Source: Zygnema cylindricum (taxonomy: Eukaryota > Streptophyta > Zygnematophyceae > Zygnematales > Zygnemataceae). From it: a stretch of 64,000 nucleotides of DNA. Numbering within the stretch: position 1 is the stretch's first letter; every line of letters begins with the position of its first letter. The notes beneath the pieces were generated by a model. That model had not been told where the DNA came from and did no database searches. It worked only from the letters and a program-made list of their open reading frames with translations. The DNA lies in contig JBBHKE010002349.1 of assembly GCA_037447655.1 (NCBI GenBank), forward strand, positions 54,451-118,450, in the 5' to 3' direction. This document shows, in pieces, positions 1 to 64,000 of the stretch. The position numbers and the translations under genes were made by a program.

Positions 1-437
1 TCATAACTCATGCCCTTAATATTTATAAATGCTAATAAAATGAAGCTTAAATCAAATGGTCGACGGAAAAGGAGAAAAGTGGAAAACAAAAGCAAAACCA
101 GAAAAGAAAAAATAAAAACACATGACTTACTTTCAAATAAACCTTGAGAAAAAAAAAAGATAATAAAATTTTGGAATGACACAACAACCTCTTCAAAAAC
201 TGACAGCAAAGTGAAAGGATTACAAAACATGAGCTATCACAGGTTTCCAAAATTTATATTAGAATGTTTGAAAGAAAAATGGCATTTGCCAAGTCATATT
301 GAACCAGTGAGTAAGAGAGAAAACTCTTGCTTGGTCATCAATGGTGGAGTTGGGTGGCAGCAAAATGTTCGCTATTTCGTACAACAAAACCGTAAAAAAA
401 TAAACACCCTAAAAACGTATGCAGACGACAGGAAAAC

Positions 438-533
438 GATGACGTGGGCGACGTCCAATCTATAGAGGTGAAAGAGAAAGCAAGAGATGACGTGGGCGAC
501 GTGTAATCCATGTAGGTGAAAGTGGAAGCGGGA
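438..533. repeat. 48-bp tandem duplication
   Basis: Two adjacent imperfect copies of a 48-bp unit beginning gatgacgtgggcgacgt start at 438 and 486. The rest of 1-1000 is AT-rich with no recognisable gene; the short open frames there have no family signature. Confidence 0.7.
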
Positions 534-1004
534 CTCTCATAGATCTCTGTTGAAAAAATGGAGAGATTTTGAGGATGGCGGCACAGTCGTCGTATTCCAC
601 AATGAAAAAAAAATCGGTTGTGATTGGACAAAGAAAGCGTGATTGTGATTCATCCAAGAATATTATATTTTGTGAGGTGTGTCCACATTTGGCGTTACCT
701 CACGACATACATCACCCACGCCAAATGCTGTATATTTATTATATTTTTGTCAATATGGTTACTCTATTTCATGTGCCATCATGGTAAAAAACCCATATTA
801 CAGTTAAAAGCTACTATTTTCAAGGGTCATTTTGGTAAGTCAGGTTTTTTTAGAATTCATATTTACGCTAAAACATGCGCGATCCTATATTTGAATACAT
901 TTTTCATGAAATTGGTGCGAAGTTCCCTATTTTAACTGAATACGCGGAACGTTGAACAACAGTTACAAAGTTGTTACGGAAATAAAGGCAAACACGTTTT
1001 TTCC

Positions 1005-1389
1005 CCGTTGTACTATAAACTTTTAGCATGGATACTAAGGTAAATGTTCACACTGACGACGATGCTGTCGACGGACGAGAGTTATGCGAACAATTTTTTT
1101 CGATGTGATTTAGTATTTTTGTTTATTGCGATTTCACGTGCGAGCGAGACTCTTTTAAATCATCAAAATGTACCTTTTCACTTAAAAATTACAATTTTGC
1201 ACGGTTGGACGGCGTCCGTACTCCACACTATTTAAAATGAACCTATATTAGAATGTTGCTACGCTTATTAAGCCTTACCTTAAATATTATAATGAAAAAA
1301 CTAGAATCGTTACTCTATTTGATGTCATAGAGTCGAAATTTCGAGCGACCAAATTAGAGTAACTTGCTCTAATTACGATTCGCGGTGTA
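1005..1389. mobile_element. Right part of a TIR DNA element, family T1
   Basis: The right end is the terminal inverted repeat ctaattacgattcgcggtgta. The interior matches the complete copies at 36344-36851 and, inverted, 9361-10026, for example the shared blocks gtccgtactccacactattt and gtcgaaatttcgagcgacc. The left terminal repeat is missing, so this is a truncated copy. No transposase frame is present, so it is non-autonomous. Confidence 0.6.
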
Positions 1390-2544
1390 TGGTACTGTAC
1401 CCGTAGCCAAATTTCACGAAAAAGATTCCACGTTGCCTTTATTTTGCATGATGGGAACAGGATGGCGTTGGCAAAGATTCTACACGTGAAACGTATGGCT
1501 TCCAGAAAGTGCTTTTAATAGTGTGTATTTGGGGGTTTGGTCGGCTGAAAAGACTCGAATTGATCTACCGTACAGTACACCGCCAATCGCTATTAGCGTA
1601 GAAGTTTCTTTAACGTATATCAATAATTCCCGTGGTTTACGCTAATTTAATATTTGAAAATTTTGAAAAAAAACATACATTCTAATTGTTTAATATTTCT
1701 AATTTGGGTCTTTGAAAAAGGTAAATGTCGGTCGCAAACATGCTTACACTTGCGTGGTTCACACTTGAAAAATGGGAAAACGGATGTCATAAATTTTGGG
1801 ATCCGTACGCCAAATTTCATAAAATGACAAAAAACGCGGCGGTGACGGTTAGGGTAGTTGGTTTGATCGTTTTGGAGCGTAGCGGCGGACAAAAGACGCA
1901 GTTATATGCGTCAAAACTCGACAGTTGCGTATACCCAACGACAACTGTCGCCCGCCATCGGACATCATGTTCGGAATGCACTTTTTCGTTTTTGAAGAAT
2001 TTCGAAAACGAAGCGCACGGACGTGAACCGTACAAGAATTCATTCCGTCGTAAACATATGAGAAACTAGAGGACGAATCAGAAAAGAGAACACGTAATGT
2101 TTAAAAAAAAAAAAACACCGATGGAAAATAAGAAAAAAGGGCATGTTCTAAGTTCCTTCGCGGTTATTTTCGCTCTGTAAAAACGCTTGCGTGGCAGTAC
2201 ATTTTAGCTTGGAAGGCTTCGTACATATCATGTCCGTAAAGCATTTACTTTTCGTACGGACAAGTGGCTTGAATCACGACACGTTAGTTGACGTAGGCTA
2301 GCGTCACGTGCCAGTTCACGGCGAACAAAAAAAAGTACCGTTTCCATACCATAGCGTTTTCCCATTTTTCAAGTGTGAACCACGCAACTAATATAGGTAT
2401 TTGTACAAAATCTGACAAATCGTAGACAAATTGTACGTTCACACAGTCGAAACGTGGTTGTTGGACGAATATATGCGAACGTGATATTTGACAACCGGAT
2501 TTGATCCCCTTTTTATACCGCACATTCTCATGCGTCCGCGGCTA

Positions 2545-2640
2545 CTAAACAAAATAAATTGTACTTTTTCACTTAAAAAGGTACGTTTTGTACGGTCAGA
2601 CTCTGCCTGTACACCACACTATTTAAAATATGACGTACTT
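2545..2640. repeat. Fragment of TIR family T1
   Basis: It shares the interior block ttttcacttaaaaa...ccacactatttaaaat with the copies at 1 kb and 36 kb. Neither terminal repeat is attached. Confidence 0.45.
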
Positions 2641-2789
2641 CCGTTTTGTACGGTACTAAAAAATTTGCCCTTAATAGAGTAAAGAAAAAAATATAATGAA
2701 CTACGCTAATGGAGAATAAAAAAAAAAAGCGGGACAAAATTAGCGTACACTACGCTAATAGCGATTGGTGGTGTAGTGCAGAGCCTCGA

Positions 2790-2834
2790 CAAGTACACCG
2801 CGAATTGTACTGTACTTACAATTCACGGTGTAGA
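2790..2834. repeat. Minimal palindrome made of two T1 terminal repeats
   Basis: tacaccgcgaattgta is followed after a few bases by tacaattcacggtgta, so two family-T1 ends face each other with almost no interior. It resembles an extreme internal-deletion product of a TIR element. Confidence 0.5.
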
Positions 2835-3403
2835 TTGTTCGTGGATCCGGACCATCAAATCTGGCTTGGCGCCATAGGGACATCATTGGGTCGAACAATC
2901 ATGTCTGTGAAGTTTGTGCCTTCCGATTCTCATTGAACATGGATCTGACGGCGTGTATTCAACAGAGTCATCTGACCCAAAAGACGACCCGTTTTGGCTG
3001 AGAAGTCAACGTACGGTAAATCCCAAGGAAGTCTGAAATCGGAACTGTTGTGCTGGTTAGATGAAGTGGAAGGAGATTATATTTTCAAAAACACGATGGT
3101 AAGACCGTCAAAGTACGTCACGTAAATGAAATGTTTAATTGTTGACTTCCATTAAAGGCTACAGTACAGATGGAAACCCCCTGGTTCCGAGCCAAGGGCT
3201 AGTGCGTGGCCGCAAGCCACGCCGATTTTTTCAACCCTTCGTCTAACGTTTGACTAGTTCACATCTGCTTTACGTCTTCGTTTGGGTTTGCCTCACCCCG
3301 CGCTTCTTGGGTGACCGCATTGTGTTTGTAATCAACGTATCGACTCGGATGGGATTCATCTACTCCGTTATCTAGGGGCGGTGAGCGTACTGTTGCGCAT
3401 GAT

Positions 3404-3969
3404 TTGGTTCGCGACTCAATTGTTGCAATCGGCAACGACGAGGGCTACACCGTGAGGCGCGAGGTTTCTCATATACCACCTCCTCGCTCCCAGTCTACCA
3501 GCCTTCGAAGTCCTAGGTTTGACTTGGTTTTCCTCCATTGGGCTAGGAGGACTTTGGGTGATGTGGTCCTCACGGATCTGACTAGAACCCACGCTTTTCC
3601 CGCGCGGCGGTACATAAGGGCGTTGCGGCTTGGGACGCAGCAACTTCTAAGGAAAGAGATTACGCTCACCGAGACCCTGTGGACCAATTTGTGCCATTTG
3701 CCACAAAAAAAATTGGTACTTTGGACAAGTCCTTCGATGATTTCCTCCGTGACTGTGCGAAAAAAACCTTTGAGACCTGGGGTTCGGGAAGCCCTCCCCA
3801 GAGCCTTCTCATTGCCTTTTACCGTCAACGAGTATCGGTGGCGCTTCAACAAGCACAAGCCGCGGCCCTTCTACGGCGGAGCACGGTGGCGGATGACCGG
3901 TTGTGCATCCTAGATCTTCCACTAAGGGACCTAATCCACATCCACGATCTTCGGAGGTGTGGAGTTTAG
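3404..3969 (+). pseudogene. C-terminal tail of a LINE-like reverse-transcriptase protein (tentative), frame-shifted
   Basis: The stretch is more GC-rich than its surroundings. An upstream frame reads through LGDVVLTDLTRTHAF (about 3555-3600). The downstream frame then reads AAVHKGVAAWDAATSKERDY, DPVDQFVPFATKKIG and a tail with FYRQRVSVALQQAQAAALLR, ending at a stop at 3967-3969. The order 'DVVLTD.TR', a short charged helix, 'F.PFA...G' and 'R..VALQ.A.A' resembles the C-terminal tail of RT-encoding non-LTR elements as I remember them; this is family recall, not a search. The two halves lie in different frames, so the copy is broken near 3600. An AT-rich possible 3' UTR runs to about 4200. No RT catalytic motif lies in the window. 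Confidence 0.35.
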
Positions 3970-4261
3970 TTTCTTAGGATTGTGTAGTTTTCCCCTTTAT
4001 TTGGTGTCATCTTTAGTAAATTTGCTAAGTTTTGGCAGTTGTTTTAGTTAGATTTGGTGTCTTCACATGTTTTTTTTACCTTAGTTTCCTTTGGCTATTA
4101 TGTAGCATTAAGCGTCTATTTCTTCTTTTTGAACCCCTTTTTACCTTGATGGATTTTTCCATCGCACTTTTTTAAATAAATTTTACTTTTCTTTTGATAC
4201 CCCAACAGGACTAACAAACAATAAGAAAGCAAAACAACATTAACATCAAGACATTGAAAGC

Positions 4262-4335
4262 TAAAAAAATAATAGTCGCGGGCGACCTGGTGCTTTGCCC
4301 TTTGGTTGCCAAGGGCCTTTCGTTTTTGTACATTA
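4262..4335. repeat. Dispersed repeat, inverted relative to 13959-14034
   Basis: gtcgcgggcgacctggtgct and the following bases are the reverse complement of the segment at about 13959-14034 (ccgggtcgcccgcgactatt). Beyond it, 4336-4530 has no recognisable feature. Confidence 0.5.
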
Positions 4336-4601
4336 CGATGTATAATGCGATAGTACTATACCAATTATGTACTAACATTGTACGTGACGCCATCACTGAA
4401 ATTATGATTCAACGTGGTACAGTATGGATTTTGAGACCACGACAACGTGGCATGGTGTCGTTATCATAAATTTTTACTATCGTCTAATTTTAGTGTACAA
4501 TTTTGTTTTTGCTAACGTAGGTGCTTACACTTAACCAAAATGACCCCATTATCATTTATTTTTAAGCCTTGTATTAGTAAATCGATGCCAGTTACACGGG
4601 C

Positions 4602-4967
4602 ATGGACCGTGTTCCGTTTATCGTGGCCGTTTATCATGCCGCAAGTGTGTCCTACGGGTCGTATATTTGGTTTGGATTGTTTGACGATTGGTTGCCCGCG
4701 GACCGTTCGGTGTACAACCGTTCAAAAAAGGCAACTGTCAAGCTCGGATGCTTGGGCCGCACCTTTTTCATTACCCAAGATTTCCGAGCACCTTTCACCC
4801 TGTACGGACACCGGTGTACAGGGAATGAAGTGCACCAAACCAGACAATATTATTTGATTTCCAAAGTTGAGCTCAACGCACTTTATTTCGCGCCTATCAA
4901 AGGCCGGAGTGCAAAGTTAGAGAGCCTCAAAGATGGGAATGATTGTTATATATCGGATGTAATCTGA
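4602..4967 (+). CDS. Hypothetical ORF, 121 codons, unrecognised
   Basis: An uninterrupted frame starts MDRVPFIVAVYHAASVSYGS and ends at a stop at 4967. I see no signal peptide, transmembrane helix, Cys pattern or repeat, and I recognise no family. An overlapping frame of similar length starts at 4540, so coding status is doubtful. Neighbouring sequence to 6000 is mid-GC and contains only short open frames. It could be a decayed retroelement gene belonging with the LINE-like tail upstream. Confidence 0.15.
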   Translation: MDRVPFIVAVYHAASVSYGSYIWFGLFDDWLPADRSVYNRSKKATVKLGCLGRTFFITQDFRAPFTLYGHRCTGNEVHQTRQYYLISKVELNALYFAPIKGRSAKLESLKDGNDCYISDVI

Positions 4968-6092
4968 CCTTGAAGAGGGGGGTACATTGTGGAACGCTGT
5001 ACACACTTTCGGGCTTCTATCCTCATTTGGCTGTTAGGAGTCAGTAGGAATTTGGTTCAAGTTGAACAGATTCTTGGTCCGTTAATTACATATGGTCAAA
5101 GTTGGACGTTTAGCGTCGTTGTCAAGACTTTGTCTTATAATAGCATAACGGATTTGACTTATAGCCACGGATTTAGCCGTAGTTAGACGTACAACCTTTT
5201 GCCTTGAGTGTAGTACTGCCTGTTTTGTCTTATGTCAGATCGATAACGATTGCTTGCCGCTAATTGGCCAATGGCATTGCTTGGACTTTGGAGTTGGAAG
5301 TAGGAAAAACTTTGGTGTACAAGGCACTTAGGGCCGAAGGAGACAGGTTGCTTTTTCAGTACTGTCTCCTGAAAAAACCCCCAGAGAAATACAATCAATC
5401 TTTCTGTTAGAGAACTGTTGCCATCTTTGTTTTGGATTGTCTTTTTTTGGAAATCCTAGCTCGGGTGGAGGGTTGGCACTATCCTCTATTTTTGCGGTTT
5501 GGACTTTCGCTATTTGAAACTTGGAAGAGTCTGGTCGGATCCGTACGGCGGAACTGAGGGTTGAGGGAGAATCATATCAGTCTTCGCGGCAATTTGGAGA
5601 GGTTTCTTCTTCTAAGTTTGTCTATATTGCACTCCGTGGTATGTGAGTTTGCTTCACCATTTTGAATGATTTCTATGTTTATTGTTATTTTCTGGGGCAA
5701 GGTGATATTGTTTAATGTGAAAGAGCCGATATTTATTGTTTCTATATTTCTGCGTGGGAGTTATTTGAGCAATGTTGTGATAATCCTCGGTTTTTGGCTA
5801 GAGTTTGGTGGACCGGATCGGACGACTAGCATTCCCTTTTCATCCTTTGGGTAGTATTCAGAAGTGTAGAATTTAGTGGGCTCCCGGCGGATAAGCACAG
5901 TACTGAAAAAGCCACCTGTCTCTTTAGATTAAAGAGGATAGATGCTTAGGGGGGAGTACTTCCAAAAAGGGATTTAGATCCTCTGTCCGGTCAGCTATGG
6001 AAGGAGGAGAAGTTTAGGATAAGGATCTTTCAAGAGTCCAACCGGAAGAACAGGAAAGGCAAGAAGCAGTAGCACAAGAGGAAGAGTCTCAG

Positions 6093-6740
6093 GTGCCCGA
6101 GGCAGAAATTCGCTTTGCCTCCACTCTGAACATAGAGCAGTTTCTTCAGGGAATGATGCGTGAGGCTGTTACAGTTGAGACTCCTCCAAAAAAGCCAGTG
6201 AAGCCACCCTCTCCTCCACCTCCACCTCTCTTCTCTTCCGAGAATTTCCCAACTTTGTCCGAGGCTGCCAGATCTAAAGCCACGGAGAAGAGGGAGAGAT
6301 CGACCTTATTCCCTAAATCACGTATGAAGGGCTTGGCACATAAAGAAGCGGTCCTCGGTCACCCTCCCGAAATAGGACGCCATATAAGATCCAAGGCTCT
6401 GACAGCGGAGATGTACATGGATCCCGAAATCTTGGCAGACCCTAACCGGCCTGGTCGAAAAGAAATCTTAGCCCTTCACAATCTCCATGAGTTGAAGGTT
6501 AAGAAGGAGTTGGTGCTGCGGGTAGCCAGGTCTAACCAAGCCAGAATCGTACGCCCAGTGGGAGGAGTAGTGGAAATATTGAGCAGTTCACAAGAAAGTG
6601 GGTCTTCTACCTCTGTCCGGGAACAACAGGGGATACCGTCAACTTTGCACCGCCATCCTACCCAATCTCAAGACACCGCAACTAGTGGATGTCCAAGGGC
6701 TGGGCAACCTCACGGACCCATTCGGGTAAGGGACCAGTAA
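6093..6740 (+). CDS. Unclassified Pro-rich, charged ORF (possible retroelement ORF1/gag-like)
   Basis: This 215-codon frame has no intron signals. Residues about 31-46 form a Pro-rich segment (KKPVKPPSPPPPPLF), followed by SENFPTLSEAARSKATEKRE, a basic and Ser-rich middle, and a Ser/Thr/Gln-rich tail. There is no signal peptide, membrane helix or zinc knuckle. The open frame probably extends upstream of the chosen Met, because 6010-6090 is also charged and Glu-rich. A second short frame continues the basic, Gly-rich character to about 6870, where the 10-N gap interrupts. Composition fits an RNA-binding retroelement ORF1, but that is inference; I recognise no family. Confidence 0.35.
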   Translation: MPEAEIRFASTLNIEQFLQGMMREAVTVETPPKKPVKPPSPPPPPLFSSENFPTLSEAARSKATEKRERSTLFPKSRMKGLAHKEAVLGHPPEIGRHIRSKALTAEMYMDPEILADPNRPGRKEILALHNLHELKVKKELVLRVARSNQARIVRPVGGVVEILSSSQESGSSTSVREQQGIPSTLHRHPTQSQDTATSGCPRAGQPHGPIRVRDQ

Positions 6741-6870
6741 GCGGGGGCTCTAAAATCCCAAGAGGATACAACGGTTCGATCATAGAGACAACGATGGCAA
6801 ATTCGCTCCTCGACCGAAAGATGAGCTGTTCTTCCCTTCCTCCTCAGTCTCTCTTAGCTCTGTGTCTCCG

Positions 6871-6880
6871 NNNNNNNNNN
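6871..6880. other. Assembly gap (10 N)
   Basis: Ten unresolved bases. Continuity of the sequence across this point is not proven. Confidence 0.99.
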
Positions 6881-7398
6881 ATTATATGCCTTTACGTGTT
6901 TTAATATGCCTTTTAGATGCTGTTGATATAACTTTATTTGAGTTTGCATGCTTTTACATGGGATTTGGGGATTTTAGGGTGAATTTATTAGGAATTTACG
7001 TTCCTTTAAATGTCTTTACACGTTTTGACATGCCCACGTGTCATTTCATGCTTAAAATAATTGAAAAGTTAAAATTGTCTTCATGTTCGATGACACGCAT
7101 ACTACCTAAACCAAATACAAGGAAACCTGAACGTGCACGATAGAATACGAAAAGGACAAATCATACCATAACAACATGCGGGGCCCTCATAACTACGCAT
7201 TGATGTCCTATGCGCACAAAACGCATGGAGTAGACTAACGATTACTACGTGCAGTGCGCATTGTTTAGGGTTTTGAAAAGTTAATAAAATTCGTACTTTA
7301 CTGTGCACCCGTACAGTTTTGCACATTTCTGTAAATTTCCTTGCATTTAAGGATTATTTAAGTGGGATTTTAGGGGTTTAGGGTACATTTTCGTACGT

Positions 7399-8411
7399 TT
7401 GAGTTTATTTCAATATAGTTGTCGTAGATTTTCCGTATAATTTTGTGCATTTCCGTATATTATCCGTACAATTGCTGATTCTTTTAAGGATTTTTACTAT
7501 CACGCTTTTCGTACATTTACGTACATTTCTGTGCATTTAGGGTTATTTAAGCGGGATTTAGGGTTTTTAGGGTTCATTCTTGTACGTTTGCATATGCTTT
7601 AGTACAACTGTCGTAGATTTTTCGTCCAGTTTAGTATATTTTCGTATATCTTTCGTACATTTTTTGATTTTTTCAGGTTTTCTATTGTCACGCTTTTCGT
7701 TCATTTTCATACAGTCCGTACAATAAAACAGTACGAAATTTAAGAAATATAGGAAACAAGCGAATACTACGTAGTTTTCGGAAAGAAGTCGAAATCCGTA
7801 CGGGTTGGACAACTAGGGTTTCCTTAGACCAAGCACAAGGTTTGGACTTTATGTTTCCGGTCCTTCCATGTTGCTTAAAATCCAAGAAACTATTACCACA
7901 TGCCAGCACGCCACGACCGGCAAAAGGCGTCAAATATTGTGTGAATCTTTAATGTGCCGCAGTTCAGCAGATTTAGGGCGGACATTCATTAGGCCTTTCA
8001 GTAATTGAATGAATACATTTACTAAAGGGCGTGCCTTCCATTAGGTCTCGTCAGTAGGCCGCTATTTATTTGCGTGGCTCATTCTGGTTGGTAACACGTA
8101 GGTTAATATTCGATGTTAAAAATCTTGAAAGAATCTTCGAATGCAAAGCCTGAAGGTAATATCTGTACCAGAGGAGGTAATATCTGTACCACTTGAGGTA
8201 ACATCTGTACTACCGGAGGTAATTAATGACTCATATAGAGGGCATTATAATGTAATATCCACAATTTTAGAACGCACCGACTTAAAGGCAGCGGCAAACT
8301 TTGATGGTGGGAGCGTGACGAGATAATATCGGCGGAGTCGCATCCGCCCTGGCAGAGTGCACATGGCCCATGCGACATGTACGCATACAAGCACGCGCTC
8401 ATCCATGATTT
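7399..8411. repeat. Long dispersed repeat, copy 1 of 2 (partner 15824-16800)
   Basis: Nearly the whole kilobase is repeated in direct orientation at 15824-16800, with small indels and substitutions. Landmarks in both are gtcgtagattttccgtataa, a run of ggaggtaatatctgtacc-type short repeats (8160-8225; 16555-16620), and ggtgggagcgtgacgagata. The left half is rich in cgtacattt-like words. No coding sequence is evident. Confidence 0.8.
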
Positions 8412-8629
8412 TTGCTTTGTCCTTTTTCTAAAAGGGAAAAGCATTGTAGTCGCCTTCGTCTCTGGTGACAACGATAATTGACCGTCGATGTTTTTTTGTA
8501 AGATCTTGAGCCGTTGAGGGTTTTGAGTTAGGATTGGCGTCTTTGGTGACAAAGGAAAGAGACACGTGGTACAATCCTATTTGTTGTATTTCACGTGGTT
8601 GTAGTGGTATGATAAAAGTCCAGACAAAA

Positions 8630-9360
8630 TCGACGTCACGCCAAAATGTCGTGTTATCAATACCGGTTAAGTAACGTACAGTATCGTACGCTAATTTTTT
8701 CGCGTGCGATTACGTACATCACGCCGATTTGTCGCTTTGTCAATATCCGTACACGCCAAAATGTCGTGTTACCAATACCGGTGAAGTACACCGTCGATCG
8801 TATTTAGCGTGTAGAAATTATTAGAGTAAAGAAAAAATTAGCGTCATTAATTCTAATTCAGTGCCAGGAGACGTGGCAAATAATGGTCCACATCCTTAAA
8901 TAACGTCATTTATTCTATTTAAGGTTCAAGGGTCAAAATTTAGGGGCGCCGAATTAGTGTTCAACACGCTAAATACGATCGACGGTGTAACGTACAGTAT
9001 CGAACTTTAAATTTTTGCGCATGCGATCGCGTCACATCACGCCACGTTGTCGTGTTCTCAATTTCCGTACACTACTGTTATTTCAGTGTTGGCGTGACGT
9101 ACGATGTGTCGTGATATCAATACCGGTACAGTAACGTACAGTTTCGCACTTTTAATTATGGCGCGTGCGATCTCGTCACATCACGCCACGTTGTCCTGTT
9201 CTCAATTTCCGTACACTACTGTTATTTCAGTGTTGGCGTGACGTACGATGTGTCGTGATATCAATACCGGTACAGTAACGTACAGTTTCGCACTTTTAAT
9301 TATGGCGCGTGCGATCTCGTCACATCACGCCACGTTGTCGTGCTCTCAATATCCGTACAC
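8630..9360. repeat. Repeat cluster with a 144-bp tandem duplication
   Basis: A unit starting gtacactactgttatttcag occurs at 9067-9210 and 9211-9354 in tandem, nearly identical. Diverged partial units precede it (8635-8800, 8985-9066), and a relative lies at 13745-13890. Shared words are gtcacatcacgccacgttgt and tatcaataccggt. No gene is visible. Confidence 0.75.
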
Positions 9361-10026
9361 TACTTAGCGAATCGTAAATAGAGTAAATAACGCTATTCGA
9401 TCGCCTTAAATTTCGACTCTATCACGTTAAATAGAGTAAATGATTCGAATTTTTTCATTATACTATTTAAGGTAAATTTTAATTAGCGTAAAACATCCTA
9501 ATATAGGTTCGTTTTAATAATGTGGAGTACGGACAACGTCTGACTGTGCAAAATTATAATTTTATAAGTAAAAAGGTACAAATAATAGTTTAATAGAATC
9601 GCACTCGCATGTGAAATTGCACTAAACAAAAAAAAAATCGCATCGAAAAAAACCTGTTTGCATAGCTCCGTTTGTCGACAACATTCTCGCCCGTGTGAAC
9701 ATTTACATGAATTTACCTGTGAAAATTTTATAGTTAAACGACAATAGTATGAGTTGAGACAAATAGTATATATCTAAGAGAAAAATAGTACTAACCTCAT
9801 AATAACGTCAAAATATACGGGCTGACGGTTTTCGTGTCTAAATAATTTAGTGTTTATAATTACAGCACAGATAAACATAAGCTAGTATAGAGTACTTAAA
9901 TAAAGTAGAATAAATTTCCTCTGTGAAAAGGTTCTATCACAATGATTAGCGTTTACAACTCTAATTGTTTTTTTTTTGTTTTTTTGCTCTAATTTTTTCT
10001 TTACTATAATTACGATTCGCGGTGTA
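9361..10026. mobile_element. TIR DNA element, family T1, full length but with a decayed left end
   Basis: This 666-bp copy lies in the opposite orientation to the copies at 1 kb and 36 kb. The right end aattacgattcgcggtgta is intact; the left end ttagcgaatcgtaaatagag is a mutated inverted repeat. The interior matches the other copies block by block. There is no transposase, so the element is non-autonomous. Confidence 0.65.
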
Positions 10027-10474
10027 CCGTAATTTCAGGATTGATGCCAAGTGGATGGTTTAATTCGCGTTTCGCTAATGTAGGAGGTTTGATTAAGCGT
10101 AAAAGTTTCACATTGATTTGAGCGTTCGATCTCAATCTAATGAACGATATGAATGAATGGACTGCATATATCATATAATATTAAATATTTGAATGTTAAA
10201 TCTAAAATACACATTAAACCATTAGCATTATTCAACCATTGTTTGTTTAAACAGAATATAAATGGTTTTTGTTTATTTTCTATTAAAGTGTTGCATGTCT
10301 ATTTTTCATATTTTTTTTTATCGATACATAATATCACAAAAAAAGAAAACAAAAAAAAGACAAACAAAATAAATTACCACAATACAACCTTGATCACATA
10401 ACAAAAACGCAAGAAACAAATGTAAACATAACAAAGAAAACAATAAGAAAAAAAAATTCATCAAACTTAACTAG

Positions 10475-11035
10475 GATTCAACCAACTTAGTCCAAAGACT
10501 CAGATGGTTGAACAACATCATTATCAGCTCGATGGTTGACTAACACTACAAACACGTATTTTCTTTTATATTTATTGATAGTTAGAATATGTTGATTACT
10601 TTAAGTACTTTCTCATGGTTTTGATCAAGCACCTTAGTCGAAGACTCAGATGGTTGCATAAACATCATTATCAGCTCAAATGATGACTAACATTACAATC
10701 ACTTATTATTTATTTATTTTCGTTGTTTATTTTAGTAGATTGATTACTTTGAGTACTTTGTTTTTTTTTTTTTTTTGTGATCAACCAACTTAGTCCTAAG
10801 ACTAAGAAGGTTGCATAAACATCACTATCAGCTCGGAGGCTGACCAACATTGCAAACACTTGTTTTCAATGATAATACTTGTTTATTATAATACATTGTT
10901 ACTTTGAATAATTTTTTTTTTTTTGTTTTTCCGATCAACCAACTTAGTCTAAAGACCAAGAAAGTTGTTGAACATCATTATCAGCTCAAAGGCTAACGAA
11001 CATTACAAAAATTGGTATATACTTTGAATACTTTG
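10475..11035. repeat. Minisatellite, four units of about 150 bp
   Basis: Units begin at 10475, 10623, 10779 and 10933, each opening with a version of gatcaaccaacttagtcyaa, then aacatcattatcagctc and a variable T-rich spacer. The periods are 148, 156 and 154 bp. Units have diverged, so this is not a recent amplification. The flank 10030-10474 is AT-rich and featureless. Confidence 0.85.
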
Positions 11036-11069
11036 TAGTTTACCAGTAGTTTCCCAGTAGTTTCATATA

Positions 11070-11285
11070 TCATCATCATCATCATCATCAACATGATCAT
11101 GATCGTCATTATCATCATCATTTTAAACATCATCTACATCATCATCATTATCATCATCATTACATCATCATTGTCATCATCATTATCATCATCATTACAT
11201 CATCATTACATCATCGTTATCATCACCATTACATCATCATTATCATCATCATTACATCATCATCATCATCGCCATCATCATCAGC
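11070..11285. repeat. Imperfect (ATC)n microsatellite
   Basis: About 215 bp of catcatcat-type triplets with occasional interruptions. The open frames across it (poly-Ile/Ser/His) are products of the repeat. Confidence 0.95.
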
Positions 11286-11536
11286 CCATCTTACAGTAGG
11301 AGCAGACAATGCTCTAGAAAAATAAATAACTAATAACTACCTTTTTTACATAAGAATATTTAAACTCACAACCAAACAATAATAAGGAAAGAGCACGAAA
11401 CAAACAATTCCCAAACTCTGTAACATGTAAGCGAAAATGAGGTTTTCGTGTCATAATAAGCTTACCTAAAATAGAACTCCCAAAAGCCGAAAAAAACACA
11501 CTTACACCTGAATAACAAAAAACACATAATGTCGTA

Positions 11537-11664
11537 TACATAATGACAATTACAATATGTATAACATATCAAATAATATTTCTATCTTATGTAACTGATA
11601 TACATAATGACAATTACAATATGTATAACATATCGAATAATATTTCTATCTTATGTAACTGATA
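11537..11664. repeat. 64-bp tandem duplication
   Basis: tacataatgacaattacaat and the next 44 bases occur at 11537 and again at 11601, nearly identical. Downstream, 11665-12180 is AT-rich with loosely repeated taatggttagatataactgt-like words; no gene is seen. Confidence 0.85.
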
Positions 11665-12334
11665 TAGTATAAAACGTTGTAATACACATTTAACATAAGT
11701 AATATTTGTAATATATACAATAATGCACATTATTATGTGTTTAATATACTGAAAGCAGGAGTTATATTATAACCAATGTATATAATTTTAGTTGAAGTAT
11801 AATATACGAACAACTGTTACAACAACTGTTATAGTTGTACTGTATACTTATAACAATTATAATAAATAAAATGTAATGGTTAGACATAATTGTAATAAAC
11901 ATAATGTAATGGTTAGATATAATTGTCATAATATATATAACATAACAGTTAGTTTCAACTGTTATAATTACTATAATGTATTAGTTTATTATACTTATAA
12001 TAATTAACATAATATAACGGTTAGATACAACTGTTATAATATGTATAATATAACACTTAATTTTAACTATTAAGATAAATATAATGTAAACTGTTATAAA
12101 AAACATAATGTAATAGTTAGTTAACACTAATAATTAACACATTGTAACAGTTAGATATAGATGTTCAAATATATATACTAAAATAGTTAGTTCTCAAATA
12201 AGATGAAACATCTTGGCAGAGTTGCTGCGCAACCACACTATTTAGATTTAAAGAGGTGGAAAGAAACCATTGTTGGCTTCTTGTTGAGAAGAAGAGGGAG
12301 AAACTAAGCGTATAAAAACTATGGCGGTATACAC

Positions 12335-12748
12335 ATAAATATACATATATATATTAATATATATATATTATATATATTATATATATATGTATTATATATA
12401 ATATATATATATATATATATATTATATATAATATATATATATATATTATTTATATATATATTTATATATATATTTATATATATATTTATATATATATTTA
12501 TATATTATATATTATATATATATATATTATATATTATATATATATTATATATATGTATATTATATATATATTATATATATTATATATATATATATATTAT
12601 TTATATATATATATATATATATTATATATTATATATTATATATATATATGTTATATATATTATATATATTATATATATGTATATTATATATATTATATAC
12701 ATATTATATATATTATATATTATATATATATGTATATATATATATTTT
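12335..12748. repeat. Long (TA)n-rich microsatellite
   Basis: About 410 bp of almost pure alternating AT with short ATT interruptions, able to form cruciforms. The Tyr/Ile-rich open frame at 12553-12795 is an artefact of this tract. Confidence 0.97.
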
Positions 12749-13044
12749 CGACTCTGACTAATGCTTCCTTGTACAATTTAAACCACACTAAATAAGGTGC
12801 AATATTTTCCTAACTAGCACAACTCCGATAAAAACTTGCGATAACGTTGACAAATGACAAAATGAAGATAAAACTTTCGCATAAAACTGATAAATAAAAA
12901 TGACAAGATTTGACATAAATAGATAGAAAAAGGTACCTGGGGAAGGAGGGATCCGAGGAGGGTACTTGTGAGGGCGGCTAAGGCCCGACTATCACGGCAT
13001 ACTTGGCAATAGGTTCCCTCTCACCCTCCATTCATAAAACCAAC

Positions 13045-13180
13045 AACTTCACTTCTCCCCTTTCCCTCTCCCTCTCCCTCTCCTCTATAAAATATTCGAA
13101 ATATCTAGAATTGATGAAGGGGAAAGGGAGGGAGGGAGGGAGGGAGGGAAAGAGATGGGAGGGAGGGAAAGGGAGATAGA
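13045..13180. repeat. Pyrimidine tract facing a (GGGA)n tract: hairpin and G-quadruplex potential
   Basis: A ccctctccctctccctctcc block (about 13057-13085) is separated by a short AT-rich spacer from a gggagggagggagggaggg block (13118-13180). The two arms are broadly complementary. The right arm has more than four GGG runs one base apart. Confidence 0.75.
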
Positions 13181-14011
13181 AGTACTGGTTGGTTGACAGG
13201 AAGAGAACAAGATTCGCGCTCCAATGACGAGACAAGGGGAGATGTTGACAAAGCAGTCCACAACCGCCGGTCTCAGAAATTGAAACGTTTTATATTTTGT
13301 CGTCACCTAGAAGAGTATAGTAGCAAGGAAGTAAACGGACGGACTTGTAAAAAAAAAGTACTTTCCATTTTTGCGCGTGCGATCCCATCACATCACGCCA
13401 CTATCCGTACACTACACCGCTAGCTGACCCGCGGCCGACGACATCGAGGTGGCCACGACAGGTACCAGGATGCCGTCGATGCCGTACAAATAAGTGAAAC
13501 AATATCGCAGCAACGGCGACGATCGATTCTTTGTAGTTTGTACCTTTGACAGGACGGTTCGAAACCTCTACACTATAGTACATCGACGACAATAAAGTGA
13601 TCGCGACAATTGACCTGCGGCCTACGACGTCAAGGATGGTTTTGTACGGACGGATTTGAGTCATCGGCGCTTTGTCGTACGGCAACATTAATCACATCGC
13701 GACGTTTATGTTGACGTAAGTTGGCGCCAAGGGCGATTCACGTCCAAACAAATTTGACGTCATGCCAAAATGTCGTGTTATGGATACCGTAGAGTACAGT
13801 AACGTATTATATCGTACTTTTAATTTTTGAGCGTGCGATCTGTCACATCACGCCACGCTGTCGTATTCTCATATATCCGTACACTACCGGAAACGGATTG
13901 ATACGTGGAGTACATGTAACTCCTACGAAAAATTGTGATGCTCCTATTGGTCCGCGTGTACAAAAACGATAGGCCCTTGACAATCAAAGGGCAAAGCACC
14001 GGGTCGCCCGC

Positions 14012-14548
14012 GACTATTTTTTTTTCCTTTTCCAAGCGAACCATTTTTACAAGTTCAGTTTACATCTTAAGTTCGAGGGTGACGCAAATTGTAATTTACA
14101 AATTAGCGATTCCTTCGTACGGTTGCAACTTAGGCAGTACGACGCTAAGTTTAACAGGAAAACGACAAAAAAAAACCCTTACTTATGCACATGGGGACAT
14201 ACCCCAAGGGTATGGCCCTTGTAACTTAGCAAACTTACTTTGATTTTTAGCGCGGAACAGACGGACCCGGATTTCAGGTATCTCTATGTGTTTACTCGAA
14301 ATTGCTACTTAACTTTGTGACGATTGTATAAGTCGACAATGCCCGTGATGAATGTCATCGTGTACAATCTGTCTTGCTGCACCGTATTTTTTGAAACTTT
14401 TTGAAGCGTCGCAAGACACATCGTAATTTTTGAAACGATTTGGTATGCCGCATGTCATTGCGTGACATCGTAGACATACAGCCTTGCAGCTGTGGCTGTG
14501 CAACATGCCTTTGCGTAAACCTCTCCTGTCCGGCCGCCATGACTTCGG
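14012..14548. repeat. Direct repeat, copy 1 of 2 (partner 16801-17337), family T2 foldback sequence
   Basis: Almost identical to 16801-17337. It includes two T2 ends brought face to face: cacatggggacatacccc is followed directly by aagggtatggcccttgtaac. Related ends occur at 19226-19958 and 35557-36331. Confidence 0.85.
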
Positions 14549-14883
14549 GTACATTTTTGTAGGTTTGAGTCATAGTTCAAAAGTAGGTGAAAGTACGCCC
14601 ATACAATATGCCTATTGTACGCAAAACTTACAATATGACCTTAAGACCCATATTGTATTGGTCGCAAAATGAAAAAATATAGTAACAGGGTTGAGTTGCA
14701 CATCGATCGATGGAGAATTAAACGTCATGTCTAAATTTTGAAAAACATTCGGACAAAAAAATATTTTTATGTGAGTTTAAACCGTCAGATTTGGACGATC
14801 GGACGGTCATTGATAAAAGTAACGACCTAAGAAGATCACATGAAAAGCCCATAACACGCTGTATGTACGTAACGCTTCATCAT

Positions 14884-15170
14884 GACTTAACGGATAAGGC
14901 GCACCGCTACGTCGTACGGCGGTCATCCCGTAGGTGTCACGATCACATTCTAGTCTCGGCGTCTAAGTTTTCTTATAGGTATGCCTCCTGCTTCCTTTGT
15001 CTCTCTTCTTGACTGCTTAAGGCAGCCATGGCAGTGTCTCTTTTCTTGACTGCTTAAGGTAGCCATGGCAGTCTTTGAGTCCTCAGTGACTACGACAAGT
15101 GTGAGGACTTAAGAACCTTCATAGACAGATTGACATAAGACGGAAAATAGAGAATTCCTTTTTCAAAACT
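14884..15170 (-). mobile_element. LTR relic of Copia family 2 (terminal part)
   Basis: It carries the same landmarks as the family-2 LTRs farther right: a tRNA-like D-arm (gacttaacggataaggc, 14884-14900), a T-arm-like block near 14936-14955, agccatggc, and a stem-loop (arms 15075-15085 and 15102-15112). The LTR end abuts a purine-tract complement, ctccccttatttt. A local duplication repeats cttgactgcttaaggyagcc twice at about 15009-15068. Confidence 0.7.
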
Positions 15171-15775
15171 CCCCTTATTTTTTGATCTATCTTTTGCTTC
15201 AGTTCGCTCTTTTCCCTACAAATTACCAACTTAGGAGGTTTGGTCATCATATTTGCTACCATCTCCCCATTTGGTCTATATTGCAAACTAATTAAACTCC
15301 CTACGATCTACCTATAGAGAATGTGTTTTATGAACTCTCTCGCTTCTTCATCCATTTGATGTAGGATTCCATTCCTCCCTCTAAGCTCCCCTGAAACGCC
15401 TTCTTTAAGTCCATTGGAGTAGAGCAACTGTTGGCTTTATCCATCTCAAACTTTTTCAACATGTTTTCTATTTCTTCTTTCTGAGTCAGTTTATTATTAT
15501 CTTTTCCTTATCTCTTTCGATCTTAATTCCAAAATTATATCTAGCTACTCCTAGATCTTTTATACCAAACTGACTCCTCAAATCCTTTTTCAACTTATTG
15601 ATCTTTTCAATTGACTTACTCATGACGAATCGATCATCAACATAGATAGTAAAAAAAAGTACACCATACTTATCTTCAAACAAATAGATAGAATGGTCCG
15701 AACTAATTTGGATGTATCCAAGGTTAGTCAAGCGCTCATCCAACTTGACGTTCCATTGTGGTGGCGCTACAATAA
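15171..15775 (-). pseudogene. Internal fragment of Copia family 2 (RT relic)
   Basis: Reads leftward from about 15775. The frame at 15486-15743 includes TIYVDDRFVMSKSIEKIN, the YVDD box of a Copia reverse transcriptase, then DLGVARYNFGIKIERDKEK. Left of it is RT C-terminal sequence related to the family-2 copies, then the very end of RNase H. The RNase H body and everything upstream of RT are deleted. Non-functional. Confidence 0.75.
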
Positions 15776-15823
15776 AGGCGCCGACAAAAGGCCTACGATA
15801 TAAACGCCTACTTTTGAACGATG

Positions 15824-16800
15824 GTTTGAGTTTATTTTAGTACAGCTGTCGTAGATTTTCCGTATAATTTTGTACATTTCCGTATATTATCCGTACAATT
15901 GCAGATTCTTTTAAGGATTTTTACTATCACGCTTTTCGTACATTTACGTACAATTATGTGCATTTAGGGTTATTTAAGCGAGATTTAGGGTTTTTAGGGT
16001 TCATTCTTGTACGTTTGCATATGTTTTAGTATAACTGTCGTAGATTTTTCGTCCAGTTTAGTATATTTTCGTATATATTTTGTACATTTTTTTATTTTTT
16101 CAGGTTTTCTATTGTCACGCTTTTTGTACATTTTCATATAGTCCGTACAATAAAACAGTACGAAATTGAAGGAATATAGGAAACAATCAAATGATACGTA
16201 GTTTTCGGAAAAAAATCAAAATCCGTACGAATTGGACAACTAGGGTTTTCTTAGACCAAGCATGAGGTTTGGAATTTCTGTTTCCGGTCCTTCGATGTTG
16301 CTTAAAATCCAACAAACTATTACCACATGCCAGCCCGCCACGACCGGCAAAAGGCGTCAAATATTGCGTGAACCTTTAATGTGCTGCAGTTCGACAGACT
16401 TAGGGCGGACTTCCATTAGGCCTTTCAGTAATTGAGCGGATAAGTGTCCGTAAACCACAATTTATTTGCATGGCTCATTCTGGTTGGTAACACGTAGGTT
16501 AATATTTGATGTTCAAAATCTTGAAAGAATCTCCGAATGCAAAAGTCCAAACGTAATATCTGTACCAAAGGAGGTAATATCTGTACCACTTGAGGTAATA
16601 TCTTTACTACCGGAGGTAATTTGTGACTCGTACAGAGGGCATTATAATATAATATCCAAAATTTTAGAACGCAACGACAAAAAGGCGGCGACAAACTTTG
16701 ATGGTGGGAGCGTGACGAGATAATATCGGCGGAGTCGCATCTATCCTGGGGGAGTGCACATGGCCCATGCGACATGTACACATATAAGCGCGTGCTCATC
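15824..16800. repeat. Long dispersed repeat, copy 2 of 2 (partner 7399-8411)
   Basis: Direct copy of 7399-8411. Near 16800 the similarity switches abruptly to the 14012-14548 repeat, so the junction is chimeric. Confidence 0.8.
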
Positions 16801-18470
16801 CAATCATTTTTTTTTCCTTTTCTAAGCGACCCATTTTTACAAGATCAGTTTACATCTTAAGTTCGAGGGTGACGCAAATTGTAATTTACAAATTAGCGAT
16901 TCCTTCGTACGGTTGCAACTTAGGCAGTACGACGCTAAGTTTAACAGGAAAACGACAAAAAAAAACCCTTACTTATGCACATGGGGACATACCCCAAGGG
17001 TATGGCCCTTGTAACTTAGCAAACTTACTTTGATTTTTAGCGCGGAACAGACGGACCCGGATTTCAGGTATCTCTATGTGTTTACTCGAAATTGCTACTT
17101 AACTTTGTGACGATTGTATAAGTCGACAATGCCCGTGATGGCTGTTATCGTGTTTAATTTGTCTTGCCGCACCGTATTTTTTGAAACTTTTTGAAGCGTC
17201 GCAAGACACATCGTAATTTTTGAAACGATTTGTCATGCCGCATGTCATTGCGTGACATCGTAGACGTACAGCCTTGCAGCTGTGGCTGTGCAACATGCCT
17301 TTGCGTAAACCTCTCCTGTCCGACCGCCATGACTTCGCAGATTTTACACCTTTACGTGAAATGACACTGCAACATCGAGACCCCTGCAAAAAAAAAGCCG
17401 TACAAGTTGCATGCGGACAAAAACGAACAGCCCTGTACTATTTTTCGTCGTCAAAAAAATGTGAAAACTTTTCACACTTGAGAATACGTTTTACTATTGG
17501 GGAAACGGTTCTACTTTGTTTAAAGCACATCGCCGATGTGTTTTTGTGATAAGTTTGAAGATGACGTGATCCTAAGTTCGAGGATGACGCAAATTGTACT
17601 TTTCAAATTTTGCGATTTATCGTTCGGTTGCAACTTTAGCAGTAGGGCTCTAAGGGTGCGTCTCTGTGTGCTTAAGTAAGGGTTTTTTTCTGTCGTTTTC
17701 CTGTAAAACTTAGAGCCGTACCGCGTAAATTTCAACCGTACAATAAAATAGAAAAAAAGAGAAGTACATTTTGCGTCATCATCGAATTTAAAATGTACTA
17801 CATCTTGTCGTCTTGTGTTCTTCGACTCACTTCGACGACAAAAAACGTCATCTTCAACCTTATCTTTAAAATACAGGGCCGATGTGTTTTAAAATTAGGG
17901 ATTTTCTATAAACAAATAGGAACACGTGTTCGCACGTGTAATATTTTGTTCAAAAAATTCAAACGATTTCAAGCGACGTGGAAGTGTACGCGATTCGTTA
18001 CGTTTTGTCCGTTTTTGTTTAATACGACAAAGAAAAGTACACAGTTTGTTTGTTTTGTCCGTTTCCATCCGGTACGGGATTTTTTTTTGCAGGGGTCTCA
18101 AAGGTTCCGATGCCATTTCACGTCGAGCCGACAATAGACGCAAAGTCAAAACGGATCTTCTTCAACCGTGAAACGGCACAGGCTGGAGGGCGGTAGGTCT
18201 ACAATGTCACGAAAAGTCACGCGACGTCACAAGCAGTTACGAAAAATAACGTGCGCCATCACAGATTGTAGACGTTGACAGCCGTCACGGGCATTGTCGA
18301 CGTATACAATCGTCACGCCCTAAGTGACAATTTCGTTTGGTACATAGGGACACCCGAAATCCGGGTCCGCCGTATCTGCGCTAAAAAACAAAAAAAAATC
18401 TCTAAGTTTGAAGTACATAGAGACGCCTAAGTTCTAAAAGAAAACGACAGAGAAAAAACCGTACTTGGCC
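16801..18470. mobile_element. Foldback element, family T2 (long inverted repeat)
   Basis: The left arm (about 16960-17560) and right arm (about 17780-18470) are inverted copies. gcggaacagacggacccgga pairs with the region of tccgggtccgccgtatctgc; gagacccctgcaaaaaaaaa pairs with ttttttttgcaggggtctc; gacatcgtagacgtacagcc pairs with ggtaggtctacaatgtcacg. The centre holds diverged family ends. No transposase is present. A transcript would fold into a long imperfect hairpin. Confidence 0.65.
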
Positions 18471-19225
18471 ACATGGGGCCGTACTCTTAGCCGCACAACA
18501 TGACACGTTTACGTTCGCACACTCCAATAAAGACAAAAAAATACAACTACAGTACGTACCATTTCGTGCGTTCAAAATAAAACTCGCGGCCAAATAAAGC
18601 CACGAATCGTAACTAGTGTAGACCCTACGTCCTTGAACCTTTTTCTCTTACAGAAGCAACAATCAACAACGAAAGGCCCAATCAGAGAGGGCTTAAACAC
18701 GTGCGGAAACCAACAAGGCAAATACTATATAGTGTGCTGAGCATTGTTGCGGTTCTTTTTGGTCCTTAGGAATTCGTATATGTAATGGGCACAAAACGGT
18801 AGGTTTCGAAACTGGTAATATTTTAAGTTGACTATGATAAACTATAATCCAAAGTGCACGGACGATATTATTGCCACGAACCACATAATTACGGTTTTAC
18901 CGTCTCTACTGACACTTTTTCAGATTGTACATGTACGGTCAATTACGCCGAATGTCAATTCTGCGGTGAAGATTCTAAAAATACAGAACCGTACAGTACT
19001 GTACTGTAGTTGTTTACGCGGCAAACTAACCGTTTAAAAAAAAAAAAAAAAAAGTGAAAAACCCACTGTCGAAAGAAAAGGACATCATCGCGGACCAATG
19101 AACGTACACAAATACTGTCCCTCTCAGAGAATAAAATCTTCACCCGGTTTTGAGGTACAAATTTTTACGGCTGTACGGTTTCCAGCCGTACCAGACGAGA
19201 CAGCGATGCCTTCAACATCGTAGGA

Positions 19226-19958
19226 CTAAGGGTGTGTCCCCATGTGCATAAGTAAGGGTTTTTTTCTGTCGTTTTCCTGTAAAGCTTAGGGCCGTACTGC
19301 CTAAGTTACAACCGTACGAAGGAATCGCAAATTTGTTGAGTACAATTTGCGTCACCCTCGAATGTACGAAAAATTGTAGTCTTGTGTTTTTCGACCCACC
19401 TCGATGACAAAAAACGTCATCTTCAACCTTATCTTTAAAACACATGCGCGTTGTGTTTTAAAACTAGGGATTTTATATAAACAAATAGGAACACATATTC
19501 GCACGTGCCGTAATTTTCGAAGTTTTTTACACGATTTTCAAAGACAAAGGAAAGTACAGAAGTCGCTATGTTTTGTCCGTTTGCATTTAATACGACAAAG
19601 ATACGGATTTTTTTTTTGCAGGGGTCTCGAAATTCCGATTTCACGTCGACCGGAGAGGGGACGCAAAGGCAAAGCGCAACTTCTTCAACCGTGAAACGGT
19701 ACAGGCTGGAAGGCGGTACGTCTACAATGTCACGGTAAGACATGCGACGTCACACAAGCAGTTCCAAAAAATAACGTCCAACAACACAGATTGTAGACGT
19801 TGACAACCGTCACAGGTATTGTCGACGTATACAATCGTCACAAACGTAAGTTACGATTACGTTCTTACACATTAACACTTGAAAAGCGAGCCGCCGGATC
19901 CGCGCTAAAATACAAAGTAAGTTCGCTAAGTTACAAGTACATGGGGACAGACCCTAAG
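19226..19958. mobile_element. TIR/foldback element, family T2, complete
   Basis: 733 bp. The left end ctaagggtgtgtccccatgt is inverted at the right as acatggggacagaccctaag. The interior again has the gcaggggtctcg and gtctacaatgtcacgg blocks. No clear target-site duplication beyond one or two bases and no coding capacity. Confidence 0.7.
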
Positions 19959-20029
19959 ATGGCTTGCCCCCTAAACTTGCGGCTGTTTAAACGGTTAAAC
20001 ACGACACCGTGAGTCGCTATTAGCATTAT

Positions 20030-20547
20030 GTACTCTATATCGGCGCCCCCAATTTTTGACCTCGAAACCTGAAATATAATTAACATCACTAATTTTTCTT
20101 TGACGTTAATTACGGTTCTTGTAATTTAGCGTTAACAATTATGATGTACGCATTTCCTGAATAGTGTGGTGTACGGAAGATGTTAGTTCGTACAGCAATG
20201 TAATTTATTACGGAAAATCGTACGGAAAATGTAGTTAACTTATGGCGGTTGCATACAGAACTGCGCTTCAAATTAACGTGGAGTCGAGTTTGCGACAAAC
20301 GCGTTCGCAAACCCAAATTAGAATTATGGATTAATTATAATACATTGTACGAGCTGTTAGATTTTGTACATCTACCTATTTTACTGTAAACATAATTACG
20401 CAGATCCGGTGTACCTAAATCAGCGTTATGGATCAATTAGAATTAAACTTTTTTTTTGAAATGTTGCAAAGCCCAAATTAGCATTAATAACACTAATTAA
20501 TTATTAACACTAATCATTTCTAAACGTTAATAACGATTCACGGTGTA
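20030..20547. repeat. Degenerate T1-like terminal sequence
   Basis: It ends with taataacgattcacggtgta, the family-T1 terminal repeat with one or two changes. The interior has attaattat/gcgtta words typical of the small T1 relatives. The left end is not recognisable. Confidence 0.4.
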
Positions 20548-20774
20548 GCGTTTAAACGTTTAAATCATCGGTCGTTCAAAGGTTTGAACTCGAAAATCGT
20601 ACAGGTAGCTCAGATTATATTTGGAAGCTAACAAAATTAACCGAACTAACCACTTCCACAGGTCAAAAACTTATTCTCAATCTAAGTAGCTGGAGGAGAA
20701 ATAGACAGAATTTCTAAAGTCAATGTCAAAAACTAGCTTCAAAACATGGGTGCTTTTGCAGTGTGAAAGCTGAC

Positions 20775-20915
20775 AATAAAAAATAAAAGAAAGAGAGAAG
20801 GGCAGAAGAGAGAAGGATCGGAAGAAGGAGCGTGATAGGGACAGGCATAGGGAGAGGAAGTGGAACTAGGAAGAAGAGAGATAGAGGGAGGAGATGAGAG
20901 AAGGAGATAACAGTA
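20775..20915. other. Purine-rich (GA) tract before the lectin start codon
   Basis: About 140 bp dominated by A and G lies directly upstream of the ATG at 20933, followed by aaatataaataaaaaaat. It could be the 5' leader of the lectin transcript; no firm promoter element can be assigned. Confidence 0.4.
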
Positions 20916-20932
20916 AATATAAATAAAAAAAT

Positions 20933-21802
20933 ATGGCCATGGTTATTGGCTCCTGCAGCCAAATAATTCAGTGTGCTGCCATCTTTCTTATCCTCTCTGT
21001 ATTTTTTTTTACTGGGAGAGTATTGGCCGTCGAGACAACGTCAGCGTTCACATTTACGCAATTTGATGATCCGAAAAATCTTATCCTTTATGGATCATCT
21101 CGACTTGTTACCTCCCAACTTCAACTTACCAATGGTCACCACCACGAAGGACGAGCATTGTTCACAAATTCAGTCCCTCTTCTCCGAAATAATCGCACTA
21201 ATGGGTGCGGAGCAGCTTCATTTAACGTGCAATTCTCTTTCCGCAATTACAACGACAATATAACGTGCCATGGCGATGGCTTTGCCTTCACATTTCTTGG
21301 CTCAAACATAGACTTTTCCAAATTGGGAGGGGATGGTCATCGCATGGCACTTGCGTACACAGGTGAACCTGTTGTGGGTAGTGTTAGCATTGTTTTTAAC
21401 ACTTATGTCGATGATTACAATCCTCCAAGAAGATTCGTGGGCATACGTGAAAACTTTGTTTTTGCCCCAGTGACATCCAACAGAACAACTATTTTGGATG
21501 ATTTCAGTCCGTCCACCAAGTATGCGTGGGTGGATTACGATGGTGCACGCCAGATTTTGCAAGTGTACCTCAACACTGAGAATGCTAAGCCAGCGACGCC
21601 TTCTCTTACATACAAAAAATCCCTTTGCGAGTTGCTGAGGCCATCTGCCTGTGCCGCATGCCAAACAGTTACTAAAGCATACGTTGGATTCGCAGCTGGA
21701 ACTGGCGGTTGTTTCGACACTCATGAGATTCAACAGTCCAGACAAGGCATGGCAATACTGTGCGGGTATATGCAGCAAAGACTGCAATTGCAAAGGCTTT
21801 AG
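20933..21802 (+). CDS. Secreted L-type (legume) lectin-like protein, tail out of frame
   Basis: Two ATGs lie six bases apart; the second (20939) has the stronger context, gccatgg. Residues 1-32 form a signal peptide with hydrophobic core AAIFLILSVFFF. Residues 38-267 are a legume-lectin beta-sandwich: FAFTFLGSN (117-125), SVSIVFNTYVDDYNPP (150-165), AWVDYDGARQILQVYL (198-213) and YVGFAAGTG..DTHEIQ (250-267). The usual SWSF after HEI(Q) is absent because sequence breaks after 21733. The last 22 residues are an out-of-frame read of a PAN exon, ending at a stop at 21802. The Glu and Asp that bind metal in legume lectins (VEFDT pattern) read V and N here, so metal-dependent sugar binding is doubtful. 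Extra Cys (232, 240, 243) suggest an added disulfide. The domain is nearly identical to the exon at 26942. It may encode a truncated secreted lectin, or be the broken first exon of the larger locus. Confidence 0.75.
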   Translation: MAMVIGSCSQIIQCAAIFLILSVFFFTGRVLAVETTSAFTFTQFDDPKNLILYGSSRLVTSQLQLTNGHHHEGRALFTNSVPLLRNNRTNGCGAASFNVQFSFRNYNDNITCHGDGFAFTFLGSNIDFSKLGGDGHRMALAYTGEPVVGSVSIVFNTYVDDYNPPRRFVGIRENFVFAPVTSNRTTILDDFSPSTKYAWVDYDGARQILQVYLNTENAKPATPSLTYKKSLCELLRPSACAACQTVTKAYVGFAAGTGGCFDTHEIQQSRQGMAILCGYMQQRLQLQRL

Positions 21803-21912
21803 TATGACACCTATTGTTAACTCCGAACAAGCGTGTTTCTTAAAATTTTTCATCGAAGTGGAATCTAACTTGATAAAAACCAAAAATTACGATTTGTATG
21901 TCAAACGTCCAA
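21734..21912 (+). pseudogene. PAN/Apple domain exon, 5'-truncated and out of frame with the lectin
   Basis: In a different frame from the lectin it reads DKAWQYCAGICSKDCNCKGF, then a Cys-containing stretch and NYDLYVKRP. This is the C..C...C.C.GF pattern of a PAN/Apple fold, which mediates protein or carbohydrate binding in secreted proteins. It ends CCA-A before GTAAGC, a good phase-1 donor identical in style to the second PAN exon (25249). Compared with that exon, the N-terminal third with its first Cys is missing. A deletion apparently joined the lectin exon to the middle of this exon, removing the lectin end, an intron and the PAN start. Confidence 0.7.
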
Positions 21913-22960
21913 GTAAGCCTCTAAATCCCGATTTTCATCATGTTGTTGATTTTCAGATTCCCGTTTCATAAGTTAATTAGTTGTTGTTATTTGCATTGTT
22001 TTGAAGATGCAGTATTGTTGTACGCTCATGGTCAAAAATCGTATGTCCAGTAATGAATCTCCAATTGTGCCCTATTGTCCAAAGGATCTTTAACAATTAT
22101 ACATGAGTTGGTGATATTGACAAATATGTCATTTTCGCAGCTTTCGATGCATTGCATGAAGCATCTTTAGATTTGATGTAGGATTCCTCGATAAATCTTG
22201 GGTGGTAAATTCCGACCTTAATTAATGACGTCACCCTAAGATTTTTTTCGTTGCCAAAACCAAGGTTGAATAAGGTCATGAAATGCATTCCTCTATTAGA
22301 TGATAGAACCTTAGTGTGTGTTTTAGCATCATGGGGGTGATAAGACTAAAGGTTGTGTGAAAGCACAAGAGTACACCTTCAATAAATTATCTCTGGTTAG
22401 GAGACGGGGAAAACCTATAAGTACCATATTTTTTAATCCTAAGTAACTAACCATATTGGTATTAGTTCTGGCATTTTTGACAAGAAATGTGAAGTATTTG
22501 GACATGGTCAAATGTGAGGCACAAAGGGCAATATGTCTAATGTTCACAGTCGTTGTCAAAATTGGAGGATACAAACAAATGAGCACAGGATCATAAAACT
22601 TAAGGAGGGAAATTTTGACCGATTGTGGACCTACAATCTTGTAGAAATTCGGCTACTCTACAAATCTACATTGACAGGTGGAAAAAAAATATATCTAAGA
22701 ATCGTCCTTGTGAAGGTAGAAAAAAAGAGAGAAATCGGTCTTCTTAATTTACAAAATGTCCTTCTTTTGTGTCAACTATTTTTTTTCCGTCAACATATGG
22801 CAATGTGCTGATTGAGAACCATTTCTCTAATAGTCACAATTATTATTATTATTATTATTAGTAATAGTCACAGATTATCCCATATCAATTGTCACGCAGA
22901 TTACTAACCCCTACTTAACAGTAGAGCTGGGAATGAACCTAGCACATACCTATTTTTTAA

Positions 22961-23196
22961 AGAGCGTGTTAGTGATGTGGATAATTGCCGGATATAAAGG
23001 AGCGTGTTAGTGATGTGGAAAATTGTCCGATATAAAGGAGCGTGTTAGTGGTGTGGACAATTGTCGGATATAAAAGAGCGTGTTAATGATGTGGACAATT
23101 GTCGGATATAAAGGAGCGTGTTAGTGATGTGGACAATTGTCGGATACAGTGACGTGGACAATTGTCGGATATAAAGGAGCGTGTTAGTGATGTGGA
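22961..23196. repeat. 38-bp minisatellite in the intron
   Basis: About six units of gagcgtgttagtgatgtgga plus caattgtcggatataaag; one unit is internally shortened (cagtgacgtgg, about 23146). The neighbouring 21913-22960 has no other feature I recognise, apart from a short (att)n run near 22842. Confidence 0.95.
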
Positions 23197-23289
23197 CTAG
23201 AACAAGCACCCAGTCGGTGGACTTTAAGTTTAGATGAATTTCTCATAAGATGAAGATTCATGAGATTTAGTGATGATCACTTCGTGTAT

Positions 23290-23560
23290 GTACTCAATCT
23301 TTAAGAAGTATTGTCTTTTTAACCATATATGTAGATGATTAATTGCTTATTAGCAATTCATTAGAGGAAATTGAGAAAGCAAAAAGTTTTTTTGAAATCA
23401 TGGTTTGAAAAAAAACGTAGGTGAAGCTAAGTGATTAGAAGGCAAAAAAGGATCGAAAAAAATCACTCCATCACAAAATAACATTTTTTAATTCCTATTC
23501 CTAATAGAGTCTATAACTTTAATTCTGCTCTCATGTGTTTTGCCATTTGACCAGAAGATA
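23290..23560 (+). pseudogene. Old Copia reverse-transcriptase relic in the intron
   Basis: On the + strand near 23315 the translation reads TIYVDD, a stop, then LLISNSLEEIEKAKSFF, the Copia YVDD box and following helix. Downstream frames are broken by stops. No LTRs are visible. It lies in the same direction as the host locus. Confidence 0.6.
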
Positions 23561-24083
23561 GAATTGATAATACTAACTGATAGGTACTAATTTGTCACAT
23601 TGCTTGGGAATCAATGACACTAAAAAGACCCATGCTATTAAGTTTGTGTTAGACTGTACCAAAAAGTGAAACATTATGATCACTCTATAGGCATTTTTTG
23701 TGTTGTAACTCTTGATCACAAAAGTTCAGCAGTTTGCAGCTGGCAGCCATAGCCCCCAAAAAGCTTTGGAAAGTTGAATATAAATGGCATACTTAGCTCA
23801 TTATGTTTTTTGTGGCTTGATTTAGATGACAGGCTAGAGTTTGATTCCAACTTTCATCTATTGTACTCTGGTGATTGTTTTCTGATTAATATTTAGTCAA
23901 CTTTATTATTCGTGGTTCGCCGCTGAGCATGATGTGAATTTCACGTGTTTTACCTTCTCAAGTGTATTTGTTTTATCACTATTGTTTTTTTTATCTGTTC
24001 ATGTGGTTGAAGTAGCTGTAAAGAAGCAGTTGCCATTTGTATGAGAAACTCAGATCAACAATTGTTGTGGTTTCTTTTTCTAG

Positions 24084-24524
24084 CTAATTATGCCATGGGC
24101 CGTCCGACGTACCAGAGCAGCACATTAATCGATAGTGGAGGCCAATATCAAGCAAATCTTGCAGTTGACGGTGAGCCTAATGGAGACTTCGTTGGCGGCA
24201 GCTGTACACACAATATTGAAGAAACAGACCCATGGTGGATGGTGGACCTCGGGAAGTCCTCACAAATAGAGATGGTGGAGCTATGGGGGCGGATGGACTG
24301 TTGTCGTGACAGACTGACTGGGGTTCAAGTATGGGTGGGAACAAGCAACCAAAGGTGGGATAGCGATGGAAACAAAGAGTGCGATCCTGCCAATTATTTC
24401 AATGGACCATGGGATGGAAGACCCATCACAAAGACATGCCTGACCTCCGCCCGTTACGTATGGGTACGCCTAAGCGGTCAAAATAGGATCTTAACACTTT
24501 GTGAAGTTCGTGTTTATGGCTATG
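24084..24524 (+). CDS. Exon encoding an F-type lectin (fucolectin) domain
   Basis: The exon runs from after TTTCTAG to before GTGAGT, 441 bp, phase 1 at both ends. It opens NYAMGRPTYQSSTL and contains AVDG, SCTHNIEETDPWWMVDLG, WGRMDCCRDRL, VWVGTS and, at the end, LTLCEVRVYGYG, the full fucolectin/tachylectin-4 (FTP) signature. The fucose-binding motif H-x26-R-x-D-x4-R is intact (exon residues His43, Arg70, Asp72, Arg77), with the adjacent CysCys pair typical of the family. F-type lectins bind terminal L-fucose outside the cell, using a bound calcium. The next exon begins in the matching phase. The ATG at 24041 lies in the acceptor's polypyrimidine region and is not the start. Function in this locus is inferred. 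Confidence 0.88.
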
Positions 24525-25012
24525 GTGAGTTGGAAGATGCAACTTCAAACAAAGCAACCAGAACGTTGAATCAAATTTTTTATGTTGTCACATTATTTGA
24601 TGGTTACCGATTTTGTAATTACGTGCAAACATAATTTCGTGCATATCATGAGCTTCAAATCAGGTTAGGACATTTAATTGAAGGAAACTGAGCTTTTTAT
24701 GCTCATCACAAGTTGCCGAGGCATACCCTATGGTGCTCGTGTGTATTGGTGTAGTTGTTAAGTGTTTACCTTATCTGTCTTTTGTATGGCGATATTTTAT
24801 CTTCTTGTACTGAGCTCAACGTGTCCATCTTACCCTAAAATTTCATCTTAGAATATGTAAAATGTGTCAAAGTATCGAGGGGTAATGATTTAGAGGTGTG
24901 GTAAGGCACAGCGCAATTGTTTTATGAGTTTTCAGGTTACTTTCTTTCCTTTCATTTGCTTGTTAAAGTATATATTTAACAGTTTGTCTGTCGAATCATT
25001 TTCACCCTGCAG

Positions 25013-25249
25013 ATGGCCAAGCGTGCAGTGATATGCAGTATTCTTACAACAGTTACCGCAACATGGATGCTCCCGGAAATGACATTGCATATTATATTAC
25101 GAACTTTACGTTTTGTCAAAGGAAGTGCACGGAGGACTGCACCTGTACAGGTTTTAGGATAAATAACCAGGAATGTTGGATAAAGTCGAACACCGATGGA
25201 TCCACTCGGATGGACGTGGGCTTCGGTTTTTTGTACACAAAAACCCCAA
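25013..25249 (+). CDS. Exon encoding a PAN/Apple domain
   Basis: The exon runs from after CCCTGCAG to before GTAGGT, 237 bp, phase 1 at both ends. It reads DGQACSDMQYSYNSYRNM, then FTFCQRKCTEDCTCTGFRI, NQECWIKS and FGFLYTKTP. Six Cys in the C...C..KC..DC.C.GF..(N/E)C spacing mark a PAN/Apple domain. Such domains bind proteins or glycans in secreted and receptor proteins. It follows the F-lectin exon after a 488-bp intron. The exon at 21734 is a truncated relative. Confidence 0.82.
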
Positions 25250-26265
25250 GTAGGTGTCTCGTTTACTTATAGAGTGACTCTTCAATCAAGGAATTGGGCC
25301 TAGTACTCTGCTTGCTGTTCTACTAGCTTCATCTCTTTGTTTGGGAATCATGCATTCATATTGACACCTGGTATAAAAAGTTATAAATAATAATTTAGGT
25401 GATTTTTTTTTTTAAACCTGTAATTACTATTAGATTGTGCAAAACTTACGTGCTTTCGTTCACGATTTTTTTCCTCTGGCACATACATAGTGAAAGCTAA
25501 AATATCCTAATAGACAAATGTCCATTCATCTAGTTTTCTTCCCATTATAACAATGGCATGTTATCTAAAGTCTTGAATGGTAAACTTGATGACCAATTTT
25601 TCATGAGTGGATTATTTATAAACGCATGTTCAAGTCGGATGGCAATAGCCTGCGAGGACATGGGTTATTGGTCATGCAATAACCCAAAAATTGGTGCGAT
25701 GTCGTTGACTCCTGAGGGTAATGTGATAGGCTAAAAAAAGTTGGATGGATTCTGCTCATCAAGGAAGTCAATCTCTATTCAGAGGCATTTGAACGATAAT
25801 AATATTATGTAGAATAGTCCCCTAGGAAGTTCATTGCGTGATAGTAGAATTCACGCAACCATTGGAATCTACTTAGCCAGTGACGTGACAATTATTTTTC
25901 TCACTTTCATGACGATACATTGATTCACTTTGTAATTGGTGGTGTATGATGTCTTATTGAAAATCCTGCATGTTTCATATTAAAAGTGGTCCATCTTGAT
26001 TTCGGACATATAACACGTGGTCAAAACGACGCGGATCTTTCCAACTTGACAGGTAGCAAGGGTTGGCTAATGGCAGATGCGATCGAGGTAGATGAAACCA
26101 TGGGCATTTTACCCCTTTAAAACCCCGATATTGTAGATTGTGAAATGTCCCACTTCTAGGTACAAATCTTATTGTGAAATAAGTTTTAAAACCACCATTG
26201 TCATGTCATTTGCTTGCTGCAAAACCAAATAATGTTTTTCTGTAAATGTCCTTCTTTGGTTCCAG

Positions 26266-26391
26266 CCTTTTCTCCGCCTCCGCCTCCATACTCTCCTCCA
26301 CCACCACCTCGTCCTCCTCCTCCGTCTCCCCCCAAAAGGCCCATACCAAGTCCCCCAAGACCACCTCCTCCACCCCCACCTGCACCATTCG
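26266..26391 (+). CDS. Exon encoding a Pro-rich linker
   Basis: The exon runs from after TTCCAG to before GTTTGT, 126 bp, phase 1 at both ends. The 42 codons read FSPPPPPYSPPPPPRPPPP and continue as Pro with Ser, Arg and Lys, ending PAPFG. The SPPPPPY units resemble extensin-like motifs, which in plants are hydroxylated and arabinosylated and would give a stiff extracellular spacer between lectin modules. The Gly/Glu-rich open frames on the opposite strand are shadows. Confidence 0.75.
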
Positions 26392-26941
26392 GTTTGTTGT
26401 CAATTCCTTGCCTCGCCGTATTGCATACTAAGTTTGTAAGGCTGTAATAAGGCTTTAATAGTGATGTTGTCACTGTCACGCTATCTAGAATTCAGAGTGA
26501 CCCGTGCCAAGTGTTTACACTCACAACTGGAAAATCTTCTTGGTCTTATCTATTTTTGAACCCCTCGAAAATTCAAAATGTGCGTCTCACGGGCATGGAT
26601 AAAGCAAAAAACGAACTTGTCCATAAATCGACTACTAAGATCGTCTTACGTTTTATAATATGAGATCGAGAAGAGCAAATAATGCTCTAAATTTTATCTT
26701 GCTTTATTTTCCTATATTTCTAGTCAAAGGAGCTCGAATTCTCCAAGCTATACTAGTAGCCCATCCGGCCTCTATATGTGGATGGGTGCACCTGTGTTAA
26801 TATTATCATCAATAGTTTGATCTCCGATCGAGTATGTAATCGTTTATACGGCAGCAAGAAACAATACATGCTTGTAATTACTTTGTGCTTATCCATTTTC
26901 CTTGCTTTTGTTTTGTATGCTAAACACATGCCTTTCATCAG

Positions 26942-27667
26942 ATAACACAGCGTTCACATTTACGCAATTTGATGATCCGAAAAATCTTATCCTTTATGGA
27001 TCATCTCGACTTGTTACCTCCCAACTTCAACTTACCAATGGTCACCACCACGAAGGACGAGCATTGTTCACAAATTCAGTCCCTCTTCTCCGAAATAATC
27101 GCACTAATGGGTGCGGAGCAGCTTCATTTAACGTGCAATTCTCTTTCCGCAACTACAACGACAATATAACGTGCCATGGCGATGGCTTTGCCTTCACATT
27201 TCTTGGCTCAAACATAGACTTTTCCAAATTGGGAGGGGATGGTCATCGCATGGCACTTGCGTACACAGGTGAACCTGTTGTGGGTAGTGTTAGCATTGTT
27301 TTTAGCACTTATGTCGATGATTACAATCCTCCAAGAAGATTCGTGGGCATACGTGAAAACTTTGTTTTTGCCCCAGTGACATCCAACAGAACAACTATTT
27401 TGGATGATTTCAGTCCGTCCACCAAGTATGCGTGGGTGGATTACGATGGTGCACGCCAGATTTTGCAAGTGTACCTCAACACTGAGAATGCTAAGCCAGC
27501 GACGCCTTCTCTTACATACAAAAAATCTCTTTGCGAGTTGCTGCGGCCATTTGGCTGTGCCGCGTGCCAAACAGTTACTAGGGCATACGTTGGATTCGCA
27601 GCTGGAACTGGCGGTTGTGTCGACACTCATGAGATTCAAAGTTGGAGCTTTGACAGCATTTTTACAG
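26942..27667 (+). CDS. Exon encoding a second L-type (legume) lectin domain
   Basis: The exon runs from after CATCAG to before GTACGT, 726 bp, phase 1 at both ends. It starts DNTAFTFTQFDDPKN and ends DTHEIQSWSFDSIFTG, so unlike the first copy it keeps the SWSF terminus of legume lectins. At DNA level it differs from 21037-21733 at only about a dozen positions over nearly 700, mostly near the 3' end, while flanking DNA is unrelated. The metal-site region reads VSIVFSTYVDDYN, lacking the classical Glu and Asp, so calcium-dependent sugar binding is uncertain. It sits between the Pro-rich linker and the cysteine-protease exons. Confidence 0.85.
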
Positions 27668-28456
27668 GTACGTATTTAAGTCACATTGAAGAATGTGATT
27701 AGCTTCTATGGTGAACTTAATCACACAAATGGTTGGTTAAGTAATCTTAAGTTTTGTTGTAAGATCTTAAAGATCACCTATTCTCGGCTCGCTTGAACTT
27801 GATGTTGTATATCAAAGCAATTCCATCTTATAAGCTTATCTTTTGTGAAAAAATCTAGCCAAGCAAAGCAAAGTAGCGTAATATGATTCAATCATTCACG
27901 CAACAATGGATGTGAAGTTGTTTTTTACATGAAATGATCAATTTTGATTTTCTATTTTTGTTAAAATACTGCAAATTTGTTCTCAGTCGTGTATCTTGTT
28001 TGCTTTTACAAGTGGTAGATAATTTTTCTTGAAAGCCACTAGGAAAAAAATGTTTTTGATAGTCGTAGTTTTTGACAACGCTAAAAACGTTGACGTTCTA
28101 ATAATGTAGTGTAAATCAAACACAGGTGTCAGGGGTGAAAGAGTGAAAACATAGGAAAGCTAAATTCTTGGTCCTCGTAATCAATTGATTGTTGGATCTT
28201 AGTCTCTAATGACCAGAATTTAAGTAGTAAGTTTCACCGGTCAATCCTTCCCTGCACAGACTGGGTAATGGTGCCAAATGTATTTTTCCCGGTTAGAAGT
28301 CACATTGAAGATTAACACTCATGCAACATTTTCATAGGACCTATTTTTTGCGCTATTTTTGTTTATAAATAACCGACGAACTTGAATCTGGTTAAGAATT
28401 CATCGAGCCTTGGCATTTGGCTTGGTATTTGACACTTTCTCCCTTTGGTATGGCAG

Positions 28457-28630
28457 TGTACGGTCTTGGTCTAGATGATGCACAACCGTCAACCAATGCC
28501 GCAGGCTTTAGTCCTTATTTCTTTCATGCGAGCACCGGGTATTTGTGGAGGTTTAAGCCTATATGGACTATAAAAACAGAATGGAGTTGGATGACTGACC
28601 TACCACCAGTGAAGGACCAAGGCGCATGTA
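28457..28630 (+). CDS. Exon encoding the start of a papain-family (C1A) protease domain
   Basis: The exon runs from after ATGGCAG to before GTAAGT, 174 bp, phase 1 at both ends. It ends WSWMTDLPPVKDQGAC, the N-terminal segment of mature papain-like enzymes (consensus DWR...PVKDQG.C) just before the catalytic Cys. Splicing to the acceptor at 31401-31402 would continue as C-R-SCWIYA, placing the intron right beside the active site. The upstream part (YGLGLDDAQPSTNAAGF...) has no recognisable I29 inhibitor propeptide; the lectin modules appear to sit where a propeptide would be expected. The acceptor choice is inference from phase. Confidence 0.65.
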
Positions 28631-28949
28631 GTAAGTATAATGCTTCTCAACTATTTGCGATTGAGTTGGCCTAAAAAAGGAGAGTAATACTTGTGGTTTG
28701 TATCGGTATTTTCCAGTTAAGATCATGTTGTATTATTTTTATTTTATTTTTAAAACTTTGCCCAATTAAATAACCAAACTAATCAAACTAACACTAACAG
28801 GGCTGATCCGTCGATTTGCACAATCTTTTTTGACATTTCCCCTCTCATTGTGGGAATACTTACACCTTGTCAAAATTGACCTAACTTTGGTTTCACTCTA
28901 AGTATGACATCATTGGCAAGCATGACAGTTGCCTCCTCAACTATATGCA

Positions 28950-31100
28950 TAAAACTGAACTCCAACTTCTTACTATTCAGTAGGTCCGCCGCAAAATACC
29001 ATTAAATCTTGATGTGTTTCATCCGCGTATGAAACAAGAGATTCTTTACCGCCAACGCCATAAATTTTTTTAAGTGTGAACAATTCCTAGCTCCCCGGAT
29101 GTCTCCTTCACGCAAATTGAAGCCTTTGCAGCATGGCAAGCCGCCATGTACCAGACCTCTGTAGAACTCAATGCCATTGTTGCTTGGAGCCTGAACTTCA
29201 CGAGGTTGACGCTCCACCAAAACGAAATGCATAGCCTAAAGTTCGCTTTCTGGAATTGAAAGCTCCACCCAATTTACATCGCACTAGTTGTAGCATTCAA
29301 TATTCCTCCTGACTGAAAAACGTAACCTAATACTCAAAAGTACTAACAAGGTAGCGGAAGGGTCGCTTAACGAATTCCTGATGAATCTTCTCTGGAGCCT
29401 GGCAATATCTTCTGACGATGGGGACAGAAATAGAAATATCTGGCCGGGTCCCGTCACATACACACGAGGCAACCAATTTCCTCCCTTTAGAGGACGTCCC
29501 CTATCGCTAGAACATCCATTGTGTCTAGATTCTCAGACTTTTTCTGTTCCAATTTCGGGTTTAAAGGCATCGAAAATGGTTTTGCGTCCATCATCTAGAA
29601 TCGCACCAAGACCTCACACCAAGACCTCTGGATTCTTTGACTTGATCTATTGCATTTTCCTGTCAAAAGGCATCGAAAGTGGTCTTGCGTCCATAATGTA
29701 AGATCACGTCAGCACCTCCTTACACTATTTTTTCCCACTCAAGAGGATGTTCCATGACACATCACGGGTCACCTCAATCCCCAAAATACTTCCTTTTGCC
29801 AATATCCGTCAATTTGAAATGTTGACATAAATAATTTTCAGCTCCTTGAATCTCCCCAAGCTATCACAGACCATAATCAAATACTCCATGTAAATCGACA
29901 GATAAACTTATCTTCCTCGTCACCTTTTACGTAAACTCCGGAAACTGAAAATAGCCTTACAAACCAAAACTCCGTAAGAACTATATGTAGCCGCAGGTAC
30001 CATGTTCATGGGGCTTGCTTCAAGACATACAATGATTTTTGTAACCACCACATCAGGTCTAGATTTGTTGTCACACCTTCTACATCTCTCGTATAGTCCT
30101 CCTCGAGGTCACCATTCAGAAAAGTTGTCACATCCTCCATCTGATGGAGATATCTTTTAACGACTACTGCCATGGCCAAAGTAATCCTTGACGAATCAAA
30201 TGACCACGGGAGCAAGGATCTCCATATTATCAACTCCGTCTTTTTATTGAAATCCTTACGCGCAATTCGCACTCTATACTTGATCACCTCATCGGACAAA
30301 CCCCTTTTCGTGTTTGGAAGCCCACTTAGCTTTGATCTTTTTTTTATTCGCAGGTAATTCTAACTCCTCAAATGTCCTATTATCAACCATTAGAAATACT
30401 ATTCCCATGCTAGTTTTGACTTTGTGTCCCAATCTCCAATTTTCTCACTTCGGTATATGATCGCAAGTCCATTACATAGACTTACTATTTAGTTGCCACC
30501 AGAAAAAAACATTCTCTTGAGCCTCAAAAATAAAATTGTGGGACTTGGAGTTGTCCATACCTTTTCGGTTGTACGACAACCATAAGGTTTCTTCCCCTTG
30601 GTCTCTTCGCTTCTACTCATTTATGGTAAGCTTACTTTAGGCTTTTGACTGCTGTAAATTCTCTTTGAAGATTTGGAACTCAATGTACCACGACTCTAGA
30701 TCTCACTTTAAGTCTCTACTTTCTTAAAACTTCCATTAACCAAGTCAAACTTCAATTTTGTGTTTGCTCAATAACCATCAAAAATATCAAATCCTTGTGA
30801 AAATCCACATTTTGAGACTCCACGACAAACTTCCCCGTCACATCAAACACACGGTAGAGACGACCCTAGGGACAGGCACTCACTAAACACAGACTACAAG
30901 AAAAACATGATTCGCCTTCCCCTATCAAGACACCACATCATCGAAACTAAATGTACACAGCACAATGTGCGCGTTACCTCGCACTTCGCACGAAACCAAA
31001 CATACATTTTGAACAAGACATTTGTAAGACCGAACTAAACAGACTGATGGGGGCACGACTGTTAAGCTGATTCGCACGATGTATCCTAACAATTACTTTG
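28950..31100 (-). mobile_element. Old, fragmented Copia relic in the protease intron
   Basis: On the - strand, 30006-30299 reads KYRVRIARKDFNKK, then MAVVVKRYLHQMEDVTTFLN and LQKSLYVLKQAP, the Copia RT motifs around V..MDVKTAFLNG and YGLKQAP. Farther left (28990-29230) are RNase H remnants such as FHTRMKHIKI. Gene order (RT right, RNase H left) shows - orientation. Stops and frame changes are frequent; no LTRs are recognisable. Confidence 0.7.
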
Positions 31101-31402
31101 AAACGACACGACTCGGGACTAAAACCAGATTTTGACCAAATAAAACCTAATGATTGATTCACCATTGGCATATACAAACAATTTATACACACTTTGGTAC
31201 TTCCTTTGTTCATTCGTTTCGTGTTTGTTCTTTTTTCTATTCCCCACTTTCCCACGTTTTCTTGTTGTGAATACATACGTCTATCAATGTTGTACATACC
31301 GAAAAAATTACTACATCAAAAATTGTATTCAATGTCTTAGAGTTTCTTTGTTTCATTGGTAACCTGACAGCAGGCATCCGCGATATGCCATTCCCTGTGC
31401 AG

Positions 31403-31532
31403 GAAGTTGTTGGATTTATGCCAGATAGGTGCCATAGAGTGCATACTATATTGCTAATGGAGAACAATTGTGAGACCCCTAGTTTCGAGCAACAAGTGGC
31501 CAGTTGCTTAAACAAGGGTTGTGATGAGACCG
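31403..31532 (+). pseudogene. Catalytic-Cys exon of the C1A protease, with frameshifts
   Basis: After the acceptor CCTGTGCAG the sequence reads SCWIYA, the active-site Cys motif (GSCWAF in most C1A enzymes). It then needs several frame changes to follow the family: IGAIE in a second frame, AYYIANGEQL back in the first, and PSFEQQVASCLNKGCDETG in the third (the LSEQ.LVDC...GC.GG segment). Stops occur in each frame, so this exon as given cannot be translated through. It may be a decayed exon or contain sequencing errors. A phase-1-compatible donor (G|GTTAG) follows. A possible next piece (GTFAKAFLTY near 31705-31735) lies in 31533-32080 but is too degraded to define. Confidence 0.6.
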
Positions 31533-32080
31533 GTTAGCCATCCACGACTCTAAGCTTTGCAACCACAAAAAATCTCACTACCAACTTTGACCTTTAAAAG
31601 CCTTGTACCACACAAATAGTAGGTCATAAACATTTAAGTCTTATACGAAGTCCACATATTTTAAATTTCAATGAAATGAACAACTACACGTTAAACTTAC
31701 ATATGCATGGGACGTTCGCAAAAGCCTTTCTCACGTATTCTACCTTGGCATCCACTTTATATAGAGTCATAATTGGCCTCACCAATTTGCTTTATGAGGT
31801 TTCAGTTTCCCTTGATATTATTGGGGCATTTTTTCTCTTCATCCCAACTCAAGACCAAAGACTCATAGCGAAGTCTAATGAAATTGCAACCATTCATCCA
31901 ATACAATGCCTTTGGTGCCTGTTTGTCTCATTGTTATATATTGAAGAGCTCTTCCTAATGATGCACATGCACATGGGTATTGCTAGCCTACCAGTACTGT
32001 TCGCATATCACGATGGGAGCAAGTCAGACAATTTGGCCGGTTTGGCTTACTCTAGGCCGTCTTTCAATAGCCGGTTATAG

Positions 32081-32462
32081 TTTTCGTTGAGGCTAGTGGC
32101 TTTGCATTTGTTAATTACCATCAGGTACAGAAACTCATCCATACGGGAATTCATAATTGAGAGCTTAAAGCATGTCGTGTGTTTATTGTGTGGCAAGTAT
32201 CATAAGTATCTATTGGTGCATATAGGGCTTTTTCAACAACTCCATGTGTTTTTCGAGTGGAGTGGACCATGTTGTGCTCCTTGTGGGCTATGCGCTGGAT
32301 ATAAAAGAGTTATCGTTGTTGTATTGGATTATTCGAAACTCGTGGGGAGAAACATGGGGTGAGCAAGGCTACATGCGTATGCAAATTATGGGAGGGTTTG
32401 GGGTTTGCGGCATGAACACCCTGCCAGGACTAATTCTAGTTGTTAAAGCTTCAAGAACATGA
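32081..32462 (+). CDS. C-terminal exons of the C1A protease (catalytic His and Asn)
   Basis: Two exons are proposed. The first (32081-32124, after TTATAG) reads [14 protein letters not shown], the papain 'V.IEASG..F..Y' strand; a GTACAG donor follows. The second (32226-32462, after CATATAG) reads GFFNNSMC, then [13 protein letters not shown] with the catalytic His, [19 protein letters not shown] with the catalytic Asn, and ends VCGMN...KASRT-stop. Phases match between the two. The order His then Asn, and the GW/WGE.GY motif, are diagnostic for C1A. This part is intact although the preceding Cys exon is broken. 32463-33840 beyond it holds no recognisable gene. Confidence 0.75.
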
Positions 32463-32999
32463 TTTTTTTGAGGTTGAACATAGGTAAGCGATTTGAAAGC
32501 TCGACGAGCCTATAAATTGATTTCGGCCCCTTGTTGTATTTTTCGCTTCCCTGTTGCTAAATTTTTAATTGTCAAAGGAGTGTCCAACATGAAGGAAGAT
32601 GTTTGATAAAGAGCATGGTAGATAGAAAGCATCATACAGGGTAAGTACAATGTCAAAATCAAATGGAATGGTATTGTATCCTCCAAGAGAAACACATTGG
32701 AATAGATACTTTAGAAGGCTTTACTCAAGAAAAGATTATTCTGAAAAGTATCTTGAATGGGGGGCGGATTTTGATAATTCTCGGGCCTCACATTACTCTA
32801 CGTTCAACATCTTTTAAATTTCATATTTGTGACTTTATCCCCTAAACCAATGTTTTGAACAACCATCTCCCAACTGCCATTGTTAATGGCGAACACAATA
32901 TATGTACCAACAACTTTCTTCAAATAAGCCCCTTGTTTTGAATAGCCTTTAGATTTCACATTTAATCTCCAAAGATGGTAGAACTTGAATTTTTATCTT

Positions 33000-35540
33000 T
33001 ACCGGGAATGGCTCAAACTAAGAGTGAGGTCACATCAAGAGACAGTGTTATTGTACGGACAACATTACTGCCAGTAAAATTTTGGACTTGGTTACATCGG
33101 GTAACGCCTTTAAAGCAACATGTCTTGATTTGAGTGGTAATATGTAAGTTAAAGTTAAGATATAAAAATCATCAAAGATTTTACAAACCGACCAATTTCA
33201 TTTTGAAATCTATACTTTCGTACTATGTCAATGTACGAAATATGCCTTCTTTGTCATTATACCTCTAAAACCCTTCTTCGTAGACGCTCTATCGTTTTTA
33301 GCGCATGCTAACACAACCTTGTCTTTTCGAAACGAAAATTCAAATTGCGGGAAACCATTAAATTGAAGGGAAGACAAAAGGAGCGTAACAATATATCTGC
33401 CGGCAAATACTTTTGTTGCATTTCTGTTCGATTCTGGTGGTTTCGCTTCCACCTTTGTCAGAAGGCACATGGTTTTTGCCACGTGTGAATTATTTTGTGG
33501 TAGTCAGTTCGTTGCACAAGTTTATATCACCTAGGTCTTACTATTCTATAGGTTGTGTGATGGGTGCACACCTCTTTCAGGTGGTTTGCTTGTTACATAG
33601 TCCGATGGAGCAATTACTTCGTGGAAAAAAAAAGGACGGTTAGGATTTTTGCCCGTACCCTTACGAGAATCATAATTGTATCTTCTATAATGTTGTTTTT
33701 CAAAAGCTCACCAAAAAATTATACGGCATGGTATTGTATAGTACAAAATTATGTAAAATACCTCACATGAAGTTCAATGTAACTACACTTTAAAGCAAAA
33801 GTCCGATGACTAGGTAATATTCATAAACCGGAATAATAGAGTATGTTACAAATTGCATTGATTTGGACCCGTACGTTAAGATTGGTCGCACGCTACGTCG
33901 CGTTTCACTTTGTATTCCGTACGTTTAGGTTCTCGCAATTCCATGTTTCGTTTTTGTTCCGTTTGGTTTCGTGTATGTTTCCTGAGCTTACGCTGGTGTT
34001 GCTGCGAAACTTTGATTGTGCTCGGATTTTGCAGTGGAATTATCAAACTATCAGAGTACATGTTGTGTGCGTGTTTGTAATAGGATGTCCTACCTCTCAA
34101 AAAATCCCATTACTACAAACAATTCCAACCACACATTCCACACATTGGAAAATACACATCCACATTTGACAACACTCACATAAGGATAAACTTTAATTTA
34201 GAAGAAGCTTCTATCCACATAACATTAGCTTGGTCTCTTGCCTTCGTGGCTCAACCCTTCTTATTAAAGTGTTTTCCCCTACTCTCCACTCTTAATAATT
34301 ATATCTCTTAACTACTAAAACACTATTTAGTTAGTGAGAGATTTCAATGCAAAAATGCCTTTTCTCCAATTTGGTATTAATCGCTCGCGACCAAGATCAG
34401 CCAGAATTTCCACAAACTTTTCCCAAAGGAAAAGATGTCTACTCTCCTCTTACACTTCCCTATTTATCCATCATCGCCCTGGACTAGCCAGGCCAGAGTC
34501 AAAGCTCTGTTTGAACAGGCTTTTACCAAGGCCAATCATTGATCAGCAAGGACTCAGACTGACCAATGCAAAAACGTGCGAAATCTCTTACTAACTACTT
34601 AGCACTTTATTAACCAATCAAACGCTACGTTTCACTACGTAACATTTACGTGCAAAAGCGCGCGCCAAACGAAACGCGACTTCGCACGATCGTGCGTCAC
34701 AAATTTTGCACGCGAAACTTCCTACGAAATTCCCTTAAGTGAAAGTGACGTTTCGTACTAAAAATTGTAGGAAACGAAGTACCATGCATACTGAACGTTT
34801 CATTAGAACTTTATGAAACGTTCACGCGAAATTTCGGTACCAATTTGACCCTTAACCCGTTTGAATGATACCCACCTGTCATTTAGACCTCGCACTGCCA
34901 CCTAAGTTCACCCATAGCTATAACTTTTGAAATGTAACTCCAAATCGCGTGATTCTTTCGCGAACGTCTACCAAATTTAGTAATCTATAATCATAACTCA
35001 TAAATACCCTTTTATAAACAAGTTCGATCCGCTATTACTGTTGCACGTGTGAGGGGTCTTTGTCTTTGGTCTTTGTGAACAAAGACCTTTTTGTTCCCGT
35101 GTTGAGGCATTAAAGGTAAGTTTTTTGTGAATGTGATTGGTAACCATCAAATTTTATGGTTTTTTTTCTTGTGTTCTATAGTATATTAGGGTTTGCAATG
35201 TGGGGATTTACATCTATGTTGTAATGTTGGTTCTTATTTAGTGTTGGTCAGCTATATCATGCGTCACGTATCGAAATTCATTTTATTTGGTTTCTCTAAG
35301 TTTTATTAGTACATTTAGTTTCGTTCGTAGTTTTTGAGTTTACAATCAGGTACACGGTTTGGTTAAAGCTTTTGTACAAAACTTTCAGTGTTGTAGCTTA
35401 AGCTCCTATGTGGTACGTCTCTCGTGTAAGTTACATTTTCCGTACAGTACTTGAAGACGTTTTGTTTCGATTAGTTTCAACTTGCGTTGTTCCGTAATTT
35501 TGCGTCTAAGTGCATCCGACGCTTTTACGATTTGATTTTG
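33000..35540. other. No gene recognised
   Basis: Only short open frames without family signatures. 34100-34600 has a texture like a decayed LTR (stops, tctcttaactact motifs) but no ends or pair could be identified. 34600-34850 is unusually rich in cg-containing words such as gcgcgcgccaaacgaaacgc. Confidence 0.5.
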
Positions 35541-35556
35541 AGATTAAATCTGGCGA

Positions 35557-36331
35557 CTTAGGGTATGTCCCTATGTACTTGTAACTTAGCGAACTTACTT
35601 TGTATTTTAGCACGGATCCGCTGGACCTATGTCCCTATGTCTGTAAGGACGAAATCGTAACTTACCCTTGTGACGATTGTATACATTGACAATACTTCTG
35701 ACAGTTGTCAACGTCTGCAATCTGTGGTCGCACGTTAATTTTTGGAACTGCTAGTAACGCCGCAGGTCTTACCATGACATTGTAGACGTACCGCCTTCCA
35801 ACCTGTGCCGTTTCACGGTTAAAGACGAGGCGCTTTGCCATTGCGTCTCCTATCCGGTTGACGTGAAATGGCATACAATTTGAAGACCCGTGCAAAAACG
35901 AAATCCGTATTGGTCGAAAACGGACAAATCCAAACAAATTGTGTACTTTTTTTCGTCGTTATCAAACGCAAACGGACAAAACATAGCGAATTCTGTACTT
36001 TTTTTTGTCTTTTAAAATCGCATAATTTTTTTCGAAATTAAGACACGTGCGAATATATGTTCCTATTTGTTTATCGAAAATACCTAGTTTTAAGCAAAAT
36101 GTAACATGTGTTTCAAACGCAAGGTTGAAGATGACGTTTTTTGTCATGGAAGTGGGTCGAAAAACACAAGACGATAATTTTTCATACATCTTAAATTCGA
36201 GGATGACGCAAAATGTACTCTACAAATTTGGATTCCTTCGTATGGTTGCAACCTAAGTAGTACGACACTAAGTCTTACAAGAAAACGACCCAAAAAATCC
36301 CTTACTTGTGCACATGGGGACATACCCTAAG
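35557..36331. mobile_element. TIR/foldback element, family T2, complete
   Basis: 775 bp. The left end cttagggtatgtccctatgt and the right end acatggggacataccctaag are inverted. The interior contains gacattgtagacgtaccgcc and aagacccgtgcaaaaacg blocks also present, inverted, in the 19226-19958 copy. Flanking bases give no convincing long target-site duplication. No coding sequence. Confidence 0.8.
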
Positions 36332-36343
36332 TTAAAAAACCAG

Positions 36344-36851
36344 CTACACCGCGAATCGTAATTAGAGTAATGAAAAAATTAGAGTACAAAAACAAAAAAA
36401 AAAAATTAGAGCAATTAACTCTGATATATGCGATAGAGTTGTTTCAACTATGAAGTTTACTCTATTTTATTTGATAACTATAATTTGGCACGCTAATATT
36501 CTCTATTGGTAAATAAGATATTCGTACAGAATTTAGCAAAACATACAGTTTATCGTCACTATGACGTTTGCACTACGCGGTTTGTTAAAACGCAGTTACA
36601 TGAAAACGACCTGTATTAAATTATTATTTGTACTTTTTTACTTATTATAGTACAATTTTGCACGGTCGGAGGTTGTCTGTACTCCACACTATTTTAAACA
36701 AACCTATATTAGAATTAAAAACGCCAATTAAACTTTACCTTAAATAGAATAATAAAAAAACTAGAATCATTTACTCTATTTCATGTGATGGAGTCGAAAT
36801 TTCGAGCGACCGAATTATAGTTGTTTACGCTAATTACGATTCGCGGTGTAG
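36344..36851. mobile_element. TIR DNA element, family T1, complete
   Basis: 508 bp bounded by ctacaccgcgaatcgtaatt and its inverse aattacgattcgcggtgtag. It is the best-preserved T1 copy. TA dinucleotides lie at both outer boundaries, which may be a TA target duplication or part of the terminal repeat. It is AT-rich and has no transposase. Confidence 0.85.
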
Positions 36852-37286
36852 TGAGGGAATTGTTAGAATTAATCAATGAGAAATCACTGAGTGATCAATA
36901 GGGAGTTAATGTGTAAATAATGCAAGAGAATCACTACGATTGTATGTTTACTAGAGCTACTCTTGTCTTCATCTTATGATCATGGGCATCCAATGTTTGT
37001 ATCGTGAGCTAGTTGATGTTTTATTTGAGTTGAAATTCACTTCCGCATTGAGAAATTTGACAATTTTGTGCGCATTCCAATCGTGTGTCGATCTTGTCAC
37101 TAGTATCCCTCAGGATATTAATCCGGGAAAAATAAGATTTTATTCTTGTAAAATTGTGACTCGTGGATGGCCTTTAAATTTTCATTAAAAATGTAATTTG
37201 TCGGATCACGTCGGACAATTGTGTGAATTGCAATTATAAGTCATGCACGAGGTGCATTTTGCTGTTTTTAATTACCCCTAACGTAG

Positions 37287-37385
37287 TACACCTTGAATTG
37301 TTATTAGCGTTAATTAGTAAATTATTAACCCTTATAATGATTCAAGGTAACTAATTAATTAATGCTTATAACGACTCAAGGTGTA
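37287..37385. mobile_element. 99-bp miniature inverted-repeat element
   Basis: tacaccttgaattgttatta at the left is matched by taatgcttataacgactcaaggtgta-like sequence at the right. The ends are a variant of the T1 terminal repeat (ttga in place of gcga). The short length and lack of unique interior suggest a single-stem MITE. Confidence 0.65.
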
Positions 37386-38119
37386 CCTTCTACATTGCAA
37401 ATGAATGACACATTGGAAATATTCTATCTCCATATGCTACCACTGTTACATACGACAATGAAACAAAAAAGATGTTTATTTTAATCTCAAACACCGCTTA
37501 GTTAGCATCGTATAATATTGAGTGGATGTGAAATAGTGATTTAAAAGTGTTGCCTCGTGTTCATCTGGTTGATCGGGTGTTAGTCAATATAGGGTTTTCA
37601 GCATGAGTATGAGCGTAATATTCTGGAAAAGTACGAGTAGGGATTCTTCTACTTGAAAGAAATGAAAGGACGCCATTATTCATTACGATGGTGCAAAAAC
37701 ATCAGATCTAGCTATCCAGACCTATGAGGCTCAATAAATTCTAACACGCACCGAGTAAGATGACGACGCTTTGCATTTAGTAGGGTAGCCTCACTGATTC
37801 TTCCAAAGTTTTATCAAACATTTTGCTACCAATACGCCAAAAAATATTTAGCACAAATATTGAATTTACACAGTTGAAGTCACTAAGTCTTACCAAGTCT
37901 AGCAAGTGCAGTTTGGAATATGTTTGCTGTAGTTATTTAAAAAGGATGTTGATGCTCAACACAATTAGTACGAATCAGTCTAACTGATTTTGGATGTGGG
38001 GAGACTACTAAACTGATAACTGTGAAGGATTAATGAGAGGACTTTTAGATTGAGTTAAGGGCTAGTGGTGAAACTAAGGATTAACGGTGGGCTAAGTAAG
38101 TGATAAACAATATTTCGTG

Positions 38120-40346
38120 TATTTCCTGTCCCTGTCAAGACTCTTAACTTGGCTACCGAACACTTTCAGGTGTGAGATATCTGATTTCCTTCTAACCCAT
38201 CTCTCATAAGGTGTCACTCCCTTTACAGCTCAGGTAAGGACTCTATTCTTAATGTAGTTGGCAAAGTTCATTGCCTCTGCCCAAAATATCTTTCCTATTT
38301 TCTTGTCGGCTAACATACTGCATGCACTATCTCCTAGTGTTCGATTAAACCTCTGAGCTACCCCATTTTGTTCCGGGTTATATGGTACAATTTTCTGTTG
38401 TTGAAGTCCTTCATCTCTCAAGTATTCCTCAAACTAGTTAGAGGTATATTCCTCCCCATTATCACACCTTATTCTCTTAATGGGGTTTTTATGCAACTTC
38501 TCACTCTAGGCTTTATATTCTTTGAAGTAAGTTGATGTTTTAGACTTTGTTTTTAAATAGTAGACTCTAGAGTATCTAGACCAGTCATTGATTATTGTCA
38601 TCATAAACCTCTTTCCTCCAACAGAAGGTTCTTTTGCAGGCCCCCAAATATCTGTGTGGACCAAGTCTAATACTTTTTCACCTGTATATGTAGCGGCTTT
38701 GGGAAATAGAAGTTTGTGAGTCTTACCTTGAGCACAGCCACTACAATCATCCATCATTTCATTATCCCCAAACTGAATGCCTTCTACTACCCCAAGCTTT
38801 TTCATTTCCCTCAACCTATCAAAATGCACATGCCCCAATCGTTTATGCCAAATCACCAAATTTGAAACACCAACATAATAAGCATTTTCTTTCCATTACT
38901 CAAGTTAAGCCTAAACATTCCTTAGCTACCCTTATCTGCCGTGAAGTGAACTTCATCCCCGTACTTAGCTGTAAAGACTCCCTTTTTAGTGAAGGTATCA
39001 AACTCTTTGTCATCTAACACAGACGTAAAGACAAGATTTTTACTCAATTGAGGAATGTAGAGTAAATGTGAGAATGTGAGTATAGAAGTCTTACCCTCCA
39101 CAAAGACTTTCAGATCTACCGACCAAACTTGATCTGTGGTAACCACTCTCCCATCCCCATACTCTATATCTACAGTAGGGATTTTTTTTAGCTTAGTGAA
39201 GAATTCCTTATCGAAACACATATGCATGAATGCACCTAAGTCGATGATCCATCCTCCTTGTGGAGCTTCCCGAATTACTCCAAAGACACACTTCTGTCTT
39301 TGAGGGATCTCCTTCTCCTCCAGAATCTTGTCAAGGAGAATCTCTACATCCTCTTCAGATGACTCATCCTCAGTTTCTCCTGTCACTTTTGTGATCAAAA
39401 GTGCCCTTTTCTTCCCTCTGGAAGAACCCCCTCCACGATTCTCTTAGAGCCTCAGCTTGGACAGCTTGACACAATCTGTGATAAAGTGTCTCGGCTTTTT
39501 GCAAAAATGACAAAGCGATTTGGGGGCCTCGGTCCTCTAGAATGATCTCTTTCCCCTTTGTACGGTTTCTTTAGGTCTTTCTCCCATCGGTTCCCTCCTG
39601 CGGCTAAAGCTTGAACACTCTTCCCTCTTCTCCTAATCTTTATGGTATTTTTCTGCACAAGTATCATCTAGACCACTGTATTCCACTTCCATGAACTATC
39701 AGACATTTCTTGTACTCAGTACATTATGTTTTTATACTCGTGTAGTAACTTCATGATGAGTAGTTAACTTTTATTTTCATTGTACATGTCTATCCGGCAC
39801 TTTTTATCTCCATATACAAACAAGAAAGATCATTACAATAATCATACATATTTCCTTCTTTGTAAGTGTAACTTGCTAGCTTTTGCTCAGCCAAGTAGAG
39901 CTCTTGAATAGTACCAGCTCTATAGATCTCCACCAAACTCTCCTACAGCTCCTCGGCCTTGTAAATGTGAAGGTGAGGGGTGGCCAAACCTTGAGTGAGG
40001 TGTCTAAGAATGAATTTCTTGGCAGCCATGTTTACGTCTTCCCACATATGAGTATCGTTCTCCACGGTCTTCACGACCGCCAATCCGATGCCATGGCAAA
40101 AGGGGTGAGGCGTGTCTCTTTCCCTTTCCTTTTTTCGGACACATTGGTGTCCCCATCATCTCCCTCTTTTGCAGAAGAGTCGCTGCTGCAGAAAACCTTA
40201 CTCCAAATCCCGGCGGAAGTTCCTGAAGGTGGACGTTTCACTTGTCCACTGACGATACCCCAGTATCGTTTTTCACACAAAGCTCCCATCATCATGGCTT
40301 CCCAATAGATGAACCCAGATCCATTGAAGGTGGGCACCCTAGAGGA
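38120..40346 (-). pseudogene. Copia family 2, copy C: gag-protease-integrase region, truncated
   Basis: Reads leftward from the ATG at 40353-40355. Gag opens MGPSSRVPTFNGSGFIYWEA and contains a decayed zinc knuckle (about 39510-39470). The protease motif reads DLGAFMHMC where DSGA is expected. Pre-integrase reads MVIWHKRLGHVHFDRLREMK with CSGC..GK (about 38859-38700), then VHTDIWGPAK of the integrase core, QNGVAQRFNRTLGDSA (about 38370-38320) and KKIGKIFWAEAMNFANYIKN. RT and RNase H are missing: the copy stops near 38120. Frames are interrupted, so it is inactive. Confidence 0.85.
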
Positions 40347-40359
40347 TGGGCCCATAACC
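40347..40359 (-). promoter_or_regulatory. Primer-binding site for a half tRNA-iMet
   Basis: The + strand tgggcccataacc equals the anticodon stem-loop of plant initiator tRNA-Met (CAU anticodon in gggcCCAUaacc). On the element's sense strand this is GGTTATGGGCCCA, directly after the LTR's terminal CA. The ATG in it opens gag. Drosophila copia is known to be primed in this way. Confidence 0.75.
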
Positions 40360-41367
40360 TGCAATTCTGTGTCCTCCATTGGACTATTGAATACAGGAAG
40401 CCTCTAGATAGTATTTAACTAACCCACTTTAAGCCACGACCACTTCTGCCTAAGAAGGCAAACTGACAATTTGACTGCAACCCTGTGCAACCTGGACTCC
40501 CCTGAGTCCGTAGCAAAAAGAATCATTGAAAACGGCTAACCAGCCGATAAGTTATGAGGCAGTAAAAATGCCAATTTGTACAAACTCTCAAAGGGAGAGG
40601 TGACTACCTACCAAAATTTTCTAAGTCCTGATTCCCTCTAAAACTTCTATCTACCGAAGTACGATCCAATCAGATTACTGTACCATACAAAAAAGCACTA
40701 CTGCCGGTGTACCTTTTGTACGACATATGTACGAGAAGGCTATTAAGTGGACACATGTCCGTTTTTCATTCGTCCGTACGTTCCTCGGAATTCCCATAAC
40801 CAAATGTCATCTCTCCACGTGGCACCAAATCATGCCATGTCACAAATTGCCAAAGTGACCATTCGGGAATCTCGGCGAAGACGTTTGCTGTTGGATAAGA
40901 AGCGGCATTAAATGTCGTCCGTCGAAACAAATGTCAGTTTCATTTGTTTCCTTCGGGATCCAGTTCGCACTGAATTTAGCCTGTTCTATGATGTTACATT
41001 TACATTTGTGTTAATTAGATTACGGGACGTAACATACTTTAAATATGAGTCACACCCTATATACTCTAGTGAACATCTACGACAGACTGGTTAGAGCGGA
41101 CGGCTAGGCCACGCTCTACCAGTCGGGGGTTTGAGTCCTGCTGGACTCAACCTTTTTGTAGAGAGTGACTTAAGGTCACTCTTTAACACTTTTATAACCC
41201 TGTTTATGGAGTTGGGGCAGCCATGGCTCCATCACTCTCTCACTCTTTCAGTAACTACAACAAGTATGGGGGTAAGAGAGAAGAGATGAAGACAAGCTGC
41301 CTGCATGTTCCTTTTTCCGCTAATATATTAAGACCTAGAAAATAACAAAAAGCTATTTATTTCAACA
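40360..41367 (-). mobile_element. 5' LTR of Copia family 2, copy C
   Basis: It starts TGCAATTC and ends TTCAACA, matching the family ends TG..AA.TC...TTCTACA. It contains the tRNA-like module (41066-41157), agccatggct near 41220 and the stem-loop at about 41230-41288. About 1.0 kb. Confidence 0.8.
41066..41157 (+). other. tRNA-like sequence with A and B boxes in the LTR
   Basis: The A-box-like tggttagagcgg (41088-41099) and B-box-like ggtttgagtcc (41128-41138) are followed by a ttttt stretch (41153-41157) as in Pol III terminators. agagcg/cgctct can pair. The acceptor arm does not pair, so this is a tRNA-derived remnant, not a normal tRNA gene. It lies antisense to the retroelement. Confidence 0.5.
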
Positions 41368-41369
41368 TA

Positions 41370-44300
41370 TTTGGATGGTGTTACTCCCCTTTTTTTATAT
41401 TTTATTTTTTGCCGGATGTGAGATGGTATAGGTATACTCATGATTTTCTCAAATTCCTTGTTGTTTTTTGTCAAAGTTATAGCGTTACATACAAGCACTC
41501 AAGTTATTTATTTTGTATCAAATTTTTCCAAATTACATTGTGGTGTAAGTGTCTTGTTTTCATGTTTATTTGCTTAGTACTTGTTGGATTACGGTTGTTG
41601 TTTAAGATAATTGTGACACTTCTGCATTACCTCAGACCGATACCTGCGTGTCCATTAATCGGCTGTTTGGACTCTGTGCAATCAGTGGAAAAAACTCTCC
41701 CAACCCGGATCTCAACTGCAATACCCTCCGGCCTAATCAACAGGTACATTTCCTTCTACTAAACATTACTACTGATCATCCCTTTTTGGGAAAGCACCCT
41801 CGTATCGACTCTTTATGCTCGGGTAACATACAACCATATCATACTTTTTGAACTAAAAAGTTGTTTTTCTACTAATTTTTTATTTCTCCTCCATCAACCA
41901 AACCTTCATGAACACATTCTTGAAATAAGTTTTGGAAATTTAGTCTTTTCCACGAGTTATGTGCCTCTCGCACTTTTGGTTGTTTAAAGCACCTACTGCA
42001 AAGTGTAAAAAGAGAATCTAAATTGAGAAATCTAAATTTACAGAAGAAACGCGCGAATGGCAATAAACCTTATGTATATATTTTTACAACAGAATGAACA
42101 ACTTTCCACATTACCCAACCAATGATTTGTAGGTTATTTATGAATTGTTATCTTGCATATTACACTAATTTTAGCTGTTTGTGATTTGCAATGCTCAGTA
42201 AAGTCTATGAAAGTGTGTATGCAGTGGTGTATTTCTATAATAATGTTTTTTTCGACTTTTTGCAAAATTACTTCTGATGATGGATTTAATTTGGTTGCCA
42301 ATCGAATAAGGGAAATAGGCTCTGAAGTTTCATTGCCCAAAAGTTACACACGCTAAAAATCATGATGTATTCTTTCCATGTCAAGCCTCGTTAATCATGT
42401 TTTTTGAATTTATGATGCGAGTTCTTCCCATGTTTTTTCGATCCATGTGAGACTCTATGGGACAGGTCAAAGATATACTTGTAGGAACAGTGGAGGGGAC
42501 GAGCTTAGTAGAAGTTTGTAGATAAGGGCACGCTTTACATTCACCCATATTAACCGAAAGTAAGAGTTTGCCTAGTTGAACTGTTCCAAGATTGTTGGTA
42601 AGTGGGTTTTTCGCAAAATTGTCTAGTAGTGGGTTGTTAGCCAACAGTCAAAATTTTGAAAAGTACACATGGAATTGTTCAAAATACCAGCAAAAGCCGT
42701 CGTTAACCTATTCTGTACACAATATTCACCCCGTGAAGGTCACCCCATGAAAGTTTCAATGTCTAAATGCCAAAAAAATGCCAAAGAATAATTATTAAGT
42801 CCTTCCCGAATTATGAGAGTGTGTGCTAACGGTATTCATCAAGGCCATCGAAGTACAATCTATTTGACATTCAACATATGATGAATGTCTTGTAAATTGT
42901 CTCGACTCTCCACAATATCCAAAAACATACTTGGATTTGCGCTGAAATGTTTCTCAAAGAAAGATACGTCTATTCTGACAGTCAAAGCGGCGAAGGAAAA
43001 AGGAAGTTCTTTGCATAAATAGGTAAGTTACAAGCGAAATGATCAATATGCATGGCAAGGGTAACGAAAAACTTGTAAAATAAAATGCGAATAAATTAAA
43101 TATTTTGGCGAACAGGAAAGCAAACTTTTCTAAGACTACACAGTAGTGATTGTTTTACTTGTGTTAACCGAATGAGAAGTTCACAAAAAACGATCACTGC
43201 TTCAGATTGCAAACAAAGTAGTACTACTCATAATTTAAACTATTTTAGGTCAATCAAACGAGTTCAAGTTTGTACTTTTCATCTTGAGGCAAGCAATTGT
43301 TAGGTAACAATCATACGTTTCAATAGTGGTGTCACGATTTAAAATAGGAAACTGACCGAAAATTGTTAACTTCTTTAAATGATGGGTGGTATATCTCAAA
43401 GTTAACTATTTGAGCAAGATTATCTCGTTCTATACCGGTTTATTCACTCTACAATGGACATGCTCATTTTCTTTTTTTTGCAGGTCTGTGTTTTTCGGGG
43501 TCGAGTAAATCCGCCGTGACCACGTACTAATTGGTAAAGCATGAAATCTAGAGATACTTGTTGTTCAGTGATAAAAAAAAAAGCCAGGAGATAAGGGCAC
43601 TCTCTTCTATTTGCCTAATCGTAGAATTTATTGTGATAGTTTCTTCTTTTCGGAACGAGCAATCATTCTCGGTCCAAAACAGGTAATCTTTGACCCATTT
43701 CCAAATTATCCATTTATAAAAAAAGACATCGTTAAGGCTTTTCCCCTCAGCTTCTCACATTCTCGTAATCTCAACAAAGTCGTTTAATGTTTCCCGATGC
43801 ATTCTGCCCCACAGTGCGCGTACTTGTTTTGTAACTCTCTTATTTTATCGCCATGATCTCATGGTTAAAGATAGTCAATTATCAAAATTTATGTTGTGAC
43901 ACACATTATGCTCCCGATTATATTTGCTTCTAAATTTGAGTATTTTTTTCACTCATTCATTTGTGCATTGTATCCCCACATAGAAAAACTGTCGAGTGAA
44001 GAGTTTAATGACAATAGAAGATATTTAATTTTGTTTATTTGCATCATAACTGTCACCGCAAAATCATACAGGAAGCTTATTTGCATGTTTATCCCACAAG
44101 ACAAGAGTAGTAATTTGTAATTTGGAAAAAGATGAGACTATTCAGACTGTTGATAAATAAATGGTTTGATCGTTCATACCCGACAAAAATATAAACGTTT
44201 CGATTCAACAGACAATTTGTCATATGCATAATATGATGAATAAACGTGAGATGTACAAACAATAATGGTTACAACTTGCTGAAAATATTTTTTTAGCAAT

Positions 44301-44555
44301 CCTTTAGCAAATGATTATTGAATATAGCCTTCGAAAGTGCGACCCTGTGTGATGAGGTGTTCGTACATGTCCTTTTGAGAAGTGTATGTAGTGATAACAA
44401 TATTAACAAGGATGTTAACAACTTTTTTTGCAGTACATTTAATGAAAAATCAAAATCCTACGACCTCACTTATTAAAATTAGGGAATTCCTAGTGTAGAC
44501 ATGTTTACACTGAGTTTAAAATTTTTGACATAGACCTCCGTTCTGGTATAGGACC
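41370..44555. other. No gene recognised
   Basis: AT-rich DNA with short open frames lacking any family signature, splice pattern or repeat that I can identify. Confidence 0.5.
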
Positions 44556-44559
44556 CCAC

Positions 44560-44900
44560 TATCCTCTCCCTCTCCCTTTCCCTCTCCCCCAACCCTCCCC
44601 CTACCTCTTCCCTTCCTCCCCCCTCCCCCTCCCCTTCCCCCTCCCCCTCTCCCCCCCGCTCTCCCTCCTCTCCCCCTCCTCCTCTCATCCCTCTTCTCTC
44701 CCTATCCTTCTCCCCATCCACTCCCCCTTACCCTCCCTCTCCCTCTCCCCCTCTCCAACCTCCTCCCCCTCTCCCTCCCCCTCCCCCTTCCTCACTCCCT
44801 CTCTCCCTCCCCATCCCCCACCCCCTCCCCTCCTCTGCCCCTCCTCTCCCCCTCCTCTCTCCCTCCTTCTCCCCCTCCTCCCCCCCCCCCCCCTCTCCCT
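44560..44900. repeat. 340-bp polypyrimidine (CT) tract
   Basis: Almost pure C and T on the + strand, with ctccccctcc-type units and a C run near 44881-44892. Mirror-like purine/pyrimidine tracts can form triplex DNA. It lies directly against the rearranged LTR of the next element. The Gly/Glu/Arg-rich frames on the - strand are artefacts. Confidence 0.95.
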
Positions 44901-46006
44901 AAGGTCAACTTTGACCCTCCATAACTTAGTGCTCAAGGGAGCAAATTCAGAGATTTTTTTTGCTATTCACTCAAAGGAGTCTTGCCTTCACAAGGGTGAA
45001 GGTGGTCTGAGTTTTTGTCCGCTAGGGTGGAAGTTGCTCTTGGTGAAACACAAAGGGGTCAGAGTTATCCCAATGGCTTATTGGAAGCTATCCATTCTGA
45101 GGACGTATGGAGGCTTTAGAGTTTCACGGGGCAGTTGTTATACTTTGATGTTGTCCGTGGTTTTTGTACAGAAGCTCTCTGGGAGAGAGGGTCCTATATA
45201 CCAATTTTTTCTAAGTCCTCTCTCTCTCACAAAATCTATCTATTATGTACAGAACGAATCATATTACACTTCCGTACAAAAAAGTACAGCTGTAGGTGTA
45301 CTTTTCTGTACGGATACTGTACGACAAGGCCTAAAAGTCGACATATGTCATATCTGGATTCGGTCGCGTAATCACCGAAGATGCCGCGATCCAACGTAAT
45401 TTTGCCATGTGTCGTCACATGTGGCGATGACCACAAACCGTCGAGATTCTCTTTTGCGATCTCAAATTTCTTCCTAGCCATCCGATTAAATGCACATTTC
45501 AATCGTAGCCGTCATAAATACTTGAGCGATATTTGTTTCGTTTAAAGAAACAAATGCGCGGTACTCGTTTCTTATACATACCGTAATCCGTACTTTTACA
45601 TAACTTGATCTATGTATCCCGTAAACAGTTGCAGTTAAATGAATTATCCTATATGGTAATATATATATAAATAACAAACCCCATAGCATGTATCTTAGTC
45701 CTAAACTTAACAGATAAGTCAACCGGCTACCAACTACCTGACGTTCGATAGGTACCAAGATCAAATCCTAGTTTCGATATCTTCCCTTTAAGTAAATAAA
45801 CTACCTATCGGTAAATCAACTAATCTATTTCTCGTAAACCTTTGGATAGCCTAGGTAGCCATGGCTCTAGCTTCCTCTCCAACTTCTCAGTGACTGCAAC
45901 AAGTGTGGGAGTTGGAGAGAGAAGTTAGAGACAAACTGCCTTAGCTTCTTTTTCTGCATTTCAATTTAGACCAAGAAAATACTAACAAGAACCATCAAAT
46001 TCTACA
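44901..46006 (-). mobile_element. 3' LTR of Copia family 2, copy A, with an inverted first segment
   Basis: 45159-46006 aligns with 56155-56999, ending TTCTACA before the polypurine-tract complement ctccccttatttt. The first part (44901-45126) is the same LTR segment in reverse orientation: it reads the reverse complement of 55931-56150, ending gagtttca. About 30 unmatched bases join the two. The tRNA-like module (45704-45771) and hairpin (45875-45919) are present. Confidence 0.7.
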
Positions 46007-49000
46007 CTCCCCTTATTTTCTAGTCAATCTTTAAATTTAGACCACACTTCTCCCAGCATAAAATTAGCTTAGGGGAAGGCACAGGTTTGGTCATCATATT
46101 TGCTACCATCTCGCTATCTGGTCGGTACTCTAAACTGATTATTTTGTTTTCTACTTTCTCTCTAACAAAGTTCAGTCTAATGTCCATGTGTTTGGCTTTA
46201 AAATGATGTTTAGGATTGGCAGAAATATCGATCGCTGCTTCATTATCACAAAAAAAGCTATGCACACCACTCTTAAGGTGACCATGCTCACCAAGCAAAG
46301 ACTTGACCCACATCAATTCTTTTACAACAGAGCAAGAGGCCATATACTCAGCATCCATGGTGGACTGAGCAATAACCTTTTGTTGTTTGCTACTCAAACA
46401 GCAAGCCCCATTACCCACATATAATACATATCCTGAAGTACATCGCCTCATCGGAGCATCACCATAAGTGGTTCACTCCAAATAGTGATGTCAGTATTCT
46501 CCCCACCCAAATGCAACCATAGATCCGTGGTTCCCATCAAATATCTAAGGACTCTCTTAGCTACCTCCCAATCCTTCATAGTGGGAGTATTTAAACTTCT
46601 ACTTAGCACTCCTACAGCTGCAGCTAAATCTGGTCGGGTACAATTCATACAATAGATTAGGCTTTCCACTACTTGCCTTTAAGGAATAGTTTGCATGAAC
46701 TTCTGTTCATCAGGAGATAATTCCTCGTGTAAGACTATGACTCCTTCTTCCTCACTCCCCTCACTTCCTTTCTTTAACTCCATTGGAGTTGTACAACTAT
46801 TAGCTTTGTCCATCTGAAATTTTTCAAGCATGTTACCTATTGCTTCTTTTTGAGTCAATCTTATAATCTTTCTTTCTAGGTCTTTTTCTACTTGAATTCC
46901 CAAAATATATTTTGCCTCCTCCATATCCTTCATTTCAAATCCCCCGTTAAAATTGATTTTCAGTTTATATATTTTGTCCATTGATTTACTTAAGACTAGC
47001 AAATCATCAACATAAATTGCAATAAATATAACACCTTCTCCATCTTAAAAAACATAGATTGAGTAATCTGAGCTGATCCGGATATATCCCAAACAGGTAA
47101 GAAACTCATTAAGCTTCTTATTCCATTGTCGAGGCACCTATTTCACCCCATAAAGAGACTTAATCAGCGGACATACATCACTCTCCTCTCCTTCCTCCAC
47201 AAATCCTTCGGGTTGTTACATGAAGATCTTCTTTTTTTTAATCTCCATGTAAAAAGGTTGTCTTGATGTCCATCAGGTGCACCTCCATGTCTTTCGTTGC
47301 TGCCAAACTGAGAAGTATGCAGACAGAGGGAAATCTGACGACCAGGGCAAAGGTTTCCTCGTAGACGATTCCCTCCTTTTGTGTAAATCCTTTTGCCACT
47401 AATTGGGCCTTGTAGCGCTCAATTGTGTTATCTCGGTTCAGTTTTAATTTGAAAACCCACTTACAACCGATTCATTTTTGGTTAGGTGGACAATCCACCA
47501 GCTCCGAAGTATCGGCTGCCATAATTGAGGCCATCTCCTCATAGATGGCTGTCTTCCACCAGTTCTTTTCAGGACAAGTCATCGCTTCTCTATAAGTATA
47601 AGGTTCATCTTGATGAGATAGTTTTGTTACCTTGTTATTAACATGTTTTTCTTGCAATCTTTTGCTACTTCTCCTTCCCCCCTTCAAAATCTATGGCCGG
47701 AATAGATGGTTCTCGTGGATTCTTTCGAACAATCTCGGCTTTTTCACTATCCTTTAATTCGGAAAAACAATTTTCACCACGTTTTCCGCTTCGGGTAGAG
47801 TTGTCACTGAGTTTCCACAGCCAAGTCCTTTTCGTTCTGATTTGTACATGGAAGAATGTCATCTTCTCTAAAACTTGGATAGTTAGGAAGATCAAAGTCA
47901 TCGGAATTTTCTGACTCAAATCTGATTTTTACAGACTTTGTATACTTGAAGGGATCCACAGACTTTCCTTCATCCATAACTACTAGATGCTTTACTAAGA
48001 TTATATCTTCCTTTTTTAGATTATAAACTTTATATCCTTTAACATCCTCAACAAATCCTAATAAGTATCCCGGATTTCCTGTAGGATTTAGCTTCCAATT
48101 GGACCGATTTGTATCTAGACTGAAAACTTGAGTGCCGAAAACCTTTAAGTGAGATATGTCCGGTTTCCAGCCTGTCCATCTCTCATAAGGTGTTTGATCT
48201 TTCATAGCTGAAGTTATAACTCTATTTTTGAGGTAATTTGCACAGTTCATTGCTTCTGCCCAAAACCTTTTTCCTATCTTTTTATCTGACAACATACTTC
48301 CAGCACCATCACTTAGTGTTCTAATAAACCTTTCAGCTACCCCATTCTATTCCAAGTATTCTAGAATTGTCTTTTGGTGTTGAACTCCATCTTCCCTCAG
48401 AAAATCCTCAAACTGTTTAGAAGTATACTCTCCACCATTGTCACTCCTTACTCTCTTGATTAGAGTTTCATGGAGTTTTTCCCTCTATGCTTTATATTGT
48501 TCAAAACATTCCTAAGATTCTGACTTGTTTTTCAAAAAATACACCTTGGAATACCGAGACCAATCATCAGTTATAGTCATCATAAATCTCTTCCCCCGCG
48601 GTGAGCGCACTTTAGCCGGTTCCCAAATATCTGTGTGTACTAAATCTAGAATTTTTTCTCCCTTATAGGTGACTGTTTTGGGAAAGGGTAATATGTGTGG
48701 TTTACCTTGAGCACATCCACTACAATCAATTATATTATCACTCTCACTGAACTGAATCACTTCCACCACTCCCATCTTTTTCATCTCTCTTAACTCATCT
48801 AGATTCACATCCCCAAGCCTCTTATGCCACATCATAATATCATGAACACCAGCATAATAAAGTCTCTTTGTTTCTTTACTAAAATCATCCTAAACATCCT
48901 TTGGCTACCTTTCTCAGAAATGAAATAAACCTCCTCCTCAAAACTTGCAGTAAAGACTCTTTTCCTAGTGTTAGTGTCAAAACCCTTATCATCGAATAGA

Positions 49001-49396
49001 GACGTAGAGATGATGTTTTTGTTCAACTCCGGAATAAACAATACATCAAAGAATGTAACTATGGATGTCTTTCCTTCTACTAACACTTTCAAATCTACCG
49101 ATCCTAAGTGAGTAGTAGTGACTATCCTCCCATCCCCGTACAATATCTCTACGGTGGGAATTTTCTTATCTTAGTGAATAGGTGCTTATCCTTACACATG
49201 TGCATGCAGGCACCTGAAACAATAATCCAACCTGCTTCACCTTACAATCCACCGTAAACACATTTCTGTCTTCGTGGAATTTCAAACTCGTTTTTCGCCT
49301 CCAACTCCTCATCCAATAGGAGCTCATCGTCCTTATCATCGGATTCCGCCTCATGTACCTGTGTCACAAGGGTCTTTTTCTTTCCTCTCGGGGTTC
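46007..49396 (-). pseudogene. Copia family 2, copy A: protease-integrase-RT-RNase H region
   Basis: Reading leftward: a decayed protease (VSGACMHMC where DSGA is expected, near 49215), pre-integrase MMWHKRLGDVNLDELREMK, integrase core VHTDIWEPAK, then KKIGKRFWAEAMNCANYLKN, a variable linker, RT pieces (47280-47690; LGIQVEKDLERKIIRLTQKE near 46900) and RNase H (CTSGYVLYVGNG..., AQSTMDAEYMA, FCDNEAAIDIS, AKHMDIRLNFVREKVE; 46451-46020). Several stops and frame changes make it inactive. The element is split by the family-1 insertion at 49397. Confidence 0.88.
49392..49396. other. Target-site duplication, left (ggttc)
   Basis: ggttc immediately precedes the left LTR and recurs at 54966-54970 after the right LTR. 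The related copy at 63371-63375 has a single ggttc, the empty site. Confidence 0.95.
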
Positions 49397-50184
49397 TGTT
49401 GAATTTTGTGGGCCTCACTCATCTCGCAACAATCTAGCTTCACAAAGCAAAAACTCTCTCACAGGTCACTCAAGAATCTTCCGAAGCCACAAAGAATTCA
49501 CTCACAAAGTAAAAGCACACTTGCTCAAATTTTCCTCTCCGAGAAGAATCACTTTATTATCTCCAAGTTCTCTTTACAAGGCTTCACTTATCTTTGTATC
49601 TCAACTCACACAGAGTTACAATGCTTTCTCACTATAGGGACTCTTACTATCTCTTCAACTATGGTCACAACCAATTCTCCAATTGTATTGATTTGTCTAC
49701 TTCTCCTACTTTATATATACTCTTTTCTACTCTACCCTTCTAGACATTCTAGAGATTTCTAGCTCTAACTTATTGACAAGTGTCCTTCTCGTGGCTCTCC
49801 ACGTCACAAGAACCTACTAGACATGTCCCCGAAACTCGTGGCTCTCCACGTCACAAGAACCTACTAGACATGTCCCCGAAACTCCAAGGAAACACTTAGG
49901 AACCACCTCGGAAAAGTCCATACCGTTTCCTGTGGAACCTTCTAGAAGCTTCTTCTTTGCACGCCTGTAACTTTTGATCTACGTATCCAAATCTTGCTCT
50001 CTATAGCTCGTTCGAAAGCTCTTTCTCTGTAGATAAAGATCGTCTGGTCGCGTGCTCGATTTAACCATTTAACAAGAAAGTTATTCCACTTTGCACTTCT
50101 GCACTGTGCTTCTCCATTGCGCCACTGCGCTCTCTCCCTTTAATGCACTATCTTCTGAACTAACTTAGGATTACTTTCTCAACA
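49397..50184 (-). mobile_element. 3' LTR of Copia family 1
   Basis: 788 bp, starting TGTTGAATTTTG and ending TTTCTCAACA. It differs from the partner LTR (54178-54965) at roughly seven positions, about 99% identity, indicating recent insertion. It contains a 47-bp tandem duplication (49788-49881). Confidence 0.95.
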
Positions 50185-50194
50185 CCCCCTCTTA
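50185..50194 (-). promoter_or_regulatory. Polypurine tract of Copia family 1
   Basis: TAAGAGGGGG on the element strand, directly before the 3' LTR; primes plus-strand DNA synthesis. Confidence 0.85.
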
Positions 50195-50207
50195 ATCATT
50201 AGTTAGT

Positions 50208-53200
50208 TCAATGATGACTTACAAGTCCAAATAACTCATTACACAAATTTACTTTCTCTCTTGAGATTGCCTTTGTCAAACTATCCGCCGCTTGCATGCT
50301 CGTATGCACATACTCAAATTTTATCTCTTTACTTTCAACATATTCTCTAACAAAATGAAATTGAATGTCAATATGCTTTGTGCGAGCATGATAAACGGGA
50401 TTTTTCATGAGAGCAATACTTCCTTGATTATCCGAGTATATCACCGTTGTTCCTTGCTCGAATCCCGCCTCTTTAAAGAACGCCCTTAACCATATGGCTT
50501 CCTTCGTAGCGTGTGTTGCTGCCATATATTCGGCTTCCGTGCTCGATAGGGCAACCGTCCTTTGTCTTCGGGAGCTCCAACTTATTGCTGCGCCTCCGCA
50601 TGTAAAAACATATCCGGTCGTGCTTCGCCGTGTGTCTTCGTCGCCTCCCCAATCTGAGTCGACATATCCGGTGAATTCTACGGATTCTCCTCTCTTGAAT
50701 TTTAAACCGAAATTCACCGTTCCTTTGAGGTAACGCAAAATTCTTTTCACGGCTTGCCAATGTATAATTCCCGGATTCTCCATGAATTGGGAAACACTCC
50801 CAACCGCCGCAGCCAAATCCGGTCTCGTTGCTACCATCAAATACATCAAGCTCCCGACCGCTTCTCGATACGGTACTTCCTTCATTTGCTCCCTTTCGTC
50901 CTCGTTCGTTGGACACATATTTTTCGTGAGCTTCAGCCCCGTGTCCATTGGTGTGCTCACCGGCTTGCAATTCTCCATATTAAATCGCTTGAGGACTTCT
51001 CTCGCGTACTTCTCTTGGTGCATGGTCACCTCGCCTTTCTCTTTATCAATATCCACTTTAATTCCCAACAAATAATTAGTTTCTCCTAAATCACTCATTT
51101 CAAACTTACTTTTGAGAAACCTTTTAACTTTCAAAATTTCATCATCGAGATAACCAAAGATGTTCACATCATCCACATAGATAGACACAATTGTGAGAGA
51201 TTTTCCTACTCCACGCTTATACACCGCTCTATCCGTCTCAAATCTCTCAAAGCCTTCCTTTTTCATTTCACCGTCGATACGGTGATTCCAACACCGTGGT
51301 CCTTGTTTAAGACCATAGAGAGGCTTCTTTAACTTGCACACAAGGTCCTCCTCTCCCTTCTTCACCATGCCTTCCGGTTGCTCCATATAAATTTCCTCGT
51401 CAAGCTCTCCATTGAGGAACGCCGTCTTCACGTCCATTTGATGCATCTTCATGCCCTCCAATGCGGCAATCGCGACCAAACTCCTTAAGCTTGAAAATTT
51501 CACAACCGGTGCAAAAGTTTCATTGTAGTCAATCCCCTCCTTTTGGGAATATCCCTTCGCGACTAAACGGGCTTTGTAACGCTCCACGGTCCCGTCCGCC
51601 TTCCTCTTAATTTTGTAGACCCATTTGCAACCGACAATATTTTTCCCCTCCGGTCTTGGGACGAGTTCCCACGTGTCATTGTCATAGAGACTCCTCATTT
51701 CGTCGTCCATAGCCGCCCTCCATTTTTGTGCTTCGGCACACGTAATCGCCTCTTGAAAACTCTGCGGCTCCTCCTCTTCCGTAAGAAAACAATATGCAAA
51801 TCCGGCAAATTCCTCATTCACACCACCAAGTCTCGTAGCGGTTAATCTCTTTGGTGTTGTTCTCACTCTTCCGGATCTCCTCGGTGCCTGCGGGCTTGTT
51901 TCCGGAGTTGAATTTGCCTCATCCGTCTCGGGTGGAGTGCTAGTCGAACTCGAAGGACTTGCTTCTTCTTCCACCTCCACCTCCTCTTCATGCTCCTTAA
52001 TTTCCATATCCTCAAATGACTCCTCTTTAGCCTCTTGTTTTTCATGGACAATAACATCTCGGCTTGATACGACCTTTTGCTTTTTCGTATCCCAAAGCGA
52101 TACGCCTTTCTCGCCGCATCATATCCAACGAAAAAATCCCGTCCAACTTTTCTTATCAAACTTCTTTCGCTTTTGTGAAGGAATAAATACGCTCGCTTTG
52201 CATCCGAACACTCGCAAGTGTTGCACACTCGGCTTGTAGCCACTCCATGCCTCCTCGGGGGTAACGTCTTCTAAGTTTGCGCTTGGTGACCGATTCTTAA
52301 CATGCACGGTGCAATAAATCGCCTCGGCCCAAAATGACTTGTCGAGGTCCGCCGAGTGGACCATAGCTCGTGCACCCTCCACCAACGTTCGGTTTAATCT
52401 TTCGGCCACTCCGTTTTGTTGCGGGCTATAAGGGGTAGTAAATTCTTGCCGAATTCCCTCCTTCTTACAAAACGACTTAAAAACTCCTGAGGTGTATTCT
52501 CCGCCGTTGTCGGATCGTAGCGCCTTCACCTTCTTTTCGGAATATTTCTCGGCTTCGGCCTTAAACTCCTTAAACTTCTCGAGAGCTTCCCGTTTCTCCC
52601 TCATGAAGTAAATCCACACTTTCCTGGTACAATCGTCCGTGAAAGTGATGAAATATTTACTCCCTCCAAGACTCCTCGGGTGCGGTCCACTTATGTCCGT
52701 GTGGACAAGCTCAAGCTTCTCCCGAGTTTTTCTCTCCTCCGTGCGTTTAAACGGCTCTCTATGTTGTTTCCCCTCCAAACAACCGTCACACACCCCCGTT
52801 AGAGTTCCACTAACTCCTTCAAGCCCCTTCACCATTTTCTTCTCAATTAACTTCTTTAAGTTGGCCTCTCCTAAATGCGCAAACCTTTTATGCCATAAAC
52901 TAAAGGACTTTAACTCACTTGAATTTCCCTCGGCAATAAATGATCCCCCTCTCACTCTTGGTATCCTTACTCTTAACTTAAATAAATTCCCTTCCGCTAT
53001 TCCTTCACCTTTTACTCTACCCGTGCTCTCTTCAATAATCTCACACTTATACTTCTCTTTAAATACAACTCTATGTCCAAACTTCACGGCATGGATCACA
53101 CTAAATAAATTCTTCTTTAATTGCGGAGTATAAAACACATTTTTCAAAGTGACTCGGTTTATACCTCTACCCGTGGGTAAATCTACTCTCACATCACCCT

Positions 53201-54155
53201 CCATATTTACCTCTAAAGACTCATTATTAGCAACAATAATTCTTTTTGGTGTATCCAATTTAGTGAGAGTTACAAACAACGACTTTTCATTACACATATG
53301 ATGCGTTGCTCCCGAGTCTACAATCCAATCACTTGAACTTCCCTTCTTCTCCACGAGATTTGCTTGTTGAAGTTCCACGGTCATCGCGTTGCCTTTCTTG
53401 TGTTTGCACTCATACGCTCGATGACCCTCTTTTCCGCAATTGTAGCATGCCGTTGAGCTCCCTCCCTTCGGCCTCTCATTTGCCTTCTTCGATAGTCGGC
53501 AATTCTTCGCCATGTGACCCGCTTTGCCGCAATTGTAGCACTTCCTCATAGTAGTGCTCTTGCGTCCTTTTGTGAAAAGCGCCGAATCTCCCGACTCCTC
53601 ACTTTCTCCATGCTTGAGGTCGAGCTCCTCTTGTAGTAGCCGACTTATGACGTACTCCAACTTTAACTTCTCTTGTGATTTTAACGCCGTCACGAGCATT
53701 TTATATTCACTTGGGAGGCTCCTCAATAACGTAAGCACGAGGTCTTCTTCGTCTTGTTTCTTTCCGACCGCCGTTAGTTGCCCCGCAAGCTCCTTAAGTC
53801 GATTCACGTGCGTTTGAATCGAGTCCGTCTCCTTCATCTTAAAGGTGGCAAGTTTCTCCTTTAATTGCAACACATTTGCCGTTCCACTATCTTCATACAC
53901 CTTGAGCAAGGTGTCCCACATCCCCTTTGCCGAATCGCATCCTAAAATGTGGGATACTTGAGTGTCGTCAAGACTCAACAAAATGTAACCTTTGGCCTCT
54001 TCCTCCTTTCTTTGCCACACCACAAGCTCGTCTTGTGCCGCCGGTGCCGGGTCGGTTCCATCAACGTGTCCCCATAGTTTCTTCATCTTGAGCACTTGCT
54101 TAATTTTCGCTTTCCATATGTGGAAATTTGCTCCAGCAAACTTGGAGAACTTCAT
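50208..54155 (-). CDS. Copia family 1 gag-pol polyprotein, near-complete, two compensating indels
   Basis: About 1316 codons from the ATG at 54155 (MKFSKFAGANFHIWKAKIKQ); the Met farther upstream lies in the LTR. Residues about 1-190 are gag; two zinc knuckles CYNCGKAGHMAKNC and CYNCGKEGHRAYEC lie at 206-219 and 237-250; protease DSGATHHMC begins at 280. Pre-integrase HHCC (LWHKRFAHLG...CDGC) is followed by the integrase triad D487, D549, E585 (SDNGGEY; NGVAER). RT has MDVKTAFLNGELDEEIYM and IYVDDVNIFG (YVDD at about 993-996); RNase H has GYVDSDWGGDED, SSTEAEYMA, IYSDNQGS and ARTKHIDIQFHFVREYVE. One stop (52119-52121) arises from an extra T in a homopolymer (52131-52136) and a lost T near 52095; the original frame resumes at once. 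Everything else is open. Confidence 0.95.
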
Positions 54156-54165
54156 GGCTTCGTTT

Positions 54166-54177
54166 GCTCCGATACCA
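54166..54177 (-). promoter_or_regulatory. Primer-binding site, 3' end of tRNA-iMet
   Basis: TGGTATCGGAGC on the element strand, touching the 5' LTR. Plant Copia elements typically show TGGTATCAGAGC; one base differs. Confidence 0.9.
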
Positions 54178-54965
54178 TGTTGAATTTTGTGGGCCTCACT
54201 CATCTTGCAACAATCTAGCTTCACAAAGCAAAAACTCTCTCACATGTCACTCAAGAATCTTCCGAAGCCACAAAGAATTCACTCACAAAGTAAAAGCACA
54301 CTTGCTCAAATTTTCCTCTCCGAGAAGAATCACTTTATTATCTCCAAGTTCTCTTTACAAGGCTTCACTTATCTTTGTATCTCAACTCACACAGAGTTAC
54401 AATGCTTTCTCACTATAGGGACTCTTACTATCTCTTCAACTATGGTCACAACCAATTCTCCAATTGTATTGATTTGTCTACTTCTCCTACTTCATATATA
54501 CTCTTTTCTACTCTACCCTTCTAGACATTCTAGACATTTCTAGCTCTAACTTATTGACAAGTGTCCTTCTCGTGGCTCTCCACGTCACAAGAACCTACTA
54601 GACATGTCCCCGAAACTCGTGGCTCTCCACGTCACAAGAACCTACTAGACATGTCCCCGAAACTCCAAGGAAACACTTAGGAACCACCTCGGAAAAGTCC
54701 ATACCGTTTCCTGTGGAACCTTCTAGAAGCTTCTGCTTTGCACGCCTGTAACGTTTGATCTACGTATCCAAATCTTGCTCTCTATAGCTCGTTCGAAATC
54801 TCTTTCTCTGTAGATAAAGATCGTCTGGTCGCGTGCTCGATTTAACCATTTAACAAGAAAGTTATTCCACTTTGCACTTCTGCACTGTGCTTCTCCATTG
54901 CGCCACTGCGCTCTCTCCCTTTAATGCACTATCTTCTGAACTAACTTAGGATTACTTTCTCAACA
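54178..54965 (-). mobile_element. 5' LTR of Copia family 1
   Basis: 788 bp, same TG...CA ends as the partner. It carries the same 47-bp internal duplication (54569-54662). The target duplication ggttc follows at 54966-54970. Confidence 0.95.
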
Positions 54966-55930
54966 GGTTCCACCGGTCTGCCCCTCCTTTAACCAAAGCT
55001 CGGTTAGCTTAGTGTTCTCTGCCATATAGTGCCCCGGTTTCTTAAAAAATGACATAAACCTTTGGGAGCCCTTGGTCTGAACTCGTCAGTCTCATTTTTC
55101 TACTCCCTCCCCCCATAGTTTTCGACCGATTTCCAAGAATCCTTGTTCCTCCAATCGCTCGCAACTGCCAAGGTTTGCCCACTATTTTCTCCCCTTCGGA
55201 ACTCAATCGTATTCACCCGAACAAGAATCATCCCAACCACTAAGTTCCATATCCACCTTGAGTCGGACAAGTCCAGCACACAATTGACTATGTTCTCGAA
55301 CTCATTGGGTAACATCATCAGTAAACAGTTAACCTTTTCTTTTTCACTAAAATCTTTTCCAACACTCTCTAGCTCCATGAAAAGTGTAGCAAGCTCATTG
55401 CAAAAATCCAACATCTTCCCCCCATTCTATACATACTCCTTAACTTTTTGATCAGCCGATTGTTGTTGCTGAATCGTACCACTTTGGTCCATCTCCATGA
55501 GAGCCATCCAAAGATCGGATGCCCTTTCTACTTGCAAATGAGGACATGCAAGTCCTTGAGTAAGATGGCGTAGGATGAAGTGCTTTGTCGCCATATTATT
55601 GAAGTCCCAAGTTTCAGTATCATTCTCCTCGTTCCTCGGAATAGGTGACATGAATGCTAAACCAATTGCTATTGGTGTGGTCATGTCCTTCGCCGTTCTT
55701 TTGTCCACCACCTCTCTTTTGTTTGTCTCCTCCGTTGAAGATGGATTTGTTTTCCTTGCAATTTGCTTCCTCCAAACCCTAGAGGGATTCTTAGACTTGA
55801 TGGACGCCCCACTGGTCCACTTACTATCCCCCAAAACCTTTTCTCGCATAGAGCTCCTATCATCATACTTTCCCAATATATGAAGCCAGTTCCATTAAAA
55901 ATGGGTACCATAGAGGGTGGGCCCATCACC
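54966..55930 (-). pseudogene. Copia family 2, copy A: gag region
   Basis: Reading leftward from the ATG at 55924-55926: MGPPSMVPIFNGTGFIYWES, ALCEKRFWGIVSGPVG, then in another frame ATKHFILRHLTQGLACPHLQ, ERASDLWMALMEMDQSG, MLDFCNELATLFMELESVGK and FSEKEKVNCLLMMLPNEFEN, the UBN2/gag_2 domain of Copia gag. Stops and frame changes separate these pieces. It rejoins 49396 if the family-1 insertion is ignored. The zinc knuckle region is near 55050. Confidence 0.85.
55916..55930 (-). promoter_or_regulatory. Half tRNA-iMet primer-binding site, copy A
   Basis: The + strand ggtgggcccatcacc matches 14 of 15 bases of the plant initiator tRNA-Met anticodon arm (ggtgggcccataacc). It touches the LTR start at 55931 and contains the gag ATG. 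Confidence 0.75.
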
Positions 55931-56999
55931 TGAAACTCTGAGACCTCTATAAGTCCTCAAAATGGCAGCTTCCAAGAAGCCTCTAGGATAACTTTGACCC
56001 CTTTGTGTTTCAGCAAGAGCAAATGCCACCTTGGCAGACAAAAACTCAGGCCACCTTCAACCTTGTGAAGGCAAGACTCCCTTAAGTCTATAGCAAAAAG
56101 AATCTATGAATTTGCTCCCTTGAGCACTTAGTTATGAAGGGTCAAAATTGACCTTTTGTATAGAAGCTCTTTGAGAGAGAGGGTCCTATCTTCCATTTTT
56201 TTCTAAGTCTTATCTCTCTCACAAACACTATCTACTGATATATGGAACCAATCATATTACACTTCCGTACACAAAAGTACAGCTGCAGGTCTACTATCTG
56301 TACAGATACTGTACGACATGGCTTAAAAGTCGACACATGTCATTTCTAGATGCGGTCGCGTAATCCCCGAAGATTCTCCGATCCAACGTGATTTTGCCAT
56401 GTGTCATCCGATGTGGCGATGACCACAAATTGTCGAGATTCTCTTCCGCGATCTCAGCTTTCTTCCTGGCCATCCGATTGAATTTAGATTTCAATCGTAG
56501 CCGTCATAAATACTTGAGCGATATTTTTTTCGTTTAAAGAAACAAATGCGCGGTACTCGTTTCTTATATATACTGTAATCCGAACTTTTACATAACTTGA
56601 TCTATGTATCACGTAAACAGTTGCAGTTAAATGAATTATCCTACGTGGTAATATTTAAATAGATAACAAACCCTATAGCATGTATTATTAGTCTTAGACT
56701 TCACGGATAAGTCTACTGGCTACCGGCTGCCTGACGTTCGGCAGGTACCAGGATCAAATCCTGGTTCTGACATCTTACCTTTTAGTAAATAAACTACCTA
56801 TCAGTAAATCAACTTATCTATTTCCCGTAAACCTCTGGATAGCCTAGGTATCCATGGCTCTATTTTCCTCTTCAACTTCTCAGTGACTGCAACAAGTGTG
56901 GGAGTTGGAGAGAGAAGTTAGAGACAAACTGCCTTAGCTTCTTTTTCTGCATTTCAATTTAGACCTAGAAAATACTAACAAGAACCATCAATTTCTACA
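55931..56999 (-). mobile_element. 5' LTR of Copia family 2, copy A
   Basis: 1069 bp from TGAAACTC to TTCTACA, followed by tcacg. It contains the tRNA-like module (D-arm 56697-56713; T-arm accaggatcaaatcctggt 56747-56765) and the stem-loop (56868-56912). Confidence 0.85.
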
Positions 57000-58944
57000 T
57001 CACGCTTTGAGAAAGGCATATTTCAAAAATATCCGTTCAAGGTTTTGAATAACTATCCTTGCACACGTGGTAATAATGCTAGGGTGCTTAAATATAGTTC
57101 AAAGCTTGCTATTTGTGTTCCTAAATAGCGAGAGAAGGAAACTCGAACAAGAATTATTGAAGTTGTATTAAATATACTATGTAAAGTCGGTAGGAAGGTG
57201 GAAGGACAAGATGGTAATGGGAGGAATGATTGCGTTGACAATATCATAAAGTTTTTTATGAACTTCATTAATGACTAAACTTGCGTTTACTTGATTTTTT
57301 TGAAAGTTGTGGCGAATGTTTGTTTGTTTTTCTTTTTAGAGCCGATTGTTATGTGTGTAATAGATTTAGTTTAACATAGAGATTAGCAACTGATCAATTT
57401 TATAACAGGGATTTCTCTAACTAAAAATACAAAAAACTAAGGGCTTCAATTGTCTACCTATTATCTTCCTTTCCTACATTGTATTTCTCTTCCCTTTGTA
57501 TTTTCTTCAGCTATAAATTAAAGAAGAGGAGTTTAAGTTAGTATTTTAAATAAGACATCGCTAGTACGGAAGTTTTAGTTTTTATTTTGTTTCTCTTTTT
57601 TTTTGCTAAGTTTCAAAATTTATTTTTCTTGACCGCGTGTGATTTCATGTACATAAAACTTATGATCGTTATTTTCATTATTACCGTAAATTAGCAAGAA
57701 TGGTCTCTTCAAACTTTAACCAACTACATACAACACATCATACACCCTACACACTTCACCTAATGTAGAAGTTTGCGACACAGTTATCATTTTTGCTTTA
57801 GAACCGATTATTTAGTTTCCCATGAGGTTTCACAAATTATTACATCACGCATGGTCGATATTATCTTGCTTGATGTTGAATTGCCCGATGTTGTTTTTCT
57901 TGATATGGTTTTTCTCAAAATTATTTTCTCGATACTGTTTTTCCCGTTATTTTTTTCCTCAATATTATTTTTCTCGATGTTGCCTGTCCTATTATTGAAT
58001 GCATTGTTTCAAAAAACATGTCACTCGTCGTGGGTCCGGGAGCTCGGCACATTGGGTTAGCTCCATATGATAGTGCTATGAATGGTTTGGGTTTGTAGAT
58101 GAACAGGCTTGATGTGATTTGGAGTCAGAAAAACATAGACGCCAATTTTAGTACTTAAAAAGTTTAAAGATGATGTAAGTTGTAATTTGTTTTCTCAAAT
58201 TAATCAAATGAATTATTATGCTTACTGTCCATCAATAACAAAAACAGGTTGTTTAGCTGCTCGTACTTTCCATGGATCGCTTCTTCGCAGGCGGCCTTTT
58301 AGAAGCTTCGGCCATGACTTCCAACTAGGGTTAATTGACCATCTCTTCATGTATTTGCCGTCAAATTTGGCGTACAAGCACTTAAAACAACCTATTTAAA
58401 AAAAAAAAAAAATTTATGGGCAGATCACCTCCACCCGCTCTTTCTTTTTCTATTGATCGAGTCTGCCAATTTAGGCCAATTTCCTTTTTACCTTTTGTGG
58501 CCATCTCGTGCAATCTTGGCCGCCCTATTTCGTGTGACACCAGTCAAGCAACAATATTACGTAAGTTCAGCTCGTTTTGGCAGGAATCGTTATCGCCGAC
58601 ACCTTCTCGAAGTTTCGGCCATGGTTTTCTCTTAAGGTTTTTTTGCCATCCTCTTCGCGTATCTGCGCCAAACTTAGCATGCAGTTGTTATACAAAAATT
58701 ATTTTCAAGGACACTTGTGTTAGTTGGAAACTCGGCTCCATACGTTCTCCTGTTTTTTCAAAACTGGCTCTACCAATTTCGTCCAATTTCGTTTTTTCCC
58801 TTTATGGAGATCTCCTACCATCTTTACCACTCAAATTGCCGTGATATTTGCGAGTATTTCGACGAATTTCTTATTATGCCGACAGCTTGAACGCTTCGGC
58901 CATGGTTTCCTACTAGCGTTTTCCGATCTTCCTTTCATTTGCGG
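57000..58944. other. Spacer between two family-2 elements, with about 300-bp tandem repeats
   Basis: No gene recognised. In 58280-58944 the words cttcggccatg(g), catctcttc/cctcttcg and attt(gc)gcc recur near 58305, 58613 and 58893, with a shared cgtgccaattt/ccaatttcgtccaattt block between, giving two to three diverged units of 280-306 bp. 57560-57990 is T-rich with repeated gatgttg/tttttct words. Confidence 0.55.
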
Positions 58945-59993
58945 TGCAACTCCCTGACCTCCATAGGAACTCAGAGAAGTAGCTCACACAAAGCCTCTAG
59001 GATAACCCTGACCCCTTTGTCTTTCAACACGAATAACTTCGACCCTCGCAAACAAAAACTCTCACCACCTACACTCTTTTGAAAGCAAGACTCCCCAAAG
59101 TCGATTGCAAAAAGAATATCTGAATTTACTCCCCTGAGCAGTAGGTTATGGAGGGTCAAAGTTGCCTCTTTGTATAGAAACTCTTTGGGAGATACGGTCC
59201 TATCTACCAAATTTTTCTAAGTCCTATCTCTCTCTAAAACTCTATCTACTAATGTATGGCACCAATAATATTACTGTAGCGTATAGAAAGGTAAAGTTGC
59301 CATTGTACTTTATGTACAAACATTATACGACATGACCAAAATATTGACACGTGTCTTTTCTGGATTCATTTCCGTAATCCTTGGAGATGCCGTAATCCAA
59401 TGTCGTGATGCCACGTGTCATTTTATGTGGTGGCCACCATAAACCGCCGAAATCTTCTTCCGTGATCTCAGCATTCTTTTCAGGCGTTCGATTGAATGCC
59501 GATTTCAATCATAGTTGTCATAAATATTTGCGATGCATTTATTTCGCTATCGAAACAAAAGTGCGGTACTTATTTATTCTCCATACTCCTTATCCGTACT
59601 TTTCATAACTGACTCTATGTATCGTATATATAGTTGCATGTTAAATGAATTAGCCTATATGTTAACGTTTATATAAATATTTAACACTATATCAAAACCA
59701 ATAATCCTAGACTTAATGGATAAGTCTACCGGCTACCGGCAACTTTAGCTCACCGTAGGTACCACGATTAAATCCTGTAAGCGACAGCTCTTTTTAGTAA
59801 ATAAACTAGTTTACTACCCCCTAAATCTTTGGATAGCATAGACAGCCATCGCACTAGCTTCCTCTCCAACTTCTCAGTGACTGCAACAAGTATGGGAGTT
59901 GGAGAGAGAAGTTAGATACAAACTGCCTCGGCTTCTTTTTTTGCATTTCAATTTAGACCTATAAAATAATAACAAGAACCTTCAATTTCTACA
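58945..59993 (-). mobile_element. 3' LTR of Copia family 2, copy B
   Basis: 1049 bp from TGCAACTC to TTCTACA. It has the segment inverted in copy A in its normal orientation, the tRNA-like module (59710-59726; 59761-59778) and the stem-loop (59862-59906). Confidence 0.85.
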
Positions 59994-62900
59994 CTCCCCT
60001 TATTTTCTAGTCAATCTCTAATTTAAGACCACACTTCTTCCAACATAAAATTAGCTTAGGGGAAGGCACAGGTTTGGTCATCATATTTGCTACCATCTCG
60101 CTATCTGGTCGGTACTCTAAACTGATTATTTTGTTTTCTACTTTCTCTCTAACAAAGTTGAGTCTAATGTCCATGTGTTTGGCTTTAAAATGATGTTTAT
60201 GATTGGCAGAAATAGCGATCGCTGCGTGATTATCACAAAAAAAACTATGCACACCACTCTTATGGTGACCAAGCTCACCAAGCAAAGACTTGACCCACAT
60301 CAATTCTTTTACAATAGAGCAAGAGGCCATATACTCATCCTCCATGGTGGACTGAGCAATAACCTTTTGTTGTTTGCTACTCCAACAACAAGCCCTATCA
60401 CACACATATAATACATATCCTGAAGTACATCTCCTCATCGGAGAATCACCATAAGTGGTTCACTCCAAGTAGTGATGTCAGTATTCTCCCCACCCAAATG
60501 CAACCATAGATCCCTAGTTCCTATCAAATATATAAGGACTCTCTTAGCTGCCTCCCAATCCTTCTTACTGGGAGCATTTAACTTCTACTCAGCACTCCTA
60601 TAGCTGCAGCTAAATCTGGTCAGGTACAATTCATACAATAGATTAGGCTTCCCACTACTTGCCTTTAAGGAATAGTTTGCATGAATTTTTATTCTTCGGG
60701 ACTTAATTCCTCGTGTAAGACTATGACTCCTTCTTCCTCACTCCCCTCACTTCCTTTCTTTAACTCCATTGGAGTTGTACAACTATTAGCTTTATCCATC
60801 TGAAATTTTTCAAGCATGTTACCTGTTGCTTTTTTTTGAGTCAATCTTATAATTTTTCTTTCTCGGTCTTTTTCTACTTGAATTCCCAAAACATATTTTT
60901 CTTTCCCCATATCGTTCATTTCAATCTCTCCTTAAGATCGATTTTTAGTTTATTTATTTTTTCCATTGATTTACTTAAAACAAGCAAATCATCAACATAA
61001 ATTGAAATAAATATAACACCTAGTTTATCTTCAAAATCATTGATTGAGTGATCTAAGCTGATCTAGATATATCCCAGACCGGTAAGAAACTTATTAAGTT
61101 TGTTATTCCATTGTCGAGGCGCCTGTTTCAAACCATAAAGAGATTTAATCAGCCGACATGCCTTACTCTCCTCTCCTTCCTCCACAAATCCTTCGGGTTG
61201 TCGTATAAAGATCTCCTCTTCCAATTCTCTATGCAAAAAGGCTGTCTTGATGTCCATCAATTGCACCTCCATGTCTTTCGTTGGTGCCAGATTGAGAAGT
61301 ATGCAGACAGAGGGAAATCTAACCACCGGGGCAAAAGTTTCCTCGTCGTCAATTCCCTCTTTTTCTGTAAATTCTTTTGCCACTTATCGGGCTTTGTAAT
61401 GCTCAATGGTATTATCCGGGTTCAGTTATAATTTGAAAACCCACTTACAACCGATTGGTTTTCGGTTAGGTGGACAGTCCACGAGCTCCCAAGTATCAGC
61501 TGCCATATTTGAGGCAATCTCCTTATTGATGGTTGTCTTCCACCGGTTCCATTCTAGACAATTCAAAGCCTCTCCATAAGTTTGAGGTTCATCTTTATGA
61601 GATAGCTTTGTTACCTTGTTATTAACTTGTTTTTCTTGCAATCTTTTGCTACTTCTCCTTCCCCCCTCAAAATCTATGGTCGGAATAGATTGTTCTTGTG
61701 GGTTATTTCGAACAATCTCGGCTTTTTCACTATTGTTTAATTCCGAATAACCTTCCACCACGTCTTCCGCTTCGGGTAGAGTTGTCACTGAAGTTTCTGC
61801 AGCCGAGTCCTTTTTGGTCTGATTTGTAACTGCAAGAATGTCATCTTCTCTAAAACCTGGATAGTTAGGAAGCTCAAAGTTATCGACATTTTCTTACTCA
61901 TATCTGATTTTACTAACTTTGTATACTTGAAGGGATCCACAGACTTTCCTTCATCCATAACTACTAGATGCTTTACTAAGATTATATCTTCTCTTTTTAG
62001 ATTGTAAACTCTATATCCTTTAACATCCTCATCATATCCCAATAAGGATCATAGTTTTCCTTTAGGATGTAGCTTCGAATTAGACCGATCTGTTTCTAGA
62101 CTGAATACTTGACTGCCAAAAACCTTTAAGTGAGATATGTCTGGTTTTCGGCCGGTCCATCTCTCATAAGGTGTTTGATCTTTTATAGCTGAGGTAAGAA
62201 CTCTATTTTTTAGGTAATTAGCACAGTTTATTGCTTTGCCCAAAACCTTTTTCCTATCATCTTATGCGACAACATACTTCTAGCACTATCACTTAGTGTC
62301 CTATTTAATCGTTTAGCTACCCCATTCTATTTCTGGTTTTTTGGAACTGTCTTTTGGTGTTGAACTCCATCTTTCTTCAGAAAATCCTCAAACTAGTTAG
62401 AAGTATACTCTCCACCATTGTCACTCCTTACTCTCTTGATTGGAGTTTCATGAGGTATTTCGCTCCATGCTTTATATTCTCTAAAACAATCCTGAGGTTC
62501 TAACTTATTTTTTAAAAAATACACCCTGGAATACCGAGACCAATCATCAGTGTTGGTCATCATAAATTTCTTCCCCCCCGGTGAGGGCACTTTGACCGGT
62601 CCCCAAATATCTGTGTGTACTAAATCTAGAATTTATTCCCCCTTATAAGATGTTGTTTAGGAAAGGGTAATCTGTGTGCTTTACCTTATGGACATCCACT
62701 ACAATTACTTAGATGCTCACTCTCACTGAACTGAGTCCCTTCCACTGCTCCCATATTTTTTATCTCTCTTAACTTATCTAGATTCACATGCCCAAGCCTC
62801 TTATGCCACATCATTATATCATGAACACCAGCATAATAATGTTTCTTTTTTTCATTGCTTAAAATCAGCCTAAACATCCCTTGGCTACCTTTTTTAGCAA

Positions 62901-64000
62901 TAAAATAGATTTCGTCCTCAAAACTAGCAGTAAAGACTCTTTCCCAAGTGCTAGTATCAAAACCCATATCATCTAATACGGACGTAGAGATGAGGTTTTT
63001 GTTCAACTCCAAAATAAACAATACATCGGAGAATGTAACTATAGATGTCTTTCCTTCTACTAACACTTTCAGATCTACCGATCCTACAAGAGTAGTAGTG
63101 ACATTCCTCCCATCCCAGTACTCTATCTCTTCGGTAGGAATCTTTCTTATCTTAGTGAATAGGTGTTTATCCTTACACATGTGTATTGAGGTACTTGGAT
63201 CTACAATCGAGCCTGCTTCACCTTTCAATCCACCAAGAGCACATTTATGCTTTCGTGGAATTTATACCTCGTTTGTCGCTTCCAACTCCTCATCCAAATG
63301 GAGCTCATTGTCCTCATCTTCAGATTCAACCTAATATACGTGTGTCACAAGGGCCTTTTTCTTTCCTCTCGGGGTTCCACCGGTCTGTCACTCCTTTAAT
63401 AGAAGCTCGCTTAGCTTAGTGCACTCCGCCATATAGTGACCTGGTTTCTTTTCAAAATGACATAAACCTTTGGGAGCCCTTAGTCCGAACTCGTCGGTCT
63501 CATATTTATGCTCCCTCCCCCCATAGTTTGCGACCGGTTTCCGAGAATCGTTGTTCCTCCAATCGGTTTTAACTGCCAAGGCTTGCCCACTCTTTCCTCC
63601 CGTTCAAATCTCAATTGTATTCTCCTGAACGCGAATCATTACTTCCAATAAATTCCATATTCACCTTAAGTCCGGCAAGTCCTACACACGGTTAACTTTG
63701 ATCTTGAACTCATCGGGTAACTTCATCAGTAGACAGTTAACCTTTTCTTTTTCACTAAAATCTTTTCCAACACTCTCTAGCTCCATGAAAAGTGTTGCAA
63801 GCTCATTGCAAAAATCGAACATCTTCCCCCCTTTGTATAGGTACTCTTTAACTTTTTGATCAGCCAACTGTTGTTGCTGAATCATACCACTTCGGTACAT
63901 CTCTATGAGAGCCATCCAAAGATCGGATGCCCTTTCTACCTGCAAATGAGGACATGCAAGTACTTGAGTAAGGTGGCGGAGGATGAAGTGCTTTGCCGCC
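59994..64000 (-). pseudogene. Copia family 2, copy B: internal region, runs off the window
   Basis: It begins at the polypurine tract (ctccccttatttt on +). Reading leftward from the window edge: gag pieces (ERASDLWMALIEMYRSG, NELATLFMELESVGKDFSEK), zinc knuckle CHFEKKPGHYMAEC (about 63490-63430), protease region DPSTSIHMC in place of DSGA, pre-integrase MMWHKRLGHVNLDKLREIK, integrase core with RVRSDNGGEYTSN, YERWTGRKPDISHLKVFGSQ, RT (EGIDDEETFAPVVRFPSV, MDIKTAFLHRELEEEIFI, LYGLKQAPRQWN; LGIQVEKDRERKIIRLTQKK) and RNase H (60438-60007). Many frame breaks. It is uninterrupted at ggttc (63371-63375), where copy A holds family 1. The 5' LTR lies outside. Confidence 0.88.

Follow-up and report, generated by a model that had tools for sequence, protein, structure and literature searches.

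The question raised by this locus of the alga Zygnema cylindricum is whether a row of lectin, PAN and papain-like protease (C1A) exons belongs to one gene, and whether this gene can yield a working enzyme. The window, i.e., the whole stretch of DNA analysed, comprises 64,000 nt (assembly GCA_037447655.1, contig JBBHKE010002349.1, positions 54,451–118,450 of the forward strand). The initial annotation described five successive exons in it as flanked by AG and GT, multiples of three in length and phase 1 on both sides, and all of this was confirmed. Each is open in one frame, and joined together they encode 567 aa without a stop. These exons, and all other window exons described below, lie on the + strand. 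The F-type lectin exon (24084–24524, 441 bp) matches F5_F8_type_C_2 (1.6e-14); its best PDB match is the fish F-type lectin FBP32 (4.7e-41), and eel AAA gives 1.9e-14. The PAN exon (PAN3; 25013–25249, 237 bp) shows aa identity of 83.5% and 89.9% to the paralogues C1824 and C2027, respectively. The Pro-rich linker exon (26266–26391, 126 bp) has a counterpart of the same 126 bp in C1824. The L-type lectin exon (L2; 26942–27667, 726 bp) matches Lectin_legB (4.7e-28) and has 110 related rows genome-wide, itself included. The last of the five, linker exon E5 (28457–28630, 174 bp), carries an FF(R/H)(Y/H)AS-like motif and then the protease start VKDQG. The domain names given earlier hold for Lectin_legB and F5_F8_type_C_2, but PAN is below the cut-off in the window exon (PAN_2 0.018). 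We retain this name because C1824 passes the PAN_2 cut-off as a whole protein (30.3 bits vs. 21.1) and the PAN_4 cut-off with its first PAN alone (29 vs. 27).

The 5′ end of the gene, absent from the initial annotation, was found at 20933–21912. Exon 1 begins with a start codon and a signal peptide recognized by eye (20933–21041), with aa identity of 84% to the first exon of C1824 and 89% to C1574. The signal peptide is fused to another copy of the L-type lectin (L1; 21042–21737), which is 98.4% identical to 26948–27642 and lacks the last ~25 bases of the L-lectin exon. C1574 carries the same fusion, but with the exon end and donor retained. L1 is followed, out of frame, by the rest of a second PAN exon (PAN2; 21738–21912), which has 87% DNA identity to the PAN2 exon and intron of C1824 and a phase-1 donor at 21913. 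Its scores (PAN_4 0.00063, PAN_2 0.00078) are both below cut-off.

At the other end of the gene, E5 is separated from the protease exons by a long intron (28631–31402), which is common to C587 and C1808 and absent from C1824 and C1574. Inside it, a reverse-transcriptase fragment lies on the reverse strand (30006–30359), labelled Copia by eye from its ORF. C1A exons with Cys, His and Asn motifs had been reported here. It turned out that the His/Asn exon with its stop codon (32226–32462) is intact (Peptidase_C1 6e-14) and gap-free against C1824. However, the frame of the catalytic-Cys exon (31403–31622, ends set by homology) is broken, as its alignment to C1824 needs four gaps (1, 2, 2 and 3 bases), and the middle exon (31949–32124, ends also set by homology) contains three in-frame TAG codons. 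The idea that the window encodes a working protease is thus not supported. As predicted from the sequence, the window copy cannot make an active protease and would make at most a secreted, truncated L-lectin. Read by eye, the three TAGs align with CAG in C1824. We set aside a different genetic code because the lectin exons and retroelement ORFs of 706 and 636 codons have no in-frame stop. C-to-T decay of a methylated pseudogene would be a simpler account of these codons, and one of the three TAGs is also present in C587. The gene could still function in a new form, as a 289-aa secreted L-lectin with its end at 21802 and the rest untranslated; the ORF at 20933–21802 is intact and starts like a signal peptide. 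We consider this unlikely, since such a protein would lack the last lectin strand (SWSFDSIFT) and end in a frame-shifted tail.

Stepwise identity values showed that, at the level of sequence, at least three paralogue lineages are represented in the window gene, in a patchwork whose breakpoints fall close to exon borders. Steps within 19001–21737 and 26250–27500 are closest to C1574 (92.8–99.6%; 19251–20000 unmatched), although at four steps (20751, 21501, 26251, 26501) its lead over C1824 is just 0.3–1.2 points. The stretch 21733–26250 matches mainly C1824, and all steps in 27501–32750 are closest to C1808 or C587 (84.8–94.4%). C1574 was also considered as a plain allele of the window. This was rejected: identity is 93–99.6% in two blocks but 74.6–87.2% from 27501 on, and of the four outer stretches compared with the window, three are unmatched and one matches in repeat-like pieces only. 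Non-allelic recombination between paralogues would reassort the modules and, as all of these are in phase 1, it would be tolerated. The patchwork could instead have arisen during assembly, as a chimera of paralogues or haplotypes. In the part of PMC9915684 consulted, the putative source strain is described as diploid with 2.22% heterozygosity, so part of the mosaic could stem from assembling a heterozygous diploid, and among the loci read the L1/PAN2 junction occurs in the window alone. Against this, the signal peptide–L1 junction recurs in C1574, C587 has the long intron and one of the stops too, and the assembly used PacBio HiFi among other reads (same part of PMC9915684). A chimera as the source of the patchwork therefore seems quite unlikely to us, and we prefer recombination between paralogues.

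The reading covered most of the length of only two loci with an F-type lectin and a stop-free C1A region. For paralogue C1824, a reading of ten exons gives 1,044 aa without a stop, with start phases 0,1,1,1,1,1,1,1,1,0; its exon borders were picked by hand, and exon 8 has a weak donor (GTCCTA). The order is signal peptide, PAN, PAN, F-type lectin, PAN, Pro-linker, L-lectin and papain-like protease. Pfam reports Peptidase_C1 (1.1e-40), Lectin_legB (8e-35), F5_F8_type_C_2 (1.4e-13) and PAN_2 (4.4e-7); scored alone, the PAN2 and PAN3 modules of C1824 are below the Pfam cut-off. The C1A residues Gln, Cys, His and Asn are present in a single frame (VKDQG, SCW, VDH, RNSWG). The I29 inhibitor prodomain is common in C1A papain-like proteases but not universal; the 1,044-aa model has 11 Pfam matches up to E 0.1, and I29 is not one of them. 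Locus C2027 contains F-type, PAN, L, L, E5 and three C1A exons, also stop-free.

The same modules recur elsewhere in the genome. In full-length alignments at 21 loci, phase 1 and both splice sites were found in 13 of 16 L-lectin rows and 16 of 17 linker-exon rows, where overlap double-counts 2 and 3 places, respectively. This recurrence exceeds chance. Typed hits gave the arrays F-L-E5-C1A (1), F-L-L-E5-C1A (3), F-F-L-L-E5-C1A (1), L-F-L-E5-C1A (1, the window), L-L-E5-C1A (5) and L-E5-L-E5-C1A (1); these counts cover F, L, E5 and C1A, PAN modules being visible only in loci read individually. The catalytic end consists of E5 and three C1A exons. Upstream of it, 1-1 exons that each hold a whole domain (PAN, F-type lectin, Pro linker, L-type lectin in one or two copies) are combined differently by locus. 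Class 1-1 exon shuffling is marked by symmetric exons, one per domain, that turn up in varied gene settings, and at the level of genomic sequence the family shows this pattern. The uninterrupted reading of C1824, together with the recurring module order, upholds the proposal of a single multi-domain gene type. That the exons are spliced separately, as two or three adjacent genes for a secreted lectin, an F-type/PAN protein and an L-lectin protease, is very unlikely: the first window ORF does end before the F-type exon and 10 F-type/L-lectin arrays elsewhere have no C1A match within 13 kb, but C1824 has one start, one stop and compatible phases over its ten exons, the order F-type lectin, L-lectin, C1A occurs at six loci at least, the window included, and internal exons start with acceptor sites and no signal peptide recognizable by eye. 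The exons are therefore read as one modular gene. Very probably, the window gene is a recombinant and decayed copy from a multigene family of this streptophyte alga whose members encode modular, secreted C1A proteases.

A protein of this family would be secreted. Its lectin and PAN modules would hold the protease on particular glycans, either of microbes or of the algal wall or mucilage, and the tethered protease would cut proteins at the glycan site. The fucose targeting proposed earlier is plausible for the window copy only, which has the His...Arg-X-Asp-X4-Arg/Lys motif (here His-X26-Arg-X-Asp-X4-Arg) with the spacing of 26 found in eel agglutinin; C2027 has no His at this position, and in C1824 an insertion lies next to it. 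The part of PMC5712786 consulted writes this spacing as 24. Alignment of C1824 to GSI-B4 revealed replacement of the Glu and His of the L-lectin metal site, and in the window the Asp is also lost, as judged by eye; we take these positions to have metal- and sugar-site roles.

We also assessed constraint across 10–14 loci. Median dN/dS was 0.58 for the L-lectin (0 of 75 pairs above 1), 0.61 for E5 (2 of 89), 0.28 for the Cys exon (0 of 53) and 0.62 for the middle C1A exon (13 of 44), the last value being 0.76 with four loci omitted. For the Cys exon of C1824 vs. C2027, it was 0.63. The Cys exon is stop-free at 10 of 11 loci and the middle exon at 10 of 10. Between the window and C1824, dN/dS was 0.71 for F, 0.60 for L, 0.99 for E5 and 2.21 for PAN3, which has few changes. 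Only two of five exons exceed intron identity (PAN3 0.937, Pro 0.952), with three of four introns at 0.926–0.932. The binding modules are thus under weak constraint. Of the five loci compared, four (the window, C587, C1574 and C1808) carry damage in C1A.

The initial annotation knew of no described plant protein with this architecture. Protein searches, including a repeat with a query without the Pro exon, and literature searches did not find the full architecture, but unnamed predicted L-lectin–C1A fusions exist in Closterium (P0002, P0003, P0005, P0010, P0012, P0013, P0018). Two LRR-C1A proteins were also found: P0009 (Mesen1/9575, read as Mesotaenium) and P0008 from a EukProt transcriptome. 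All share with the family a recognition domain ahead of the C1A protease, and in the Closterium proteins the L-lectin immediately precedes the linker, as in Zygnema. An alignment of 10 segments, four from the Zygnema genome, has an FFRYASSG-like motif before C1A in the Zygnema family; with P0012 left out, six of eight relatives have it (P0002, P0003, P0005, P0008, P0009, P0010), and P0013 and P0018 gave no match. In contrast to the Zygnema family, the N-termini of the relatives have LRR (Pfam: P0002, P0008, P0009, P0010) where the family has PAN and F-type lectin, and their C-termini are longer (Pfam lists LysM for P0009 and P0013); C1824 ends right after C1A. Since L-lectin–C1A occurs in Closterium and LRR-C1A relatives elsewhere, the core is an older zygnematophyte theme, and the F-type/PAN modules in front of C1A appear to be new. 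An unnamed metagenome protein of 1,194 aa (P0007) combines F5/8-type and PAN_1 like the family, but its Pfam list has no C1A or L-lectin. By sequence, eel AAA (1k12) and bass FBP32 (3cqo) have the same F-type domain; unlike there, in Zygnema it is one module of a protease gene. Lectin_legB is likewise shared with legume-type lectins and LecRLKs, but the Zygnema model has no kinase. The excerpt of PMC11096116 consulted counts 26 Lectin_legB domain combinations in Zygnema.

Secreted proteins, one domain per exon and phase 1-1 are also features of metazoan class 1-1 exon shuffling, described in the consulted part of the review PMC8001218; the lineage differs. The question posed there is why Metazoa alone have exon shuffling with 1-1 modules, a process that built their extracellular proteins. 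In brown-algal ROCO LRR genes, according to the part of PMC11378527 consulted, algal candidate recognition genes are diversified by exon shuffling, as here, but single LRR motifs shuffle there and different whole domains in Zygnema. We tentatively suggest, as a possibility rather than the expected case, that zygnematophytes run ongoing animal-style class 1-1 shuffling among dispersed paralogues, which may keep generating new proteases that are secreted, glycan-targeted and used in defence or gamete recognition, the window locus being a recent failed recombinant. Phase 1-1 domain shuffling is usually called an animal trait, and the Zygnema family is therefore a good test case. Its 1-1 F-type lectin, PAN and L-type lectin modules precede one protease type in varying combinations, the host alga is close to land plants, and close paralogues let breakpoints be read directly. 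Thus, the questions of why 1-1 modules are used and whether only animals shuffle them become testable outside animals.

The five successive exons annotated in the window are open and GT-AG bounded, have lengths that are multiples of three and carry phase 1 on both borders, as claimed; a frame and splice check joined them into 567 amino acids. Pfam recognized Lectin_legB (4.7e-28) and F5_F8_type_C_2 (1.6e-14) in the window, and the PAN exon scored 0.018, under the cut-off in this copy. The PDB matches of the "F5/8" exon to FBP32 (4.7e-41) and eel agglutinin (1.9e-14) show that it encodes an F-type lectin. The fifth exon (E5, the linker exon, 28457–28630) contains the start of the papain-like (C1A) domain, VKDQG. 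The initial annotation began the gene at 24084 and overlooked its 5' end. Upstream, the ORF 20933–21802 has a signal-peptide-like start (by eye) directly continuous with a second L-type lectin copy. This copy (21042–21737) is 98.4% identical over 696 bp to 26948–27642 within the L-lectin exon (26942–27667), and the identity stops inside the exon edges. The ORF then enters part of a PAN exon out of frame. In the paralogue on contig C1824 the same signal peptide leads into PAN1, which an intron separates from a complete PAN2. The paralogue on C1574 has the same fused first L-lectin copy, but its exon end and donor are retained. Between PAN2 and the F-type exon, self-matches reveal a degenerate tandem repeat with a unit of about 38 bp (22958–23197).

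C1A exons with catalytic Cys, His and Asn motifs had also been claimed for the window, but that these exons are usable could not be confirmed. Beyond E5, only the His/Asn exon (32226–32462) is intact among the three remaining exons: the Cys exon (31403–31622) has gaps of 1, 2, 2 and 3 bases relative to C1824, and the middle exon (31949–32124) has three in-frame TAGs. All three TAGs stand at CAG positions of C1824, a pattern consistent with C-to-T decay at CHG methylation sites. Damage to the C1A part extends to C587, with stops in both the Cys and the middle exon, to C1808, whose middle exon is split over two frames, and to C1574, which has one stop in the Cys exon and a last exon spread over two frames. 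At other loci the Cys exon was stop-free in 10 of 11 and the middle exon in 10 of 10; this set includes C1574, and the window, C587 and C1808 lie outside it because their fetched stretches ended too early.

We compared the window with its paralogues in 250-bp steps. The aligning parts of 19001–21737 and the stretch 26250–27500 are nearest to C1574 (92.8–99.6%), with a lead over C1824 of just 0.3–1.2 points at four steps. The stretch 21733–26250 (PAN2, F-type, PAN3) mainly matches C1824 (81.6–95.6%), with no match at 23001–23250. The exception near 26000 is 74–77% identical to C587 and C1808, for which the sequence read starts about 7 kb ahead of E5. From 27501 to 32750, C1808 or C587 is best in every step (84.8–94.4%). 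A long intron with a reverse-transcriptase fragment is common to the window, C587 and C1808 and absent from C1824 and C1574, and one stop codon of the middle C1A exon is common to the window and C587. The junction of signal peptide and first L-lectin copy is common to the window and C1574; the junction of that copy with PAN2 involves no more than one shared base and, among the loci read, was seen in the window only. The window gene is thus a patchwork: it brings together at least three lineages (those of C1574, C1824 and C1808/C587), and its breakpoints lie near exon edges. Dispersed paralogues would have recombined to form it. Elsewhere in the window, a run of ten N (6871–6880) probably marks a small gap in the assembly. 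The stretches 44500–64000 and about 38200–39400 contain several Copia-like retroelements (by eye) that are related to one another and partly nested (blocks 72–99% alike), one with ORFs of 706 and 636 codons; an excerpt of PMC9915684 gives Copia as 29.8% in Zygnema cf. cylindricum SAG 698-1a.

The lectin/PAN/C1A gene type is real at loci other than the window. In the genome (352.8 Mb, 2,689 contigs; window, C1773:54451–118450), E5 had 36 matches, of which 13 outside the window reach ≥70% identity; the L-lectin exon gave 110 rows and the F-type exon 77, and for Peptidase_C1 303 first-look candidates yielded 150 scored rows. The model of C1824:54752–67051, hand-drawn with a weak exon 8 donor picked to hold the frame, has ten exons and would encode 1,044 amino acids with no stop. 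Eight of its nine internal borders are in phase 1, the last in phase 0. Its protein exceeds Pfam cut-offs for Peptidase_C1 (1.1e-40), Lectin_legB (8e-35), F5_F8_type_C_2 (1.4e-13) and PAN_2 (4.4e-7). C2027, read without its 5' end, is stop-free in F-type, PAN, two L-lectin, E5 and three C1A exons. This reading of C1824 and the arrays at other loci support one gene type joining F-type lectin, PAN, Pro-linker, L-lectin and C1A.

Arrays were matches grouped per contig and strand with gaps ≤13 kb. The order F-L-E5-C1A (F, F-type; L, L-lectin) occurs in C1824, F-L-L-E5-C1A in a second gene of C1824, C2027 and C1385, F-F-L-L-E5-C1A in C569, L-F-L-E5-C1A in the window, L-L-E5-C1A five times and L-E5-L-E5-C1A once. 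These counts are lower bounds, not frequencies: we typed rows on contigs seemingly with more than one module, plus some single ones (F-type, 35 of 77 rows; L-lectin, 56 entries, some merged, from 110; E5, 17 of 36; C1A, 27 of 150). On C1607, C2141, C1032, C1934 and C1340, F-type and L-lectin matches start 1.1–1.5 kb apart with no typed C1A adjoining, possibly another F-L family. At C2586:763263–768348 and C2027:392127–394498, tandem L-lectin modules have an E5-like exon between them in place of the Pro linker. In full-length alignments from 21 fetched loci, 13 of 16 rows for the L-lectin exon and 16 of 17 for E5 had both splice sites in phase 1, overlapping loci counting two and three places twice, respectively. 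The failing L-lectin rows were the fused first copy of C1574 (expected), L014 (5' site) and L040 (3' site). The F-type and PAN exons had one scored row each, both from C1824, with both sites kept. The Cys exon acceptor was in phase 1 in 13 of 13 rows.

Selection was assessed by medians of pairwise NG86 dN/dS, dropping pairs with dS ≤0.02 or fewer than 40 shared codons; a few stop-bearing rows were retained and the pairs are not independent. The median was 0.58 for the L-lectin exon (75 pairs, none above 1; 0.54 without loci L009–L012), 0.61 for E5 (89 pairs, two above 1; 0.60), 0.28 for the Cys exon (53 pairs, none above 1; 0.25) and 0.62 for the middle C1A exon (44 pairs, 13 above 1; 0.76). 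Between C1824 and C2027 the ratios were 0.83 (F-type), 0.58 (PAN3), 0.44 (L-lectin), 0.56 (E5), 0.63 (Cys exon) and 0.25 (His exon). Between the window and C1824 they were 0.71 (F-type), 2.21 (PAN3; 1.5 synonymous versus 13.5 other changes), 0.86 (Pro), 0.60 (L-lectin) and 0.99 (E5), and three of five exons were no more alike than three of four introns. Relaxed constraint is a possible explanation of the module ratios. We read the ratios as pointing to a constrained protease whose binding modules are loosely constrained or diversifying.

In the available extracts of the literature on such lectins and proteases, Zygnematophyceae and exon shuffling, we found no description of the F-type/L-lectin/protease architecture, in agreement with the annotation, which knew of no such plant protein. 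Extracts of PMC11096116 report Lectin_legB in 26 combinations in Zygnema; its main text does not mention papain, Peptidase_C1, F-type, fucolectin, PAN domain or exon shuffling. A review asks, in the part available, why Metazoa alone have exon shuffling (PMC8001218). A counter-example outside Metazoa has been published for brown-algal ROCO genes, at the level of LRR motifs, according to an excerpt (PMC11378527). A protein search with the C1824 protein minus its Pro exon returned 37 proteins of 7,096 candidates, Closterium at the top, and a second search 35 of 7,204. By Pfam lists, F5/F8-type and C1A were joined in 0 of 37 and 0 of 35 matches, in a database possibly without Zygnema proteomes. 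Seven Closterium proteins have Lectin_legB and Peptidase_C1 as C1824 does, but no F5/F8-type domain; two of them also have LRR. Mesen1/9575 combines LRR, C1A and LysM, and P0007 has F5/F8-type together with PAN_1. The name of P0008 is that of a transcriptome entry; therefore, an LRR-C1A form is transcribed somewhere. Six of the eight relatives examined, like this genome, have an FFRYASSG-like linker. A second C1A gene set in the genome (L026–L038) has a Cys-rich exon with LRR-like sequence (by eye) ahead of the same linker motif; in Pfam this exon gave only a weak EGF_2 (0.071).

The annotation had proposed a secreted protease targeted to fucose and glycans. The fucose motif is indeed complete in the window copy, whose protease is broken, but incomplete in C1824 and C2027. 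In the C1824 F-type exon (L041) an insertion of 7 residues displaces the fucose-contact His; in C2027:300711–301151, Gln takes its place. The L-lectin residues that we take to form the metal site are partly lost. Thus, with the motif whole in one of three copies and these residues partly lost, sugar specificity should not be assumed. The signal-peptide-like start and the domains are present, and in C1824 the C1A residues stand in one frame. The protein would be secreted, its lectin modules would bind sugars and its protease would cleave proteins. It is most likely a secreted protease held on particular glycans by lectin modules, and its role may be in defence, gamete recognition or wall remodelling. 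Given the Closterium and Mesen1 relatives, the linker motif and the second, LRR-like C1A set, a C1A protease whose N-terminal recognition part is exchanged appears to be a shared zygnematophyte theme, to which F-type lectin and PAN look like a local addition.
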